DNA from: Romboutsia sp. CE17
Lineage (GTDB): Bacteria > Bacillota > Clostridia > Peptostreptococcales > Peptostreptococcaceae
Assembly (NCBI RefSeq): GCF_012317385.1
Contig: NZ_CP051144.1
Location: forward strand, 1,860,001-1,924,000
Direction of reading: 5' to 3'
DNA: 64,000 nt
A model generated the notes under the pieces. That model was not told where the DNA came from, did no database searches, and worked only from the letters and a program-made list of their open reading frames with translations. This document shows, piece after piece, positions 1-64,000 of the stretch. The translations under genes and the position numbers were made by a program. Within the stretch, counting starts at the first letter, position 1, and the number at the start of each line of letters is the position of its first letter.

Positions 1-1745
1 GTTTCATCAATAATCTTAGTTATAACCTTACCACCTGGTCCTATAACGTCTCTTATCTTATCTGGGTTTATATTCATTGTTATTATCTTAGGCGCGTACT
101 TAGATAATTGTGGTTTTGGAGCATCTATAGTCTTTCTCATTTCATTTAAGATATGAAGTCTACCAACTCTAGCTTGCTCAAGTGCAGTTTTTAATATATT
201 TTCATCTATACCATTTATTTTTATATCCATTTGTATAGCTGTTATACCATGCTCTGTACCTGCAACCTTAAAGTCCATGTCCCCTAAGTGGTCTTCCATA
301 CCTTGTATATCTGAAAGTATTGCTACTTTATCATCGTCTTTTATAAGACCCATTGCTATTCCTGCAACCATGTCTTTAATTGGAACACCTGCATCTAATA
401 GTGATAATGTTGATCCACAAACTGACCCTTGAGAAGTTGATCCATTTGAGCTTAATACCTCAGAAACTAATCTTATAGCATAAGGGAATTCTTCTTTAGA
501 AGGTATTACTGGAACTAACGCTCTCTCTGCTAAAGCTCCATGTCCGATTTCTCTTCTTCCTGGACCTCTTGATGGTCTAGCTTCACCAACACTATATGCT
601 GGGAAGTTATAGTGGTGCATATATCTCTTATTTTCTTCTTCATCTAGGCCATCTAATATTTGAACATCTCCTAAAGCCCCTAATGTAGTTATAGTCATTA
701 CTTGAGTTTGACCTCTTGTAAATAAACCAGATCCATGAGCTCTTGGTATAAATCCATTATCACACCATATTGGTCTTATTTCATCTAATTTTCTATTATC
801 TGGTCTTATCGCTTCATGAGTTATAAGCATTCTAACAGATTCCTTTATTATAGATTGAAGAACTTCTTCAATATCAGAACCGAACTCATCAACTATTTCT
901 TCAAAATGAGCAAGAGTTTCTTCTCTTACTTCATCCATTTTTTGTTGTCTTTCAAGCTTTTCAACAGTTCTTACTGCCTCTTTCATTTTATCAGTTGCAA
1001 ATTTACGAACAGCTTCTTCTACATCAGCATCTACCTTATGTAATTCAACTTCCATCTTTTCTTTTCCAACTTGTGCAGTTATTTCTTCTATGAAAGTTAC
1101 TATTTTCTTTATTTCTTCATGAGCAAATAATATAGCCTCTAACATTAAGCTTTCAGGTATTTCTTCTCCACCAGCTTCAACCATCATTATTGCATCTTTA
1201 GTTCCCGATACAACTAAATGAAGAGAACTTTTTTCTCTTTGTTCTGCAGTTGGATTTACAACTAAAGCTCCATCAACAAGTCCTACTAAAACAGATCCTG
1301 TAGGTCCATTGAATGGTATATCTGATATAGATAACGCTACTGAAGAACCTATCATAGATACTATATCAGGAGTACAATCTTGATCTACTGAAAGTACAGT
1401 AGCAACAACTTGTACATCATTTCTAAATCCTTTTGGAAATAAAGGTCTTATCGGTCTATCTATTAATCTAGAAGTTAATATTGCCTTTTCTGAAGGCTTA
1501 CCTTCCCTCTTTAAAAATCCACCTGGTATTTTTCCAACTGAATATAATTTTTCTTCATAATCAACACTAAGTGGGAAGAAATCTATACCATCTCTTGGTT
1601 TTGCTGATTTTGATACGTTTACCATAACCATAGTTTCTCCGTATCTAAGTATAGCACTACCAGCTGCTAATTCAGCTATTTTTCCTATTTCAACAGAAAG
1701 CTCTCTTCCTGCCAAATCCATTTTGAAAATTTTATGTTCAAACAT
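1..1745 (-). CDS. pnp: Polyribonucleotide nucleotidyltransferase (PNPase), 3' end outside window
   Basis: About 581 N-terminal residues are present, read from an ATG at 1745 behind the strong site GAGGAGGTACAAG. The translation begins [20 protein letters not shown] and shows both RNase PH-like core repeats. Near the truncation it reaches a KH-domain GxxG (VIGPGGKVI), so most of the KH domain and all of the S1 domain lie beyond base 1. PNPase degrades RNA 3' to 5' with phosphate in the cytoplasm, with an RNA degradosome-type role. It lies downstream of rpsO on the same strand, the usual bacterial rpsO-pnp order, but here a DegV gene sits between them. The identification is secure; only the C terminus is missing. 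Confidence 0.97.
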
Positions 1746-1942
1746 TAATGCTTGTACCTCCTCTTTTACTAAAACCGCTTTTTTATCCTAATTTATATCT
1801 TATCAAAAATACTATAAATTAACAATATAAAACTCAACTTATGACTTTTATTATGCTTTTAAGTAATTATAAGATATTTGTTTAATATCGAAACTTATAC
1901 ATTTGTATATTATTTGCTTTTTCGGATAAATATAATCATAAT

Positions 1943-2782
1943 CTAATAAGAGCAACTAATTGCAAGTATATCTGGCCCAGTATGAGAACATATACAAGCA
2001 CCACCTCTTGTAAAATATAACTTTTTACATTTTATCTTAGTTTGGACTTCTTGCTTTAATTTCTCAAAATCATCTAGATTATCTCCGCAACCTATTATGA
2101 TATTTTTATCTTCTAAAGTATCATATTTATCTATAATTAATTTTACTAATTCATGTATTGTGTGCTTTTTACCTCTTACCTTAGAATGTATAAATATATT
2201 CGCATCTTCTACGGTAAATATAGGTTTAATTTTCAACATATTACCTATTGTAGCAGTCGCAAGTGATGCTCTTCCACTTCTTTGTAAATATTCAAGAGTA
2301 TCAGGAACAAAAAATAAACTTACAGAACTTCTTAATCCTTCTAATTCATTTATTAACTCTTCAGCTGTTATCTCTTTATTATTTTCAATAAGCTCACAAG
2401 CCTTAACCACAAATTGTGCACTTCCTAGTGATAATGTTAATGTGTCAAAAACATGTATATCACCCTCTGTGTCATTCTTTGCCATTACAGCACTTTGATA
2501 TGTTCCAGAAGATTTAGAGGAACCATTTATACAAACTATAGAATATTCATCTTTATATTTATCAAATGCTTCTTTAAATTGAATATATGTAGCTTGAGAT
2601 GTTTTTGGAACTTCAGTTTTTTCTTTCATTCTTTTATAAAAATCTTCATTACTTATATCAATACCTTCTTTGTATTCCTTATCCCCTAGTATTATATTTA
2701 AAGGAATAACTTCTATATTGTATTTTTCTATTAATTCCTTTGGCGTATCACATAAACTGTCACAAATTAATTTTACTTTCAC
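1943..2782 (-). CDS. DegV family fatty-acid-binding protein
   Basis: A 279-residue protein of normal DegV length. The N terminus (MKVKLICDSLCDTPKELIEK) has the conserved D-S-x-C-D opening, followed by IPLNIILGDKEYKEGIDIS and the TSQ motif near residue 61 that contacts the bound fatty acid. A GSAQ segment and FVPDTLEYLQRSGR at about residues 155-170 are also typical. DegV/FakB proteins bind a fatty acid for phosphorylation by FakA. The start is supported by AGGAGGAGATATAAG. It lies between rpsO and pnp on the same strand. The ligand cannot be read from sequence. Confidence 0.93.
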   Translation of the reverse strand: MKVKLICDSLCDTPKELIEKYNIEVIPLNIILGDKEYKEGIDISNEDFYKRMKEKTEVPKTSQATYIQFKEAFDKYKDEYSIVCINGSSKSSGTYQSAVMAKNDTEGDIHVFDTLTLSLGSAQFVVKACELIENNKEITAEELINELEGLRSSVSLFFVPDTLEYLQRSGRASLATATIGNMLKIKPIFTVEDANIFIHSKVRGKKHTIHELVKLIIDKYDTLEDKNIIIGCGDNLDDFEKLKQEVQTKIKCKKLYFTRGGACICSHTGPDILAISCSY

Positions 2783-3088
2783 TTATATCTCCTCCTAAAA
2801 CTAAAGTATATATTCTTTTTTTAGATTTATCTACCTAATAAATTATTTACCCTTCAGAGCAAATATAATCATATTTATTATTAAATTTTACATTTGTACT
2901 TCTTGCTTAATTATACTATTTATTCATATAACTTACGTTCTATCATCTATTTTTATTAGTTTATACCATTATAGTTAATTATATTTAAATATTTGCAAGA
3001 TTAATTATAATTCCGCATATTAAAATTTATATATTTAATCAAAAACAGGAAGGCTTTCGCCTTCCTGTTTCGTATATAAGAAAAATAA
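2783..3088. other. Intergenic stretch between rpsO and degV
   Basis: About 306 bases without an ORF. It holds the rpsO terminator (3043-3070) and, further downstream on the minus strand, AT-rich DNA that should contain the degV promoter. No other structure was seen. Confidence 0.6.
3043..3070 (-). terminator. rpsO intrinsic terminator
   Basis: A perfect 12-bp stem AAACAGGAAGGC/GCCTTCCTGTTT with a 4-nt loop. On the minus strand the stem runs into a T-rich stretch, 19 bases after the rpsO stop codon. Confidence 0.92.
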
Positions 3089-3343
3089 TTATTTTCTTAA
3101 TCCTAATTTAGCTATTAAAGCTCTGTATCCTTCTAGGTCTCTTTCCTTTAAGTAAGCTAATAAGTTTCTTCTTCTACCAACCATCTTTAATAGACCTCTT
3201 CTTGAGTGGTGGTCTTTCTTATGAGTTTTTAAGTGGTCATTTAATTCGTTTATTCTAGCTGTTAATAAAGCTATTTGTACTTCTGGAGAACCAGTATCTC
3301 CTTCTTTTCTTCCGAATTCTTTGATTATATCAGTCTTGTTCAT
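3089..3343 (-). CDS. rpsO: 30S ribosomal protein S15
   Basis: An 84-residue protein beginning [20 protein letters not shown] with the S15 signatures [18 protein letters not shown] and [11 protein letters not shown]. It binds 16S rRNA in the central domain of the 30S subunit. A longer frame starting MEVLQ at 3358 is open, but its first codons are the Shine-Dalgarno itself (ATGGAGGTATTACAAATG), so the second ATG is the real start. A pseudoknot-like leader (3378-3412) lies upstream and a strong terminator follows. Confidence 0.97.
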
Positions 3344-3377
3344 TTGTAATACCTCCATATAATTTTTAATAAAATCG

Positions 3378-3412
3378 CCAATTACTAAGCATTGATTGGA
3401 GTGTTCTAATGC
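3378..3412 (-). promoter_or_regulatory. rpsO leader pseudoknot (probable S15 autoregulatory site)
   Basis: In the minus-strand transcript the order is GCATT (3412-3408), CCAAT (3399-3395), AATGC (3393-3389), ATTGG (3382-3378). GCATT pairs with AATGC and CCAAT with ATTGG, and the two helices interleave, giving an H-type pseudoknot 35 bases before the rpsO start. Ribosomal protein S15 is known to repress its own mRNA through leader structures in several bacteria. That this one binds S15 is inference. Confidence 0.6.
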
Positions 3413-3453
3413 CGAGTAAAGGTTAATTTACTTATTTATTTTATCATATAAAT

Positions 3454-4380
3454 TTATTTTTTGCAAATATACTTTTTGTAGATATAGTCAATATCAATTT
3501 TTAGCTGAGATTTTAATTCTTCTAATGAATAAAACTTTTTTTCATCCCTTATTCTTTCTAAGAATTCAAGCTTTATAGTTTTTCCATAAATATCTTCATT
3601 AAAATCTAATATATTAGTCTCTACTGATAAATCTTTACCTTCTACAGTTGGATTATATCCAATATTAGTTGCACCAAAGTATGTTTTGCCGTTTAAGTAT
3701 ACCTTAGTTGCATATATACCACATTTAGGAACAAGCATTTCATTTTCAATCTTCATATTTGCAGTTGGGAATCCTATAGTTCTTCCAAGTTGCTTACATT
3801 TAATTACTTTCCCCTCTAATTGGTAATTACGTCCTAAATACTCTTTCACTTTGTTTACACTTCCCTCAGCTATTAAATTCCTTATATAAGTGCTACTGAC
3901 CCTTATATTATTTATTTTTACGGGTTTTACAACTTCAACTTTAAAGTTATACTTAGCACCTAAAAGCTTTAATAGTTTTGCATTCCCTTCTTTATTTCTT
4001 GCAAATGTAAAATCATGTCCTACAATTACTTTTTTAGCTCTTAATTTTTCCTTTAAAATCTTTCTTGCAAAATCATCAGCTGAAATATTTGTCATCTTTT
4101 CATCAAAAGGTATATTTACTACTATATCTATACCTAAATGATTTAACTTCTTCATTTTATCTTTATCTGTAATAATATTTTTTACACTATGATTGTTAAA
4201 GTAATTAGCAGGGTGATTTGCAAAGGTGAAAACAACACTTTTAATTCTTCTTTTTTTACTACTTTCAACTGCTTTTTTTATAAGGACCTTATGTCCATTG
4301 TGTAGACCATCAAATTTTCCTATAGTGACAACACTTTCTTCTACATTATTTACATCCCATATAGATTTAATAATATCCAT
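3454..4380 (-). CDS. ribF: Bifunctional riboflavin kinase / FAD synthetase
   Basis: About 308 residues. The N-terminal nucleotidyltransferase half has the TIGKFDGLHNGHK motif and VVGHDFTFARNKEGN. The C-terminal riboflavin kinase half has YQLEGKVIKCKQLGRTIGFPTANM and GVYA/GATNIGYNPT-like segments. The enzyme makes FMN from riboflavin and then FAD. The frame opens at a GTG (4395), but GTGGGG looks like the ribosome site for the ATG at 4380, which I chose. It follows truB with a short gap, the usual truB-ribF pair at the end of the infB operon. Confidence 0.94.
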   Translation of the reverse strand: MDIIKSIWDVNNVEESVVTIGKFDGLHNGHKVLIKKAVESSKKRRIKSVVFTFANHPANYFNNHSVKNIITDKDKMKKLNHLGIDIVVNIPFDEKMTNISADDFARKILKEKLRAKKVIVGHDFTFARNKEGNAKLLKLLGAKYNFKVEVVKPVKINNIRVSSTYIRNLIAEGSVNKVKEYLGRNYQLEGKVIKCKQLGRTIGFPTANMKIENEMLVPKCGIYATKVYLNGKTYFGATNIGYNPTVEGKDLSVETNILDFNEDIYGKTIKLEFLERIRDEKKFYSLEELKSQLKIDIDYIYKKYICKK

Positions 4381-4407
4381 AATGTTTTTCCCCACTAGAA
4401 TTATAGT

Positions 4408-5313
4408 TTATATAAATATTTTATCACTTTTTAAGCTAATAGTCTTATTATCTTTTAATAACTTCCCTACACCTAAAAATATACCATCGCTATAAACTCT
4501 TACAAATTCATCATTTTCATCTAAATTATTTGTACTAAATCTTTTGCTATCTATTATTCCTCCGTTGCTGTAGTATTTTACAGCACTTTGTCTTAGATTA
4601 ACTTCTTTATAATTATTTAATACATAATCTATATCATATAAATATTTTTCTAAAATTCCATTATTATTGAATTCTTCTAATTCTTCTAGTGTAATTGAGT
4701 TTTCTAAATTAAATCTCCCTGAAGAAGTTCTTAATAAGAAAGACATATGTCCTCCACATCCTAAAAATTCTCCTATATCATGACATATACTTCTTACATA
4801 AGTTCCTTTAGAACACTTAACATAAAACATTATTTTTCTATCATTTATACTAAGTATATTTAATTCTTTTATATTTACTTTTCTAGATTTTATAACTATA
4901 TCATCAGCTTTTCCACTTCTTGCTAAATCACACATTTTTTTACCATTAATCTTTAGTGCTGAATATATTGGAGGAAATTGTTCAATTTCTCCTCTTTGAG
5001 TTTCAAAAGCTTTTTCGATGTCTTCTTTAGTTATTTTAAAATCTTCTGTTCTTTTTACTATACTTCCAGAAGAATCATATGTATCAGTTGTAATACCTAA
5101 TGTAAGCTCACAAATATATGACTTATCTTTGTTTAGTATCAATTCACTTACCTTTGTCGCTTTTCCTATACATATAGGTAGTACCCCTGATGCATCTGGA
5201 TCAAGGGTACCTGTATGGCCAACTTTTTTAGTATTTAAAATTCTTCTAACTCTGCTAACTACATCATGAGATGTCATGCCTGTAGGCTTTAATATATTTA
5301 TTATTTTATTCAT
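4408..5313 (-). CDS. truB: tRNA pseudouridine(55) synthase
   Basis: About 301 residues starting MNKIINILKPTGMTSHDVVS, with the catalytic GHTGTLDPDASGVLP motif (Asp at about residue 40) and a C-terminal extension of the PUA-like type. It isomerises U55 in the T-loop of tRNAs. An in-frame GTG lies three codons earlier, but AAGGTG spans it and serves better as ribosome site for the ATG at 5313. It is positioned between nrnA and ribF in the infB operon. Confidence 0.95.
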   Translation of the reverse strand: MNKIINILKPTGMTSHDVVSRVRRILNTKKVGHTGTLDPDASGVLPICIGKATKVSELILNKDKSYICELTLGITTDTYDSSGSIVKRTEDFKITKEDIEKAFETQRGEIEQFPPIYSALKINGKKMCDLARSGKADDIVIKSRKVNIKELNILSINDRKIMFYVKCSKGTYVRSICHDIGEFLGCGGHMSFLLRTSSGRFNLENSITLEELEEFNNNGILEKYLYDIDYVLNNYKEVNLRQSAVKYYSNGGIIDSKRFSTNNLDENDEFVRVYSDGIFLGVGKLLKDNKTISLKSDKIFI

Positions 5314-5323
5314 TAAAATCACC

Positions 5324-6307
5324 TTAAATCTCTTTTAGAACAGCTTCTAGGATTTTTTTCTTAGCATTTTCCACAGTATCATATATAGTACAGCCTGCAG
5401 CTCTTATATGTCCACCACCATTAAAACCTTGAGCAATCTTACTAACGTTTACATAGTTTTTAGACCTTAAACTAACCTTAACTTCATTTTCTTTCTTTTC
5501 TTTTAATAAAATCCCTACTTCTACACCATCTATATCTCTTGTATAAGTAGTTACTCCATCAACATCATTGAAACTCATGTTATTTCTTTGTAACATATCT
5601 ATAGTTAAGTTTATACATGCTATTTTAGTATCTATTATCTCTAAAGTATTTAGTGCTTCTCCCAATAATTTATAGTAGTTATAAGAATTACTTTGGAAAA
5701 CTCTTTGAATAATTTCATCTTTTCTAGCTCCTAAAGATAATAACTCTTTAGCCATTTCAAAACTACTTGGGTGTGTACTTGAGTAAGAGAAATTGCCTGT
5801 ATCAGTTACAAGACCTGTATAAAGAGCAGTTGCTATTTCTTCATTTATAATACTTATATTTTCTCTTTCATTTAATCTAGACAATAAGTTATACACTAAC
5901 TCACTAGTAGATGAAGCATCAGCATCTATATAGTTTAAATCTCCATAAGCATCATTACTTGCATGATGATCTATACAGATTATTTTCTTAGCATTATTCT
6001 TAATTTCTTCACTTACACAAACTCTCGATTTATCTCCACAATCTAGGGCTATTAAATTATATTTATCTATATTTAATATGTTAAAATCTGCTGAACTTAA
6101 TCTATTTACTTTATCTACTAAAAATCTAAGATTAAGGGGAGCATTATCATCTAATACATAATATACATTTTTCCCTAATTTCTGTAGAGCATAATATATT
6201 CCAAGTGTTGAGCCTATATTATCACCATCTGGACTAATATGAGAAGTAACGACAAAGTCGTTACTTCCTTTTATAAAATCTATAATATTATCAATATTAG
6301 TTATCAT
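5324..6307 (-). CDS. nrnA: DHH-family bifunctional oligoribonuclease / pAp phosphatase (NrnA type)
   Basis: About 327 residues. Motifs are SHISPDGDNIGS (DHH motif I), ALDCGD, CIDHHASN (the DHH triad), TGLVTDTGNF and the DHHA1-type GGGHIRAAG near the C terminus. Enzymes of this family degrade nano-RNA and dephosphorylate pAp. The frame is open to 6337, but AAGGATGAGGAAT supports the ATG at 6307, which overlaps the last codons of rbfA (translational coupling). Operon order rbfA-nrnA-truB-ribF is conserved in Firmicutes. Confidence 0.93.
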   Translation of the reverse strand: MITNIDNIIDFIKGSNDFVVTSHISPDGDNIGSTLGIYYALQKLGKNVYYVLDDNAPLNLRFLVDKVNRLSSADFNILNIDKYNLIALDCGDKSRVCVSEEIKNNAKKIICIDHHASNDAYGDLNYIDADASSTSELVYNLLSRLNERENISIINEEIATALYTGLVTDTGNFSYSSTHPSSFEMAKELLSLGARKDEIIQRVFQSNSYNYYKLLGEALNTLEIIDTKIACINLTIDMLQRNNMSFNDVDGVTTYTRDIDGVEVGILLKEKKENEVKVSLRSKNYVNVSKIAQGFNGGGHIRAAGCTIYDTVENAKKKILEAVLKEI

Positions 6308-6683
6308 ATTCCTCATCCTTATGCACTGATTCTTCATTATTCTTTGAAGTAACTTGCTTTATAAGATTATCCATGTACATACCCTTTTTAATTGAATCAT
6401 CAACTTTGAATATTATTTGTGGAGTATGTCTTAACTTTACATTTCTACTTACTTCTCTTCTTACATAGTTTACAGCACTTTTAAGTCCTGTTAAAGTCGA
6501 TTCTTCATCTCCACCTAGGATACTCACATATACATATGCATAACTTAAGTCATTAGTAACTTCTACATCAGTTACACTAACCATAGATGTTATTCTAGGA
6601 TCTTTGATTCCACTAATAAGCATATTACTTATTACTTTTCTTATTTCCTCTGCTATTCTTCTTGTTCTATTGTATGATGCCAT
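6297..6683 (-). CDS. rbfA: Ribosome-binding factor A
   Basis: A 128-residue protein, typical for RbfA, with MASYNRTRRIAEEIRKVIS, KDPRI and the KH-like core ending LRHTPQIIFKVDDSI. It assists late 30S maturation at the 5' end of 16S rRNA. It sits directly after infB and its stop overlaps the start of nrnA. Confidence 0.95.
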   Translation of the reverse strand: MASYNRTRRIAEEIRKVISNMLISGIKDPRITSMVSVTDVEVTNDLSYAYVYVSILGGDEESTLTGLKSAVNYVRREVSRNVKLRHTPQIIFKVDDSIKKGMYMDNLIKQVTSKNNEESVHKDEEYDN

Positions 6684-6701
6684 AATATCGACCTTCTTTT
6701 A

Positions 6702-8648
6702 CTATTTTAATTTTCTTTCTACTTCTTTAGTTATATAGGCTTCTACCATGTCGCCTTCTTTTAAGTCATTATAGTTTACAAAGCTTAAACCACACTCGTA
6801 ACCATTATTAACTTCTTTTACGTCATCTTTAAATCTTCTTAGTGCAGCAATTTCACCATCATGGATTATTATTCCATCTCTAACTATTCTTGCTTTTCCA
6901 CCTCTAAGTATCTTACCACTAGTTACATAGCATCCTGCTATTGTACCAACTCCAGATATCTTGAATATTTCTCTAACTTCTGCTTTACCTGTATCTTCAT
7001 CTCTATATTCAGGATCTAACATACCTGTCATAGCTGCTTGAACGTCTTCTATAGCTTTGTATATTATAGTATATGTTCTAACATCAACATTTTCCTTCTT
7101 AGCTACTTCTTCAGCTCCTGGAACTGGTCTTACATTGAATCCTATTATTATTGCATTAGATGCTGTTGCAAGCATTACATCAGATTCATTTACTGCACCT
7201 ACACCACAGTGAATTACTCTAACAGCAACTTCTTCATTAGATAACTTTTCTAATGATTGCTTAACAGCTTGAGCAGAACCTTGAACATCTGCCTTTATAA
7301 CTATGTTCAGATCTTTTACATCTCCATCATTCATATGAGAGAAGAAATCATCAAGTGACATTCTTTGATTAGACTTTAACATCTCTTCTCTAGCTATTTG
7401 TTGTCTCTTTTCAGCAACATTTCTAGCTATTTTATCACTTGGAACTGCAACGAACTGATCTCCACCTTGTGGAACTTCAGATAAACCTAATATTTCCACT
7501 GCTGTAGAAGGCCCTGCAGCTTTAACTCTCTTACCTTTAGAGTTTATCATTGCTCTTACTTTACCACTTGCAAGTCCTGCAACTATTGGATCTCCAACCT
7601 TTAAAGTTCCTCCTTGAACAAGAACTGTAGCAACTGGACCTCTACCTTTATCAAGTTGCGCTTCTATAACAGTACCTACTGCTCTTTTGTTAGGATTAGC
7701 TTTTAGTTCTTCCACTTCTGAAACTAATAATATCATTTCTAATAATGTATCTATACCAGTTTTTTGTCTAGCTGATACTGGAACTGCTATAACATCTCCA
7801 CCCCAGTCTTCAACTAATAATCCTTGATCAGCTAATTCTTGCTTAACTTTATCAGGATTTGCAGCTGGCTTATCTATTTTATTTATAGCTACTATTAATG
7901 GTACTTCTGCTGCCTTGGCATGGTTTATAGCTTCTACTGTTTGAGGCATTATACCGTCATCTGCTGCAACAACAAGTATCGCTATATCTGTAACCTGTGC
8001 TCCTCTAGCTCTCATTGATGTGAAAGCCTCATGGCCTGGAGTATCTAAGAATACTATTTTTTGACCATTAACTGAAACTTCTGAAGCACCTATGTGTTGA
8101 GTTATTCCTCCTGCTTCTCCTCTAGTTACGTTAGTTGATCTTATTGCATCTAATAAAGAAGTTTTACCATGGTCAACGTGTCCCATTACTGTTACAACTG
8201 GTGGTCTTGGTAATAAATCCTCTTCTTTATCTTCTTCTATTTCCATTAAAGCATCTATTTCTAATAACTCCTCTTCTTCATCTACTGTAGAAGTTAATAA
8301 TGTATATCCATACTCTTTAACTACTAATGAAGCTATTTCTTCACTTACTTCTTGGTTTATACTAGCCATAGTTCCCATTTTCATAAGCTTCATGATTACT
8401 TCAGAAGCAGAAACTTCTAAAGCATTTGCTATTTCTTGAACTGTTAGTTTTCCAGTTATTGTAACTGTAGGACCATCATTAGTTAAAGCTTCTTCTCCTA
8501 CTAACTCAGATAATAATTCTACATCATCATTGTCTATTTCAGCATTTTCATTTTCTACATGTATTTCTAATTCTCTTAATTTCGCTATTACGTCCTCATT
8601 TGACATTCCTAGCTTTTCTGCTATTTGGTATACTCTTGTTTTTGACAC
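6702..8648 (-). CDS. infB: Translation initiation factor IF-2
   Basis: 648 residues, a short clostridial-type IF-2. The N-terminal IF2_N repeats ([20 protein letters not shown] and [15 protein letters not shown]) are followed by an acidic linker and the GTPase domain with [12 protein letters not shown] (G1), GGITQHIGA (G2), DTPGHEAF (G3) and NKIDKP (G4). The C-terminal half ends in the fMet-tRNA binding domain. The start is a GTG at 8648 behind TAGGGGGTGATCTT. It delivers initiator tRNA to the ribosome. Confidence 0.97.
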
Positions 8649-8671
8649 AAGATCACCCCCTATTGAATTTT

Positions 8672-8980
8672 TTATTTTAAAAGTTCTACTATTTTATTGG
8701 CAAAGCCATCATCTTTAACACCGATTACTGCTCTTGGTGCTTTTCCGATTGCAAAACCTAATTGTAACTTTGTTGAAAAATATGCATAAGGCACATTTCT
8801 ATATGAGCTTTTATCTTTAAAAAGCTTTTTAGTATTATTAGATGCATCTTCTGCAACTATTACTACTTTAACATTTCCTCTTTTTAACTCTAATAAAGTT
8901 GAGTCGTCTCCAGAAACTATTTTTCCAGCACGCGTTGCAAGACCTAAATATGAATATATTTTTTCTTCATTATTTTTCAT
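8672..8980 (-). CDS. ylxQ: L7Ae-family RNA-binding protein YlxQ
   Basis: A 102-residue L7Ae/L30e-fold protein: [16 protein letters not shown] near the N terminus, [14 protein letters not shown], and a C-terminal [16 protein letters not shown]. Such proteins bind kink-turn RNA. The start overlaps the end of rnpM by 11 bases and the gene precedes infB, the normal nusA-ylxR-ylxQ-infB order. Confidence 0.93.
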
Positions 8981-9245
8981 ATGATTTTAACTCCACAAGC
9001 AGTTTTTCATATACCTCATCTGAAACTTCTATTTTAAAAGCTCTATTTAAAGCTTTTGTTTTTATAGCCTTTTCTAAGCACTCTACACTCTTACATATGT
9101 ATGCACCTCTACCATTAGCTCTTCCACTTTGGTCTATGAAAATTTCGCCTTCTTTATTTTTAACTATTCTCATAAGTTCTTTTTTAGAGTCTCTATCTTG
9201 ACAAACTATACATTTTCGTTGAGGTACTTTCTTTATTTTTTGCAA
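8970..9245 (-). CDS. rnpM: YlxR/RnpM family RNA-binding protein (DUF448)
   Basis: 91 residues with the family signature VPQRKCIVCQDRDSKKELMR and GRANGRGAYIC. The B. subtilis homologue YlxR was reported to bind RNase P RNA and renamed RnpM. It lies between nusA and ylxQ. The symbol follows that homologue and is not based on evidence from this organism. Confidence 0.92.
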   Translation of the reverse strand: MQKIKKVPQRKCIVCQDRDSKKELMRIVKNKEGEIFIDQSGRANGRGAYICKSVECLEKAIKTKALNRAFKIEVSDEVYEKLLVELKSYEK

Positions 9246-9260
9246 AGATATCCCTCCTTA

Positions 9261-10313
9261 CTATTCATTATCTTGAGTATCTTGAGATTCACTCTTTATA
9301 TCTATTTTCCAGTTAGTAAGCTTAGCTGCAAGTCTTGCATTTTGTCCTTCTTTACCTATTGCAAGTGATAATTGGTAATCTGGAACTACCACTAAAGCAG
9401 ATTTTTCTTCTTCATTTACATCTACTCTAACAACTTTTGATGGGCTTAGAGCTGCAGATATAAATTCAGCTGGATCTTCACTGTAGTTTATTATATCTAT
9501 TTTTTCACCTATTAACTCATCAACTATATTTTTAACTCTTGAACCTTTTGGTCCTACACAAGCACCTATTGGATCTATATTATCATCAACAGACTTAACA
9601 GCCATCTTAGTTCTTGAACCAGCTTCTCTAGCTAATGATTTAATTTGAACTATTCCTTCAAATATTTCTGGAACTTCAAACTCGAATAATCTCTTAACTA
9701 AACCTGGATGACTTCTTGAAACTACTATTTGAGGTCCTTTATTAGTTTTCTTCACTTCTAATATATAAACCTTTATTTTTTGCCCTGCTTTATACGCTTC
9801 ATGAGGTATTTGCTCAGCTGGAGTCATAACAGCTTCTATTCTACCTAAGTTGATATATACTAGACCTTTGCTAACTCTAGCAACTTCACCAGTTACTATT
9901 TCGTTTTCTTTTTCTATAAATTCATTATATACTATATCTCTTTCAGCTTCTCTTATCCTTTGAACAACTACTTGTTTAGCTGTTTGAGCTGCTATTCTTC
10001 CGAAGTCCTTAGGTGTAACTTCATTTTCTATTATATCACCTAAATCGTAGTTTGGATTAATTCTTCTTGCTTCATATAATTCTATCTCTAAGAATGTATC
10101 ATATAAATCAGATTCATCAACTACTACTCTCTGAGAGAATACTCTAACATCTCCTTTTTCTCTATCAAATTCAACTCTTACATTTTGAGCTGAACCAAAG
10201 TTTTTCTTATAAGCAGTTAATAAAGCCTGTTCTATAGTATCTATCAGAATATCTTTATCTATGCCTCTGTCTTTTTCTAATTCATCTAATGCTTCCATAA
10301 ATTCGTGGTTCAT
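9261..10313 (-). CDS. nusA: Transcription termination/antitermination factor NusA
   Basis: About 350 residues. The N-terminal RNA polymerase-binding domain starts [20 protein letters not shown], then come an S1 domain ([20 protein letters not shown]) and two KH domains ([12 protein letters not shown] and [14 protein letters not shown]). It lacks the C-terminal acidic repeats found in Proteobacteria, as expected for a Firmicute. GGGAGG is better spaced for the ATG at 10313 than for the preceding GTG. Confidence 0.97.
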
Positions 10314-10340
10314 CACATTTCCTCCCTAATTAATTTACCG

Positions 10341-10802
10341 TTAGAACTTTATTGCTAGTCTGATAAGTGCAACATCTTTTTTATCAAACTCAACTTCTTC
10401 ATTATCTATTATAACTTTTATTTTTTTATCTTCTGTTAATCCAACAAGTTCAGCTTCTAACTGCTTAGATCCGTTTAATGGTTTATATAATTTTATCTCA
10501 ACATCTCTACCTTGATATCTTACAAAATCTTTTTCTTTTTTTAATGGTCTATCAAGCCCTGGAGATGATACTTCTAAATAGTAGTTGTCTTTTATAGGAT
10601 CTTTTACATCTAATATTTCGCTTAGTGCTCTACTAACTACTTCACATTCATTTAGTGAAATCCCGCCTTCTTTATCTACGAAAATTCTTAGATAGTATTC
10701 TCCAGCTTCTTTTACATATTCAATATCTACAAGCTCAAAGTTATTAGAATCAATTATAGGTTGAACTAATTCTTCTATTGTAGCTTCTATACTTTTCTTC
10801 AT
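10341..10802 (-). CDS. rimP: Ribosome maturation factor RimP
   Basis: 153 residues starting MKKSIEATIEELVQPIIDSN, with the conserved ELVDIEYVKEAGEYYLRIFVD and the YYLEVSSPGLDRPL segment. It is needed for 30S assembly. It is the first gene of the rimP-nusA-rnpM-ylxQ-infB operon and has a clear AGGAGGAAAAATC ribosome site. Confidence 0.95.
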   Translation of the reverse strand: MKKSIEATIEELVQPIIDSNNFELVDIEYVKEAGEYYLRIFVDKEGGISLNECEVVSRALSEILDVKDPIKDNYYLEVSSPGLDRPLKKEKDFVRYQGRDVEIKLYKPLNGSKQLEAELVGLTEDKKIKVIIDNEEVEFDKKDVALIRLAIKF

Positions 10803-10846
10803 GATTTTTCCTCCTATTCAGTTGTAAGTTAATAGTATTAAAATAA

Positions 10847-10873
10847 AAGAGTGAGCACTACGGTCTCACTCTT
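10847..10873 (-). terminator. Intrinsic terminator between polC and rimP
   Basis: A 9-bp perfect stem AAGAGTGAG/CTCACTCTT around a 9-nt loop, with T-rich tracts on both sides. On the minus strand it ends polC transcription and separates it from the rimP operon. Confidence 0.8.
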
Positions 10874-11046
10874 AGTTTTTGCTAAATATACTATTTTATA
10901 TACTACTATATCATATAATACTTTTATTTGCAAATTTTTTATATTATATCAATTTTTAATCATTATTATGCTTAAATTCATTGTTATTATAAAAAGTAAA
11001 AACAATTCTTTTTTAAATAATATTTTTAAATGTCATAGTTTATAAC

Positions 11047-14000
11047 TTAAAATAAAGATAGCTGGTTTTCATCACTCATTTCTTCTAAAGATCCATGATT
11101 TGTAAGAGTTTCTATAACAGTTTTAGAAATCTTAGTTCTCTTTCTTAAATCTTCTTTAGAAATGAATTCTCCATTTTTTCTTTCTTCTTGTATATGAATA
11201 GCAGCATTCTCTCCAACACCTTGTAGTGCTATCATTGGTGGAAGTAATAGACCCTTACCTGGAACTTGGAATAACTTTGCATCTGATTTATAAATATCTA
11301 CAGGAAGTATTTTTATACCTCTAGCATACATTTCGTATGCAACTTCAAGCACTGTAAGCATATTTTTTTCTTTAGTTGATGCATCATTTCCTAGGGATTC
11401 TATTTCATGTATTCTGTCTCTAATCGCATCTATTCCTTTTACAATTAAATCCGCATCAAAGTCCTCTGCTTTTGTTGAGAAGTAAGTTGCATAAAATGCT
11501 TCTGGATAATGAACTTTACAATATGCAAGTCTAAAAGACATCATAACATATGCTACAGCATGGGCTTTAGGGAACATGTATTTTATTTTTTGACACGAAC
11601 CTATATACCAATCTGGAACATCATTAGCTTTCATTTCTTCTATATGTTCTGGCTTTAATCCTTTACCCTTTCTTACGTTTTCCATTATTGTAAAGGCTGA
11701 TTTCGGTTTTAATCCTTTAAATATAAGGTAGTTCATTATATCATCACGAGTTGATATAACTTCATCTATACCAACTATTTCTTCTCTAACCAAATCTTGA
11801 GCATTGTTAAGCCAAACGTCAGTACCGTGAGAAAGACCAGATATACGTACAAGCGCTGCAAAAGTAGTTGGCTTTGTATCAAGAAGCATCTGTCTAACGA
11901 ACTTAGTACCAAACTCTGGTATTGCTAGTGAACCTATTGGACAATTTATTTCCTCAGGAGTTACTCCTAAAGCTTCTGTAGATGTAAATAACGACATTGT
12001 TTCTGGATCATCTAATGGTATTTCTGTTGCAACAATTCCCGTTAAATCTTCTAACATTCTTATCATGGTTGGAGCATCGTGCCCAAGTATATCAAGCTTT
12101 AGTATTCTACCACTTATAGAATGGTAGTCAAAATGTGTTGTTATAACTCCACAGCTTATATCATTCGCTGGATATTGTATAGGAGTAAAGTCGTATACAT
12201 CTTTATAATGAGGTATAACCATAACCCCACCTGGATGCTGTCCTGAAGTCCTCTTAACACCCGTACATCCATTAGCTAGCCTTAGAGCCTCTGCTGTTGG
12301 AACATTTATATTATTCTCTTCTATATATTTTCTTGCATAACCAAAAGCTGTTTTTTCTGCAACTGTACCGATTGTACCTGCTCTATAAACATAACCTTCA
12401 CCGAATAGTTCTTCCGTATACTTGTGTATTACAGGCTGATAATCTCCTGAGAAGTTAAGATCTATATCTGGCTCCTTATCTCCTTCAAATCCAAGGAAAA
12501 CTTCAAAAGGTATATCGTGTCCATCTTTTCTAAGAGGTTTACCACATTTAGGACAATCTTTATCTGGCAAATCAACTCCAGAACCATACTCTCCTATCTC
12601 AAAGAAATATGAGTACTTACATTCTGGATCATCACAAATATAATGAGCTGGTAATGGATTAACTTCTGTTATATCACTCATAGTCGCTGCAAAAGATGAT
12701 CCTACTGACCCTCTAGATCCAACTAGATAACCATCACTTAATGACTTTGTAACTAGCTTTTGTGCGATAATATACATCACTGCATATCCATTACTTATGA
12801 TCGAGTTTAATTCTCTATCTAATCTATTAATAACCACATCTGGTATTGGTTTTCCATAAATTCTTTCTGCCTTTGCATAGCACATTTCTCTCAGCTCTGT
12901 ATCAGATCCTTCTATTACTGGAGGATAAGTATCATCTGGTATTGGCTTTATATTTTCTACCATATCAGCTATTTTATTGGTATTTTCAACTACTACCTCA
13001 TAAGCTAACTCTTCTCCTAAATAGCTAAATTCTTCTAGCATTTCATCTGTTGTTCTAAAATGTAAGTATGTTTCTTCATCATCTAATTTAAATCCTTGAG
13101 AGTACTTTAGTACCCTCCTTAAAACAGCATCATGCTTATCTAAGAAATGAACATCTCCTGTAGCCACTGGTATTTTTCCAAATTTCTTTGCTACCTCAAT
13201 TAGCCTTTTATTTATATCTCTCAACTCTTCTACATCATTTACTTCACCTTTGTCAATCATAAATTTATTATTATCTATTGGCATTATTTCAATATAATCA
13301 TATAAATCTATTATTTTTTTTAACTCTTCATCAGAAGCATTTTTCTTCACAGCTTGATATACTACTCCTGCTTCACAAGCTGATCCTATTATTATGCCCT
13401 CCTTGTGCTCATTTAAGACACTTCTAAGTATTCTCGGAGCTCTGTAAAAATGATTTACATGAGCATCTGAAACTATTTTATACAAATTCTTTAGTCCTGT
13501 ATAATTTTTAGCTATTAAAGTTATATGATTCGTAGTAAGTTTTGTATAATCAATTTTTCCTAAAACATTATTAACTTCCTCTAAAGTATTTGCACCCTTT
13601 TTCTTAATCATATCTAAAAACTTTAAAAATATATGTGCAGTGGCCTCAGCATCATCTACAGCTCTATGGTGATTAAGAAGAGGTATTCCAAGTTCTTTAG
13701 CAATAACATTAAGTCTATGTCTTTTTAAGTTTGGTAGCAATATTCTAGCTAACATTAAAGTATCTATACTTTTACTTTTATATTCTAAGTTTTGTTCTCT
13801 ACACTTTTGTGATATAAATCCTGTATCAAACTCTGCATTGTGTGCTACTAATACACTATCTCCTATAAATTCCATAAATTTAGGTAGTATCTCCTCTATA
13901 GTTGGTTTGTCTCTAACCATATCATTAGTTATACCTGTTAGCTCTTGTATTTTATAAGATATATCTTTTTGTGGATTTATAAGTTCACTAAATCTATCTA

Positions 14001-15342
14001 CTATTTTAAAGTTTTCTATTTTTACTGCACCTATTTCAGTTATTTTATCATTTACATTAGAAAAACCTGTGGTTTCTATATCAAATACTACAAAGCTTTG
14101 AGATAAATCCTTATCATTAGGTTCTTCAATTATAAGTGCATCATCTTCTACCAAATATCCTTCTACTCCATAAAGTACTTTTATTCCATTAGCCTTAGCT
14201 GCACCCATAGCATCTGGAAATGCTTGAACTATACCATGATCTGTTATAGCGATTGCTTTATGTCCCCATTTTGCAGCCCTTTCTACTAATTTTTTTACAT
14301 TACACACAGCATCCATTGATGACATTTGAGTATGAGCGTGCAATTCTACTCTTTTATTTTCGCTTAAATCTTTTCTTTCTTCTTTTACTTCTTTTCTTAT
14401 TCCACTTATAGTCATACTTATTTCTCTTTGATAAGTATCATAAATTATATCTCCCTTAATTTTTAAGTAAGACCCTTTTTTAATCTCATTTAATACACCG
14501 TCTTTATTTACATCATTTAAGAAAAGTTTGCAACTTATTGAACTTGTATAATCTGTAACAGCTAGTATTAAAAGTATTTTACCATTTCTAAGTTCTTTAG
14601 TCTCTATATCAAATACTTCACCTACTATACCTGTCGTACCAGAATTCACATTTAACTTTGTAATTGGTTCGATCATCACGTTTACATTTTCACCGTAAAT
14701 TAAACTTTCATCAATTTCTGGCTTTATAACATACTCTGATTCTTCATCATTCGGTTCTTCAATTTTTCCAAAATCTAATGCTTTAATTTTTTCTTCTATT
14801 TCACGATCTGTTCTTTCTATTATCTTTCTAACACTAATATTATCATCTATAGCTTTTTCTAAAACTATTTTCATTTCTATACCTAATTCCTCTATAAAAG
14901 AATTATTCAAAACATGAATAACATTTTTTCTCATTAACTTTTCATAGAACAATTCCTTAGGTATCTTAATTTTTAATATATCATCTAAGCACATATACTC
15001 TACTTTTTTATACCAACCTTCTATTGCAGGGCATAAACTCTTTAAAATGTAAAGTATATTTTTCCAATATCTTTTTATAATGTCTTTATTAGTTTTTCTA
15101 TCTAAACCAGTGTATCTAATTTTAACTCTTATATCTTTGAAATAATCTAGACTATATTTAAGTTCCTCTCTAAGTTTATCTAGCAACTCATATTGTACTA
15201 TATCTTTTGAAGCTAAATAAAAATACACTATCTTATCTTCTTTAAAATAAACAACTTTTTGTATATAAACATCTTTTAGTTGTTTAGTTAAAACTGAGTT
15301 ATTTATTTCTAATTTATCTAAATAATCTTTTACGCAGTCCAT
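11047..15342 (-). CDS. polC: DNA polymerase III alpha subunit, PolC type
   Basis: 1431 residues, the normal length of a Firmicute PolC. In order: an N-terminal domain and OB fold, a PHP domain starting ELHAHTQMSSMDAV at about residue 334, an inserted DEDDh proofreading exonuclease (FDIETTGF near 421, later HRAVDDAEATA), the polymerase core, a Cys4 zinc site (CDDPEC ... CPKCGK), GEPDIDLNFSGDYQ-type palm motifs and a helix-hairpin-helix C-terminal region. It is the replicative leading-strand polymerase of low-GC Gram-positives. It appears to be a separate transcription unit. Confidence 0.98.
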   Translation of the reverse strand: MDCVKDYLDKLEINNSVLTKQLKDVYIQKVVYFKEDKIVYFYLASKDIVQYELLDKLREELKYSLDYFKDIRVKIRYTGLDRKTNKDIIKRYWKNILYILKSLCPAIEGWYKKVEYMCLDDILKIKIPKELFYEKLMRKNVIHVLNNSFIEELGIEMKIVLEKAIDDNISVRKIIERTDREIEEKIKALDFGKIEEPNDEESEYVIKPEIDESLIYGENVNVMIEPITKLNVNSGTTGIVGEVFDIETKELRNGKILLILAVTDYTSSISCKLFLNDVNKDGVLNEIKKGSYLKIKGDIIYDTYQREISMTISGIRKEVKEERKDLSENKRVELHAHTQMSSMDAVCNVKKLVERAAKWGHKAIAITDHGIVQAFPDAMGAAKANGIKVLYGVEGYLVEDDALIIEEPNDKDLSQSFVVFDIETTGFSNVNDKITEIGAVKIENFKIVDRFSELINPQKDISYKIQELTGITNDMVRDKPTIEEILPKFMEFIGDSVLVAHNAEFDTGFISQKCREQNLEYKSKSIDTLMLARILLPNLKRHRLNVIAKELGIPLLNHHRAVDDAEATAHIFLKFLDMIKKKGANTLEEVNNVLGKIDYTKLTTNHITLIAKNYTGLKNLYKIVSDAHVNHFYRAPRILRSVLNEHKEGIIIGSACEAGVVYQAVKKNASDEELKKIIDLYDYIEIMPIDNNKFMIDKGEVNDVEELRDINKRLIEVAKKFGKIPVATGDVHFLDKHDAVLRRVLKYSQGFKLDDEETYLHFRTTDEMLEEFSYLGEELAYEVVVENTNKIADMVENIKPIPDDTYPPVIEGSDTELREMCYAKAERIYGKPIPDVVINRLDRELNSIISNGYAVMYIIAQKLVTKSLSDGYLVGSRGSVGSSFAATMSDITEVNPLPAHYICDDPECKYSYFFEIGEYGSGVDLPDKDCPKCGKPLRKDGHDIPFEVFLGFEGDKEPDIDLNFSGDYQPVIHKYTEELFGEGYVYRAGTIGTVAEKTAFGYARKYIEENNINVPTAEALRLANGCTGVKRTSGQHPGGVMVIPHYKDVYDFTPIQYPANDISCGVITTHFDYHSISGRILKLDILGHDAPTMIRMLEDLTGIVATEIPLDDPETMSLFTSTEALGVTPEEINCPIGSLAIPEFGTKFVRQMLLDTKPTTFAALVRISGLSHGTDVWLNNAQDLVREEIVGIDEVISTRDDIMNYLIFKGLKPKSAFTIMENVRKGKGLKPEHIEEMKANDVPDWYIGSCQKIKYMFPKAHAVAYVMMSFRLAYCKVHYPEAFYATYFSTKAEDFDADLIVKGIDAIRDRIHEIESLGNDASTKEKNMLTVLEVAYEMYARGIKILPVDIYKSDAKLFQVPGKGLLLPPMIALQGVGENAAIHIQEERKNGEFISKEDLRKRTKISKTVIETLTNHGSLEEMSDENQLSLF

Positions 15343-15565
15343 GGATATCTCCTTTCTTCGAATTACTATTATAACACAGGTAAAACAATAGATTAACCAT
15401 GAATAATTATGTAAATATACTCATACCCTTTATTACTTATATTACACATTTGGTTACTTTTTACTAATAAAAATATAGATTTTATTTGGAATAGCTACAA
15501 ATTGAAGTTTTTTAATACTATATATTAATAAGAAAAATCCACTTCTAACACAAGGCGGTGTTAAA

Positions 15566-16240
15566 ATGAATGATGAATATATAATTGATCTTAGAAAAAT
15601 AATACTTTGCTTTTCTGAATTAGGAGAAAAAAAGTTATTAAAAAAAACAATAAAAGAACTAAAAATTAATAAGAGAGTACATCTTTACTACTCCCATTCT
15701 GGAAACATCCCTATATGTGCACTGCCTAAACTAAAACTTGTATTGGTTTCTAGGCAAGGTTTTTTATCTTTTTGCTTTAATTTTTTTACATTTGTCAAAT
15801 GGTCTAATAGTAAAAATATAGCTATAACAACTACTAATATAAAGACTATTGCAAAATGTGTTATTTCCCATGAAGTAGGTCATATATTAGATCCTAATGT
15901 ATCTAATACTAAATATGAGTATGCTGACATATTATCTAATATAGTTGATAAATTGATAGAATATAATATTGATGTTAGCGATAGTAATTTTCATAAAAGT
16001 AATTTACCATCTGATTTAGAAATGTATGTTATTGAACTAAAGAAGAATTTAATAAATAGGGAGTCTAGGGCTTGGGATATAGGAAGAACTATAATTGATT
16101 TAGAAAATGAAAAAGATGAAATTATTTTTAATAACTTAAAAGAATATGCTTTAGCTACTTATAATTTCGGAAATTTAAAAAGCATTGTTAAAGAACATAA
16201 CATAGATGTATTTTTTAAATATAAGCGATATTTTGCTTAA
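15566..16240 (+). CDS. Putative zincin-type metalloprotein, unknown function
   Basis: A 224-residue protein with no signal peptide that I do not recognise as a named family. Its one clear motif is HEVGHILD at about residue 109, an HExxH zinc-protease signature with Asp or a later acidic residue as possible third ligand. The segment ESRAWDIGR near residue 174 resembles the helix that carries a Glu ligand in gluzincins. AAGGCGGTGTTAAA supports the start. It stands alone on the plus strand between polC and the SH3b protein and ends at a shared terminator. Protease activity is inference from the motif. Confidence 0.75.
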   Translation: MNDEYIIDLRKIILCFSELGEKKLLKKTIKELKINKRVHLYYSHSGNIPICALPKLKLVLVSRQGFLSFCFNFFTFVKWSNSKNIAITTTNIKTIAKCVISHEVGHILDPNVSNTKYEYADILSNIVDKLIEYNIDVSDSNFHKSNLPSDLEMYVIELKKNLINRESRAWDIGRTIIDLENEKDEIIFNNLKEYALATYNFGNLKSIVKEHNIDVFFKYKRYFA

Positions 16241-16319
16241 ATTAGAGCTAAATTTATTTAAATGAGTAATAGTTTAGTCCTATAACTTATAAATCTATTG
16301 CGCTTTTTATTTTTAATCA

Positions 16320-16360
16320 ATAAAAATAGGGTTGAGCTAAAGCTCACCCTCTATTTTTAT
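16320..16360. terminator. Bidirectional terminator
   Basis: A long stem, ATAAAAATAGGG..GAGC paired with GCTC..CCCTCTATTTTTAT, with a TAAA loop. It lies between the converging zincin-like gene and the SH3b glucosaminidase gene and has U-rich ends on both strands. Confidence 0.85.
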
Positions 16361-16367
16361 AAAATTA

Positions 16368-18986
16368 TTATTTATATCTTAAAATATCATATACTAGACT
16401 ACTTTGATTATCATAATAACCAACTAGATTTCCCATTATTCCAGCTACACCGTTACACCAATTTATATCTGTAGCATATTGATGATATGTATAATTATAA
16501 TTCCATTTCATTTTATATACTGTATTTTGATTGTACTTACTATTCTTTATATAGTTTGCAGCTATCCATTTAGCAGAACCATCTATAGTAGCATCTACAC
16601 TTGTCCAACCATATTTATATGCTGCCTCAGCTCCAGATAAATTTGCACTTCCATCTACAGCTCCTATTCCAAAGAAGTTATATACTTTAACAGGCTCACT
16701 TAAAGGCTCTCCTTTATAACTAGTTAAAATTTGGCCTTTAGCTAATTTTGAGCTTCCATATCCGGTTTCCCACATAGAATGTGCTACCAAATATATAACA
16801 TCTATATCATACTTTTTAGCTGCGTCTATAAACTGTTGACCTTTATTATAAAATACATTACTTGATGATACCTTTTTATTCAAGAAATTATTCAATTCAC
16901 TCGCTGTAATACCAGAAGTATATCTATCAATTCTTAAAAATTGTAACTTCCCATATGAGCTAGCTGATAATATCTTATTAGGATTTAACTTTATTTCTAT
17001 TTCACTTTTAGTAGCAGGTTTCCCTCCTGATACATTACCACCTACACTAACCCTGTCAACTTGTCTACTAAGATGTTGTTCTAAAGTGTAGTTTAGATAT
17101 ATATTATTTATTGTTCCTGGACCTGATACTACAATATCTGAAGATGAATCATTGTCATTACCAGAACCTCCCGCAGAATCCGAAGACATATCATCTAAAT
17201 ACTGGCTTGATACATATGCTTCTTTATTATTATATAATATTTTTGACCATCCATTACTTTCTGATATTACTCCTACTTTTGTTCCTTTTGCTAACGTTCC
17301 TATTTTTGAGTATGATGTTGATGGTCCACTTCTTACATTTAACGAATCTGTATTTACTACTTTTGTTTCTTTTACAGTTCCTACTGAATTATCATCTGAT
17401 CCTGATGATATTTCATCTAAATACTGGCTTGATACATATGCTTCTTTATTATTATATAATATTTTTGACCATCCATTACTTTCTGATATTACTCCTACTT
17501 TTGTTCCTTTTGCTAACGTTCCTATTTTTGAGTATGATGTTGATGGTCCACTTCTTACATTTAACGAATCTGTATTTACTACTTTTGTTTCTTTTACAGT
17601 TCCTACTGAATTATCATCTGATCCTGATGATATTTCATCTAAATACTGGCTTGATACATATGCTTCTTTATTATTATATAATATTTTTGACCATCCATTA
17701 CTTTCTGATATTACTCCTACTTTTGTTCCTTTTGCTAAAGTCCCTAGTTTTGAGTATGATGTTGATGGTCCACTTCTTACATTCAACGAATCTGTATTTA
17801 CTACTTTTGTTTCTTTTACAGTTCCTACTGAGTTATCATCTGATCCTGATGATATTTCATCTAAGTACTGGCTTGATACATATGCTTCTTTATTATTATA
17901 TAGTATTTTTGACCATCCATTACTCTCCGATATTACTCCTACTTTTGTTCCTTTTGCTAAAGCTCCTAGTTTTGAGTATGATGTTGATGGTCCACTTCTT
18001 ACATTCAACGAATCTGTATTTACTACTTTTGTTTCTTTTACAGTTCCTACTGAGTTATCATCTGATCCTGATGATATTTCATCTAAGTACTGGCTTGATA
18101 CATATGCTTCTTTATTATTATATAGTATTTTTGACCATCCATTACTTTCTGATATTACTCCTACTTTTGTTCCTTTTGCTAAAGTTCCTAGTTTTGAGTA
18201 TGATGTTGATGGTCCACTTCTTACATTCAACGAATCTGTATTTACTACTTTTGTTTCTTTTACCGTTCCTACTGAGCTATCATTAGATCCATTATTACTA
18301 GAGTTGCTTGAATCTAAATATCTGCTTGATACATATGCTTCTTTATTGTTATAAAGAATTTTTGACCATCCATTCTCTTCAGATATAACCTGTACCTTTA
18401 TACCTTTATTTATTTTTCCAAGTATTTTGTAACTCGTTGAAGGACCACTCCTTACATTTAACGAATCTGTATTTACCACTTTTGTCGTAGTATTTGAGTA
18501 AGAAGGTTTTATATCTTCTAAGTACTCATCATAAACATATCCGATCCTTCCATCATACTTAATTTTACTCCATCCGTTGCTTTCTGAAATTACCTCTACC
18601 ACTGCTCCTTTTTTAAGAGTAGTTATAACTCTATAGCTAGTTCCTGCCCCGCTTCTCATATTTAAATTATCTACAGAAACCTCTTTTTTCTCATAATTAG
18701 ATGATCTGTTTGATCTTACTTCACTATCAAATATACTTATGTACTCAGATGATATCCATCCTTCTTTATTTATATTATTCGATATTTTATACCACCCATT
18801 TAAAGTTTCAAGTATCTTTACTTGCTCATCCTTTTTTACGTCAAATAAAACTTCCTCATTAGAGCTTGGCCCACTTCTTACATTTAAAATATCGGCTGTG
18901 ACAATTCCTACTAATTCTGCATCATTTGCATGAGAAATAGAAAATGGTACCATTGCTAATGCTGTTAAAGCAATTTCTTTTCTCAA
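16368..18986 (-). CDS. Secreted SH3b-repeat N-acetylglucosaminidase (GH73-like)
   Basis: 872 residues. A signal peptide (MRKEIALTALAMVPFSISHA) is followed by eight SH3b domains with the motif LNVRSGPSTSY, the last five almost identical, joined by Ser/Asp/Gly linkers. The C terminus has a glucosaminidase domain with YLVAHSMWETGYGSSKLA and VYNFFGIGAVDGSA; the Glu in WETG is the likely catalytic acid. It should cut peptidoglycan glycan strands outside the cell, with SH3b domains holding it to the wall. The start is TTG behind GAGAGGGAGAATG. The 222-bp repeats (17191-18300) give freedom for copy-number change. Confidence 0.93.
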   Translation of the reverse strand: MRKEIALTALAMVPFSISHANDAELVGIVTADILNVRSGPSSNEEVLFDVKKDEQVKILETLNGWYKISNNINKEGWISSEYISIFDSEVRSNRSSNYEKKEVSVDNLNMRSGAGTSYRVITTLKKGAVVEVISESNGWSKIKYDGRIGYVYDEYLEDIKPSYSNTTTKVVNTDSLNVRSGPSTSYKILGKINKGIKVQVISEENGWSKILYNNKEAYVSSRYLDSSNSSNNGSNDSSVGTVKETKVVNTDSLNVRSGPSTSYSKLGTLAKGTKVGVISESNGWSKILYNNKEAYVSSQYLDEISSGSDDNSVGTVKETKVVNTDSLNVRSGPSTSYSKLGALAKGTKVGVISESNGWSKILYNNKEAYVSSQYLDEISSGSDDNSVGTVKETKVVNTDSLNVRSGPSTSYSKLGTLAKGTKVGVISESNGWSKILYNNKEAYVSSQYLDEISSGSDDNSVGTVKETKVVNTDSLNVRSGPSTSYSKIGTLAKGTKVGVISESNGWSKILYNNKEAYVSSQYLDEISSGSDDNSVGTVKETKVVNTDSLNVRSGPSTSYSKIGTLAKGTKVGVISESNGWSKILYNNKEAYVSSQYLDDMSSDSAGGSGNDNDSSSDIVVSGPGTINNIYLNYTLEQHLSRQVDRVSVGGNVSGGKPATKSEIEIKLNPNKILSASSYGKLQFLRIDRYTSGITASELNNFLNKKVSSSNVFYNKGQQFIDAAKKYDIDVIYLVAHSMWETGYGSSKLAKGQILTSYKGEPLSEPVKVYNFFGIGAVDGSANLSGAEAAYKYGWTSVDATIDGSAKWIAANYIKNSKYNQNTVYKMKWNYNYTYHQYATDINWCNGVAGIMGNLVGYYDNQSSLVYDILRYK
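17191..18300 (-). repeat. Five tandem 222-bp repeats inside the SH3b gene
   Basis: The anchor tcatctaaatactgg (or a one-base variant) recurs at 17191, 17413, 17635, 17857 and 18079, exactly 222 bp apart, which is 74 codons: one SH3b domain plus linker. Copies differ by scattered single bases only (for example KLGTLAKG, KLGALAKG, KIGTLAKG). Confidence 0.97.
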
Positions 18987-19028
18987 ACATTCTCCCTCTC
19001 TTCTTTTTGTAAATTAATATAAAGTATA

Positions 19029-19059
19029 CCAATAATTATATTATAATATTAATTATTGG
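19029..19059. promoter_or_regulatory. Inverted repeat upstream of the SH3b gene
   Basis: Arms CCAATAATTA/TAATTATTGG are separated by 11 AT-only bases. On the minus strand it is followed closely by TATACTTTATA, which looks like a -10 region. It could be an operator for the glucosaminidase gene or a weak terminator of the gene at 19084; I cannot tell which. Confidence 0.4.
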
Positions 19060-19083
19060 TAAATATTATCATAAACTTTAGCT

Positions 19084-19530
19084 TTATTTAAAGTATTTTT
19101 TATTCAAATTTTCTGCACAAACTATACTATAAGGAACTTTTTCAAATCCTGTTTCAGATTTAAATATGCTTACTATATTTTTACCGTTAGCTAAATAATT
19201 TTCATGTTCTGGATAAATAATCGGGTACTCTAAATATGAAATAAAATACTCTAAATCTTTTCCAGTACATCTCTTCCAATACCCTTCCCACTCTGTATTA
19301 GTTACATATTCATATGGCTTTAATAGCTTACCATTTTTTATGAAATATTTAATAGAGTCTGGTAATTCTTTTGAATTATTTTTAAATTCTATATCTAATC
19401 TACAAAATTCTATTACATAGGATGTTAATATCTTACTTATTCCAACCATTTTAGCTTCTAAACAATCTAGTTCATTAGCATTTTCGTTAAGTAATCTTTT
19501 CTTATATTCTCTGGCATATATTTCAAACAT
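19084..19530 (-). CDS. Uncharacterised cytosolic protein
   Basis: About 148 residues from the ATG at 19530 (MFEIYAREYKKRLL), which has GAGAGGG upstream. Two earlier in-frame ATGs exist (frame open to 19569), but the first has almost no spacing after AAGGG. No signal peptide, membrane span or known motif is visible. The sequence is rich in Tyr, Glu and Lys, with a conserved-looking Trp/Tyr stretch (TEWEGYWKRCTGKDLEYF). It is a single gene between the SH3b protein and the sirtuin. Function unknown. Confidence 0.7.
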   Translation of the reverse strand: MFEIYAREYKKRLLNENANELDCLEAKMVGISKILTSYVIEFCRLDIEFKNNSKELPDSIKYFIKNGKLLKPYEYVTNTEWEGYWKRCTGKDLEYFISYLEYPIIYPEHENYLANGKNIVSIFKSETGFEKVPYSIVCAENLNKKYFK

Positions 19531-19741
19531 ACGATATTCGCCCTCTCTAATAATCATACCCAACCACATCCCTTTTAAATTTATCTTTATTTATACGGTT
19601 TTAAATACTTTCCTTACTAATATATTTAGCTTTCGACTACTACTTACCTTTTTAAAATTATAAATAATCTAAATTTATTTCATTTTCCTAATAATTCGTG
19701 CATAATAATATTAAGAAATATAATTTAGAGAGGTTTATTGT

Positions 19742-20476
19742 ATGAGTATAAAAAAATTAGCTAATATGATAAAAGAGAGTAATAATATAGTTTTCTTTGG
19801 AGGGGCTGGTGTATCTACAGAGTCTAATATTCCAGACTTTAGAAGTGCATCAGGTTTGTTTAATGAAAAACTTAATAAAAACTTCACACCAGAACAACTA
19901 GTTTCTCACTCATTTTATATTAGATATCCTGAGGAGTTCTATAAATTTTATAAAGATAAATTAGTTTACAAAGAGGCTAGACCAAACAAAGCTCATATTG
20001 CATTGGCTAAACTTGAGAAAATTGGTAAATTAAAAGCTATAGTAACTCAAAATATAGATGGACTTCATCAAATGGCAGGTAGTAAAAATGTTTTAGAGCT
20101 TCATGGCTCAATACACAGAAATTACTGTACTAAATGTAATAAATTCTTCAATTTAGATGAAATGTTAAATTTAGATGGTATTGTCCCATATTGTGATACT
20201 TGTAAAAATATTATAAAACCCGATGTAGTTCTTTATGAAGAAGGTTTAGATGATAATATTATATCTAAGACTATTTCTTCAATAAGTTCTTCTGACTTAT
20301 TAATAATAGGTGGAACATCTCTAGTTGTTTATCCTGCAGCAAGTTTTATAAACTATTTTAAAGGTAAAAATATGGTTTTAATTAATAAAAGTAAAACTCC
20401 TTATGACTCTAAAGCTGATTTAGTTATTAATGATTCCATAGGTGTAATATTAGATGAAGTTATAAAATTATTATAA
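19742..20476 (+). CDS. cobB: NAD-dependent protein deacylase (sirtuin)
   Basis: 244 residues with all sirtuin motifs: FFGGAGVSTESNIPDFRS (NAD binding), TQNIDGLHQMAG, catalytic His in LELHGSIHRNYC, two Cys pairs of the zinc site (CTKC and CDTC), and GGTSLVVYPAA near the C terminus. It removes acyl groups from lysine using NAD. AGAGAGGTTTATTGT precedes the ATG. It is monocistronic, with its own terminator at 20479-20540. Confidence 0.95.
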   Translation: MSIKKLANMIKESNNIVFFGGAGVSTESNIPDFRSASGLFNEKLNKNFTPEQLVSHSFYIRYPEEFYKFYKDKLVYKEARPNKAHIALAKLEKIGKLKAIVTQNIDGLHQMAGSKNVLELHGSIHRNYCTKCNKFFNLDEMLNLDGIVPYCDTCKNIIKPDVVLYEEGLDDNIISKTISSISSSDLLIIGGTSLVVYPAASFINYFKGKNMVLINKSKTPYDSKADLVINDSIGVILDEVIKLL

Positions 20477-20478
20477 CA

Positions 20479-20540
20479 AAAAGAGCTTTTTTAATTATAA
20501 CTATTAAAACCAATAATTATAATAAAAAAGCTCCTTTTTA
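20479..20540 (+). terminator. Terminator after the sirtuin gene
   Basis: GAGCTTTTTTAATTAT pairs with ATAATTATAATAAAAAAGCTC (one bulge), followed by CTTTTTA. It starts two bases after the stop codon and would also work in the opposite direction for the small minus-strand gene. Confidence 0.85.
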
Positions 20541-20577
20541 TCTCTAATTTCATAGTAGATTTATCCTTTTAATAATA

Positions 20578-20715
20578 TTAATTATTTGCATTCTCATATT
20601 CTTCTTTGTATACTTTAATAGCTTCTATCCATGCTTCTTCGTTGCTTATCCCCTTCTCTCTAGCTATATTTTGAACAACTTCATTTAGCTTTATAGCTGA
20701 TTCCATTATACTCAT
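20578..20715 (-). CDS. Small 45-residue protein, unknown function
   Basis: A short frame (MSIMESAIKLNEVVQNIARE, ending KEEYENANN) on the minus strand with AGGTGT eight to nine bases before its ATG. It is predicted to be helical and acidic, and uses codons like its neighbours. It converges with the sirtuin gene and shares its terminator. No family recognised; the ribosome site and coherent codon use are the only support. Confidence 0.6.
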   Translation of the reverse strand: MSIMESAIKLNEVVQNIAREKGISNEEAWIEAIKVYKEEYENANN

Positions 20716-21060
20716 GCTTATCTACACCTTTCTAAAATTTATTTCACAATATTTATGAAACAAGACCATATTATTCATATTAAATTTACCAATAAATCTT
20801 AAAAATAATAAATCTTCTTATATTTTTATTCTTATTTTATGACAAAATCTATATGTATATACATTAAATTTATGAATATTAAATAATGGAAGAAGATATT
20901 TTATTTAAACTATTTAAGTTTAATCTTCTACACTATCCGTAACCCCTTGAGATTCTAAGCTTAAAAATTACTCTAAAGCAAAATCTACACTTTAATTATT
21001 TAAAATATAATAATAAATTTTTTATATAGTCATACTTATTTAGATTTATATATAGTAAAA
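20716..21060. other. AT-rich gap with no recognised gene
   Basis: No ORF with a ribosome site. GAAGATATTTTATTTAAACT faces AAGTTTAATCTTC at 20890-20930, giving a long imperfect hairpin. A GC-richer stretch follows (20930-20990) before the strong hairpin at 21061-21110. A short plus-strand RNA ending there is possible but not shown. Confidence 0.35.
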
Positions 21061-21110
21061 AAATATAAGCTAGATGAATTATTAAATAACATCTAGCTTA
21101 TATTTTTTAT
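21061..21110. terminator. Strong hairpin terminator
   Basis: AAATATAAGCTAGATG pairs with CATCTAGCTTATATTT, with a T-run on either strand. It probably ends the HdeD-like gene on the minus strand, 110 bases after its stop. Confidence 0.75.
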
Positions 21111-21219
21111 ATATTCTATTAAATTTTTTTGCCTTTCTTTATTAAGCTATATTTATTATATGGTTAAAACATAATTCTTAAATAAAATCACTTTATAGTG
21201 AAATATATAAATATTAAAA

Positions 21220-21726
21220 TTAGTCGATTTTAAATCCTAAATATATTTCAATCACTGCTATAACTATAAAATAAGTACCTATAATGTAAGGTATATATGG
21301 CAATACAAATAAAATCATTATAGGGCAAAGAAGTATTATTAAACCTAATATTATAGATAAAATCGATAATATTGTTAAAGCATTTAATTCAAACTTCTTA
21401 TATTTAATAGAAATTATCAAGCTATATACCCCTTTAATCAATGCATAAATACCATATATAAGTATTAGTGTTCCAGTTGTAGTTATTGGGTTATACCATA
21501 TTATTAATCCAAACAATATATCTACTATACCTGTAATTACATAATATAACTTAGAGTTACTTTGAAATCCTCTTATTATTCTTACTATTCCATAAACAGT
21601 TAGTAGTATTCCACAAATAGATGTAAAATTATATAACGCTGATAATGGATTTATAAAAAATAATATTCCTATAATACCTAATATTATTCCTTCTAGAATA
21701 AACATTTTTTCTAAATAGTTTTTCAT
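21220..21726 (-). CDS. HdeD/DUF308-family membrane protein
   Basis: About 168 residues from MKNYLEKMFILEGIILG, with six predicted membrane helices and the repeated GIxxxxxGxxxxxxP pattern of DUF308 (LFFINPLSALY and IIWYNPITTTGTL). The frame is open to 21771, but TAGGAGTGTTTAAA supports the ATG at 21726. In enteric bacteria HdeD is linked to acid resistance; no such role can be claimed here. It lies just beyond the split oxidoreductase gene in the flanking chromosome. Confidence 0.85.
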   Translation of the reverse strand: MKNYLEKMFILEGIILGIIGILFFINPLSALYNFTSICGILLTVYGIVRIIRGFQSNSKLYYVITGIVDILFGLIIWYNPITTTGTLILIYGIYALIKGVYSLIISIKYKKFELNALTILSILSIILGLIILLCPIMILFVLPYIPYIIGTYFIVIAVIEIYLGFKID

Positions 21727-21835
21727 TTTAAACACTCCTAATATATTGTCTTTAATTTTTATTTTAACCAAAATTTAATAATATAATTTAAATATATGGT
21801 TTATATTTTTTTATGGTAATTATTTTATATGTAAG

Positions 21836-21867
21836 AAAGCCACTGCGAAATATTCACAGTGACCTTT
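21836..21867 (-). terminator. Terminator of the split oxidoreductase gene
   Basis: AAGGTCACTG pairs with CAGTGGCTTT (two wobbles) and is followed by a T-rich stretch on the minus strand. It lies directly after the stop at 21871. Confidence 0.75.
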
Positions 21868-21870
21868 TTA

Positions 21871-22163
21871 TTACTTAATTATTTTTTTATTATATACGCC
21901 TTCAAGACCAACTTCTTTTACTCTATTTCTAATAGCATCTACATCTGTAGTGTAAAAACCTATTTCTTTCATTCTATTGAAATATAAACTTCCTGCAAAG
22001 GTAAATCTTTTTTTATCTCCATCTTCTTTATGCATTTCTGTATTAGAGTAAGCTATAAAGTCTCCAATTAATAAATTAGTTGGAAGTTGTAGTAAATACA
22101 TTCCATCACAGTATCTAGCTGCATTGTGACCAGCTAAGCTTCCTGTACATATAGCTTCTGCAT
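21871..22163 (-). pseudogene. C-terminal fragment of a FAD-dependent oxidoreductase, cut off by element insertion
   Basis: The frame reads AEAICTGSLAGHNAARYCDG and continues to EGVYNKKIIK, the C-terminal part of a FAD-dependent oxidoreductase. Upstream it meets a TAG inside the element, so it has no start of its own; an internal ATG at 22101 is the first available. The missing N-terminal part is at 53665-52669. Joined at the GCAT core the two halves read ..FYVGHTDA-EAICTGSLAG.. in one frame of 429 codons plus stop. As it stands this fragment should not be expressed as a working enzyme. Confidence 0.9.
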
Positions 22164-22168
22164 GGACT
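22156..22168. other. Left attachment junction (attL)
   Basis: Chromosomal sequence atagcttct meets the core gcat (22160-22163) and then element sequence ggactttct. The same core lies at the right junction. The exact crossover dinucleotide cannot be fixed; CA is the only non-palindromic dinucleotide inside the core. Confidence 0.8.
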
Positions 22169-22614
22169 TTCTAAATGCAAAGTTTATTCATAACTTTTAT
22201 GATTATAGTAATTTACCTGAAGATACCTTTGGTCAAAGATTAAAGAAGCTTAGATTATTAAAAGGACTTTCTCAATATGAGCTAGCTGATGCTGTTGGTA
22301 TTCAACATGGAATGATAGCCTCCTATGAAATTGAACAGTTCTATCCTAGCTTAGATTCAATTAATAAGTTATCTAAAATACTAGATATAAATATTTTATG
22401 TTGTGAAGGTTATTCTAATTTTCTAATTAATTCTAATAACTTTAAGGACAAGCTTATCTCTTGGAGGTTAGAAAATAAACTAACTAAAAGAAATGCCTCT
22501 AAATTAATCGGTATTTCAGAAAGAGGTTATGCTCTATGGGAATCTGGTATTATTATGAATTCAACCACCTATCTTAAAGTTAAAAATAAATTATTAGTAT
22601 ATAATCTTATCTAA
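22162..22614 (+). CDS. Double-HTH (XRE-like) DNA-binding protein at the element's left end
   Basis: 150 residues with two helix-turn-helix units: one at about residues 24-62 (FGQRLKKLRLLKGLSQYELA) and one at about 96-140 (WRLENKLTKRNASKLIGISE). The apparent ATG is formed by the attachment core itself and no good ribosome site precedes it in the integrated state. In the circular form the recombinase frame would run straight into this frame. It may therefore be a silent C-terminal module of the recombinase or a separate regulator expressed only after excision. Confidence 0.75.
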   Translation: MDFLNAKFIHNFYDYSNLPEDTFGQRLKKLRLLKGLSQYELADAVGIQHGMIASYEIEQFYPSLDSINKLSKILDINILCCEGYSNFLINSNNFKDKLISWRLENKLTKRNASKLIGISERGYALWESGIIMNSTTYLKVKNKLLVYNLI

Positions 22615-22647
22615 TTTTAAGTAGTTTATATTAATTTGTAAAATAAA

Positions 22648-22676
22648 AGGATAAATTTGATACATAAATTTATCCT
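22648..22676. repeat. Perfect 11-bp inverted repeat
   Basis: AGGATAAATTT and AAATTTATCCT flank a 7-nt loop, 34 bases after the HTH gene. No U-tract follows, so terminator function is uncertain. Confidence 0.5.
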
Positions 22677-22789
22677 GACCTATATTGTAAGTATTGCGAC
22701 ATATGATAAAGTTAAAGATAGACTTATTTCCACTCTATGTTCCTTTATATAAATCTATAATTTTAACTTCTACTGATTATTTGATTTAG

Positions 22790-22969
22790 GAGTATCTAGA
22801 TACTGACACTATAGGTGAGTTTATAATTAAGTTTAAAACTAATAATAATTTAACATTAAAAGATATTTCTAATAGGACTGGCTTTAGTATGTCTCATATA
22901 TCTAATGTACTAAACGGTAAAAAAGCTAGCTTAGATTTTATAAATAAAGTCTACAACTTAAATAAATAG
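22790..22969 (+). pseudogene. Decayed helix-turn-helix gene fragment
   Basis: An open frame of 59 codons with no start (a TAG precedes it) reads LTLKDISNRTGFSMSHISNV and LNGKKASLDFINKVYNL, a clear XRE/LacI-like HTH. A second fragment, IATYDKVKDRLIST, is visible upstream in another frame (22691-22740). This looks like a frameshifted relative of the HTH gene at 22162. It ends directly at a strong terminator. Confidence 0.6.
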
Positions 22970-23010
22970 AAAAGTGACGCATTTCTTTAATAAGAGGATG
23001 CGTCACTTTT
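22970..23010 (+). terminator. Strong terminator after the HTH remnant
   Basis: A perfect 13-bp stem AAAAGTGACGCAT/ATGCGTCACTTTT followed by TTG on the plus strand. Confidence 0.88.
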
Positions 23011-23190
23011 TTGTTATATTTATAGTGACTCGTCATTCTCATTCTGATACATATTTAATCTTATTAACTATTTAATTTTAATTATGTTATAATTTTAACC
23101 CTCTACATTAAATCTAACCTACATCCTGCTATTTTCTCAAATTACTTTATAAATTAAGTATATTTTTCTTTAATAAGTCATATATTATAA

Positions 23191-23320
23191 ATATCTACGT
23201 AGATATGGTGCTGTATACTATATTGACAAAATCAATATTATACAGTATTATTTAAGTAGCTCATCTACCAAGTTGTAGAAGGAGAAAGCTGGATTTCGCA
23301 ATGTGATAACCAGCCTTTTT
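23191..23320 (+). ncRNA. Possible small structured RNA convergent with the defence operon
   Basis: The stretch holds a 16-bp palindrome ATATCTACGTAGATAT (23191-23206), a long hairpin CTGTATACTATATTGA/TCAATATTATACAG (23211-23245) and a terminator-like AAAGCTGG..CCAGCCTTTTTT (23285-23320). There is no ORF. The run of hairpins ending in a U-tract suggests a plus-strand RNA of roughly 100 nt, or simply a terminator for the minus-strand operon. Confidence 0.35.
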
Positions 23321-23997
23321 TATTTTTTGATTCTTTTCTTATATTCTCTATAAGCATCTCTATACTGTTGTTTATTTCTCTTTAAGAAAACAGGAAACGC
23401 AGTTATAAACTCATAAAAAACATTCCCATCTCTTTGCTTTTTCTCTTTTAAAATAACTAAATAATCATCATTGCCATACGTGTATCTAATGTATACTTTC
23501 TTAACTTTATTTCTTCTTTTATCTAACTCTTCCTCAACCCATTGCTCAATATGTTCATCATCTATATTAGCAAGTTCAATAACTTCACTTATTCTATGTA
23601 TTCTATATAACCTATATAAACACTCTACTCTACTTAAATATGCAAACTCACCTCTAGCCTTTACAGTTTCACATTCTACCTCACAAGTTTCATATTCGGG
23701 AGTATTATAACATGGAAAAACCTGAGAATATTCTTTCTTATCTATAGATATAATATGATAAAATCTCTCACACTTACTTAATTGCACACTAGTAAATCTA
23801 TCGTCTTCACCTACAGCTTCTTTATTTAATACCCTTACAATATTGTTCATATTAAAAAATATAAACTTACCTTTATACCTCGGTCTATTATCCTTATTCA
23901 TAAATCCATTTTTAAAAGCTTCATATCCAGAATCTATAATTTCTTCAATTGTATCTCCCTCATAAAATACAGATGGACTAAGTTTACTTTTACTCAC
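23320..23997 (-). CDS. Unknown protein, possible BECR-fold nuclease, last gene of the defence cluster
   Basis: About 225 residues from a GTG at 23997 in GGTACTAGTGAGTAA, overlapping the stop of the DUF3800 gene, with AAGGGGTG as ribosome site. The C-terminal third (VYIRYTYGNDDYLVILKEKK, then YEFITAFPVF) has the strand pattern and R-x-Y/D, F-x-TAFPV ending seen in phage barnase-EndoU-colicin-RelE (BECR) nucleases. This is a visual resemblance only. The tight coupling suggests it works with the DUF3800 protein, perhaps as a toxin or nuclease. Confidence 0.6.
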   Translation of the reverse strand: MSKSKLSPSVFYEGDTIEEIIDSGYEAFKNGFMNKDNRPRYKGKFIFFNMNNIVRVLNKEAVGEDDRFTSVQLSKCERFYHIISIDKKEYSQVFPCYNTPEYETCEVECETVKARGEFAYLSRVECLYRLYRIHRISEVIELANIDDEHIEQWVEEELDKRRNKVKKVYIRYTYGNDDYLVILKEKKQRDGNVFYEFITAFPVFLKRNKQQYRDAYREYKKRIKK

Positions 23998-24706
23998 TAG
24001 TACCACCCCTTGGATTCCATATAAACAAATTAAACTTTGGCTCATATTTACTCGTCTTTTGATATAAATTTATATTTCCTTTTTCTATTAGATAGTTTAC
24101 TAAAACATCTTTTCCTTTTGTTGAATTTTGTTCATATAACCCTCTATGTACATATGATATACATCCAATCAAAAGATCTGTTAATTGAAGTATCTCTGAC
24201 TCTCTTGAATTAATTTGATATATTCCTTTTATTACCTCTTCTTTAGAATCATATATATTATTACATAAAACTGTTCTAAGCTGTCTAACCCTTGGACCAC
24301 CCTTAGTGTCCTTTATATCTATAAATATATTATAATAACTATCATAATCTATAAGTGGATTTAATAATGTGAAATACATTTTATAGTACCACTTATTATA
24401 ATCTCCATCGTTATACCTATTATGATCCAAATCACTTTTGTTTTTAGCTATTAATCCTCTAAAACTTAAATCATCATTTTGGAAAAAATAATCTATAAGC
24501 TCTTTATACATATCTATTTTTGAGTTAGAAACCTTAGTCCATTTTATTTCATTCCATGTGCTTACATTATACTTTTGTTTTATATTTCTTATATTTTCAA
24601 ATATACTTTGTTTATTTTCTTTTGAACATGTTATAGCTCCTAATACCATAACATCACTATTATCATTTGGCAAATGACAGCTTTCATCACAGTATATATT
24701 ATGCAT
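23990..24706 (-). CDS. DUF3800 domain protein (RNase H-like fold)
   Basis: 238 residues opening with IYCDESCHLPNDNSDVMVLG, the Asp/Glu-Ser signature of DUF3800, and a later acidic site ILQLTDLLIGCISYVHRG. DUF3800 proteins are predicted RNase H-superfamily nucleases and are common in defence islands. It lies downstream of the helicase/methyltransferase pair with a 118-base gap from the 199-residue gene, and overlaps the next gene. Its biochemical activity is not established. Confidence 0.8.
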   Translation of the reverse strand: MHNIYCDESCHLPNDNSDVMVLGAITCSKENKQSIFENIRNIKQKYNVSTWNEIKWTKVSNSKIDMYKELIDYFFQNDDLSFRGLIAKNKSDLDHNRYNDGDYNKWYYKMYFTLLNPLIDYDSYYNIFIDIKDTKGGPRVRQLRTVLCNNIYDSKEEVIKGIYQINSRESEILQLTDLLIGCISYVHRGLYEQNSTKGKDVLVNYLIEKGNINLYQKTSKYEPKFNLFIWNPRGGTSE

Positions 24707-24823
24707 CTCAAATCTCCTTTTTGATTTAGCGATTATTATAAATAATATTATATCATATAAATATTTTACCTAAAGTACTGTGTATAGTTTATAATAATTC
24801 CGTCATTAATAAGATTTAATTAA

Positions 24824-25423
24824 TTACCATGAATCAATTAAATCTAACTCATTATATTCATATATACTGTATTGATGTGTTAATTCATCTAAATAATTTA
24901 TAAACTCTTCTCGTCTCTCATCATTATCACATACACTTTCTTTAAACCATGGATATTTAAATCCTAATAATTCTGTGTACTTCTCATTGTTGTCTCCAAA
25001 CTTATGAAACTTTCCATTTTCATCTCTTATATATCCTTGTTTTTCACCTATTACTTTTTCAAATATCCCCCCTACTTCATCCATTACAGAATCAAGTTCA
25101 ATTGGAGGTAGTTGTTTTTGTTTAAATATATTTATAATATTTGCTATGTCTCTTGAACAAAGATCATATATATAAAATTCTATTTCTTCTTCATCGTCAA
25201 ATTTATATGAACCATATTCAATATAATCTTCTATTTCATTTGTAATATGTCTAAAGTATGAACTATATCTTTTATCTTTCATTAAAGTGTTGATTATAAA
25301 TTTATTTTCACAATCGCTACCTCTATATTTAGTTGATTTTTTTATTAACTTTATGCAAAGTTCATTTAATTCATTTGTTGTATTGTAGTCTGAATATTTA
25401 TTCATTATAGTTTTAAAGCTCAT
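24824..25423 (-). CDS. Unknown acidic protein downstream of the methyltransferase
   Basis: 199 residues, rich in Glu, Asp, Tyr and Ile, with no membrane span and no motif that I recognise. The segment YIRDENGKFHKFGDNNEKYT may be a beta hairpin. The ATG at 25423 is about 13 bases after GGGGGAG. A terminator hairpin (25445-25481) separates it from the methyltransferase gene, so transcription may be by read-through. Position suggests a role with the restriction-type system; nothing in the sequence proves it. Confidence 0.7.
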   Translation of the reverse strand: MSFKTIMNKYSDYNTTNELNELCIKLIKKSTKYRGSDCENKFIINTLMKDKRYSSYFRHITNEIEDYIEYGSYKFDDEEEIEFYIYDLCSRDIANIINIFKQKQLPPIELDSVMDEVGGIFEKVIGEKQGYIRDENGKFHKFGDNNEKYTELLGFKYPWFKESVCDNDERREEFINYLDELTHQYSIYEYNELDLIDSW

Positions 25424-25444
25424 TATTCATGATCTCCCCCTAAA

Positions 25445-25481
25445 AAAAGAAGTGTATTAATATAAAGTATACACTTCTTTT
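25445..25481 (-). terminator. Terminator between the methyltransferase gene and the downstream trio
   Basis: A perfect 13-bp stem AAAAGAAGTGTAT/ATACACTTCTTTT; on the minus strand a run of seven T follows. It lies 24 bases past the methyltransferase stop. Confidence 0.85.
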
Positions 25482-25504
25482 AAACCTACATTTTTTATCG
25501 AAAT

Positions 25505-28500
25505 CTATTTTTTTAAACGTCTAAAAAACTCTTCACATTCTTTTATATCTTCTTTACTTACATCATATAGTTTGTATATAATTTCATCTAACTGATCAAT
25601 TAAATGTGTACACTCCTTTTTATTGGAATAACTCAACTCTATTTCTTTAACTATATTTAATATATATTCCTGATCTTCATTGGATATATCAACTATAGGT
25701 AGCTGCTCCAATGTAGATTTATTTATAGCTAGATAACCTCCTGCTAAATGCTTATCTTTGAACTTTACATTTAAGTAATATGATAAAAATTTACTATTTA
25801 ATAGACCTAATAAAACCTCAGGTTTATATATACCATATCCATGTATAGCATAAATTCCAACTCCTAGACCAGTTGATTCTCTTATATATACAGCCTCAAT
25901 TCTTTTTGTCATTCCTGCTATGACTATTTTCTCATTGTTCCAAAATGACCATTTACTGTCAGCAATTCCTTCACCTTGTGTAACATATGCTCTTTCATAA
26001 ATTGACTTCATATATCTTATATTAGTATAGTCAACATTATATGGATCTACTGCACCACTCACAATAAATGGAATACTATTGCTTTTGTATTCTTCACTCA
26101 AGTAGTCTTTTATAATTTTTGCTTGGAATCCTGTTGCCCCTGATGCGAATTTTATTCCACAATCTTTAAATGTTTTATACTCTTTTAGTGTTTTCTTCAA
26201 ATCAAACTTATTAGACTCAAGCTGTTCAAATGAATTAACATTATATTCATTAAAACTACCATCATTAATATTTCCAAAAACCATTATCGGATATACACCT
26301 ACATTTTTGAATACTCCAAATTCAGATACATTTATAATTTTATATAATCCATTTTTACTCATATATTCAACTAGATCTTCTGCATATTTAGATACTAGTA
26401 ACTTGTTAGGAATTATCCATGAATACATATTATTTTTGTTTGTTAACTCAAAACATTTTTCCAAAAATGCTGCATATAAATCAAATGCTCCTTTAACTAA
26501 CTTATATGTTTTTCTTATATATTCTCTATTATCTGTATTTGATTTTGAGTCATTGACTGCAGATACATAAGGAGGATTACCTATAACTATATCAAATCCT
26601 CCTTTTTCTTTAAATACCCTAGAGAACTCTAATTTCCATAAAAAATATGGTCTCCTATTTGATTTTTTTTGCTTTTTTAATTCCTCAATTTCTTTAAATC
26701 TAAGTCCTTTTTCTCTATTTAATTTATACTCTATAAGTTCCCATTCCTTATCTTCTATATCCCTTTTTATCTTTACTTTCTCACTTGTTTCTTTTGTATC
26801 AAATAATTTACTCTGTAAATTCTGTATATCTTCAAGTAATTGATATTCTTGCTCTATACCTATATTTACACTTACTCCTTCTATATTCATAGATATTTGG
26901 TTAGTTATTTTTTTCTTATTTCTCTTAGATTTTTCTTTTAATAACTCTTCATCAAATAATTTAATTCCCTTAAATTCATCTACTAATGAGTTTCCAACCA
27001 TTATATTATAATCTAGATTCGGTAAAGTATTTACAGTTCTTACATCAGCATCAACAACTAAAGATAACCATAGTCTTAATTTTGTTATATCTATTGCACT
27101 AGGCTCTATATCAACTGCAAATATAGACTTTTTCATAGCATTTTTCTTTAAATCGTATAGACTTCTTTTATTATCACTTATAAAATCTTCTTTTTGCCAT
27201 TCAGTTAAATCTTTAGTCATATAGTCAGTTATAACATTTCTAGCCTTAACAATTTCATTTAACATCCCTAATGGAAATGCTCCTGAACCAACGGCTGGAT
27301 CTGCTACAGTTACACATTCTAATGCTTTATCTATTATATCTAAATTATCTATTATAAATTTAGGCATCTTATACTTATCTTTATCTTTTATATTTAAATC
27401 AGCATCCTTTAAAACCTCCCCATATTTTATAAGAAGCTCTAACGATGTAGTATCTATTTTAGTTTCATTATTTAAATAGTTAATCAAACACTCTTGACAC
27501 ATATAGTGAACTATTTCCCTAGGTGTATAGAATGCTCCTTTTGATTTTCTTTCTTTTACATCTAAAAGATTTTCAAATATTTTCCCTAACATCTCAGGAT
27601 CTACTGCTACTTCCTTTTCTAAGGGCTCGTCTTCATTCATTGTAAAGTTATACATATCAAATAAATCTAGTAATCCATCATTATTATCATTAGAGAAAAA
27701 TTCATCTGGTATTTCTATATTGATTTTTTTCCATTCATATTTATATATAGGTTCAAATAACCCCCCATTTAAGAATGGTATTTTACAGTTAAATCTCTTA
27801 TAATATTCATGATTTCCTCTTTTGCTATTTAAAGCTTCATAAAATAATGGTTCTAAATAAGAGTTAAAAAAGTTACCTTCATCACTATAAGTTTTATAGC
27901 TTGTATATATATCTCTTATAAATGTTTTCTTTCCATTTCCCCATTCTTGATCATACTTAGTATTAGTAAATGCACTTGCCAAACCATCAGCTTCTTCATC
28001 TATAAGTGTATTTAATATTTTTCTATCTAATTCCATTTTAGACTCGTCTTCTTTATATGCATTAAAAACTTTTGCTATAGTATTTCTAATATCCTCATTT
28101 TGCTTTTTATAAATTTCTCTTAATTCATTCCTATCAATAGGGAAAAATGGAACAATGGAAACTCCTAACCATCCTTTTTTCTGAAGGAAATATAAAAATG
28201 CAACTTGTCCCATAAGTTTTTTAGCAAACTCTTCAGAAAACTCATTAACTTCTACCATTAATCTCTTAGCTTCTTCTATAAACTCACTATTTGATTCTAA
28301 AAACTCTTTAAGGTCTAAATACTTATCTCTATACATTTTAAAGAACTCATCTGTAACAACTTCTACACTAAATACATTTTCTATTTCTTCTACAGATGGC
28401 TTTTTAGAGTCATTAAATAATAATTTCTTTAACTGTTCTTGAACTGTATGATTTTTAAGCTTAGGCTCAATTAAATATGAATATCTTTTTGCTGGAGTTA

Positions 28501-28906
28501 TATTTTCTGTTAGTCCATTTATATCAAATGTATAATCTAACTTAACAAATGATATTCTCCATATATCACTATCATCCGAGTATAAAGCTACTATAGCTGC
28601 ATCTGCATTTATATCTTTTAAATGTTTAGCTATAAAGTTTCTTTGTAGCGTTCTAGCTTGATCTGGTTTACACCTTAGCTTTACTATAGATGCTACTATG
28701 TTTTTTCTATTCTCATCAGTATATTTTCCTATATCTTTAACGTATTCTATATGATTTTCATATACGCTACTTTTTTCTACTATAGGTCTTCCACTTATCC
28801 TCTCTTTCATATCTAAATTTAATAAATTTATTATAAACTGATTAAACTTAACTTCATTAAATGTTTTTGTAAGTACTTCTTTTAACATATTATCTTTGTT
28901 ATCCAT
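25505..28906 (-). CDS. Eco57I/TaqI-like N6-adenine DNA methyltransferase with specificity region
   Basis: 1133 residues. An N-terminal region with IVALYSDDSDIWRISFVKLD (type IIG/ISP-like), a central GAFYTPREIV near 457, SAM motif I DPAVGSGAF at about 536 and catalytic NPPY at about 777 are all present. The C-terminal part resembles a TaqI-type target recognition domain (LLNSKFLSYYLNVKFKD, then GGYLAINKSTLEQLPI). It should methylate adenine in a host recognition site. It starts 12 bases after the helicase gene, so the two are one unit. No clear nuclease motif is seen in it; cleavage probably comes from the partner. Confidence 0.88.
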   Translation of the reverse strand: MDNKDNMLKEVLTKTFNEVKFNQFIINLLNLDMKERISGRPIVEKSSVYENHIEYVKDIGKYTDENRKNIVASIVKLRCKPDQARTLQRNFIAKHLKDINADAAIVALYSDDSDIWRISFVKLDYTFDINGLTENITPAKRYSYLIEPKLKNHTVQEQLKKLLFNDSKKPSVEEIENVFSVEVVTDEFFKMYRDKYLDLKEFLESNSEFIEEAKRLMVEVNEFSEEFAKKLMGQVAFLYFLQKKGWLGVSIVPFFPIDRNELREIYKKQNEDIRNTIAKVFNAYKEDESKMELDRKILNTLIDEEADGLASAFTNTKYDQEWGNGKKTFIRDIYTSYKTYSDEGNFFNSYLEPLFYEALNSKRGNHEYYKRFNCKIPFLNGGLFEPIYKYEWKKINIEIPDEFFSNDNNDGLLDLFDMYNFTMNEDEPLEKEVAVDPEMLGKIFENLLDVKERKSKGAFYTPREIVHYMCQECLINYLNNETKIDTTSLELLIKYGEVLKDADLNIKDKDKYKMPKFIIDNLDIIDKALECVTVADPAVGSGAFPLGMLNEIVKARNVITDYMTKDLTEWQKEDFISDNKRSLYDLKKNAMKKSIFAVDIEPSAIDITKLRLWLSLVVDADVRTVNTLPNLDYNIMVGNSLVDEFKGIKLFDEELLKEKSKRNKKKITNQISMNIEGVSVNIGIEQEYQLLEDIQNLQSKLFDTKETSEKVKIKRDIEDKEWELIEYKLNREKGLRFKEIEELKKQKKSNRRPYFLWKLEFSRVFKEKGGFDIVIGNPPYVSAVNDSKSNTDNREYIRKTYKLVKGAFDLYAAFLEKCFELTNKNNMYSWIIPNKLLVSKYAEDLVEYMSKNGLYKIINVSEFGVFKNVGVYPIMVFGNINDGSFNEYNVNSFEQLESNKFDLKKTLKEYKTFKDCGIKFASGATGFQAKIIKDYLSEEYKSNSIPFIVSGAVDPYNVDYTNIRYMKSIYERAYVTQGEGIADSKWSFWNNEKIVIAGMTKRIEAVYIRESTGLGVGIYAIHGYGIYKPEVLLGLLNSKFLSYYLNVKFKDKHLAGGYLAINKSTLEQLPIVDISNEDQEYILNIVKEIELSYSNKKECTHLIDQLDEIIYKLYDVSKEDIKECEEFFRRLKK

Positions 28907-28918
28907 TACTTATCCCCT

Positions 28919-31900
28919 TTACAATAAATCTAGAGATAATACAACCTCTGCATTATACTCTGCCTTATTTTCTTCTATTTTTAAATTTTTAATATATGAA
29001 TCAGGTACTAAATCCCATATTGTATTTAATATTTCTATAGGATCTGTAATTCCCTTGATTGTAGTTACAATTTCTTTTCCTATCTTAATAGGTATAGATC
29101 CATCTTCAAATAAATCCATTAACTTATGAATCTTTACAATTTCATGTTCTATAAACTTAGGATATGAATTCAATGCCTTAAGAGTCTTCATTATAGTCTT
29201 ATCATGACTCTTACCTTCTTTTCTAGTTGGTGATATATCTATACTTTCTTCTTGTAAAACTCTTATTAACTCCTGTTTATTTAATTCTAAATTATCATAG
29301 TACCTACTACTAATATTATGATGTTTATCTTCTTTATCAGATTCCATAAGCTTCATAGCATCTAAAAATGTAATTTCTCTAGATATACTATTATCACATA
29401 TTAAGAATCGCTTCATATACCCTTTTCTAAAGAATGTAAGTGTTCCATCATTATCTAAATACTTAGCACTTCTTATTTTTTTAGGATAATTTTTTATCTT
29501 CACAAATAATTCTTCATCCGAGTCTCTTAAGTCTCTTATTATTTGTAGATACTTAAGTGTACTATCTTCTTCAAAATCTTCTTCTTCTAAACTCTCTTTA
29601 CTGTTTAACTTTTCATATAAATTTTTTCCAAATATACCATAAGTATCAACTTCTTCATTTTCACTAAGATATTTAAAGTCTTCTCCTAGAGTATCATGGA
29701 ATGCTTGTATCTTTGATGTTATATTATCTTCTAATGACATATGCTCTGAAACTTGTGCACTTGGGAAAAAGTTAAATACATATATATCATCAAACTCTGT
29801 ACCAACACGATTTATTCTTCCTACTCTTTGCATTATTCTAGTTGGATTCCATGGTAAATCATAGTTTACAATTATGTTAGCTCTATGTAAACTTATACCT
29901 TCTGCTAATACATCTGTAGTTACTAATATTCTAAAATCATTCTTTTGTTCTTTCTTTGGTACATCTGGATTGAAGTTATTTTGTATAATCTCTCTATCCC
30001 TATTTTTTGATCCACCTGTAAATAATATAGTTTGATTCTTAAAATGCTTGTCTATGTTTTCTTTTAGATACTCTGCAGTTTCTTTTGACTCTGTAAATAT
30101 AAGTATCTTTGCTTTTTTAAGTAGCTTATTATTTTTTAAGTCAGACATAAACTTGTCTAACTTCGGATCACTATATACAGGTTCCCACATACGTCTTATC
30201 ATTTTTAAATTTGATAAATCAAATCTTAAGTCTTCTATAAATAATTCGCTAAACTCTTCTGATTTAAATTTAAATGCATCTGCTCTATCTACTATAATAT
30301 CTAGTTTTTCTTCTTCTCCATTGTTCATTAAATCATAAATATTATATTTTTTACTTATATATATAGTTCCAGATTCGTACATTTCTATAAAGTTTTCATA
30401 TGATTCAATAAATCTATCTAGAGTTTTATTAAATGCATAGAAACTACTCTCTAATCTTTTTAGTAATATTCCCTTCATAAATCCACCCATGTTTTGTTGT
30501 CCTACTAATAAAGACTTATACTTAGATGGAACTTGCTTTAAATAAGTTAATGATTTATATCTAGCGTAAGAAAGTATTTTTATTATATCTAAAGTTTTAT
30601 TAAATGCCACCTCAACTTGATTATCAAATTCATATACTATTTTTTCTGGTGTATTTAAGTTAGGGAATGTTAATCCCTGAGCTTCTAAATCCTTTTGGTA
30701 ATACTTCATTATTTCATTTCTAGTTCTTCTTATCATTATATGATTTAGTACTTTTTCCCTTATCTCTGTAGATACTTCTTTAGAGACTTCTGCATACTCT
30801 GGTGTACCTTTATCATATTTCTTAAGCTTCTTTTCTAATTTTTTAAAAAATCCTTCTAAATCCTTTTGATTAGGTATTATATTAGAGTTTTTTCTATTCT
30901 GGAATAAGTATATTTGATTAGCTATATCACTAATATAGTTATTTTGTGGTGTAGCTGATATTAATACTACTTTTTTACCGTTACATATTTCATGTAACTT
31001 AGCATATGTATCATTATCTTCATTTCTAAACCTATGTGCTTCATCTATAAATATATATTCGTATAAATCTAAATCCATTTTTAATATAGAGTCTAACTTT
31101 CCTAATGATTCAACTTTTGCTGCTACATCAAAATGTATTAATACATTATCCCAATTCTCTTTAAGTACTGGTGGACATATAATAAGTTTTCTACCTCTTA
31201 ATCTTTTTGCTAACATCGCACATATATATGTTTTTCCAAGACCAACTACATCCGATATAAATACACCATTATATGTTGCTAATATTTTTTCTGCTCTTGT
31301 TACTGCATGTAATTGGTATTGTAGTTTCATAAATCCTGGTGGTAATCCTAGTGTTTTAGCATCTACCTTATCTTCATTTATTTCTTCTTTGAAGTACTCA
31401 TATAAACATTTTAAAAACAATTCATATGGAGTTATATCTTCTCTTATCCAACTACTTTCTGCTTGTTCTATATATTCAGTTGTGACATCTACAGATTCTT
31501 TCCATAGCTCTTCAAATTTATCTAATGCAAATCTAACATCTCTAGAATCTTTTAACTCTACATTGAATTCTAATTGATTTATTAGACCTGATTGAGAGAA
31601 GTTACTTGATCCTGTTATGACCTTTCCAAAATCCTCTGATTTTTCTTGGTCCTTTCTCATTATATATACTTTTGCATGTATTGGATGATGTGGGTATACT
31701 CTTATTTCTAACTTTCCAGTTTTAACAAACTCTATGAATTTTTTTATACCTATTTCTACATCCTTACTATCTTCTGATGATTCTATTTCGTCACTAACTT
31801 CCTTAGAGTATTGTTCTTTAGCTTCTTTGTTAGATGTAAACTCCATTTGCATTTCATTTTGTGCAGTTTGTATTAGTTCTACAGATTTTTTATCTAAATT

Positions 31901-32095
31901 AAGTCCTACTAATATTCTAGTTTTTTCTACTTTGTCCATAGATTCATACATTTTATAAAATCCACTACTTCTAAAATATCCTACTAATACATCAAAAAAC
32001 TGTACATTATTGTTTAAAATTTTATTAAATCTATCATAAAGTGTATTGTTTTCTTCATTTGTAAAAAATGTTAAATCATTATAATTTTTACTCAC
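28919..32095 (-). CDS. PLD-nuclease/SNF2-type helicase fusion, defence protein
   Basis: 1058 residues. An N-terminal phospholipase-D-like nuclease with the HKD-type motif HAKVYIMRKD at about 140 and GSSNFSQSG at about 162. Then a superfamily-2 helicase: DVVGLGKTY (Walker A, about 282), FIDEAHRF (DEAH, about 350), LISATPQNN, VTTDVLAEGISLHRANIIVN and RIMQRVGRINRVG (motif VI). Such proteins translocate on DNA and, with a methyltransferase partner, restrict foreign DNA. First gene of the unit. DISARM-class and type ISP systems share parts of this layout, but no drmA or drmB gene is present. Confidence 0.88.
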   Translation of the reverse strand: MSKNYNDLTFFTNEENNTLYDRFNKILNNNVQFFDVLVGYFRSSGFYKMYESMDKVEKTRILVGLNLDKKSVELIQTAQNEMQMEFTSNKEAKEQYSKEVSDEIESSEDSKDVEIGIKKFIEFVKTGKLEIRVYPHHPIHAKVYIMRKDQEKSEDFGKVITGSSNFSQSGLINQLEFNVELKDSRDVRFALDKFEELWKESVDVTTEYIEQAESSWIREDITPYELFLKCLYEYFKEEINEDKVDAKTLGLPPGFMKLQYQLHAVTRAEKILATYNGVFISDVVGLGKTYICAMLAKRLRGRKLIICPPVLKENWDNVLIHFDVAAKVESLGKLDSILKMDLDLYEYIFIDEAHRFRNEDNDTYAKLHEICNGKKVVLISATPQNNYISDIANQIYLFQNRKNSNIIPNQKDLEGFFKKLEKKLKKYDKGTPEYAEVSKEVSTEIREKVLNHIMIRRTRNEIMKYYQKDLEAQGLTFPNLNTPEKIVYEFDNQVEVAFNKTLDIIKILSYARYKSLTYLKQVPSKYKSLLVGQQNMGGFMKGILLKRLESSFYAFNKTLDRFIESYENFIEMYESGTIYISKKYNIYDLMNNGEEEKLDIIVDRADAFKFKSEEFSELFIEDLRFDLSNLKMIRRMWEPVYSDPKLDKFMSDLKNNKLLKKAKILIFTESKETAEYLKENIDKHFKNQTILFTGGSKNRDREIIQNNFNPDVPKKEQKNDFRILVTTDVLAEGISLHRANIIVNYDLPWNPTRIMQRVGRINRVGTEFDDIYVFNFFPSAQVSEHMSLEDNITSKIQAFHDTLGEDFKYLSENEEVDTYGIFGKNLYEKLNSKESLEEEDFEEDSTLKYLQIIRDLRDSDEELFVKIKNYPKKIRSAKYLDNDGTLTFFRKGYMKRFLICDNSISREITFLDAMKLMESDKEDKHHNISSRYYDNLELNKQELIRVLQEESIDISPTRKEGKSHDKTIMKTLKALNSYPKFIEHEIVKIHKLMDLFEDGSIPIKIGKEIVTTIKGITDPIEILNTIWDLVPDSYIKNLKIEENKAEYNAEVVLSLDLL

Positions 32096-32289
32096 GATCT
32101 CCTCCTATTGCCTTAATAATTAACTCTTTTGTAATATTTTATTAATTAAATTATACTATTTATTTGTATTAAAAAAAAGGAACTTCTTTTTAACCTAATA
32201 AGCTAATATCTAGTAACTAATTAATATTTAACTACAAAATATCTGAAAAAGTTTAAACTTACTAGTTAATCAAAAGCTATAAACATAAA

Positions 32290-33135
32290 TGTAGATAGTT
32301 GAAGAAGGAGCAAAAACCACTCCTTCCTCAACTATCTTTATTTATATTTTATGGTCAAAAACTATGGGGTCAAGTCTGACCTCACAGATTGCAGCAAAAA
32401 CCGCTGCAAACTGTGATGCCAGACTAAAAAACTTCTACAACCACAACTCAATCTTCAACACTTACATATTTTCAATTCATCTATCTTCTTTTATCCCTTA
32501 TCACTTTTTCTAACACACTATATTACTTATACATTACTATCATTATCTCCACTAATACATCTATATTTAAGTCCATTGGTTATAGAGTTTGGCTATCGCC
32601 ACCGCGCTTTACGCTCCAATCTTTTGAGCACAAACCACTCAAAAGGATTTCCACTACAATCGCTAACTCAAAACCATCTCCTAATACATAATCTCATAAT
32701 TACTCTAAGGTTATACTTTGTAGTTAGATTAGTAGCTAAATGATGACCTATCGGCCGTGCCCCTCTGACTAATCCTCAACACACGAACATGCTCATTGCA
32801 TAACATACTTCGCATACACCATTTACAATCGAGTATGCTACGTATCTTATTTACTCGCTGTGTTCGTAGCTTTTGAGGATAGCCATTCACTGCCCTAAGC
32901 CCAATGCCCTGTGCATTAGCTTTTCTTAGTACATTCGTCCAAATCTACATATTTGACCTCCACGTGTCCTTATAAGTAAGTACTTTTGTTTTTAAAAATT
33001 TATTTTTATAATATATTTTTATTTGAATTTGTTACTAGGTGTCGGTATGATAGTTTATTGGTTGGTATCCCGCATTGGATAAAACCATTGCTCCGCTATC
33101 CAATGCTAGTACATCTATAGCTTTTAAGGGCATAT
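32290..33135 (-). ncRNA. Large structured noncoding RNA, left copy
   Basis: No ORF. It is the reverse-strand counterpart of 36798-37622. Reading on the minus strand: a 5' hairpin CATTGGATA..TATCCAATG (33115-33080), a block around GGCAGTGAATGGCTATCC (near 32895), a long branched block to GGGGCACGGCCGATAGG (near 32750), a TTTTGAGTTAGCGATTG block (near 32665), a variable purine-rich linker, a 20-bp-class hairpin GTCTGGCATCACAG../..CTGTGAGGTCAGAC (32430-32370), and a terminal hairpin (32336-32294). No poly-U follows, so the 3' end is estimated. Confidence 0.8.
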
Positions 33136-33194
33136 TTATCATTTGATACAATGTTAAAAGTAATCGAAGGTAACATTTTAAGTATTTGCTTAAT

Positions 33195-33220
33195 AAAAAA
33201 GTAGGAACATGAGCTCCTAC
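33195..33220 (-). terminator. Terminator of the sigma/DUF4179 operon
   Basis: GTAGGA/TCCTAC stem with an 8-nt loop followed by TTTTTT on the minus strand, about 115 bases past the DUF4179 stop. Confidence 0.75.
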
Positions 33221-33334
33221 CTCTTTAGGTTCATAATATATTAAAATTGTTCACTGAATCTATCCTATAAATTAGAATTTATCTATTTTACTAATTTAGT
33301 TATAGCATCAAATAGTGTTGTAAGTGAAATTAAT

Positions 33335-34411
33335 TTACTTATTAAACTCTATTTTAAAATCTGATAGTATTGGAGCAGACTTTGTTTCTTCATTCCATTT
33401 TCCATAAATTATTATATTTACATACTCAAGATTATCACCTATCTCAACTAAATCATATCTTTGTTTATATCTAATATCCAATACTTCCTTATTTTCAATA
33501 TCCTCGTAATTTTCAAAGTTTCCAGTTGTAGCCCATAGTACATGACCATTATTATCTCTAACTTCTATTGATTCCATAACATCTAATTCTTTGTAATATT
33601 GATTTGGTGCTGTAATATCTATAGAAAGTGACATTGGAGTTAATAAAATTTGATTTAGGGTAAAGTCATTTTTAGTCTGATTTACGTTTATAACTTTAGT
33701 ATCATCTTTGTTAGAACTTATAGGAAAATTAAATGCCCATTTTCCATCTAACATTTTAGAATTGCCATTTTCATCAACGTCATTACTATATAATCCAAAT
33801 TCCATTTCAAAATCTATCGTGTCAGACTTAACTTGGTTTATAACATCAAAGTTATACATAGCACTTCCTTTTAATGTATATTCATCTACATACTTAACTC
33901 GTGGTGTGTCCGCCCCATATCCATTAGGTTTAACTCCATTTATTTTAAACTCTGGATAATATTGATTAAAGTAATAAACCATCTCACCACAATCTTTATC
34001 AATCTCATATTCATGTAACGTATTTGCGTAAATTGTTTCTTTAAAAGGTTCTTCTGTTTTTATAATATAATCTATATATACATTATTACCATCATATATA
34101 GCTTTATCAATTGTTATTGTAAGTCCATTGTATTCAGAAGATGCATTTATATCACTAATGTTATCTTTAAAAGATTCCTTATTCTTTAGTGCATAATTAA
34201 TCTTATCAAATATATCGCCTAAAACTGGTATGTTATACGCTAAGGATGGATTATTAATTCCTAATGTTAGGATAACTCCTAATGATGCCACTGATGCAAT
34301 CATTGTTTTTCTATACTTATTGCTTTTCTTATGTTTTTTGCCCTTATTTATTGCTATTTTAGTTATTTCATTTATATTGTCTGGAATTTTAATATCATTA
34401 AATTTATTCAT
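33335..34411 (-). CDS. DUF4179 membrane protein, probable anti-sigma factor
   Basis: 358 residues: a short cytoplasmic N terminus rich in Lys, one membrane helix (MIASVASLGVILTLGI, about 37-52) and a large outer domain with beta-rich DUF4179/DUF5643-like sequence (GLTITIDKAIYDGNNVYIDY). Genes of this type follow ECF sigma factors and bind them. Its ATG overlaps the stop of the sigma gene (TAATG), showing coupling. The signal sensed is unknown. An envelope-type regulatory pair inside this element is unusual and suggests acquisition from a chromosome. Confidence 0.85.
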   Translation of the reverse strand: MNKFNDIKIPDNINEITKIAINKGKKHKKSNKYRKTMIASVASLGVILTLGINNPSLAYNIPVLGDIFDKINYALKNKESFKDNISDINASSEYNGLTITIDKAIYDGNNVYIDYIIKTEEPFKETIYANTLHEYEIDKDCGEMVYYFNQYYPEFKINGVKPNGYGADTPRVKYVDEYTLKGSAMYNFDVINQVKSDTIDFEMEFGLYSNDVDENGNSKMLDGKWAFNFPISSNKDDTKVINVNQTKNDFTLNQILLTPMSLSIDITAPNQYYKELDVMESIEVRDNNGHVLWATTGNFENYEDIENKEVLDIRYKQRYDLVEIGDNLEYVNIIIYGKWNEETKSAPILSDFKIEFNK

Positions 34412-34980
34412 TATTTTATCTCCTTTAATATATCGTATAATTTTTTCTTGCCTCGTCTTATATAAGACTTTATTGTATTTTCATTACATTCCATAACTTC
34501 TGCAATTTGTAATATTGTTAAATCTTGAAAGTATTGAAGTATTATTGGTGTTTTATATTTTTCATCTAAAGAATCTATAGCATCATACAAATCGATACTT
34601 TCTTCTAGGTCTGAATAAGATATATCTTCTATGTAATCTTCTACCTGAGCATCTTGAAATTTACTATAATGTCTATTTTTTATATTTACATTATTTATAA
34701 GTATTTTTGTTATCCAAGTTTTAAAAAAGTTTGGATTTCTAAGTTTTGAAATATTTATATATGCTTTATATACTGTTTCTTGATAAATATCTAAAGCATC
34801 ATGTTCATTTTTAGTATATAAAAATGCAGTCTTATACAGATATTCTTTGTAGGTATTTATTGCTTCTTCAAACGATTTATCACAACCTCCTATTGCCTTT
34901 TCTACGATTTTATATTCAGTGTATTTCTCTTTCTTCTCATTGAAAAATCGTATGTTTTTAATTGCTATTTTTTCAATCAT
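34411..34980 (-). CDS. ECF-type RNA polymerase sigma factor
   Basis: About 189 residues from MIEKIAIKNIRF at 34980, supported by AAAGGAGGATAAA; the frame stays open to 35043 but has no ribosome site there. Region 2 reads YLYKTAFLYTKNEHDALDIY..TVYKAY and region 4 reads YFQDLTILQIAEVMECNENT, ending in IKSYIRRGKKKL. It directs RNA polymerase to a small regulon, held in check by the coupled DUF4179 protein. A terminator-like hairpin lies in its leader. Confidence 0.9.
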   Translation of the reverse strand: MIEKIAIKNIRFFNEKKEKYTEYKIVEKAIGGCDKSFEEAINTYKEYLYKTAFLYTKNEHDALDIYQETVYKAYINISKLRNPNFFKTWITKILINNVNIKNRHYSKFQDAQVEDYIEDISYSDLEESIDLYDAIDSLDEKYKTPIILQYFQDLTILQIAEVMECNENTIKSYIRRGKKKLYDILKEIK

Positions 34981-35049
34981 TTTATCCTCCTTTGTAATCA
35001 TGACTACATATATTAGATTCATTAAGCTTATATAAAGTTGCATAAATTC

Positions 35050-35076
35050 AAAAAAAGTTTGAACAAATGTCCAAAC
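35050..35076 (-). terminator. Hairpin with U7 in the sigma gene leader
   Basis: GTTTGGACA/TGTTCAAAC (one wobble) is followed by seven T on the minus strand, 70 bases before the sigma start. It either stops read-through from upstream genes or acts as an attenuator. Confidence 0.6.
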
Positions 35077-35147
35077 CTTTTAGATTTAGCTATATACATA
35101 AATATATTTAATCTTTTATAATTAACTTATTTATCTAGTTGAATCTA

Positions 35148-35187
35148 GAGATAAGTTCGCAATATATAACAATTGCGAACTTATCTC
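35148..35187. repeat. Perfect 16-bp inverted repeat with 8-nt loop
   Basis: GAGATAAGTTCGCAAT and ATTGCGAACTTATCTC face each other. There is no U-run on either strand, so it is not a standard terminator. It may be a binding site or a small mobile-element end. Confidence 0.7.
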
Positions 35188-35199
35188 TATTATAGCATT

Positions 35200-35228
35200 A
35201 AAAAAGCCCCCTTTAATTAGGAGCTTTA
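35200..35228 (-). terminator. Terminator overlapping the stop of the 115-residue gene
   Basis: AAAGCTCC pairs with GGGGGCTTT and runs into TTTTTT on the minus strand; the TAA stop is in the loop. Confidence 0.8.
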
Positions 35229-35560
35229 ATTGTTTTATCTACCATTTTATAAATATCATCCCACGAATGAGTCCTCTTATAAAACTTTATATGTTCAATA
35301 CTTTTTAAATTATGTAATAACTGTTTTGTATAATCATTCAATTCAATTTCTAGTAAATACTCATCTCCAATTTTTCTAGGCTTTGCCTTCGTAAATTCAT
35401 ACTCATCTTGATTTGCTAAATATTCATATATAACCGATATCATTTCATCATTTAAATATCCTCTTTTTCTACTTCCTATGTAAATTTTTGAGCAACGGAC
35501 CTGCTTTTCAAGGTCGTTGGCGATATGAGCATCGCGAATTTTATTCTTAGATTTAATCAT
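35213..35560 (-). CDS. Unknown protein downstream of ardA
   Basis: 115 residues, basic at the N terminus (MIKSKNKIRDAHIANDLEKQ), with KIYIGSRKRGYLNDEMISVI and a C-terminal alpha/beta segment. TAGGAGGTAATACA precedes its ATG, 11 bases after the ardA stop, so it is cotranscribed with ardA. No family recognised; perhaps a helper or regulator of the antirestriction gene. Confidence 0.7.
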   Translation of the reverse strand: MIKSKNKIRDAHIANDLEKQVRCSKIYIGSRKRGYLNDEMISVIYEYLANQDEYEFTKAKPRKIGDEYLLEIELNDYTKQLLHNLKSIEHIKFYKRTHSWDDIYKMVDKTIKAPN

Positions 35561-35571
35561 TGTATTACCTC

Positions 35572-36115
35572 CTAGTTATTTGAATAATAATATATTTCAT
35601 TTTCAGGATTCTTCGTTATACTCATTGTCATTTGTAATTTGTTAAAAACTGTGTCATAATCTATGCTATAAGATATCTCCCAAGGCATACTCTCCAGTAG
35701 TTCATTGTAAAATTCATACATATAATTCTGTGCAAACTCATTATTATTACTGGCTTCTATTGTATAAACATTATCTAAATAATTTTTAAGTATATGTGTA
35801 TCTGTATTTTTAAAATCAATTCCATAAGAATATTCAATATGCTCTATCAAATATCTATTTAAATTTAAATCTTCTATTGACTCCCATAATTCATTGACTT
35901 TTATTGGGTCTATACATTCTCCAATTTTAAATGGAAGTTCGTAGTCGTGAAATGTTTCGCCAACACGTTGCTCAAATTGCAAAATCACTTTGACCATTTT
36001 TACTTTGTCTTAAAATAGCTTCTTTTATTTTTTCATTTTCTGTAGGAAGCTCAATCCATTCTCCCTTTAAATATCCACTGTTGTAGCTCTCTAAATCAGC
36101 TATATATATTTGCAT
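35572..36115 (-). pseudogene. ardA: ArdA-like antirestriction gene with a frameshift
   Basis: The first frame begins MQIYIADLESYNSGYLKGEW at 36115 behind TAAGGAGTGAAAAAA, the typical ArdA N terminus. After about 40 codons it runs into a TGA. The second frame, open from 35997, carries the rest: ETFHDYELPFKIGECID, then NELWESIEDL, the core ArdA motif. Removing one A from the A5 run at 35997-36001 joins them into about 180 residues, close to normal ArdA length. ArdA mimics DNA and blocks type I restriction enzymes. The 35997 ATG has no ribosome site of its own. Confidence 0.8.
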
Positions 36116-36358
36116 TTTTTTCACTCCTTAGATGTAATTTTTAACTTTATTTCTATATTTATATTATGTCCTTTACAAGTGAAAAATATACGCCAAACCG
36201 TTGAAAATACTACATTTAAGTATGTTAACAAATTATCATTTTGCCTTCTGATTTAATTTAAATTAAAAAGTATCTTGAATAAATTTATTAAACAGATAAA
36301 TTAGTTCCAATGACTAAAAAAAGCCGTATACGGGAATATTAAAAATGGAGGTGATCTT

Positions 36359-36622
36359 ATGGCAATAGGTAGCTTTGAAGGGTTATATACATTTCTTGAA
36401 GTTGCAAAAATCTATGGAATAGATGATTCATGTTTAAGAAAACAGGTAGCTCGTAATAAATTTGTTATTGGGGAAGATGTAAAAAAGATGGGTAGAACTT
36501 GGATTATAACCGAACAAGCAATGGTTAGAAGTTTTGGAAGCTTAAAATTTGAAGACTATAAAAAGAAGCTCGAGAAAAAAGAAAAGGCTCAGGCTAAAAA
36601 ACTTAAACAATCAAATACTTAA
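36359..36622 (+). CDS. Small helix-turn-helix DNA-binding protein
   Basis: 87 residues: TFLEVAKIYGIDDSCLRKQV is a helix-turn-helix, followed by GRTWIITEQAMVRSFG and a Lys-rich tail. This layout resembles small excisionase-like or helix-turn-helix proteins of mobile elements. GGAGGTGATCTT precedes the ATG. It lies just upstream of the right-hand structured RNA, on the same strand. Confidence 0.75.
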   Translation: MAIGSFEGLYTFLEVAKIYGIDDSCLRKQVARNKFVIGEDVKKMGRTWIITEQAMVRSFGSLKFEDYKKKLEKKEKAQAKKLKQSNT

Positions 36623-36782
36623 ATACATTGATACGAGACTTAGCTATAAAATACATATAATTAATGAATAAACTATTTAAAAAATAAATAAAGTTATAAT
36701 TTAATATATAAATTTATTAAAAATTTAAGGTATTTACAAACAATTCCATTTTAAAAGTTATAAATATATATTTCCATATTAC

Positions 36783-36788
36783 TATAAT
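36783..36788 (+). promoter_or_regulatory. Probable -10 box of the right-hand structured RNA
   Basis: TATAAT lies about ten bases before the point where the two RNA copies start to match (36798). No convincing -35 box was found; the surrounding DNA is very AT-rich. Confidence 0.4.
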
Positions 36789-36797
36789 AAATTCTTC

Positions 36798-37622
36798 TTT
36801 AAAAGCCATCGAATCACTAGCATTGGATAGCGGAGCAACGGTTTTATCCAATGCGGGATACCAACCAACAACCTACTATACCGACACCAAGTAACTACAC
36901 CAAATAAATTAATAGATGCAATAAAACCTCCAAGGACCAATATAGTAAGTTGTACAAAACGTGGAGGTAAATCTCCTAGATTTGGTCTGCTCCATCATAA
37001 AAACTAACGTACAGGGCATTGGGCGACGGGGCAGTGAATGGCTATCCTCAAAAACTACGAACACAGCGAGTAAATAAGATACGCAGCATACTTGATTGCA
37101 AATGATGTATGCGAAGTATGTTATGTAACGAGCGTGTTCGTGCGTTGAGGATTAGTCAGAGGGGCACGGCCGAAAGGTCATCCTTTAACTATCTATCTAA
37201 CTAAAAAAATAATAACCTTAAAATAATCAAGAAACCCTGTGTCAGGAGATGGTTTTGAGTTAGCGATTGCAGTAGAAATCCTTTTGAGCGGTTTTTACTC
37301 AAAAGATTGGAACGAAAAGCGCGGTGGCGACAGCCAAACTCCCAAAGTATCAAAACTATATATAACACCAATACCACTATAAGCCACAAATAAATATAAT
37401 TATATACTCTAAAAAATAAATACATAAAATCTAAAAATAAAATAATTATAATCCATAATATTAAAACCTATGAATGTTCTAAGGCTTTAGTCTGGCATCA
37501 CAGTTTGCAGCGCTCTTTGCTGCAATCTGTGAGGTTAGACTTGACCCAAAAGCTTTTGACCCCAAAATATAAATAAAGATAGTTGATGTATGAGCATTTT
37601 TTGCTCATACTTCAACTATCCA
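36798..37622 (+). ncRNA. Large structured noncoding RNA, right copy
   Basis: It matches the reverse complement of 32290-33135 in the same block order: CATTGGATAGCGGAGCAA (36821), GCAGTGAATGGCTATCC (37031), GAGGGGCACGGCCGAAAGG (37158), GGTTTTGAGTTAGCGATTG (37250), GGCATCACAGTTTGCAGC (37494), terminal hairpin 37578-37620. In the block from about 37029 to 37182 only around ten single-base changes are seen, nearly all transitions, while the linkers between blocks are unrelated. Its terminal hairpin arms differ fully from those of the left copy but pair perfectly. No ORF with a ribosome site fits. Confidence 0.85.
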
Positions 37623-37680
37623 CCTATACTACTGACTAAAAATATTAAACATATAATTAAACTTAAAAGAAAATTACAGG

Positions 37681-37850
37681 GATAGGAGGTGGGGGAGCAG
37701 AGAGCGCGGTGGGTAAAATATGGTCCAAACTGCAACGGAATAAATAGTTAGCACAAAAATAAAGCTACATTTTGTATATCTTAGTTTTTATGTAGTGAAG
37801 GTTTTGACCATATCGGGGCTGACAACCGAAGGTTAACATTCACACAAATA
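37681..37850. other. Unexplained structured intergenic element
   Basis: GC-richer than its surroundings. ATATGGTCCAAAC (37718-37730) and GTTTTGACCATAT (37801-37813) are inverted repeats with one mismatch, followed by GGGGCTGACAACCGAAGGTT, itself a small hairpin (AACCGAAGGTT). There is no ORF. It could be a further RNA, or the end of a lost insertion sequence. Confidence 0.4.
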
Positions 37851-37927
37851 ACTTTTGATTCATAATAAACCTGTGCGAAGCAACCATTCAGAGTACATGA
37901 TCCGTCTAAATATTTTTCAAATTAATA

Positions 37928-37969
37928 AAACTATGACAGAATATATTTTTCTATATCCTGTCATAGTTT
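37928..37969. terminator. Hairpin AAACTATGACAG/CTGTCATAGTTT
   Basis: A perfect 12-bp stem with an 18-nt loop in the gap after the structured element. Its flanks are AT-rich without a clean U-run; terminator is the simplest reading. Confidence 0.5.
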
Positions 37970-37990
37970 ATAATAAACTCAATATATTCA

Positions 37991-38040
37991 TATCGTTCAC
38001 GATCGTTCACGACCGTTCGCGACCGTTCACAACCGTTCGC
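37991..38040. repeat. Five tandem 10-bp repeats (consensus gaccgttcac)
   Basis: Units in exact phase: tatcgttcac, gatcgttcac, gaccgttcgc, gaccgttcac, aaccgttcgc. They begin seven bases past the stop of the Schlafen-type gene and are GC-richer than the surroundings. Confidence 0.9.
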
Positions 38041-38046
38041 ATACTA

Positions 38047-39774
38047 CTACTTTTTTATTGTATATCTTATTTTTGACCCTGAACCAATTCTTTCAATCTT
38101 ACCATCTTCCACAAGCTTATTAAACAACTTGCTTGACTTAGTCTTTCCAAATCCCAAATTATCCCTGCTTAATGAATTTGTTATAAACCCATTACCTTTA
38201 ATAAAATTAATAATCTTCATCTCATCCAAACTTAAACCTGACTCTATATTTATACTTTGCTCAACATTTTGACTATCAGTGATATTAGTTAACTCAACAT
38301 CATTAAACATATCTCCTAACAAATACTTTGTTCCTTTTCCTACTCCCTGAGACTGTAAATAACCTTTATTAACTAACTGTGCTAAAACCTTATTACTATA
38401 TAAAGAATGATTATCTATTAATTGCTGTAACCTATTATTAGTAACATATCCTTCTTGATGAGCTGTAACCAAAGCCATAATTTCATCTTTATCCAAATTT
38501 TTATATTCTTCATTTAATGTATTTTTTATAAAACTTATACTCTCATTTGGTAGTAAGGATATTGTTCTTAAAGTCAACTCTACTCTATCAGGACCAAAAC
38601 TTTCTTCTAAGTCTGGGATTGTCCATTCTTGCTCTTTCCAAGCTTTTCTTATTGCTTCAATCCCAGAACCAGCTCTTTCTCCAACACCTATTAAGTTAAA
38701 CATTTTAAATATATTCTCATTCCTAGGGTCACTTATTCCTCCACTCATAGCTTCTTCTATCGATATTCTAAGAGAACCTTGGTTCGAGAATTTAAAATAT
38801 GTCTTTCCCCTCTCTATTACTATACCTCTTTCTAACCTATAATCAGCATGTATAATCGCATTAGCTACAGCTTCTCTAATAGCATCATGTACACCTGTAT
38901 TATCCTGTCTTATTCCATTAATCAGTTCAAATGGTAAATTTAGATTATCAGTTATTCTATTTATTATCTTAAAGTAAAAATCATATATATTCCCACTCCA
39001 AGTTCCATCAGATGATGTAATTCTATAATCCCATCTATTTTCTGTAGTTTTTTCTCTATAGTCTAAAAAATACTTTGGAAACTCATCAATAATCTCTCTT
39101 TCTTCTCCAAACATTAATAATCCAGCAGCAGTTATACCTTCTTCTCCCGTTCTTCTATTTTTTCCATATGCTCCTAATTTGTATAAAAAATTCTTTAAAT
39201 CTAATCCTATCCATGGATGAGATGGTTTTAACGCTGCTAACCTATTTTTATAATTATTAATACTATCTATATTTAAATCTTCTATTGTAAATCCTTCAAG
39301 TATTACATTGTCTTGTGAAAAATCACTAGCATCAGCTATCATTCTATCAATTTCTGACTTGCTACATTTATAATCACCTGAATGATTTCTCCTAAACGTT
39401 CCACCATGTTTACTATCACTATATGGATTCTCACCTATATAAATAGGCTTTTGTCTTCTATCCGCTCTCGGTACTATTATTTTAAGTATATCTTTGCCAT
39501 CATAGCTTTCTACTGTAACATTAATATCGCTAATAATATTAGCACTTACTTTTTTACTATTATTTAAGTTATCCCATAAATCTTTTTGTATTTCATCTAT
39601 ATTATTTAAACCTGTTATGTAAAATTCACCTTTATTTTCCTTTATTCCAAGTAAAATAACTCCACCATTGCTATTGGCAAAAGCAGAATATGTTTCCCAC
39701 ATATCTTTAGGCAGCCCACCACTTGCTTCTTTGCATTCAAGCTCTTTATTTTCTGATAGTTTATATATATCCAT
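38047..39774 (-). CDS. Schlafen-type AlbA_2 / ATP-binding protein with C-terminal winged helices
   Basis: 575 residues. The N-terminal AlbA_2 (Schlafen-like) domain shows ELECKEASGGLPKDMWETYS and FANSNGGVILLGIKE. The central HATPase_c_4-like domain has REAVANAIIHADY and FSNQGSLRISIEEAM, then GVGERAGSGIEAIRKAW. The C-terminal third holds two winged-helix units (TNNRLQQLIDNHSLYSNKVL and the last 60 residues). Such proteins occur as regulators and in several defence loci; the role here is unknown. The upstream region has a GGAGGTGGAGT site. Confidence 0.85.
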   Translation of the reverse strand: MDIYKLSENKELECKEASGGLPKDMWETYSAFANSNGGVILLGIKENKGEFYITGLNNIDEIQKDLWDNLNNSKKVSANIISDINVTVESYDGKDILKIIVPRADRRQKPIYIGENPYSDSKHGGTFRRNHSGDYKCSKSEIDRMIADASDFSQDNVILEGFTIEDLNIDSINNYKNRLAALKPSHPWIGLDLKNFLYKLGAYGKNRRTGEEGITAAGLLMFGEEREIIDEFPKYFLDYREKTTENRWDYRITSSDGTWSGNIYDFYFKIINRITDNLNLPFELINGIRQDNTGVHDAIREAVANAIIHADYRLERGIVIERGKTYFKFSNQGSLRISIEEAMSGGISDPRNENIFKMFNLIGVGERAGSGIEAIRKAWKEQEWTIPDLEESFGPDRVELTLRTISLLPNESISFIKNTLNEEYKNLDKDEIMALVTAHQEGYVTNNRLQQLIDNHSLYSNKVLAQLVNKGYLQSQGVGKGTKYLLGDMFNDVELTNITDSQNVEQSINIESGLSLDEMKIINFIKGNGFITNSLSRDNLGFGKTKSSKLFNKLVEDGKIERIGSGSKIRYTIKK

Positions 39775-39858
39775 ACTCCACCTCCATATCTACAAATTCA
39801 TATCTATATTATAATCGGTAGTAAGTTTTATAATCAATAAATATTATTTTAACTTATC

Positions 39859-40113
39859 TTACTTAAAATTCACAATATTTCTAACCTGGACCTCACTAAT
39901 ACCATACTTTCTAGACATTATTTTATAATCACCCTTAAACTCCTCTCTAATTTTCTTATTCCTATACTCCTTAGTAATACTATTCTCATTTGGAATATAC
40001 AAATTACTACCACCAGCCAATCTTACTAAATCCTTAAAAGCATCAATACCAATAGTATCAACAACATCCAAAACACTCTCAGGCAGATCATCTCTAGTCA
40101 AACACTCCAACAT
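39859..40113 (-). CDS. Mor-family transcriptional activator
   Basis: About 84 residues from MLECLTRDDLPESVLDVVDT at 40113, supported by TAGGGAGGGATTTTTT; the frame opens nine codons earlier without a ribosome site. It has the Mor pattern: an N-terminal IGIDAFKDLVRLAGGSNLYIP and a C-terminal HTH (EEFKGDYKIMSRKYGISEVQ, ending VRNIV). Mor proteins activate middle genes of Mu-like phages and also regulate integrative elements. Confidence 0.85.
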   Translation of the reverse strand: MLECLTRDDLPESVLDVVDTIGIDAFKDLVRLAGGSNLYIPNENSITKEYRNKKIREEFKGDYKIMSRKYGISEVQVRNIVNFK

Positions 40114-40195
40114 AAAAAATCCCTCCCTAACAATAAACAACTATATAACCAATTATATACCTATACTTTATAACATATATTATTTATTTCTTATA

Positions 40196-41149
40196 TTAAT
40201 CTATCTCAAACTTAACCTTCTCTATCTTTATCATATTTCCATCTATTTTATACTCAGTATATAAATCATTATTTGATAAAATTTCCACATTACCATAATG
40301 CATTTGCCTATGATGATTAGGACATAAGCAAATTAAATTGTCTACTGATAACTTACTTTCTTCTTCATAACTTACTGGAATAATATGATGTACCTCTACA
40401 TAATACTTACCATCCTTTTTCTTAAAAGTATGAGGATTCTCATTTAATGCATCACAAATCTGACACTTATATCCCATATATGCTTTAAATTTGTTCGCTA
40501 TGCTTCCTCGCTCAACTATCTTAACTAGTCTTTCTTTTTTCTTAATATCTACATTTTTATAAATTTCATTTAACCCTTCTATACTACTTTTAGAACAACC
40601 AAAATCATAGTCATCATCATTTATTACTTCTTCATATGAAAATCTATTTTTTGTTGAGTTTATTATATTTATAGCCTCATAAAACGATTCTTTAATCAAT
40701 GGCATAGTTGAAGCTTGAAATCCCTTCACTAAATATTTATCCCTACTTAATACTTCATTCTCAATTTCATTAAATATAATGGGTGAATCAATTAAATTCT
40801 TTATTATCTTAAACTTAATTCTCCACATCTCCTTATCCCCAGAATTTTCATAATCTCCATCATAAAATTCTAAATCACTATCTTTAATATATTCAGGTTT
40901 TGACACAACCTCAATAATTGCATATATTCCTGGTTTTAATTTTTCCTTACCTCTTAATGACTTTTTAGTTCTATGATCAATACCAACTCTAATTAATCCC
41001 TTATCTCCAATATCTATATTTTTTCTGTCACATGGCCTTATTTTGTAGTAAACTTCATCATTACACTTATCGCTATTTAAAAAATCATCTATATACCACT
41101 GCTTTGGATTCGCAAAAAATGTCCAGTAGTTAATCTTAGTATTTTCCAT
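40196..41149 (-). CDS. EVE/PUA-like domain fused to HNH endonuclease (modification-dependent type)
   Basis: 317 residues. The N terminus (NYWTFFANPKQWYIDDF, then KIRPCDRKNIDIGDKGLIRV, then GIYAIIEVVSKP) is an EVE/PUA-like fold that in related enzymes reads modified cytosine. The C terminus is an HNH nuclease: CQIC, EVHHIIPVS, NLICLCPNHHRQMHYG. EVE/PUA-HNH proteins such as VcaM4I cut DNA carrying modified cytosine. A phage-directed type IV restriction role is therefore likely; specificity is not readable. Confidence 0.85.
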   Translation of the reverse strand: MENTKINYWTFFANPKQWYIDDFLNSDKCNDEVYYKIRPCDRKNIDIGDKGLIRVGIDHRTKKSLRGKEKLKPGIYAIIEVVSKPEYIKDSDLEFYDGDYENSGDKEMWRIKFKIIKNLIDSPIIFNEIENEVLSRDKYLVKGFQASTMPLIKESFYEAINIINSTKNRFSYEEVINDDDYDFGCSKSSIEGLNEIYKNVDIKKKERLVKIVERGSIANKFKAYMGYKCQICDALNENPHTFKKKDGKYYVEVHHIIPVSYEEESKLSVDNLICLCPNHHRQMHYGNVEILSNNDLYTEYKIDGNMIKIEKVKFEID

Positions 41150-41281
41150 ATTTCATTCCCCCTTCTAAATTGTATCTTTACTTATATATTAACATTAATA
41201 ATTATTTACTAAAATTATTTAAAATACTTCTTTTAAAAAAATCTATACTATTAAATTAAAATTTATATAGGAGGTAACATA

Positions 41282-41944
41282 ATGAAATGGTACTTAGACT
41301 TTGGACATGGAGGAAAAGACCCTGGAGCACTAGGTCATAACAAAACCAAAGAAAGTGAAACAGTTCTAAAAATAGGACTACTCGTAAAAAATACTCTAGA
41401 ACAAGCTTTTGAAAAAGTAATAACCACAAGAGAAGATGACAAATACTACTCACTAGACTATCGAAGTACAAAAGCAAATAAGAATAACTGTGACTACTTT
41501 GTAAGCCTTCATATGAACTCATCAACTAACAAAACTGCAAAGGGATGTGAAGTATGGGTATATGATAAAAACAGTAAACTATACAACCTAGCTAATAATC
41601 TATCCACTAATATCTCAAATAAAATAAACACACCTAATCGTGGAGTAAAAATATCAAAAGAATTTTCAGTACTTAGAAAAACTAAAATGCCTGCTCTATT
41701 AATAGAAATAGACTTTATATCAAATAGTAGCGTTGAAAATAATCTAAAATCATCTAAATATATAAAAGATGTAGCAGATACAATATCATCTACCCTATTA
41801 TCATTTGTAAACAAATCCATAACTAATGATGGGATTTTTTATAGAGTTTGTATAGGAGCTTTCAATGATAAAAACAACGCCATCAAACTAAAAGATAAAG
41901 CTATATCTAAAGGATTCAAAGACTCATATATAACTACAAAATAA
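41282..41944 (+). CDS. N-acetylmuramoyl-L-alanine amidase with SPOR-like tail
   Basis: 220 residues. Amidase_3 domain with zinc ligands in DFGHGGKDPGALG (His), KESETVL (Glu) and SLHMNSS (His), and catalytic Glu in LLIEIDFISN. The last 35 residues (FYRVCIGAFNDKNNAIKLKD) look like the start of a SPOR peptidoglycan-binding repeat. There is no signal peptide, as in phage endolysins. GGAGGTAACATA precedes the ATG. It heads the short plus-strand cluster with the DUF1659/DUF2922/YvrJ genes. Confidence 0.9.
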   Translation: MKWYLDFGHGGKDPGALGHNKTKESETVLKIGLLVKNTLEQAFEKVITTREDDKYYSLDYRSTKANKNNCDYFVSLHMNSSTNKTAKGCEVWVYDKNSKLYNLANNLSTNISNKINTPNRGVKISKEFSVLRKTKMPALLIEIDFISNSSVENNLKSSKYIKDVADTISSTLLSFVNKSITNDGIFYRVCIGAFNDKNNAIKLKDKAISKGFKDSYITTK

Positions 41945-42077
41945 AATATAAACTTCTTAAAATAAACTTTTTTATAAAGTAGTTTAATATAGATTAAAAA
42001 ATAAACCTCCTATAATGACATCAAGAAAGTAATTAAAAGATTACTTTTAAAACAAATTTTATAAGGAGGTATATCTT

Positions 42078-42293
42078 ATGGCTGTTGTAGAATTTCAAAA
42101 TCCATCAAGTTTGAAAATTGTATTAGACTTAGGTTTAGTAGATGGAAAAGCAAAAACAAGAAGTAAATCTTTTGCTAATTTAAAATATGATGCAGCACTT
42201 CAGGATGTATATGATGTTGGAGTAGCTTTGATGGGGCTTCAAAAACATGATGTAATAGACATAATAAAAGTAGACAACACAACACTTAGCTAA
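42078..42293 (+). CDS. DUF1659 protein
   Basis: 71 residues, MAVVEFQNPSSLKIVLDLGL, with the DUF1659 pattern RSKSFANLKYDAALQDVYDV. TAAGGAGGTATATCTT precedes it. Genes of this family nearly always pair with DUF2922, as here. Molecular function unknown. Confidence 0.85.
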   Translation: MAVVEFQNPSSLKIVLDLGLVDGKAKTRSKSFANLKYDAALQDVYDVGVALMGLQKHDVIDIIKVDNTTLS

Positions 42294-42332
42294 TAGTCTA
42301 TTATTTTAAATTTAAGAAAGGAGGAATTTTAA

Positions 42333-42563
42333 ATGGAAACTACTAAAAGTCTAGTAATGACTTTTTTAGATGAAGGCGATTCAAAAGTATCATTAACTGT
42401 ACAAGACCCTAGAGATAATATAACTGAAGCTGAAATAAAATCTGCTATGGAATTAGTTATATCTAAGAATATCTTTGATCCAAATGGATTAGACCTAGTA
42501 TCAGCAGTAGATGCAAAAATAGTTGTTAAAGAAACGACTCCTTATGACTTAGTTATAGGGTAA
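42333..42563 (+). CDS. DUF2922 protein
   Basis: 76 residues beginning METTKSLVMTFLDEGDSKVS, with KVSLTVQDPRDNITEAEIKS and AMELVISKNIF; partner of the DUF1659 gene 39 bases upstream. AAGAAAGGAGGAATTTTAA is a strong ribosome site. Function unknown. Confidence 0.85.
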   Translation: METTKSLVMTFLDEGDSKVSLTVQDPRDNITEAEIKSAMELVISKNIFDPNGLDLVSAVDAKIVVKETTPYDLVIG

Positions 42564-42581
42564 TAAAGTTAATAAACTTAT

Positions 42582-42622
42582 AAAGACTATGCTTTAACTC
42601 CCCCTTTTTAGCATAGTCTTTT
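42582..42622 (+). terminator. Terminator after DUF2922
   Basis: AAAGACTATGCT pairs with AGCATAGTCTTTT, 16-nt loop rich in C and T. It lies between DUF2922 and the YvrJ gene, so the latter may be made at a lower level. Confidence 0.85.
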
Positions 42623-42651
42623 ATATATATTTATATGGAAAGGTTGTGTTT

Positions 42652-42801
42652 ATGATGAATTCAGAAATTCAAACTCTGATAGCTTCTGTTGGTTTTCCTA
42701 TAGCCCTTAGTATGTATTTACTTGTTAGAATTGAAGGTAAGCTTCAGGCTCTATCTGATAGTATTAATGAATTATCTAAAAATATAATAAGTATGAAGTA
42801 A
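42652..42801 (+). CDS. YvrJ-family small membrane protein
   Basis: 49 residues, MMNSEIQTLIASVGFPIALS, with one membrane helix and a helical tail (IEGKLQALSDSINELSKNII). YvrJ proteins look like small holin-like helices and commonly follow DUF1659-DUF2922 pairs. Ribosome site GGAAAGGTTGTG. The stop codon lies inside the next terminator stem. Holin activity next to the amidase is a tempting inference only. Confidence 0.8.
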   Translation: MMNSEIQTLIASVGFPIALSMYLLVRIEGKLQALSDSINELSKNIISMK

Positions 42802-42832
42802 ACGGGCTATATAGCTCATTTACTTCATACTT
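42789..42832. terminator. Bidirectional terminator between YvrJ and the membrane protein gene
   Basis: A perfect 14-bp stem AAGTATGAAGTAAA/TTTACTTCATACTT, with the YvrJ stop inside the left arm and the converging gene ending at 42834. Confidence 0.88.
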
Positions 42833-42833
42833 A

Positions 42834-43550
42834 TTATTTATAATATTCATCAAAATATTTTTCTATCACTTCTTTCTCATCTATTTCACACTCTGATGTA
42901 TATTTTTTTAATGACTTTATAAGTTCATCTGGATTAATCTTTAAAACTTCCACCAAAACCTTAAAAATAAAATCTATTCTAACTTCATTTGCTGAATGTA
43001 AAATTTCATTATTTTCGTCTATTACATCACTATATTTTTGCGAAATTATATAAATTCTAGTGGAATTCCCCACCAATTGAACTGTATAAAATAATGTAAA
43101 TGTAAATGTAAAAACTAATCCTGATATTATAAAATAGAATGGTATTTTAGGTAAAATGTTTATATCTGAATATAATATCAAATACATACAAAAATAAATC
43201 AGTATCTGCATTCCAACAATAAAAGCTAAAAACTCAAAACTAACTAATAGTCTTTCAACAGTATCTTTTCCATTTAATGATTCAATCGCTTTTCTATTTT
43301 CTCTGCTTATAGAACTTATTACTATTGAAATACCTGCAAGTATTATACCAATCATTCCTATTAACGCTGCTGCAATATATATCACTATATTTTGAAGTGC
43401 TGGTCTAAAACTTTCAAATTTCTCATATAAATTAATACATTCTGATATAAATGTAAAAATTATTACCATAAATATTGCAGCTATTGATTCTAATGACTTA
43501 ATATCAAAAAATTCGTTAAATTTCTTATATTTAATAAATCTAGCCAACAT
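42834..43550 (-). CDS. Unknown four-helix membrane protein
   Basis: 238 residues with about four membrane helices (at roughly 20-38, 56-80, 105-127 and 137-160) and a charged C-terminal domain of 70 residues (ILHSANEVRIDFIFKVLVEV). It begins 18 bases after the gene at 43569, so the two form a unit. No family recognised. A membrane partner behind a soluble protein in a defence-rich element recalls abortive-infection pairs. Confidence 0.75.
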   Translation of the reverse strand: MLARFIKYKKFNEFFDIKSLESIAAIFMVIIFTFISECINLYEKFESFRPALQNIVIYIAAALIGMIGIILAGISIVISSISRENRKAIESLNGKDTVERLLVSFEFLAFIVGMQILIYFCMYLILYSDINILPKIPFYFIISGLVFTFTFTLFYTVQLVGNSTRIYIISQKYSDVIDENNEILHSANEVRIDFIFKVLVEVLKINPDELIKSLKKYTSECEIDEKEVIEKYFDEYYK

Positions 43551-43568
43551 TTAAATCACCGCTTCCAT

Positions 43569-44492
43569 CTATAGGGGTAATGTCCCTATTTTATATTTAC
43601 AAGTCTTGCAATACTCCTCTTTATCATTTACTACTTCATCGGATATAATATCTTTAATCGGTTTTTTGTCGTTAGTGGAAAAAGTTCTTCCATCTGTATT
43701 CTTTGCTTCTATTGTAGCATATCCTTTTTTTATAGCATCTTCAGCAGTAATTTCAGGACAAATATTATACACAGAAGCTAATTCTTGTTTAACAATTTCA
43801 GAATCAACTACTAAACCTGTAGAGGATGTAGATTTAAGAGAACTCCTTCTACCTGTTACATTTCCAGTTTTATAATCTTTTAATCTTATCTTATCCATAT
43901 TTTTTTCTAGTTCATTCAAGAGTTCTTCATCTGGATTAGGAGGAATAATATCTATCGTGATCTCTTCTAATGCTCCTAATTCTTTTAAACTGCTTTCTAT
44001 CTCTTTCATGTTTAAATTATTATTTATTAAAGATACTTCAAATCCAAAAACTTCTTGAGTATACTCTTCATTTATACTTTTCGTTATTAAAGAAGCAAAT
44101 GCTTTGCAAAACTCACTATAACCAAACCTATTTGTTGTATAAAAAGCAACAATTTCCCTCTCTACATCAAAATAAAAAGATATTATTTCTTCATTATCAA
44201 CCGCTATTTTTTTTAGCTTACCGTTTTCATCTGTTTGATTTGCAAATATGGGAGCCTTTTTAACAACCTTTCCATATATTCCATCATCTAACTTATCTAC
44301 ATCACTAAATACATAGTGATTTATTTTTACTTCTTCTCCTTTATATATCTGTGTATATTTATATACTACTCCATTTTTTATACTATTTTTTAACTTTAAT
44401 AAAGTTTCCTTTAATAACTCAGGTTTTTCATATACTTTAAAAATATGATCGGAATTTAAATTTATTTTCCCGTAATATAACGTTGTACTCAT
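43569..44492 (-). CDS. Unknown soluble protein paired with the membrane protein
   Basis: 307 residues, MSTTLYYGKINLNSDHIFKV, with an alpha/beta N-terminal half (NHYVFSDVDKLDDGIYGKVV and EREIVAFYTTNRFGYSEFCK), a linker rich in Ser and Thr, and a C-terminal tail with CKTCKYK, half of a possible zinc site. The layout is reminiscent of DUF4747-type phage-defence-associated proteins, but I am not sure of that. The ATG follows GAGGAGAATTGTA, and a 52-bp palindrome lies immediately upstream. Confidence 0.75.
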   Translation of the reverse strand: MSTTLYYGKINLNSDHIFKVYEKPELLKETLLKLKNSIKNGVVYKYTQIYKGEEVKINHYVFSDVDKLDDGIYGKVVKKAPIFANQTDENGKLKKIAVDNEEIISFYFDVEREIVAFYTTNRFGYSEFCKAFASLITKSINEEYTQEVFGFEVSLINNNLNMKEIESSLKELGALEEITIDIIPPNPDEELLNELEKNMDKIRLKDYKTGNVTGRRSSLKSTSSTGLVVDSEIVKQELASVYNICPEITAEDAIKKGYATIEAKNTDGRTFSTNDKKPIKDIISDEVVNDKEEYCKTCKYKIGTLPL

Positions 44493-44507
44493 TCTACAAT
44501 TCTCCTC

Positions 44508-44559
44508 AATATGTAATTTATGTTAATATTATATATAATATTAACATAAATTACATATT
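44508..44559. promoter_or_regulatory. Perfect 52-bp palindrome upstream of the two-gene unit
   Basis: Bases 44508-44533 are the exact reverse complement of 44534-44559 (ATATGTAATTTATG.. on each side, no loop). It lies 16 bases before the start codon at 44492 and covers the expected promoter. It can act as an operator for a dimeric or tetrameric repressor, or extrude as a cruciform. Confidence 0.9.
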
Positions 44560-44634
44560 TTTACATATCATCCTTTTATATTTCTTAAAAACCTATTAAA
44601 GCTTAATATTAATTATTGTATAAATACCTACTAT

Positions 44635-45453
44635 TTAATAATCAATAAATGAATTAATTCTATAATTCAACCTCTTCCCCCTAATCTCAACACACCTACA
44701 CATCTCAACAAGTCTACTCCCAATCCCCTCATCAATCCTCAAAAGACCCTCAACATCCATCTCACAACTAACAATAACAGGCAACCTATTAAAATACCTA
44801 AAGTTCAAAAGCTCAAACATAATATTCAAATCACTCTCAGTAACCCTCCCCTTAAACAAATCATCAATCAAAAGCACCCTAGATTCCTTATACCTTCCCA
44901 TTACCCTATGATAATAAACCTCATCCATAATATTTTGCTTAAGAGCAGTAATCACTTCCCTATAGCTCATATAAATAACACCAACAGCCTGATCCATAAG
45001 CTCATTAGCAATAGCTAAAGAAAGATGGGTCTTACCAGACCCAACTTGTCCCATAAACATAATAGAATTACACCTATCTCTCTCAATCTCCTTAAAATTT
45101 CTAGCATACAAATACCCTTCCTTATAAGCATTTGTAATCTGACTATCAATACTATACATAAAATTATTAAACCTCTTATTCCTAAACTCCTCACTTATAC
45201 CACTTTTTCTTAAAATATCTTCCGCAATTCTCACCTGTCTGCATTCACATTCAATAGCTTCATTTCCATCTATAATAAAAGTCATATCCCTACACTTATT
45301 GCATCTATACTTACTCTTTTCCATCTGAGATTTGCATGATTCTTCTAACTTCATCAAGCTGCTCTTTACTTGGCTCTGTGTATATAACCTCATCATTCTC
45401 ATCTTCATATCCTTTGGTACATTTAGACTTTCTATAAGCTCCTCTTTGTTCAT
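44635..45453 (-). CDS. DnaC/DnaI-like helicase loader ATPase
   Basis: 272 residues. An N-terminal zinc-type segment (CNKC..CEC, residues about 51-76), then the AAA+ core with MFMGQVGSGKTHLSLAIANE (Walker A), VLLIDDLFKG (Walker B), and a C-terminal GSRLVEMCRCVEIRGKRLNY sensor/arginine region. It should load the replicative helicase at the element origin. The ATG at 45453 has AAGGGGGAATATAGATA, so the 143-base overlap with the upstream gene is probably real. Confidence 0.88.
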   Translation of the reverse strand: MNKEELIESLNVPKDMKMRMMRLYTQSQVKSSLMKLEESCKSQMEKSKYRCNKCRDMTFIIDGNEAIECECRQVRIAEDILRKSGISEEFRNKRFNNFMYSIDSQITNAYKEGYLYARNFKEIERDRCNSIMFMGQVGSGKTHLSLAIANELMDQAVGVIYMSYREVITALKQNIMDEVYYHRVMGRYKESRVLLIDDLFKGRVTESDLNIMFELLNFRYFNRLPVIVSCEMDVEGLLRIDEGIGSRLVEMCRCVEIRGKRLNYRINSFIDY

Positions 45454-46303
45454 TATCTATATTCCCCCTTAAGCTTTTCTCAGCTTCAAATAATCTCAAA
45501 GACTCTAACGTTGTTATCCCATTCTCATTCCATTTTCTAATTATCCCTTTTATATAAGCAATGCTTGGTTTATTTCTTTCTATAGAAATATCTATTGCCC
45601 TTTCAAATAAATGTATATCTACTTTCTCGTAAATATCAAATAAGCTCTTATCTGCATCTAAATCTATACTTCCTATTTTACTTTCATATAAATATCTCAT
45701 CATCTCAAAATTATCTAAATTATAATCACTTCCGAAAGAAGATTTTTCTTTTTGTTTTTCTTTTTCTTTTTGTTTTTCTTTTTCTTTTTCCCTATACCTA
45801 TACTCAGAATTGATATCAACTTTAGCTATGGGTATACATACACTATCCATAGTGGTATCTTCATCAGTAACATAGGTATCTATAGCGGTAATATTATTTG
45901 AACCTTGTAAATCTATACGGTACCCATACTTATTACACTCTTTTAAAAACAAATCTATGAGCTCTCTACTTTTAATATATAAAAGCTCCTTCTCCACACA
46001 TTTTTTAACCTTAGGGCTTATCACCTTATTATGCTTAATCCAATTTTTAATAAAAATCTCCTTACTCTTATCACAATAAACAATTTTTCCATACTCCTCA
46101 AATCTCAAAAGAAGCTTCTCTACAGTCTCCCTGTTATAGCCAGTTTCTGTTTCAATAATCCTCTTAGGTAATTCATAAATTCCACACTGACTAGTTTTAC
46201 TATTAGTCATTAAATAAATATAAAAATACTTCTCCTCAGGAGTTAAATCTAACACAAAGCCATCCTGCCAATAATCTATATGAATGTGTCTATACACCGC
46301 CAT
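45311..46303 (-). CDS. DnaD-like phage replication initiator
   Basis: About 330 residues from MAVYRHIHIDYWQDGFVLDL at 46303 (ribosome site GAGGGGGATTTTTAAT). It has the phage replisome-organiser N-terminal winged helix, a Lys/Glu/Gln low-complexity hinge around residues 180-200 and a DnaD-type C-terminal region (FERAIDISIERNKPSIAYIK, then GIIRKWNENG). It recognises the origin and recruits the helicase loader encoded next. Confidence 0.85.
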   Translation of the reverse strand: MAVYRHIHIDYWQDGFVLDLTPEEKYFYIYLMTNSKTSQCGIYELPKRIIETETGYNRETVEKLLLRFEEYGKIVYCDKSKEIFIKNWIKHNKVISPKVKKCVEKELLYIKSRELIDLFLKECNKYGYRIDLQGSNNITAIDTYVTDEDTTMDSVCIPIAKVDINSEYRYREKEKEKQKEKEKQKEKSSFGSDYNLDNFEMMRYLYESKIGSIDLDADKSLFDIYEKVDIHLFERAIDISIERNKPSIAYIKGIIRKWNENGITTLESLRLFEAEKSLRGNIDNEQRGAYRKSKCTKGYEDENDEVIYTEPSKEQLDEVRRIMQISDGKE

Positions 46304-46379
46304 ATTAAAAATCCCCCTCATAATTTAATGTAAGACTTGTTTTTATTGTAACCTGTATAATCGCAAGTATTTCAGCGTA

Positions 46380-46454
46380 GATGTTTCTATAATAGTTTAT
46401 TCGACATTTGCAAGTGCTCTTTACTTGCATGGAGAGAAACTATATAGAAACATC
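46380..46454. repeat. Long hairpin overlapping the end of recT
   Basis: GATGTTTCTATA..TAGTTT pairs with AAACTA..TATAGAAACATC (one bulge), enclosing a second stem TGCAAGT/ACTTGCA. It begins before the recT stop and ends inside the gene. Terminator and RNA-processing site are both possible. Confidence 0.7.
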
Positions 46455-47225
46455 AAGCAGTTGCGACTCAACAGGTTCAATAAACAACATATCATTACTT
46501 ATGGATTCCTTTACACTTTCATCAAATGCAATAGCTTTTTGCATCTCAATACTAAGAGGAGCATATTTAAGAAGCTTCTTAATAACTGTCTTTTTCGCCA
46601 TAGAATCGAATTCATTTTCCCAAATTCCACCTTCAAAACTTTTAGAATACTTCTTTCCATTATTTAAAATTTCATCATAAGTCATAAAAGTAAAACTATA
46701 TCTATTTGGCTCTAAATGGTAAACAGCATAATACCCAATAATTTTACCCCTATCACCTTTTAAAAGAGGCTTATGAATTAACTTTTGCTCTAAACCATAA
46801 TCTATATCAAACTCATCATTTTCCCTTACTTCATGAGCATATAAACTCTTTAACTTTTCACTTCTATGTGCAAGTTCTAAAAGACCCTTATATCCTATTT
46901 GAAATTGAACTTTTTCCATTCCATTCACTTTATAAGGTATTAAATAAGCTTGTCCAAGCGGTGTATTTGGCTCTAAACCTAACTGGGCACTTTGCATCAT
47001 AGCAGCTATAAAAGACATTGGATCACAATTTTGAAGTTTAGGATTTGAATTAAAAGCAGTAAGCGCCACTCTTTGAAATCTATCACTACTTAATTGACTT
47101 GGAAGAGCTGCTCCAATTTCTCCTTTCATTTTTACAATTAATTGTTTCATTGCATAACTTGGATTTACAGTTACAGAATTGCCCTTGGCTTCATTATTTT
47201 TTAACACTTTTTTTAAATTAGACAT
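46440..47225 (-). CDS. recT: RecT-family single-strand annealing recombinase
   Basis: About 261 residues from MSNLKKVLKNNEAKGNSVTV at 47225 with AAAAGGGAGATATAAA. RecT motifs: FQRVALTAFNSNPKLQNCDP, AQLGLEPNTPLGQAYLIPY, QIGYKGLLELAHRSE and KKTVIKKLLKYAP. It anneals single-stranded DNA together with the YqaJ exonuclease encoded upstream. Confidence 0.93.
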   Translation of the reverse strand: MSNLKKVLKNNEAKGNSVTVNPSYAMKQLIVKMKGEIGAALPSQLSSDRFQRVALTAFNSNPKLQNCDPMSFIAAMMQSAQLGLEPNTPLGQAYLIPYKVNGMEKVQFQIGYKGLLELAHRSEKLKSLYAHEVRENDEFDIDYGLEQKLIHKPLLKGDRGKIIGYYAVYHLEPNRYSFTFMTYDEILNNGKKYSKSFEGGIWENEFDSMAKKTVIKKLLKYAPLSIEMQKAIAFDESVKESISNDMLFIEPVESQLLDVSI

Positions 47226-47290
47226 TTTATATCTCCCTTTTAAATTTATTGAATTTTCAAATATTTTAACTTGCAATTATTCTATTATTT

Positions 47291-48238
47291 TTATATCCTA
47301 AACACTCTAGAGCTAATAGTTTTCATGTATCTCTCTACTAGTTCTGGGTGTTCTTTTTTTAATCTCTTCGTATCTACAACATTTCTAATTTGCTTTTTCC
47401 AAGTAATCTTCCTATCACCCAAATAAGCCACTTCATACTCTTTCATTTGTAATTGTAAATACTGCTCCACTGATTTTTTCTCCATCTCCAAATCCTTTAT
47501 AAGCTCACAAACATCATCATACCTATTTAAAAAATCAGTTTTTTCAAATAATATAAGCTCCTCATCAGTACTATCTTTATATAAGCTCTGAAGCATTTTA
47601 GAATAATCATCACTACCATCAGGTATTGGTAAAGAGCTTCCTAATACACACTTGTCCCAAAACGACTTTTCTAAATCCATTATTTGATTTATAAGTTCTT
47701 CATTTCTTTCTATCTTATGAATTACTAAATCTTCATTACCTATAAGTACCGCAATATAACAATGAGTTGCACCTGTAACTGCCATATAGTGATAACACTG
47801 TACTTGATAATAAATAGGAACTTCTTTTTGCCACAACTTCTTAGAGTAGCTATTAGTGACTTTACACTCTAAAAAAGCTTTTTCACCAATGATAGCTCTA
47901 TCTATATTTGCAAGTGCAAACGGGTACTTATCATTTCTAAGTATTCCATTTACATTTCTAACCTTTTTATTAGTTTTCAGCATAAATTCATTAGCCACAA
48001 AATTTTTTAATTTATTTCCAAGCTCCATCCTATAACTAACTTCATCTTCATAAGAATTACCAACTTGTACCTCATCAATCTTATCCATATACACACTTAT
48101 AGAACTTTTGTATGGACTAAGACCAAGTACACTAGCTGCGTCACTTCCACCAATACCTTCTTTTCTTCTTTTTTCCCACTCAAACTTATTCATATCTTTA
48201 GTTTCATAAATTACATAAGAATCTAAGTATTTTCTCAT
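47291..48238 (-). CDS. yqaJ: YqaJ-type viral recombinase (exonuclease)
   Basis: 315 residues. The lambda-exonuclease-like core shows EKRRKEGIGGSDAASVLGLS, GILRNDKYPFALANIDRAI, FLECKVTNSYSK (catalytic E-x-K) and VQCYHYMAVTGATHCYIAVL. It degrades one strand from double-strand ends to feed RecT. AAAGGGGATAACAA precedes its ATG. It is part of the minus-strand early operon. Confidence 0.92.
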   Translation of the reverse strand: MRKYLDSYVIYETKDMNKFEWEKRRKEGIGGSDAASVLGLSPYKSSISVYMDKIDEVQVGNSYEDEVSYRMELGNKLKNFVANEFMLKTNKKVRNVNGILRNDKYPFALANIDRAIIGEKAFLECKVTNSYSKKLWQKEVPIYYQVQCYHYMAVTGATHCYIAVLIGNEDLVIHKIERNEELINQIMDLEKSFWDKCVLGSSLPIPDGSDDYSKMLQSLYKDSTDEELILFEKTDFLNRYDDVCELIKDLEMEKKSVEQYLQLQMKEYEVAYLGDRKITWKKQIRNVVDTKRLKKEHPELVERYMKTISSRVFRI

Positions 48239-48255
48239 TTGTTATCCCCTTTAAA

Positions 48256-48423
48256 TTAAATATTTTTAACTATACTTTGTTCTCTCATCAAATCTTCTAA
48301 TCTATTTTTAAGCATTATTAAAGTAGCTCTAGCCTTTAATGCTTCAACTTGCTTTTCATCTTCAAAAACTTCAACTATCTTTTTAATTTTCTTTCCTTCA
48401 ACAAAAGTCACTCTTTCCTTCAT
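48256..48423 (-). CDS. Small 55-residue helical protein
   Basis: MKERVTFVEGKKIKKIVEVF continuing to REQSIVKNI, behind GAGGAGGGGATATC, an excellent ribosome site. Helical, charged, no known motif. It is fitted between the antirepressor and yqaJ in the early operon, so it is very likely translated. Confidence 0.75.
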   Translation of the reverse strand: MKERVTFVEGKKIKKIVEVFEDEKQVEALKARATLIMLKNRLEDLMREQSIVKNI

Positions 48424-48475
48424 GATATCCCCTCCTCATATTTAATCTTATGAGGTATAAAATTTGTCCTATTCT

Positions 48476-49279
48476 TTATTTAAGAATATCTAAAAAATAC
48501 TTCTGACCTTTTCCAGTTATAAGCGTTGTAGTAGATATCTTTTCTCCACTCTCAGTATTTATAATAGTTTCACACACTTTAAACAAACCACTTTTTATAT
48601 AAGGCTGTTTAGGTGTATTCTTATCCTTACCAGCTTTTATAAGATATCCTTCTTCCCTTAGAAAACTAAATAATCTATTTCTACCAATTCTAATATCATT
48701 ATTATTAAGAATCTTAGCAAATTGTCCTATTGTAATAGCTTCATTAGATGATGCTATACATTTACCAAATTCAGTATAAGGTTTATCAAAAGCCATACAC
48801 TCTTCTAATCTCTCAACTTTTCTCTCAACTAATAATCTTTTATTTCTTTCTTCTTTTAACTTAGTAGCCATTTCAATTATAAAATCAGGATCTTGTAAAG
48901 TTTTATTAATAACATCATCACTCATATATGCACCGTTAACTCTTATAGATGGAATTACTTCTTCCATAATCCATTTTTCAAAACGCTTAGCATTTGGTAA
49001 TTTCGATTTAATAATTAATCTATATACATTACCTTCATCTATAAACTTTTTTGATACATACTGAATAAAATCACTTCTATTTGAGTCATTTCTACGAACT
49101 ACCCCCACGTCATGAAACGTTACCCCGTCCTCTTCACAATGTCTAATTATAGCTGCCCTTGGATTTGTATATCCTAAAACCTCGGCCACTGGTATAGCTT
49201 CAAAATATTCTTTATTATTTTTTACTATAACTCCTATATTTCCAAATTCCTCACTTGTAAAAATCTTTAAATTTTCCAT
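48476..49279 (-). CDS. Bro-N/KilAC-type phage antirepressor
   Basis: 267 residues. The N-terminal Bro-N domain has FGNIGVIVKNNKEYFEAIPV, AEVLGYTNPRAAI, LIIKSKLPNAKRFEKWIMEE and VIPSIRVNGAY. The C-terminal KilAC/ANT domain has ITIGQFAKILNNNDIRIGRN and a YLIKAGKDKNTPKQ wing. Such proteins inactivate the element's repressor to start lytic-type gene expression. Confidence 0.92.
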   Translation of the reverse strand: MENLKIFTSEEFGNIGVIVKNNKEYFEAIPVAEVLGYTNPRAAIIRHCEEDGVTFHDVGVVRRNDSNRSDFIQYVSKKFIDEGNVYRLIIKSKLPNAKRFEKWIMEEVIPSIRVNGAYMSDDVINKTLQDPDFIIEMATKLKEERNKRLLVERKVERLEECMAFDKPYTEFGKCIASSNEAITIGQFAKILNNNDIRIGRNRLFSFLREEGYLIKAGKDKNTPKQPYIKSGLFKVCETIINTESGEKISTTTLITGKGQKYFLDILK

Positions 49280-49317
49280 TTTATAATCCCCCTATTCTAT
49301 TATCATTTCGGTAAGTA

Positions 49318-49518
49318 TTAATCAAAAAAAATTTCTCTTATCTCTTCTTCATTAAGATTAAAAATCTCAGTCATTTTTCTAAGCTCTTTTAAAGTAAACT
49401 TTGACCTTCCATTTTCTTTAAAGTTATAGCTTTTAACGTTTATACCTAGTTTTTTTGCAACATCAGCCTGCGTTAATCCTATTATCATACGCTTTACCTT
49501 TAACATCCTTAATCCCAT
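49318..49518 (-). CDS. Cro-like helix-turn-helix repressor
   Basis: 66 residues; the HTH is GLTQADVAKKLGINVKSYNF, then KENGRSKFTLKELRKMTEIF. It is divergent from the repressor at 49781, the classic Cro/CI arrangement. AAAGGAGTATTAAAA precedes the ATG. Confidence 0.88.
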   Translation of the reverse strand: MGLRMLKVKRMIIGLTQADVAKKLGINVKSYNFKENGRSKFTLKELRKMTEIFNLNEEEIREIFFD

Positions 49519-49780
49519 TTTTAATACTCCTTTATAATTTTTATATTCTAAAATTTAAAATTTTATTGCAATTCGGTAATTAAATAGTACATCCATTTTT
49601 TTACAGTGTCAATGAAATAATGGTAATTTTTTTATAAAAATTATCACTTTTTTATTGAATTATACATTTTTTACTCATTTTATTACATTTTGTATATTTT
49701 TATTTCCATTTATGTAATACTGTGCTATCATTAAATTATAATAATAATATGTAAAAATTAACCAAAGGAGGGTATGAATT
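49519..49780. promoter_or_regulatory. Divergent control region between Cro-like and repressor genes
   Basis: 262 AT-rich bases. TTACATTTTTTACTC-like and TTATTACATTTTGTAT segments recur (49660-49700), and the repressor side has TATAAT-like boxes near 49735. Repressor operators should be here, but I cannot define them. Confidence 0.5.
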
Positions 49781-50182
49781 TTGGAGACAATAGCCCAAAG
49801 AATTTCTAGAGCTAGGCGTTATTTAAATATAAATCAAAAAGAGCTAGCTCAAAAAGCAAACATAACCGAAGCAAGTTTATCAAGATATGAAAACGGAATA
49901 AGAGAACCTAAATCAGCTGTACTTACAAGACTTGCAGAAGCACTTGAAGTATCAACAGATTATTTATTAGGGCTAAGCGAGAATAGAACTTATGAAGATA
50001 GTGATATATCTAATAAATCAGAAAAAGATATAAAAGTAATTTTAGAAAACGCAGAAAAAATGCTAAAGCAAGACGGCTTAATGTTTTCTGGAAAGCCAGC
50101 TTCAAAAGAAGCTATAGATGGAGTTTTACAGGCTATTCAAATGGGGATGCTATTAGCTATTGATAAAGAGAAAAATAAATAA
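49781..50182 (+). CDS. XRE-family repressor (CI-like)
   Basis: 133 residues from TTG at 49781 behind CCAAAGGAGGGTATGAATT. HTH: ARRYLNINQKELAQKANITE then ASLSRYENGIREPK, followed by a linker typical of HTH_3 repressors (LAEALEVSTDYLLGLSE). It likely keeps the early operon silent. ImmA downstream is the expected protease partner. Confidence 0.9.
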   Translation: METIAQRISRARRYLNINQKELAQKANITEASLSRYENGIREPKSAVLTRLAEALEVSTDYLLGLSENRTYEDSDISNKSEKDIKVILENAEKMLKQDGLMFSGKPASKEAIDGVLQAIQMGMLLAIDKEKNK

Positions 50183-50269
50183 AATTAGCTTTGTTCATGT
50201 CGCAACGACTTAGTCCGTTGCTCAAAATTATTTAATCAAGCAATCGATATATAAAAGGGGAGAATAGTT

Positions 50270-50761
50270 TTGATTTTAAAAGAGATAAGAGAAACAGTTA
50301 GAATTATAAAACAGTATTATCCCGGTTTAAGTGCATTAGATGTTTTAAATGAACTTAAAGTTGTCACTAGTTTTTTAGTAGATACTACTGAAACTAAATT
50401 ACCAGATGGATGTTACTTTAAATTAGATAATGTAAAATTTGTACTTATAAATCCTTCACTTTCTGAACACGAAAGAAATAGAGTTTACGCCCATGAACTT
50501 GGACATGCTTTATTTCACCCAAACATTAACACATTGAATTTAGAAAATTACGATAAACTATTTGTAAAAAAACTAGAATTAGAAGCTGATAAATTTTGTT
50601 GTGAGTTCTTACTAGATGATAATGTATTCAGCACATATGAAGGTTATTCAAATTCTGAAATAGCAAAAATTTTTGGAATAACAACAGAGCTTGTCGATCT
50701 CAAATTTAATAATCTAGATAAACTTAATCTAATTGAAAAACCTAATTTCTCAGTTATGTAA
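50270..50761 (+). CDS. immA: ImmA/IrrE-family metallopeptidase
   Basis: 163 residues from TTG at 50270 with AAAAGGGGAGAATAG. The zinc site is HELGHALFHP at about residue 79, with ELEADKFCCEFLLDD carrying the third ligand. ImmA cleaves the neighbouring repressor after DNA damage in ICEBs1 and related elements. A small hairpin GCAACG/CGTTGC (50203-50222) lies between the two genes. Confidence 0.9.
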   Translation: MILKEIRETVRIIKQYYPGLSALDVLNELKVVTSFLVDTTETKLPDGCYFKLDNVKFVLINPSLSEHERNRVYAHELGHALFHPNINTLNLENYDKLFVKKLELEADKFCCEFLLDDNVFSTYEGYSNSEIAKIFGITTELVDLKFNNLDKLNLIEKPNFSVM

Positions 50762-51049
50762 AACTTCTTATTTTTAATATTTATATTGGTAAATGCATCA
50801 TTTAATTTACCAATATATTTTTTTACACTTAATTTGGTTATTTTCCTTTAATAACTCTAAATAATTTATTAATTAGTTATATATTTAATTCATATATTTA
50901 TATATACCTTTAATTCAAAATTCGCTTAATTCCTACTACTAAGCATATAAAATATAAATTTAACCTTTATTCAATAACTCAAATAATTAATAAACTTATA
51001 CAAATACTATATATAAGTTATATATTGAACTAGCTACGGAGGTGAATTT
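50762..51049. other. AT-rich stretch upstream of the recombinase
   Basis: About 290 bases, nearly pure AT, without ORF or clear inverted repeats. It should hold the recombinase promoter. The recombinase ribosome site is TACGGAGGTGAATTT. Confidence 0.5.
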
Positions 51050-52693
51050 ATGAAAGTAGCGATATACTCTAGAAAATCAAAATTTACAGGCAAAGGTGAG
51101 TCTGTAGAAAATCAAGTTCAACTATGTAAAGACTATGCCAAGACATTAGGCGTAACAGAATTTTTAATATATGAAGATGAAGGTTTTTCTGGTAAAAATA
51201 CAAATAGACCAGAATTTATAAAGATGTTAGAAGATGCAAAATCAAAAAAGTTCGATACAATAATCTGCTATAGACTAGACAGAATAAGCCGTAACGTATC
51301 AGACTTCTCTAGCTTAATAGATGACTTATCTTCACTAGGAATAGGCTTCATATCAATAAAAGAACAATTTGACACAACAACACCAATGGGAAGAGCTATG
51401 ATGTTCATTTCAAGTGTATTTGCACAACTTGAAAGAGAAACAATCTCTGAACGTGTTAGAGATAACATGAGAGAACTCGCTAAAGATGGGAAATGGCTTG
51501 GAGGCCAATTACCATTAGGATATGATACTGAAATAATAAAATACGTATCTGATGGAAAAGAACGTAAATACAACATTCTAAAAGTAAATGAAGAAGAAAT
51601 ACCACTAGTTAATGATATCTACAACAAATTCTTAGAAGTAGGATCATTAACAAAAGTAAGTGAATATTTATATAAAAATAAAATAACAGGAAAAAACGGT
51701 GGAACAATAACACCATCAATGGTAAAAGAAATACTAACAAACCCAATATACGTAAAATCAAGCAAACTAACGCACCACTACTTTGAAATAAACAACATCC
51801 TAACAACAGGAGAAGCAAATGGATGTGGCTACTTAACATACGGTAAAAACAGAAACGGCAAAAAAGTAGATAAAAACAACTGGATATATGCGGTATCAAA
51901 ACACTTAGGAATAATAGAAGATACAACATGGCTAGAAATCCAAAAGGTTGTAGATAAGCAAAGTAAAAAAGGATGTAGAACAGGGTCAAGTAAAAATGGT
52001 TTATTATCAGGAATATTAAAATGTGCAAAATGTGGTAGCGCAATGGTTTTAACATACTCTTCTTATGGAAAAGGTGAAAATAAAAGAAAATCATACTACT
52101 ACAAATGCAATAAGAAATACACAATGTATAAATGCTCAAACTCTAATATAACTGGAAAGGAAATTGAGGACTTTGTACTTAATAAAATAAAATTAACAGA
52201 TAAAGAAGTTTTAATAAGTGAATATGAGAAGATGAAAAATAACTTCAAAGCAATAAAACCAAAGGATAGCACATTAATACAAGAAGAAATAAAAAATAAA
52301 GAAAAAGCTATAAATCAGCTAGTCCTAAAGTTAAGCGAAGTAAATGAAGCTAGTGCAAAGTATGTAATTGCTCAAATTGATAAGCTTGGTTTGGAAATTG
52401 AAGAGTTAAAGAGTAAGCTTGATGATGTGAATGAGTTTGATAATGATATCGAGTTGGAGATGCTTAATATTGATTTGGTTGTTGATAATTTAAATAAGTT
52501 CAATAAGTTGATTGATAGTGCTAGTATTGATGAGAAGAAGATGCTTATTAACTCTATAGTTGATAAGATTACTTGGGATGGGGATTCTGGTGAGATAAGA
52601 ATATTTTATAAGGGACTTTCATGGACGCAGTCTGGCCTGAATAATTTGTGTTTAGATACGGAGCGCATCTGTGTGACCAACATAAAAACCTGA
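51050..52693 (+). CDS. Large serine recombinase (element integrase)
   Basis: 547 residues. Resolvase domain with catalytic Ser7 in AIYSRKS and the Arg-rich DRISRNVSDF; a recombinase domain from about 150 (LGGQLPLGYDTEI); a zinc ribbon (CAKCGSAM..CN..CSN) at about 325-365; a coiled coil at about 405-475. The last eight codons lie outside the element, past the GCAT core, so they come from the host oxidoreductase gene. In the circular form the frame would continue into the HTH gene at 22162. Confidence 0.95.
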   Translation: MKVAIYSRKSKFTGKGESVENQVQLCKDYAKTLGVTEFLIYEDEGFSGKNTNRPEFIKMLEDAKSKKFDTIICYRLDRISRNVSDFSSLIDDLSSLGIGFISIKEQFDTTTPMGRAMMFISSVFAQLERETISERVRDNMRELAKDGKWLGGQLPLGYDTEIIKYVSDGKERKYNILKVNEEEIPLVNDIYNKFLEVGSLTKVSEYLYKNKITGKNGGTITPSMVKEILTNPIYVKSSKLTHHYFEINNILTTGEANGCGYLTYGKNRNGKKVDKNNWIYAVSKHLGIIEDTTWLEIQKVVDKQSKKGCRTGSSKNGLLSGILKCAKCGSAMVLTYSSYGKGENKRKSYYYKCNKKYTMYKCSNSNITGKEIEDFVLNKIKLTDKEVLISEYEKMKNNFKAIKPKDSTLIQEEIKNKEKAINQLVLKLSEVNEASAKYVIAQIDKLGLEIEELKSKLDDVNEFDNDIELEMLNIDLVVDNLNKFNKLIDSASIDEKKMLINSIVDKITWDGDSGEIRIFYKGLSWTQSGLNNLCLDTERICVTNIKT

Positions 52694-53665
52694 CTTTTCC
52701 CCTGCAACAAATAAATTTTTCATACCTTTTGCTCTCATGTAGTTATCTCTTGGAGATACTGATAAGTATCTAATAGAATTTCCTTTACCGCCTGAGTATG
52801 GGTCTACTATTAGAGCCCCTTCAAATCCAGGTACCATTCTTAATTTTTCTAAATTAAAAAATGGTGACATTAGTTTTGCATGACCTGTATCAATAAGAAC
52901 TATATTTTCAGAAAATGCTGGAAGAGCATATTGTTGACAAACTTTAATATCTAGCTTTTCTGAATTTCTTAGTTCTTCTGGCAAAGGAACTACTGCACAT
53001 CCTTTTGTCTCTAGCTCATGTTGTATTTCTTCACTTAGAGATTCTTTTAATAATTTCATAGAACCACTAAATGCACCATAGTCCCCTGTATTTCTTCTTC
53101 CTATCATATCCTCAATTCCACATCTAGCTGTAATACTAACCCTTCCACCAAATGATGGACATCTTAGTATACACATTGCGCATCCATTTCCATATTTAGT
53201 ACAGTTACCCATAGGTCCTGACGATCCTGTTGTTTCTACGAAAGCATCCCCATAGATCTTTTCTCCATCTTCAAGCTCAACCGCCCTTATTCTTGGTCCA
53301 TCAACCTCTACATCTACAACCCTACTAAAAAATCTTACATCAATCCCCATTCCTCTTATTAAATCTCTAACTGGTTTCTCTATTTTTGTTACATTATAAA
53401 TGCTAGCATGATCATGTCCTGGAAAATCTACATCCTTATGTTTAGTATATTTATCTGTTAATCCAAATAATTCACTACCCCCTAAGGCTATACATTCTTC
53501 TGCAGCTGTATATCTTCCATTGTTTCTCATTATACCGCCAACATTCCCAAGACCTAATAATAAATCAGTTTTTTCAAGGATAATTACATCACAACCTGCT
53601 TTTTTTGCACTTATTGCGGCTGCACATCCAGACCAACCACCACCAATTACTACAACAGTTGCCAT
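52652..53665 (-). CDS. FAD-dependent oxidoreductase, N-terminal part (gene split by the element)
   Basis: 337 residues, of which the last few are element-coded. A Rossmann FAD site MATVVVIGGGWSGCAAAISA opens it, then KKAGCDVIILEKTDLLLGLG, a Cys cluster (GNCTKYGNGCAMCILRC) and a late FAD motif KNLFVAGEKSGFYVGHTDA. Coding matches the host frame to 52669. The rest of the gene is at 22159-21871. GGGGGAGATGCTAA marks the start. The truncated product lacks its C-terminal cap and is probably inactive unless the element excises. Pairs with the FeS/flavin gene upstream. Confidence 0.9.
   Translation of the reverse strand: MATVVVIGGGWSGCAAAISAKKAGCDVIILEKTDLLLGLGNVGGIMRNNGRYTAAEECIALGGSELFGLTDKYTKHKDVDFPGHDHASIYNVTKIEKPVRDLIRGMGIDVRFFSRVVDVEVDGPRIRAVELEDGEKIYGDAFVETTGSSGPMGNCTKYGNGCAMCILRCPSFGGRVSITARCGIEDMIGRRNTGDYGAFSGSMKLLKESLSEEIQHELETKGCAVVPLPEELRNSEKLDIKVCQQYALPAFSENIVLIDTGHAKLMSPFFNLEKLRMVPGFEGALIVDPYSGGKGNSIRYLSVSPRDNYMRAKGMKNLFVAGEKSGFYVGHTDALRI
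52660..52673. other. Right attachment junction (attR)
   Basis: Element sequence ..gatacggagc meets the core gcat (52665-52668) and then the host gene (ctgtgtgacc). The predicted attP is gatacggagc-gcat-ggactttct. Confidence 0.8.
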
Positions 53666-53717
53666 TTAGCATCTCCCCCTAACTTCAATAATTATAAATC
53701 ATATTAATACTTTTATG

Positions 53718-54680
53718 TTACATGATTCTTAGAAAGTCTCTACTATTAATTTGAGCTTTACAGGACTTTATACGCTCGCCATTTACATTTACTGTACAAG
53801 CGCCACAAATACCCTCTCCACAACAAATTAAATTATTATTTGCTATTGATAATGCTATGTCTTTATCTACACTATCTACTAAGTTTCTCATACATTTATT
53901 AAATGTATTGTTGCCACCACTATAAACAAGTTTTACATCATTTCTTTTAATATAATCAGTTATGAAATCTTTATCTTCTTCTATATCTATAATATGAATA
54001 TTAACCCCTAGATTATTTAACTTTTCTTTTACTTCATCTAAAATAGTTAAATTTTTATTGAAAAAAACTTCTACTGAATTATTATTATCTAGAAGTTTTT
54101 TTACTACATTTATTGAATTAACTTGAGATAATCCACCTAAAATAACTATACAGTTTGATTGCTTTATTTTTTTTATCTTATCAACTCCAAAAATACCATT
54201 AAAGTATGGTCCTTTTACTATGATTTCATTAAAATCTAATAGAGTTTTTGTCTTTATTCCTCTTGATTTTATAATAATCTCTAGTATGTTATTTTCTTTA
54301 TCAATATCCATTACTGATATCGGAGCATTATAAATAGAACTATCTCTATTTATTGCTTTTAATAATACATATGCTCCTACTACATTTAACTCTATAGCCA
54401 AAGTATTAGGTATTTTTATTTTCGCTAAGAAAATATCTTCTTCAATTTCCCTTTTTTCCAAAATTTCACATACATGTTCTTTTCTATTATTTAATATTTG
54501 ATTTTTATTATGTTGTACTTCGTTGTAGACACATACGCCCTGCCATGAACAATCACAAGTTTTTTCACCTCTTATTAAGCTACATTTTATACATTCTCCT
54601 GAGAACGCTAGATGACATGGACAATATTTGCTGCCACAATCAACACAGACCTTATTTTTTCCCTTATCCAAATTATCCAC
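53718..54680 (-). CDS. FeS/flavin oxidoreductase, dihydroorotate dehydrogenase electron-transfer-like
   Basis: 320 residues. An N-terminal Cys-rich region (CVDCGSKYCPCHLAFSGECI and more) precedes a ferredoxin-reductase-like fold (LKAINRDSSIYNAPISVMDI, GPYFNGIFG, IVILGGLSQVNSINVVKKLL) and a C-terminal [2Fe-2S] site CCGEGICGACTVNVNGERIK as in PyrK-type subunits. GTG at 54680 is the frame start; a TTG three codons on is better spaced from AAGGAAGTG. Upstream neighbour and probable electron partner of the split FAD oxidoreductase. Substrate unknown. Confidence 0.8.
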   Translation of the reverse strand: MDNLDKGKNKVCVDCGSKYCPCHLAFSGECIKCSLIRGEKTCDCSWQGVCVYNEVQHNKNQILNNRKEHVCEILEKREIEEDIFLAKIKIPNTLAIELNVVGAYVLLKAINRDSSIYNAPISVMDIDKENNILEIIIKSRGIKTKTLLDFNEIIVKGPYFNGIFGVDKIKKIKQSNCIVILGGLSQVNSINVVKKLLDNNNSVEVFFNKNLTILDEVKEKLNNLGVNIHIIDIEEDKDFITDYIKRNDVKLVYSGGNNTFNKCMRNLVDSVDKDIALSIANNNLICCGEGICGACTVNVNGERIKSCKAQINSRDFLRIM

Positions 54681-54870
54681 TTCCTTAAAATGATTTTATT
54701 TTTTAATATATTATTAATTTATTAGATTAACTTTTTTTTGTTACTTACAATGAATTTATATTCTATAATTTTTTCTTAAAAATATAATGTATATAAATAG
54801 GATTTTCATATATATATTTAGAATAATATGAGTATATATAAATTTAATTAAATAAATAGGAGATAATTAT

Positions 54871-55521
54871 ATGGTTAATACTTTTATTTTCTCAAAAGAT
54901 CATTTGACTGTACTTTTTTTCTTTGCATTGTTCTTATACTTTTCTCCAAAGTTAACAAAAAATCTACTTCCTTATAGTTATATAGTTGAGAAGATAATTT
55001 GTTTAATGATACTTTTAGAAATCGTATTGGAACAAGCTTTTGTGTTTTCTGTTGATAACTACTCTGCGCTAAACTCTTTACCTATTGATATTTGTAGATT
55101 TACTGAATATATTTGTATAGCTATATTGTTTTTTAAGCAATATCAGTTATTTAACATATATTTTTCTTGGAGCCTGGTTTGTTCTATTGGCAATTTAATC
55201 TTCTTTAAATATATACCTTATAATTTTCCAAATTTTCTTTATTTAGCGTATATATTTTCTAATAGTTTGTTACTTTATGCCAATGTTTATATGGTCCAAG
55301 TTAGAAAGTTTAAACTTAATAAACAAGCTATAAAAGATAACTTAATAATGTGTGTAATTTATTTTTCTTTTATCTTTCTTTTGAACAAGTTTATAGGTTC
55401 TGAATATACTTATAGTTTTTCTAGTTGTAATATTTCAAGTATACTTATTTTTACTGGATTAACAACCTCTGTATATATCCCCTATTATATATTTAAAAGT
55501 GATGAATCCAGCTTCAATTAA
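54871..55521 (+). CDS. YwaF/TIGR02206-like membrane protein
   Basis: 216 residues with about six membrane helices; the motif SALNSLPIDICRFTEYICIA and FLYLAYIFSNSLLLYANVYM fit the YwaF family, which has a conserved H/D pattern in helices 2-4. Function unknown. ATAGGAGATAATTAT precedes the ATG. It stands alone on the plus strand. Confidence 0.75.
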   Translation: MVNTFIFSKDHLTVLFFFALFLYFSPKLTKNLLPYSYIVEKIICLMILLEIVLEQAFVFSVDNYSALNSLPIDICRFTEYICIAILFFKQYQLFNIYFSWSLVCSIGNLIFFKYIPYNFPNFLYLAYIFSNSLLLYANVYMVQVRKFKLNKQAIKDNLIMCVIYFSFIFLLNKFIGSEYTYSFSSCNISSILIFTGLTTSVYIPYYIFKSDESSFN

Positions 55522-55524
55522 AAT

Positions 55525-55569
55525 AAAAAAGCTATGAAGAAGATTATAAATCTTCTTCATAGCTTTTTT
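55525..55569 (+). terminator. Terminator after the YwaF-like gene
   Basis: A perfect 20-bp stem AAAAAAGCTATGAAGAAGAT/ATCTTCTTCATAGCTTTTTT with a 5-nt loop; functional on both strands. Confidence 0.92.
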
Positions 55570-55798
55570 AATCCAAATTTTTATATGGTTTTTTGTGAGT
55601 ATTTTTATACTTTTTTATATAGAATCTTCTTTTTTCTATGTTTTATATATTTTTAAACTTTTACCATATCTAAATTTCCTGGGGAATTTCATTTTATATT
55701 GTAAAACTATATTTTCTATTTCAAATAACTCATATTATTTCTCAAGATATTTTATACATACTTAAATTATATCTAATTTTTAACTCTCTAAAATTTAC

Positions 55799-56767
55799 TT
55801 AATATCTTATACCACTCCAATAAATATTTTCACTTACCTTAACCATATCACTAAGTTCTACACCTTCCAATGCCCATTTCTTAAACTCCATAAATCCAGT
55901 CCTATCAACTATGTATCCAATATGTTCTTTACCACCTGGTGCATTTAAATCTATATATTTATTTACATATTTATAAGTGTTCATAATTATCTTAATTATA
56001 GATTCTTCATCAACCCAAATAAGAAAATCTTCTGCTAGTCTTGGATTTTTCTTTCCAGTTCTACCCATTATAGCTAATCTATAATATTTCTTTGAATCTC
56101 TAGTCCAAGCACTAGTTGGACAGTTTAAAGTACATTCTCCACATCCGATACATTTATCATGATCTCTAACAATCTTATAATTTTCCATTTTTAAAGCACC
56201 AGTAGATAGTTTTTGACATTTTTTAACACATGCGCCACATGAAACACACCTTTCTTTTTCATAAATAGGCAAAGTCATACCTATTATTCCAAAGTCATGA
56301 GTTCTAGCTTTTATACAATCATTTGGACATCCTGTTAATGCTATCTTAAAGTGAAGATTATTTGGAAATACAGCTTTTTCTATCTTTTTTGCAAATTCAG
56401 TTGTATTATATTGAGCCTTTGGACAGACTTTATTTCCTATACATGCACATATATTTCTAGTTCCTGCAGCAGGATATCCTTTATTCTCTTCTTTCTGATT
56501 TATATCCATTTTTTCTATTACTGGTTGAATTAATTTATTAACTTCACTCATATCTTCCATGCTTATTCCAAGAATTTCAAATCCTTGTCTTGTAGTTATA
56601 TGAATCTGACCATTTCCATATTTATTAGATATCTTAGATACTATTATCAAACTTTCTGGATCAATACATCCACCTGGTATCCTAACTCTAAGAGATGTCT
56701 CATATTTATTTTTAGTAATCCTATAAGCATTTTTAATTAATGTTTTAGTATTTATATCTCTTATCAT
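55799..56767 (-). CDS. asrC: Anaerobic sulfite reductase subunit C (siroheme/4Fe-4S)
   Basis: 322 residues. Nitrite/sulfite reductase ferredoxin-like half (RVRIPGGCIDPESLIIVSKI, HITTRQGFEI), siroheme-FeS Cys cluster (NICACIGNKVCPKAQ and ALTGCPNDCIKA), then a two-cluster ferredoxin insertion (CVSCGACVKKCQ and CIGCGECTLNCPTSAW). It reduces sulfite to sulfide. Last gene of asrABC. Confidence 0.95.
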   Translation of the reverse strand: MIRDINTKTLIKNAYRITKNKYETSLRVRIPGGCIDPESLIIVSKISNKYGNGQIHITTRQGFEILGISMEDMSEVNKLIQPVIEKMDINQKEENKGYPAAGTRNICACIGNKVCPKAQYNTTEFAKKIEKAVFPNNLHFKIALTGCPNDCIKARTHDFGIIGMTLPIYEKERCVSCGACVKKCQKLSTGALKMENYKIVRDHDKCIGCGECTLNCPTSAWTRDSKKYYRLAIMGRTGKKNPRLAEDFLIWVDEESIIKIIMNTYKYVNKYIDLNAPGGKEHIGYIVDRTGFMEFKKWALEGVELSDMVKVSENIYWSGIRY

Positions 56768-56778
56768 ATTTTTACCTC

Positions 56779-57570
56779 CTAATCTACAAGATTCTTAGCA
56801 TAAGAATAATCAAATACAGGTCCATCTATACAAATATAAGTGTCATCCATTTTACAATGTCCACATTTACCTATCCCACAACACATTTTTCTTTCATACG
56901 AAACCCATATATTATGCTCTGCTAAATCTCTTTTTAAAAATTCAGCAACAGTAAATTTCATCATCATAGGAGGTCCCACCACTACTGCTGATGTATTGTT
57001 TATATCATCTATATTTAATTTTGGTATATATTTTGTTACTAATCCCACATTTCCATTATAATCTTTATCAGCTTTATCTACTGTTATAATTATATCTAAT
57101 TTTTCACTCCATTTTTTAATATCTTCCTTAAATAAAATGTCATCATTAGACTTAAAACCAGCAATTAATTTAAAGCTTTTACATTTATCTAAGTTATGAT
57201 AAAAATATTCAACTATCCCTCTTACTGGTGCTAAACCACTTCCTCCAGCTACAACAATTATCTCTCTACCTTCATATAAATTAACATTAAATCCATTTCC
57301 ATAAGGTCCTCTTATAAAAAGATTATCCCCTATTTTATAATTAAATAATTCACTAGTTACTTTCCCTACGTTCCTTATAGTAAAATCTATATAATCTTCA
57401 CCATATCCTGATACAGATATTGGACTTTCCCCATACTTAGGTATAGATATTTCATAAAATTTACCTGGAAGTACATTTTGTGTATTGCATTTTACTCTGA
57501 AAGTCCATTCAATATCTGTATGCTTAGTTATATTTATTATCTTTGAAGATACTGGTATATATGGGTTCAT
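56779..57570 (-). CDS. asrB: Anaerobic sulfite reductase subunit B (FAD/NAD-binding)
   Basis: 263 residues of ferredoxin-NADP reductase fold: ISVSGYGEDYIDFTIRNVGK (FAD), IRGPYGNGFNV, VVAGGSGLAPVRGIVEYF (NAD) and a [2Fe-2S] tail CCGIGKCGHC..C. It passes electrons from NAD(P)H to AsrA/AsrC. Its ATG directly follows the asrA stop. Confidence 0.95.
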   Translation of the reverse strand: MNPYIPVSSKIINITKHTDIEWTFRVKCNTQNVLPGKFYEISIPKYGESPISVSGYGEDYIDFTIRNVGKVTSELFNYKIGDNLFIRGPYGNGFNVNLYEGREIIVVAGGSGLAPVRGIVEYFYHNLDKCKSFKLIAGFKSNDDILFKEDIKKWSEKLDIIITVDKADKDYNGNVGLVTKYIPKLNIDDINNTSAVVVGPPMMMKFTVAEFLKRDLAEHNIWVSYERKMCCGIGKCGHCKMDDTYICIDGPVFDYSYAKNLVD

Positions 57571-58581
57571 TTACTCTAACTCTCCTTTATCACATACTAA
57601 TTTATTTACCTTATCGATACATTCTGAGAATGATATGTATTGAGGGCATGCATCGTCACATCTACCACATCCTACACACATATGGTATCCAAATCTTTTA
57701 TTGAAATCATATATCTTATGCATAACCTTAAATCTCATTCTTTCACCTTGATTTTTCCTAAAAGAGTGATTGCCTGCCATGTCTGTATATCCATCTATTT
57801 GACAAGAGGCCCATACTCTTCTTCTTTCTCCTACATTCTCATTTTCTTTATAGTAAATATCTTGCATTGTAAAACATGAGCAAGTTGGACAAACAAAGTT
57901 ACATCTTCCACATCCTATACATCTACTATTGTACTCTTCCCACATCGTATTATTAGCTATTGATATTGGTTCTATATCATCTGGTATTTTTACAGATATT
58001 GTATTTTTTTTAACAAAACTAACTTCAAAATCTACACTTTCACCTTTAAATACATTTAATTCATCATCCTTTATGTCTAAATAAATTTCATCATCTCGAA
58101 AATCTATAGCCATTGAATAATCATCACATTTATTTGAATTCATACTAACACAAAAACAATTTCTAAAACTTTCTTTACATCCAATAAGTACAAATTTCAC
58201 TTTCTCTCTCAATCGTTTATAATAGTAATCTTTTTCAGCTCCATTATTTAAATATATTTCATCTAGTCTTTTTATACCATTTAAGTCACATGCTCTCAAG
58301 AAAACTAGTAATTTTATATTCTCTATATCACTTTCTTTATATTCTTTTTCTGTAAAATAAAATAGAACTTGATTTATAGGAAATATAACTTCTTTAACCG
58401 AAAAACTAGATTTTTTATTAAGTTCTATTTCTTCAAAGCTACTTATTTCTTCATATTTTGTTAAGTCTGTATCTGAGTAAATTCCTTTAAAAGGAGTTGT
58501 AACAGGAGCTAAAATTTTATACTCAGATTTTAAAGACTTAAGACCTTTATTAAAGCTTGATTTATCTAATCTTATCTTCAT
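57571..58581 (-). CDS. asrA: Anaerobic sulfite reductase subunit A (4Fe-4S)
   Basis: 336 residues. C-terminal half has two 4Fe-4S motifs, CIGCGRCNFVCPTCSCF and CVGCGRCDDACPQYISF, and the middle WASCQIDGYTDMAGNHSFRK is typical for AsrA/HdrA-linked subunits. First gene of the operon; 59 bases upstream of its ATG lies the palindrome TGTGATAATTATCACA. Confidence 0.95.
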   Translation of the reverse strand: MKIRLDKSSFNKGLKSLKSEYKILAPVTTPFKGIYSDTDLTKYEEISSFEEIELNKKSSFSVKEVIFPINQVLFYFTEKEYKESDIENIKLLVFLRACDLNGIKRLDEIYLNNGAEKDYYYKRLREKVKFVLIGCKESFRNCFCVSMNSNKCDDYSMAIDFRDDEIYLDIKDDELNVFKGESVDFEVSFVKKNTISVKIPDDIEPISIANNTMWEEYNSRCIGCGRCNFVCPTCSCFTMQDIYYKENENVGERRRVWASCQIDGYTDMAGNHSFRKNQGERMRFKVMHKIYDFNKRFGYHMCVGCGRCDDACPQYISFSECIDKVNKLVCDKGELE

Positions 58582-58639
58582 CTAAATTCCCCCCTATACT
58601 TTGTTAAATAAATATTAACACTCTGATTAATTATAAGTC

Positions 58640-58655
58640 TGTGATAATTATCACA
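58640..58655. promoter_or_regulatory. Crp/Fnr-type palindromic operator before asrA
   Basis: TGTGATAATTATCACA is a perfect palindrome of the TGTGA-N6-TCACA form bound by Crp/Fnr-family dimers. It lies between asrA (start 58581) and the adjacent Crp/Fnr gene (58748-59413), so that regulator is the likely ligand. Confidence 0.75.
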
Positions 58656-58686
58656 ACTAAGTATTCTTTAATAAAAACAATTATAC

Positions 58687-58740
58687 AAAAAAACCTTAAA
58701 ACAAAGATTTAATAAAGTTTAAATCCTTTATCTTAAGGTT
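58687..58740 (-). terminator. Terminator of the Crp/Fnr regulator gene
   Basis: AACCTTAA..AAAGGATTT pairs with AAATCTTT..TTAAGGTT and runs into TTTTTTG on the minus strand, between the regulator and asrA, so asrABC needs its own promoter. Confidence 0.8.
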
Positions 58741-58747
58741 ATAACAT

Positions 58748-59413
58748 TTACATGCCTTTAAAATATTTCGAAAGACCTTCCATCCTAATATATACTTTTT
58801 TTCCTTCTAGTTTAACTAAATCTTCATCTTGAAGTATTTTCATAGCTCTGGATAACGTTTCCCTTTTACACCCTAACATCTCCGCTATATAAGTTATAGT
58901 CAAATTTACATTTAAAAAAGTCCATTGTCCTTTTTTAACTCCAAATTCTTTCCCCATTCTATATAGTTTAGCAGCTAACTTCTTATCTATTCTTATAGAT
59001 ATAGAATTTTTAACTTGTCTATATAATCTACGATTTCTATTTTGAATATGAACTAAAATATTTTTTGTTAGTCTAAGGTCATCTTCCATAACTTTAATAA
59101 AATCCTCTGCATTACATTCAAGTATGATAGATTTTTCAAAAGCCTCACATCCTATAGAAGATGTTTTTATACCATCAATTAAAAGCTCATTTATCATTTC
59201 ACCTTTGTTTAGTATAAATATTATTTTACGCTCTCCACTTTCACTCATTTTAAATACAGATATTTTTCCATCTTTTAAAAAAAATAATTTTTCTAAATTA
59301 TCTCTTTCATTAAATAAGATTTCATTTTTATTTAAGATTTTTGAATTTAATAATTTTCTGATTTTAATTTTACTTTCTTCTTTTATTCCATCAAAAACTT
59401 GAATATTATCCAT
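58748..59413 (-). CDS. Crp/Fnr-family transcription regulator
   Basis: 221 residues: a cyclic-nucleotide-like sensor domain (LFFLKDGKISVFKMSESGER, then LNKGEMINELL) and a C-terminal winged helix (LTITYIAEMLGCKRETLSRA, then MKILQDEDLVKLEGKKV). There is no N-terminal Cys cluster of the oxygen-sensing Fnr kind. It sits directly upstream of asrABC on the same strand and probably controls it through 58640-58655, sensing sulfite or redox state. Confidence 0.9.
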   Translation of the reverse strand: MDNIQVFDGIKEESKIKIRKLLNSKILNKNEILFNERDNLEKLFFLKDGKISVFKMSESGERKIIFILNKGEMINELLIDGIKTSSIGCEAFEKSIILECNAEDFIKVMEDDLRLTKNILVHIQNRNRRLYRQVKNSISIRIDKKLAAKLYRMGKEFGVKKGQWTFLNVNLTITYIAEMLGCKRETLSRAMKILQDEDLVKLEGKKVYIRMEGLSKYFKGM

Positions 59414-59706
59414 ATCTCCTCCAATTTTTATTTTGTACTATAGATAATATTTCAGACTATCTACTTATATAGCTCTCTATTTCAATTATCATATCCATCT
59501 TCAAGACTTCCGAATCAATTTAAATATTTTTAAAATTGAGGCCTTTAAAGTTATTTTTATCTATAATTACATTTCCATTATTAAATTAAAAAGTTATATC
59601 AATTTCTTTATAAAAACAATTTTTATAATTTTTTTATATTAAGAATATTATACCATTAGTTTAATAAATATTGAAATTTAAGCATACAATTATCTATTAT
59701 TAATAT
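59414..59706. other. AT-rich gap between regulators
   Basis: No ORF with a ribosome site. On the minus strand it should contain the Crp/Fnr gene promoter. I see no further structure. Confidence 0.5.
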
Positions 59707-59749
59707 AAAAAAGAACTATGTAACATTTAATATTACATAGTTCTTTTTT
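59707..59749 (-). terminator. Terminator of the MarR gene
   Basis: AAAAAAGAACTATGTAA pairs perfectly with TTACATAGTTCTTTTTT; it overlaps the last bases of the gene on the minus strand. Confidence 0.9.
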
Positions 59750-60200
59750 ATATTTCCATATCAATCATTTTCTTAGTTATACTTTTAATGTTTTGTAATG
59801 ACTCAACCATAATTGTTCTATCTTCGCTACTTAATGCATTGAACTTCGACTCTATAATAGAGGATATAGTCTTCATTTCATTATTTATAACTGCCTCTCC
59901 ATACTCAGTTATTCCATAAAACGTATTTCTTCTATCTCTACTATCTTCTTTTCTATACACATAATTTTGATCTACTAACTTATTTAATAAAATACATAAA
60001 CTTGATGTTGATACATTAAGTTCCTTACTTAAATTTTTAAGTTCCATTTTTTTATACTTGTATATCTTTAGTAAAACAAAAAACTGTCTTTCCGTTAACG
60101 TTTTATTTTCTATATTCCTCTCTTTGTTTATATTCTTTATAAAATTATTAAATAGCTCTATATCATAAAGTATTAATTGAGCCAAATTTTTTTCATTCAT
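59748..60200 (-). CDS. MarR-family transcription regulator
   Basis: About 150 residues from MNEKNLAQLILYDIELFNNF at 60200, which has GTGGGGTGAGAAA; a GTG at 60248 with closer AGGAGAT is also possible. Winged helix: TERQFFVLLKIYKYKKMELK, NLSKELNVSTSSLCILLNKL and VYRKEDSRDRRNTFYGITEY. Effector unknown. Confidence 0.88.
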   Translation of the reverse strand: MNEKNLAQLILYDIELFNNFIKNINKERNIENKTLTERQFFVLLKIYKYKKMELKNLSKELNVSTSSLCILLNKLVDQNYVYRKEDSRDRRNTFYGITEYGEAVINNEMKTISSIIESKFNALSSEDRTIMVESLQNIKSITKKMIDMEI

Positions 60201-60342
60201 TTTCTCACCCCACGCCGCTATTAGTTGTTTATACTCCGTTAAATTCACATCTCCTATCTATTATACTCTAAAAGTTTTATTTTTTAAATTAAAATTATAG
60301 TAATTATATATTATTTAATTCTTAAATTAAGATTTTTATATT

Positions 60343-60777
60343 CTATTTTTTACACTTACTTTCTTTTTGTTTATTATTTTTTTCCTTATTCATTTTTTGA
60401 ATTTTTTCGATAACTTTAGGTGTAGCTGTCAATATATTATCTACTAAATTAATATTATCATCTAAACTCATTAATCTTGTTTCTCCATTCTCTACAACTA
60501 CGAATGCTACCGGTTGTACAGAAATTGCACCTGCACTACCACCTGCAAAATTAGTATCATTGCTCTTATTATTAATCTCTAAATCTTTTTTATTATCATA
60601 TCCTTTAGAGTATTCTCCACCACCTATTCCAAATCCTATGGTTACTTTTGAAATAGGTACAACTACAGTATTATCAGTCTTTATTGGATCACCAATTATT
60701 GTATTAGCATCTATAGAACCCTTTATAGTTTCAAGAGTTGTTTCCATAAGACTTTGTATTGAACCTGTTGCTCTCAT
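60343..60777 (-). CDS. ytfJ: GerW/YtfJ-family sporulation protein
   Basis: About 144 residues from MRATGSIQSLMETTLETIKG at 60777; the ATG four codons earlier overlaps the ribosome site GGTGGTAATC. Conserved IGDPIKTDNTVVVPISKVTI and the Gly-rich FGIGGGEYSKGYD and FAGGSAGAISVQPVAFVVVE match YtfJ. It acts in spore formation/germination in Bacillus. It overlaps the DUF2953 gene. Confidence 0.92.
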   Translation of the reverse strand: MRATGSIQSLMETTLETIKGSIDANTIIGDPIKTDNTVVVPISKVTIGFGIGGGEYSKGYDNKKDLEINNKSNDTNFAGGSAGAISVQPVAFVVVENGETRLMSLDDNINLVDNILTATPKVIEKIQKMNKEKNNKQKESKCKK

Positions 60778-61357
60778 GATTACCACCATCCTTATTTTTT
60801 CTATTAATCTTTATAAGTGATATAGTTAATTTAAATAAATCACTTATTCTAGGGTTTATATGTATTCTTATATTTCCCTTTATATAATCTTCTATATAAT
60901 TAGGTCTTACATTTAAATACATTTTTTGAGGACTAATTATATTGCTTAAATTAGCATAAATGATATTTATGAATAAATATATAAAAGATGTAAAATATAT
61001 ATTTTTATTACCAAAACTTATATTTGAATAAAGTTCTTTTACCATTGTTTCTTTAGACAGTTTATAAATACTAAAAAATTCACGAAACAATAATTTTAGC
61101 TTTATTTTTTTTACATTCTCCTTTTCATTTTTTTTATTAATCTTCCTATTTTTATTTTTTTTATTTTTAGGAGGATAAATCTGCAATTTAATATTTAATA
61201 AATTAAAAAAGTATTTGATATTTAACTTTATAAAAAAATCACTATTATTTATATCTATTGTAAATATTATATTTATCCTTGATTTTAAAATTATTAATAA
61301 AGTTAATATTAATATAATTATAATAAGAGAAAAGTTGTATATAGCATTATATTTCAT
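60731..61357 (-). CDS. DUF2953 membrane-anchored protein
   Basis: 208 residues: one N-terminal membrane helix (FSLIIIILILTLLIILK), a very Lys/Asn-rich middle and a conserved C-terminal segment (INIIYANLSNIISPQKMYLN, then RPNYIEDYIKGNIRIHINPR). DUF2953 genes habitually precede ytfJ, as here. Role unknown, probably sporulation-linked by context. Confidence 0.85.
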   Translation of the reverse strand: MKYNAIYNFSLIIIILILTLLIILKSRINIIFTIDINNSDFFIKLNIKYFFNLLNIKLQIYPPKNKKNKNRKINKKNEKENVKKIKLKLLFREFFSIYKLSKETMVKELYSNISFGNKNIYFTSFIYLFINIIYANLSNIISPQKMYLNVRPNYIEDYIKGNIRIHINPRISDLFKLTISLIKINRKNKDGGNHESNRFNTKSYGNNS

Positions 61358-61564
61358 GTTACTATTATTTTCTAAAAGATAATTATCTATACTTTTTCTA
61401 TAAATTTATAATATAAAATTTAATCTATTATTTTTAATATAATAAGTAAATCATTCAAATAATAAATTCTCTTAGTTATACTAATTCTATATCGTTACTC
61501 GAGATTAATTATTTATGTTTGTAATTTCTATATACAAAACAAGTATTCTATAATCTACTACTAT

Positions 61565-61606
61565 AAAAAATGTCCATAAGATTCTAAGTCTTATGGACAT
61601 TTTTTA
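61565..61606 (-). terminator. Terminator after scpB
   Basis: AAAAAATGTCCATAAGA/TCTTATGGACATTTTTT, perfect 17-bp stem; directly beyond the scpB stop. Confidence 0.9.
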
Positions 61607-62152
61607 TTAGTTTATATTTTGTATATCTTCATTTTCATAATTCTCTATAGGAGGTAAGTCTTCCAGTCTTTCTATATTTATTAATTTTAAAAATTCATCT
61701 GTGGTTTTATATATTATAGGCTTACCTATTTTATTTAATCTTCCAGCTTCTCTAATAAGGTCATTTTCTAAAAGAGTCTGAATAACCTTATCACACTTAA
61801 CGCCTCTTATATCCTCTATTTCAACCTTAGTTATCGGTTGCTTATACGCTATAATAGTCAAGGTTTCTAATGTAGCTTGACTTAAAGTTTTCTTTTTTTT
61901 CGGTTCAAGGACTTTTTTAATATAGTCTGCATATTTTTTATTAGTACACATTTGGTACTTATTTTCTAATTTTATTATTTGAATACCTCTATTATTTTCC
62001 TTATATTCTTCTCTTAAAGAATGTAACATATATTCAATTTCTTTTGGAGAAAGTTCTTCATTTATTATCGAATTTAGTTCTTTTATACTTATAGGCTCTC
62101 CATATGCAAACATTACTGATTCTATAATATGCTTAATATCCTCACGTTTCAT
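61607..62152 (-). CDS. scpB: Segregation and condensation protein B
   Basis: 181 residues; the winged-helix pair of ScpB, MKREDIKHIIESVMFAYGEP, LSQATLETLTIIAYKQPITK, VEIEDIRGVKCDKVIQTLLE and GRLNKIGKPIIYKTTDEFLK. With ScpA it binds SMC for chromosome segregation. It begins four bases after scpA. Confidence 0.96.
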   Translation of the reverse strand: MKREDIKHIIESVMFAYGEPISIKELNSIINEELSPKEIEYMLHSLREEYKENNRGIQIIKLENKYQMCTNKKYADYIKKVLEPKKKKTLSQATLETLTIIAYKQPITKVEIEDIRGVKCDKVIQTLLENDLIREAGRLNKIGKPIIYKTTDEFLKLINIERLEDLPPIENYENEDIQNIN

Positions 62153-62156
62153 TTTA

Positions 62157-62879
62157 TCACTCCGAACATTTCTTTATTAATATATCATCAAAGAATATAT
62201 CTTGTTCAACTATTATTTCTTTTGACTTTATTAATTCTAGTATGGATAAGAACGTAGCTATTACTTCGTTTTTATCGCAATTTTTTATTATATTAGTAAA
62301 GTGAATTTTTTCTTTAGATTTTATAATATCTCTTATATATACCATTTTTTCCTCTACTGAAACAATTCTGCCTTTTACAATCTTATTTAATTTTTCATCT
62401 TTAGTAGTATCATCTTCACTTGTATTTACTCTTAAAATTCGTGGTAGAATCATCTTTATAGCTTCAATTGATATATCTTCTAAATCTATTTTTTCATCAA
62501 TTATTATTTCTTCTTTTTTTCTATAGAATACTTCACTTAAATCAGTTACATTACTTTTTATATCTTGTGCAGCTAGCTTATACTTTTTATATTCTTCTAA
62601 CTTCTCCATAAGTTCTAATCTTGGATCTTCCTCTTCTTCATTATCCTTTTGCTTATACAGAAGGTATTTAGATTTTATTTGAAGAAGTTTCGATGCCATT
62701 GTTATAAACTCACTAGTTATTTCTAAATCCATTTTATCAAGCATTTCTAGATAGCTCAAATATTGTTTAGTTATCTCTGTAATAGATATATCTTTTATAT
62801 CTATCTTTTGCTTTGATATCATGTCATATAATAAGTCTAAAGGACCATCATATACCTGTAAATGTATGTTATATTTCAT
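62157..62879 (-). CDS. scpA: Segregation and condensation protein A
   Basis: 240 residues: YDGPLDLLYDMISKQKIDIK, DISITEITKQYLSYLEMLDK, MASKLLQIKSKYLL and the C-terminal winged helix with VIATFLSILELIKSKEIIVE. The kleisin of the SMC complex. Confidence 0.96.
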   Translation of the reverse strand: MKYNIHLQVYDGPLDLLYDMISKQKIDIKDISITEITKQYLSYLEMLDKMDLEITSEFITMASKLLQIKSKYLLYKQKDNEEEEDPRLELMEKLEEYKKYKLAAQDIKSNVTDLSEVFYRKKEEIIIDEKIDLEDISIEAIKMILPRILRVNTSEDDTTKDEKLNKIVKGRIVSVEEKMVYIRDIIKSKEKIHFTNIIKNCDKNEVIATFLSILELIKSKEIIVEQDIFFDDILIKKCSE

Positions 62880-62906
62880 TAAGTTACCTCTTTAAATTCT
62901 AATTAC

Positions 62907-63497
62907 TTATAAAAATACCCCTACTATACTTACAATGGCTGTATATATCGGACTATAGATTATAGTATATACTCCTGTAAATATTGCAAGTAGTAATATT
63001 ATCTGACCATAACTTTCATACTTATAAACAAACTCACTCCATTTTAAAGGTATAAAAGCTGATACAACTCCCCATCCATCAAGCGGTGGTATTGGAATTA
63101 AATTAAATGCTGCAAAAGCAATATTGTAAGCTGCCGTAGTTGAAGCTATTGTGTATATAGCATACATATGAGAATTCTTAGCTATAATTAAAGCTATTAT
63201 TGCTGTAATTATATTCCCTATAGCTCCAGATAAAGATACTATTACATTTCCCCACTTGTAATTTTTAAAATTATTTGGATTAACAGGTACTGGTTTAGCC
63301 CAACCTATATGGAAAATTAATAAAGTTATTAGACCTATTGGATCAACATGTTTAGCTGGATTTAGAGTTAATCTACCATAGGCTTTAGCTGTATTATCTC
63401 CTAATAAGTAAGCTGAAAGTGCATGCCCAAACTCATGTACCGATAATGCAATAGCAATAGCTACTAAATTTACTAATATATCACTTAAAAGATTCAT
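62907..63497 (-). CDS. M50-family site-2 zinc metalloprotease (membrane)
   Basis: 196 residues, multi-pass. The zinc motif HEFGHALSAYLLGD (HExxH) is in the first helix and NLIPIPPLDGWGV gives the third ligand (N-x2-P-x2-P-LDG). Homologues (YwhC type) cluster with scpAB. It presumably cleaves proteins within the membrane; substrates unknown. Confidence 0.92.
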   Translation of the reverse strand: MNLLSDILVNLVAIAIALSVHEFGHALSAYLLGDNTAKAYGRLTLNPAKHVDPIGLITLLIFHIGWAKPVPVNPNNFKNYKWGNVIVSLSGAIGNIITAIIALIIAKNSHMYAIYTIASTTAAYNIAFAAFNLIPIPPLDGWGVVSAFIPLKWSEFVYKYESYGQIILLLAIFTGVYTIIYSPIYTAIVSIVGVFL

Positions 63498-63604
63498 ATA
63501 TTTTCTCTCCTATTATATATTTTTAGTACTACTATTATAACATGTATAAAGTTATAATCAAAATTTTTCTATAGTTACTTTTATCTATATCTCATCTATT
63601 AATT

Positions 63605-63655
63605 TACATGATAAAAGAGCAAGTTTTATATTAAACCTTGCTCTTTTATCATGTA
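63605..63655. terminator. Bidirectional terminator between the dac-like and M50 genes
   Basis: TACATGATAAAAGAGCAAG pairs perfectly with CTTGCTCTTTTATCATGTA; 13-nt loop. T-rich flank is weak, but the 19-bp stem is strong. Confidence 0.75.
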
Positions 63656-63663
63656 AGTTAACT

Positions 63664-64000
63664 TTATAACATATTATCTATTACTCTTTGTAACATTTTT
63701 AAATAGCTAGCTTTATTTATATCTTTATTATTGACTAATTCTACTTCTCCAATTTTATCTTTTCCCCTATAAACTTCTACAATACCTAGAACTGTACCTT
63801 TTTTAATAGGTAATTTAGATTCTTCATATACTTTTATTTTTTTAGTAAACTCTTTAGAGTCACCTTTTTTTATAAGAACTGATAAATCATCTTTTGCTAC
63901 TAAACTAATCTTTTCTTCTTCTGCTTTTTCCATAGTTAGAGTAGATATTTTATCATCTCTAGAGCATAATTTCACACTTTCATAATTTGCAAATCCATAA
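63664..64000 (-). CDS. D-alanyl-D-alanine carboxypeptidase, C-terminal end (5' outside window)
   Basis: The frame stays open to base 64000 (YGFANYESVKLCSRDD..), so only the last 110 or so residues are present. They match the PBP5_C beta domain of DacF/DacB-type enzymes (VAKDDLSVLIKKGDSKEFTK, then KIKVYEESKLPIKKGTVLGI). The catalytic SxxK domain lies outside. DacF and DacB are cell-wall/spore-cortex carboxypeptidases that neighbour scpAB in Bacillus. Confidence 0.85.
   Translation of the reverse strand, partial: YGFANYESVKLCSRDDKISTLTMEKAEEEKISLVAKDDLSVLIKKGDSKEFTKKIKVYEESKLPIKKGTVLGIVEVYRGKDKIGEVELVNNKDINKASYLKMLQRVIDNML

Follow-up and report, generated by a model that had tools for sequence, protein, structure and literature searches.

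To our knowledge, few classes of large structured RNA are known, and most of them are without a function. Among the closest described systems are GOLLD and ROOL, two large RNAs that phages and prophages encode and whose linkers lie unresolved in the interior of nanocages. GOLLD becomes more abundant during lysis by phage, and tRNAs can be accommodated in its linker; a third large RNA, OLE, binds the membrane protein OapA (PMC12286853). The nanocages are RNA-only, with 14 units for GOLLD and eight for ROOL. Whether nanocages are a common outcome for large natural RNAs is a question left open in PMC12286853, and an independent RNA class would be a direct test of it. OLE is described from Gram-positive extremophiles and anaerobes, and the motif Flavo-1 (RF01705) is listed by Rfam from Bacteroidetes.

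The window analysed here, a stretch of 64 kb, carries two paralogs (RNA-A and RNA-B) of a large structured noncoding RNA that appears not to have been described as a class. It is as long as GOLLD and, among the genomes sampled, occurs in one bacterial family only.

Results

The original prediction had placed two divergent copies of a structured RNA in the window in inverted orientation, and both the places and the orientation were borne out by blastn, which aligned the copies over 845 columns at 77% identity (E about 1e-170). The two RNAs and their parts are as follows.

36795..37624, plus strand: RNA-A, large structured noncoding RNA of about 830 nt (homologous with RNA-B and with the remaining copies in an alignment of 25; MFE z-score)
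32290..33135, minus strand: RNA-B, second copy, about 846 nt (homology; MFE z-score)
36820..36854, plus strand: RNA-A 5' hairpin with a near-invariant GGATAGCGGAGCAA strand (19-copy alignment, alifold)
33072..33106, minus strand: RNA-B 5' hairpin (19-copy alignment)
37013..37180, plus strand: RNA-A central domain (model R1), a long interrupted hairpin with side elements (175.8 bits; member of the R1 training set)
32744..32910, minus strand: RNA-B central domain (R1, 164.5 bits; also in the training set)
37251..37353, plus strand: RNA-A Flavo-1 three-way-junction domain (Rfam match 37254-37330, RF01705, 56.2 bits; consensus fold)
32573..32675, minus strand: RNA-B Flavo-1 domain (Rfam match 32672-32596, RF01705, 57.7 bits)
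37487..37543, plus strand: RNA-A hairpin I (GTCTGGCATCACAG...; covariation)
32371..32427, minus strand: RNA-B hairpin I (covariation; R2 match 32290-32428)
37578..37620, plus strand: RNA-A terminal hairpin (covariation)
32293..32337, minus strand: RNA-B terminal hairpin, terminator-like (20-pair stem, T-rich tail; covariation)
37287..37299, 37509-37521 and 37593-37605, plus strand: apical module AGYGNTYTTTGCT in RNA-A
32309-32321, 32393-32405 and 32627-32639, minus strand: apical module in RNA-B

Comparison across copies puts the full-length unit at about 0.83-0.98 kb. Three fast-evolving A+T-rich linkers join its four structured domains, which are conserved: the 5' hairpin, the central domain, the Flavo-1 three-way junction and, as the last, hairpin I together with the terminal hairpin. 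Whole domains are missing from some copies. Between RNA-A and RNA-B the conserved blocks are 87% (5' hairpin), 92% (central block), 88% (Flavo-1 domain) and 87% (3' domain) identical. The 'about ten changes', almost all transitions, that had been reported for the near-identical block correspond to 13 mismatches in 168 nt of the central block, 11 of them transitions. To call the linkers unrelated was an overstatement, because they are still 71%, 74% and 64% identical with gaps, and thus diverged instead. The apical motif, with at most one mismatch, occurs seven times in the window against 1.05 expected, and six of these matches form the apices of hairpins, three per RNA.

Both RNAs fold far more stably than shuffled versions of themselves (MFE z of -9.67 for RNA-A and -9.12 for RNA-B, 20 shuffles each). 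The central domain comprises 48 pairs with 97.5% of cells paired in a 19-copy alignment; both sides have changed in 17 of these pairs, compared to 8.0 +/- 1.5 after shuffling, and none of 500 shuffles was as high, while the count of pair types was not extreme (31/500 shuffles). In the 3' domain (20 copies), both sides have changed in 15 of 34 pairs, compared to 5.2 +/- 1.3, again with 0/500 shuffles as high. The larger alignment thus yielded covariation above background in both domains, and the two hairpins for which compensation had been proposed do covary across 20 copies. Covariation was small in the Flavo-1 domain (3 pairs; 56/500 shuffles reach as high), where many columns are invariant, also in IMG/VR copies, leaving little variation to test. 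For a helix that would close the RNA by pairing its 5' end with the region before the terminal hairpin, 368 of 5000 permutations were as stable, which is not significant, and inspection of a GGGGCA/TGACCCC long-range pair revealed no compensation.

G-U pairs are near-invariant at two central positions (18/19 and 19/19 copies) and at one 3' position (18/19 scored cells), and R1 scores reach only 27-39 bits on the reverse strand versus 105-197 on the forward strand; these observations point to RNA, and to this strand, as what is conserved. Of the six frames, the best one stays open in 1/19 central, 6/21 Flavo-1 and 4/20 3' rows, and the lengths of these three blocks take all residues modulo 3; they show neither a conserved frame nor a codon-like pattern of substitution, in keeping with the predicted lack of a plausible ORF. 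Conserved structure, compensatory changes and the absence of a reading frame are the features of a large structured noncoding RNA in general, and on homology, fold z-scores, covariation and lack of a conserved frame the proposal of two divergent copies stands.

We then compared the RNAs with described classes. The proposed likeness to GOLLD and ROOL in size and setting stands, and Rfam scans bore out that neither is matched. The GOLLD model (RF02032, cut-off 150) scored at best 11 bits in the whole genome, elsewhere than at this locus, and the scans of all 4227 Rfam families (E up to 5 and 10), which we take to include the ROOL model, gave no ROOL match. Rfam gave no match to OLE either, nor to group I or II introns, HEARO or other ribozymes at gathering or at E up to 5 or 10. 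Akin to GOLLD, the RNA exceeds 800 nt, is noncoding, combines several structured domains with a variable linker, sits on mobile elements and can carry cargo in a linker (tRNAs in the case of GOLLD, and in some of the copies described here a small reading frame). Unlike GOLLD, it is found on plasmids and integrated elements rather than in phage records, and has a Flavo-1 domain; the phage or prophage and tRNA-island setting of GOLLD was not found (0 tRNAs in 64 kb, no phage match). With ROOL it has in common that both are large ornate noncoding RNAs of mobile elements with a variable linker, whereas copies here are often paired and, we presume, longer than ROOL. OLE resembles it in being a class of large, structured RNA from bacteria.

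Of the Rfam matches only Flavo-1 was credible, a 76-nt domain whose scores in both window copies exceed the gathering cut-off of 42; the RNA is possibly new as a whole, as had been suggested, but one of its domains is bona fide Flavo-1, here an internal domain of a 0.83-kb RNA. The Rfam consensus is 84.5-89.7% identical over about 58 nt in five Paraclostridium plasmids. All 23 Flavo-1 matches in 71 genomes of the family, 21 of them above the cut-off, fall within copies of the large RNA as delimited by BLAST (in one case, G052:C50, a partial copy), and the stand-alone motif listed for Bacteroidetes was not encountered in these genomes. In samples of the class and phylum, Flavo-1 occurred in the window's own genome only (1/291 and 1/299). 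A looser pattern retrieved five IMG/VR contigs, three with true Flavo-1 and, in the stretches examined, no central domain R1; by eye, the surrounding three-way junction of the RNA here also looks common to three IMG/VR copies. The orphan Flavo-1 motif gains a defined structural context in the large RNA.

Of 297 genomes from the order, 11 carry the RNA, and every one of these belongs to the window's own family (Peptostreptococcaceae, judged from named relatives). In these 11 genomes R1 found 22 forward-strand copies above 100 bits, 17 of which were in its training set; the other five scored 104.7-162.1 bits. It sits on plasmids of Paraclostridium, on contigs close to these in size and on phage-like elements that have integrated. 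Two oppositely oriented copies per element are frequent, and two complete plasmids have a single copy. The whole RNA had no match in 50,697 phage records, nor in three scans of IMG/VR with patterns from the RNA. The phage-like location first proposed needs amending: the wider setting is a plasmid family together with integrated phage-like elements, not ordinary phages. The neighbouring features are as follows.

33335..34411, minus strand: DUF4179 protein (PF13786, 1e-18), presumably with an anti-sigma role
34411..35043, minus strand: sigma-70 family factor between the RNAs (Pfam Sigma70_r2/r4), which we take to be of ECF type
36359..36622, plus strand: HTH_59 / excisionase-like gene between the RNAs (PF20038, 2.9e-8; phrog_2655, 5e-16)
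37670..37870, plus strand: another conserved noncoding element, apparently structured, that closely follows RNA-A (plasmid matches; consensus fold of 7)
39859..40140, minus strand: Mor-family late transcription activator (PF08765, 8.4e-13; phrog_836, 9.4e-18)
41282..41944, plus strand: endolysin (Amidase_3; PF01520, 2.9e-46; phrog_435, 7.3e-47)
42078..42801, plus strand: DUF1659, DUF2922 and YvrJ-like (holin family) genes (DUF matches; phrog_4898 holin, 2e-8)
51050..52693, plus strand: large serine integrase at the element's right end (PF00239/PF07508; phrog_95)

The segment between the RNAs does hold the predicted sigma factor and ardA, but ardA appears split: an N-terminal piece (35972-36124) matches ArdA at 1.1e-9 (1.2e-22 for the intact G058 homologue), and neither Pfam nor NCBIfam gave a match for the piece that follows (35572-35997). 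No capsid or terminase gene was found among the examined genes of the phage-like element. On 20 mapped RNA-bearing contigs (leaving out two with only the 3' module), Mor is present on 16, of which 10 have it within 5 kb of an RNA; the corresponding counts are 15 and 12 for YvrJ and 11 and 9 for the endolysin. As a mark of specificity this lysis setting is weak, because DUF2922 genes occur in 66 of 71 genomes. The 37670..37870 element is 81.9-87.5% identical over 42-73% of the query in four Paraclostridium plasmids, and is found on six mapped contigs besides the window, three of them among those plasmids.

As to the transcript ends, a -10-like box upstream was borderline (permutation P 0.05; 12/21 copies usable), the promoter scan gave no excess (41 vs 41.0), and the terminator scan did not flag the RNA-A terminal hairpin. 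An extra terminator follows 3/23 copies versus 1/23 shuffled. For RNA-A, for both copies of G056C78 and for G054C2, the next mapped gene downstream lies on the opposite strand; downstream of RNA-B comes a restriction operon. Modules like the terminal hairpin recur alone elsewhere; by eye, one comes directly after the stop codon of an endolysin gene in G049 and another after that of a DUF4179-like gene in G051.

Discussion

Structure rests here on comparison, and from the sequence we infer expression, assembly and role. The explanation we favour, and give an even chance, is a new class of large ornate RNA serving as a self-folding, perhaps multimeric scaffold of a late programme, probably GOLLD/ROOL-like. 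Each unit would be its own transcript, starting near the conserved TTAAAAGC and ending at the terminal hairpin; opposite-strand downstream genes, the terminator-like RNA-B hairpin and the lone 3' modules argue for such independence. The RNA may be made in the element's late or lytic programme, since a Mor-type activator, endolysin and holin-like genes are often nearby, and these genes make a GOLLD-like rise in lysis plausible. Without help from a protein it would fold into a compact scaffold, in which the repeated hairpin tips might hold units together as a homo- or hetero-oligomer and the variable linkers would serve as loose or cargo loops, as in GOLLD and ROOL. Speaking against this explanation are the borderline -10-like box and the promoter scan without excess, the unflagged RNA-A terminal hairpin with no extra terminator behind it, the closing helix and long-range pair that found no support, the small covariation in Flavo-1 and unremarkable count of pair types in the central domain, the copies with missing domains, and a lysis setting of weak specificity.

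Clearly less likely, yet to be taken seriously, is a trans-acting regulatory or sponge RNA whose U-rich tips and Flavo-1 domain would bind one protein of host or plasmid, or a target RNA, titrating or tethering it with no cage. Like apical modules on three hairpins of both RNAs, the many invariant Flavo-1 columns common to IMG/VR copies, as a conserved partner would impose, and two copies on several elements are consistent with this, whereas 48 central pairs exceed a sponge's need, and no gene family is on every mapped contig (the widest on 18/22). A cis-acting leader, that is a 5' UTR regulating the gene downstream (F5, or the DUF1659-DUF2922-YvrJ operon), we consider improbable: the same-strand gene within 500 nt downstream is F5 on 9/20 contigs and DUF1659 on 5/20, and most copies are without a separate terminator further downstream, but the opposite-strand genes and restriction operon noted above, downstream genes more variable than the RNA, and an RNA-B hairpin that is itself terminator-like all point away from it. 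Less probable still is a replication, resolution or packaging site folding as single-stranded DNA. Such a site would suit strongly hairpinned, plasmid-borne, inverted pairs on plasmids that also carry replication-protein-like and recombinase genes; the conserved G-U pairs, however, are C-A mismatches on the other strand, model scores are one-stranded, two complete plasmids have one copy only, and elements integrated in the chromosome retain the RNA as well.

That linker III is a slot for a hydrophobic peptide, with the structured domains stabilising or controlling its mRNA, seems very unlikely, since most copies, both window ones included, are without such a frame, and it is frameshifted in pHD6. 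Related hydrophobic frames do occur in linker III of G058C4 (40 aa), G058C3 (54 aa) and pHD5 (36 aa), with a related open stretch and putative start in G026C160; the two G058 copies have a Shine-Dalgarno-like AAAGGAG and a TTG start, all 3 matches with E < 0.05 in 71 genomes fall in linker III, and the codon-position changes (5, 3, 6; 3 silent and 7 non-silent codons) are not decisive. Size and mobile-element setting would also fit a ribozyme, an intron or the guide RNA of a mobile nuclease, a reading that the Rfam negatives, and the lack of a matching mobile-nuclease gene among the backbone families looked at, leave with hardly any probability.

Within the favoured scaffold reading, an unlikely extension is that the paralogs of one element co-assemble in the lytic or late phase by way of the tips they have in common. 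The product would be a hetero-oligomeric particle of RNA only, a third design next to the GOLLD and ROOL cages; the fast-evolving linkers would be cargo slots, in some lineages for the gene of a small hydrophobic peptide, and Flavo-1 a portable joint, in Bacteroidetes too. The carrier plasmids are small, complete and sequenced, three of them in one strain (HD0315_2), and deletion, curing and in vitro folding are therefore practical.

A large structured RNA present twice in the window

In the window (bases 1860001-1924000 of a 3.1-Mb genome in a single contig), the two RNA segments were present as the original prediction had described them:

36795-37624, plus strand: RNA-A
32290-33135, minus strand: RNA-B

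In a blastn search of the whole genome, RNA-A matched RNA-B (33127-32291, minus) with 77% identity (E 4e-170), and no further credible match was found in the genome, the third being 30 bases in an A+T-rich stretch. Identity between the copies was 87% in the 5' hairpin, 92% in the central domain (13 mismatches, 11 of them transitions), 88% in the Flavo-1 domain and 87% in the 3' domain, and 64-74% in the linkers. Both copies fold far more stably than their dinucleotide shuffles (z of -9.67 for RNA-A and -9.12 for RNA-B; 20 shuffles each, none equally stable).

An alignment of 25 RNA copies, whole or partial, drawn from plasmid records and 71 family genomes, resolved four conserved domains with variable A+T-rich linkers in between. 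The covariation that had been read from two copies stood above background in this larger set: pairs changed on both sides numbered 17 of 48 in the central domain (8.0 ± 1.5 in shuffles) and 15 of 34 in the 3' domain (5.2 ± 1.3), values reached by 0/500 shuffles in each case, although these shuffles ignore relatedness. The count of pair types in the central domain was not extreme (31/500 shuffles), and the Flavo-1 domain, with so little variation, had only three two-sided changes (56/500 shuffles as high). Paired cells made up 97.5% of 902 in the central domain, 97.3% of 679 in the 3' domain and 99.5% of 440 in the Flavo-1 domain, counts that are favoured by the structures having been predicted from the very alignments counted; in a sliding control, which preserves relatedness, they fell to 25-50%. 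A long-range closing helix (368/5000 permutations as stable, 23 copies) is not claimed, and neither is a GGGGCA/TGACCCC pairing, judged by inspection only with a pattern that caught the wrong site in several rows.

The claim that the segments are noncoding was borne out in the central, Flavo-1 and 3' blocks, where the number of rows with an open frame never exceeds 6 (of 21) for any of the six frames and block lengths include all residues modulo 3. Protein coding was rejected, as frames break in most rows of these three blocks; some copies have a 29-codon frame in their central domain, which was not found in RNA-A or RNA-B. R1, a covariance model of the central domain (19 copies, 171 positions), scored 27-39 bits on the reverse strand versus 105-197 on the forward strand. 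These weak reverse-strand scores and the conserved G-U pairs indicate an RNA, and one of this strand. That the segments are a conserved structured noncoding RNA is close to certain.

A proposed new class containing a Flavo-1 module

The sole credible Rfam match was Flavo-1, at 57.7 and 56.2 bits (cut-off 42), and it covers one domain of the RNA only. Neither the GOLLD nor the ROOL model matched, and introns, ribozymes and known large RNAs were rejected for want of an Rfam match. The suspicion that the RNA belongs to neither GOLLD nor ROOL and may be new thus held, and we call it a new class within a known kind, the 'large ornate RNA'. No prior description was found in the open-licence literature searched (PMC); a 2017 survey reportedly described ROOL.

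Flavo-1 is listed for Bacteroidetes in Weinberg et al. 2010 (PMC2864571), and a Flavobacterium transcriptome study reports matches in either sense, with no role assignable (PMC9723704). Flavo-1 gave 23 matches in the 71 family genomes, spread over exactly those 11 genomes in which R1 found the RNA. Each match falls within a copy of the large RNA as defined by BLAST, the copy at G052:C50 being partial. Of 291 class-level and 299 phylum-level genomes, the window's alone had Flavo-1. In the present setting Flavo-1 is thus one structural module within a far larger RNA. In the five plasmids of Paraclostridium bifermentans the domain shares 84.5-89.7% identity with the Rfam consensus along some 58 nt. 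Three IMG/VR contigs whose host is unknown also have Flavo-1; by eye they appear to share its flanking stem and small hairpin, and no central domain was seen within the stretches examined. Two of five IMG/VR pattern matches turned out not to be Flavo-1.

Distribution and paired copies

R1 found 22 forward-strand copies above 100 bits. They come from 11 of the 297 order-level genomes searched, each belonging to the window's own family; the training set accounts for 17 of these copies, and blastn had already found the other five. Across 391 genomes of the class its matches were confined to the window's genome and one family member. Blastn gave no match in 50,697 phage records and five among plasmids, every one from P. 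bifermentans and overlapping no gene in the (incomplete) gene table. Three IMG/VR scans with patterns taken from this RNA gave no match, and an exact-pattern scan of GTDB contigs gave nine stretches titled Romboutsia, Peptostreptococcaceae and, for one MAG, Clostridium. These titles, together with the plasmid records, are the basis for taking the family as Peptostreptococcaceae. Some copies are domain-deficient, lacking the central domain (L050, minus copy), the central and Flavo-1 domains (L051, plus copy) or the 5' domain (L052, plus copy); these are decay or modular variants.

On nine mapped contigs (the window, pHD5, pDSM4, pHD6, G054C16, G056C78, G056C6, G026C160 and G055C5) there are two copies for which over 500 nt are matched or spanned. 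Their orientation is opposite in 9/9, although the contigs include close relatives and are thus not nine independent cases, and both G055C5 copies lack domains. Of the five complete plasmids, pS7 and pHD4 have a single copy and the other three have two. In P. bifermentans DSM 14991 the 19.8-kb plasmid carries a pair, of which one member has no clear 3' domain. In a FastTree phylogeny of 27 copies, from which three incomplete or unclear ones were dropped, copies beside the DUF1659-DUF2922-YvrJ genes and copies beside the short protein F5 formed separate clades in Paraclostridium (support 1.0 and 0.995) and in genus g19 (1.0 and 0.991), while RNA-A and RNA-B were sisters (1.0). This pattern reflects either repeated duplication or conversion, and a two-copy state appears to have been retained or re-established more than once.

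Ends of the unit

Upstream homology among distant copies ends just before TTAAAAGC, and in some copies the break comes soon after an unrelated terminator-looking hairpin (by eye). A -10-like box about 11-13 nt upstream of TTAAAAGC was borderline (P 0.05) in the 12 of 21 copies that were usable, nine being dropped because the anchor was not found; a consensus promoter scan showed no excess (41 vs 41.0). A terminator scan flagged RNA-B's terminal hairpin and not that of RNA-A. A separate downstream terminator was rejected (3/23 copies vs 1/23 in mononucleotide shuffles).

Stand-alone copies of the 3' module exist as well (L145, L146, L147, L149, L150). Two such copies directly follow a stop codon (by eye), one that of an endolysin gene (G049) and the other that of a DUF4179-like gene (G051), and a search of eight 3'-module-only loci with filters off gave no credible central domain (best 13.4 bits). 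This suggests a transferable 3'-end module, akin to a reusable transcript end, which would fit a discrete transcript.

Genomic setting

The five plasmids are non-mobilizable and 19.4-32.0 kb in size, three of them from one strain, HD0315_2. They and similar-sized contigs variously share a serine recombinase, a replication-protein-like gene, a Mor-family activator, DUF1659-DUF2922-YvrJ, an amidase/endolysin and F5. PHROGs annotates the window's amidase as endolysin, the YvrJ-like gene as holin, Mor as late activator and the HTH_59 gene as excisionase. The window's element, roughly 30 kb, additionally encodes RecT, YqaJ, DnaB_2, an antirepressor and, at its right end, a large serine integrase; no capsid or terminase was found among the genes examined. 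It apparently splits a FAD-oxidoreductase gene that has a full-length homologue in G003, and the contig G054C2 carries a like C-terminal fragment. Defence-like cargo lies beside the RNAs.

21871-22101: C-terminal piece of the FAD-oxidoreductase
52652-53665: N-terminal piece of the FAD-oxidoreductase
25505-32095 and 38047-41149: type IIG-like restriction-methyltransferase with SNF2/PLD helicase; Schlafen-AlbA protein; EVE-HNH protein

Mor is present on 16 of 20 RNA-bearing contigs, YvrJ on 15 and endolysin on 11; contigs where the gene and an RNA are less than 5 kb apart number 10, 12 and 9, respectively. The plasmid pHD4, partly covered in this count, elsewhere shows endolysin, the DUF trio and a further Mor gene. 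Because DUF2922 is found in 66/71 genomes, we take the lysis genes as setting and set them aside as proof of function.

Possible function

GOLLD and ROOL are described as RNA-only cages with a variable linker inside, and GOLLD, whose linker can hold tRNAs, as increasing during phage lysis (PMC12286853, sections 7-9). Akin to them, the present RNA is long, noncoding, multi-domain and heavily structured, has variable linkers and resides in a mobile element with lysis genes. Given this anatomy, the reading we think most likely, at about even chances, is that it would fold by itself and act as a scaffold or particle during the late programme of the element; the scaffold or multimer role, taken by itself, is put forward tentatively. 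The main rival is an RNA that binds protein multivalently or acts as a sponge. A like module, AGYGNTYTTTGCT, ends three hairpins in each RNA (Flavo-1 apical, hairpin I and terminal) and is present in most of 20 alignment rows (by eye); with at most one mismatch it occurs at seven places in the window (1.05 expected), six of which are exactly the six tips. One tip repeated on three arms would suit multivalent binding, either to protein or to other copies. A cis-leader as general function was rejected.

Neighbouring and inserted elements

At 37670-37870 lies another conserved noncoding element, some 200-250 nt long (GGTGGGGGAGCAGAGAGCGCGGTGGG...). It also occurs in pHD4, pHD5, pDSM4, pHD6, G026C160, G049C4 and G051C103, has a consensus multibranch fold, adjoins the DUF-side RNA in several elements and had no phage match. 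Linker III of some copies (L041, L042, and the minus copies of L033 and L049) holds a small hydrophobic reading frame, frameshifted in pHD6, whose sole matches with E < 0.05 in 71 genomes fall there. Near the split-ardA junction (35956-35973) lies a mini-repeat around GAGCAACGNGTTGGCGA, apparently about 25-30 bp; its pattern has 38 exact matches, spread over 10 of the 71 family genomes, and 0 control matches. It also occurs within loops of some RNA copies and resembles palindromic elements known to invade genes and RNAs.
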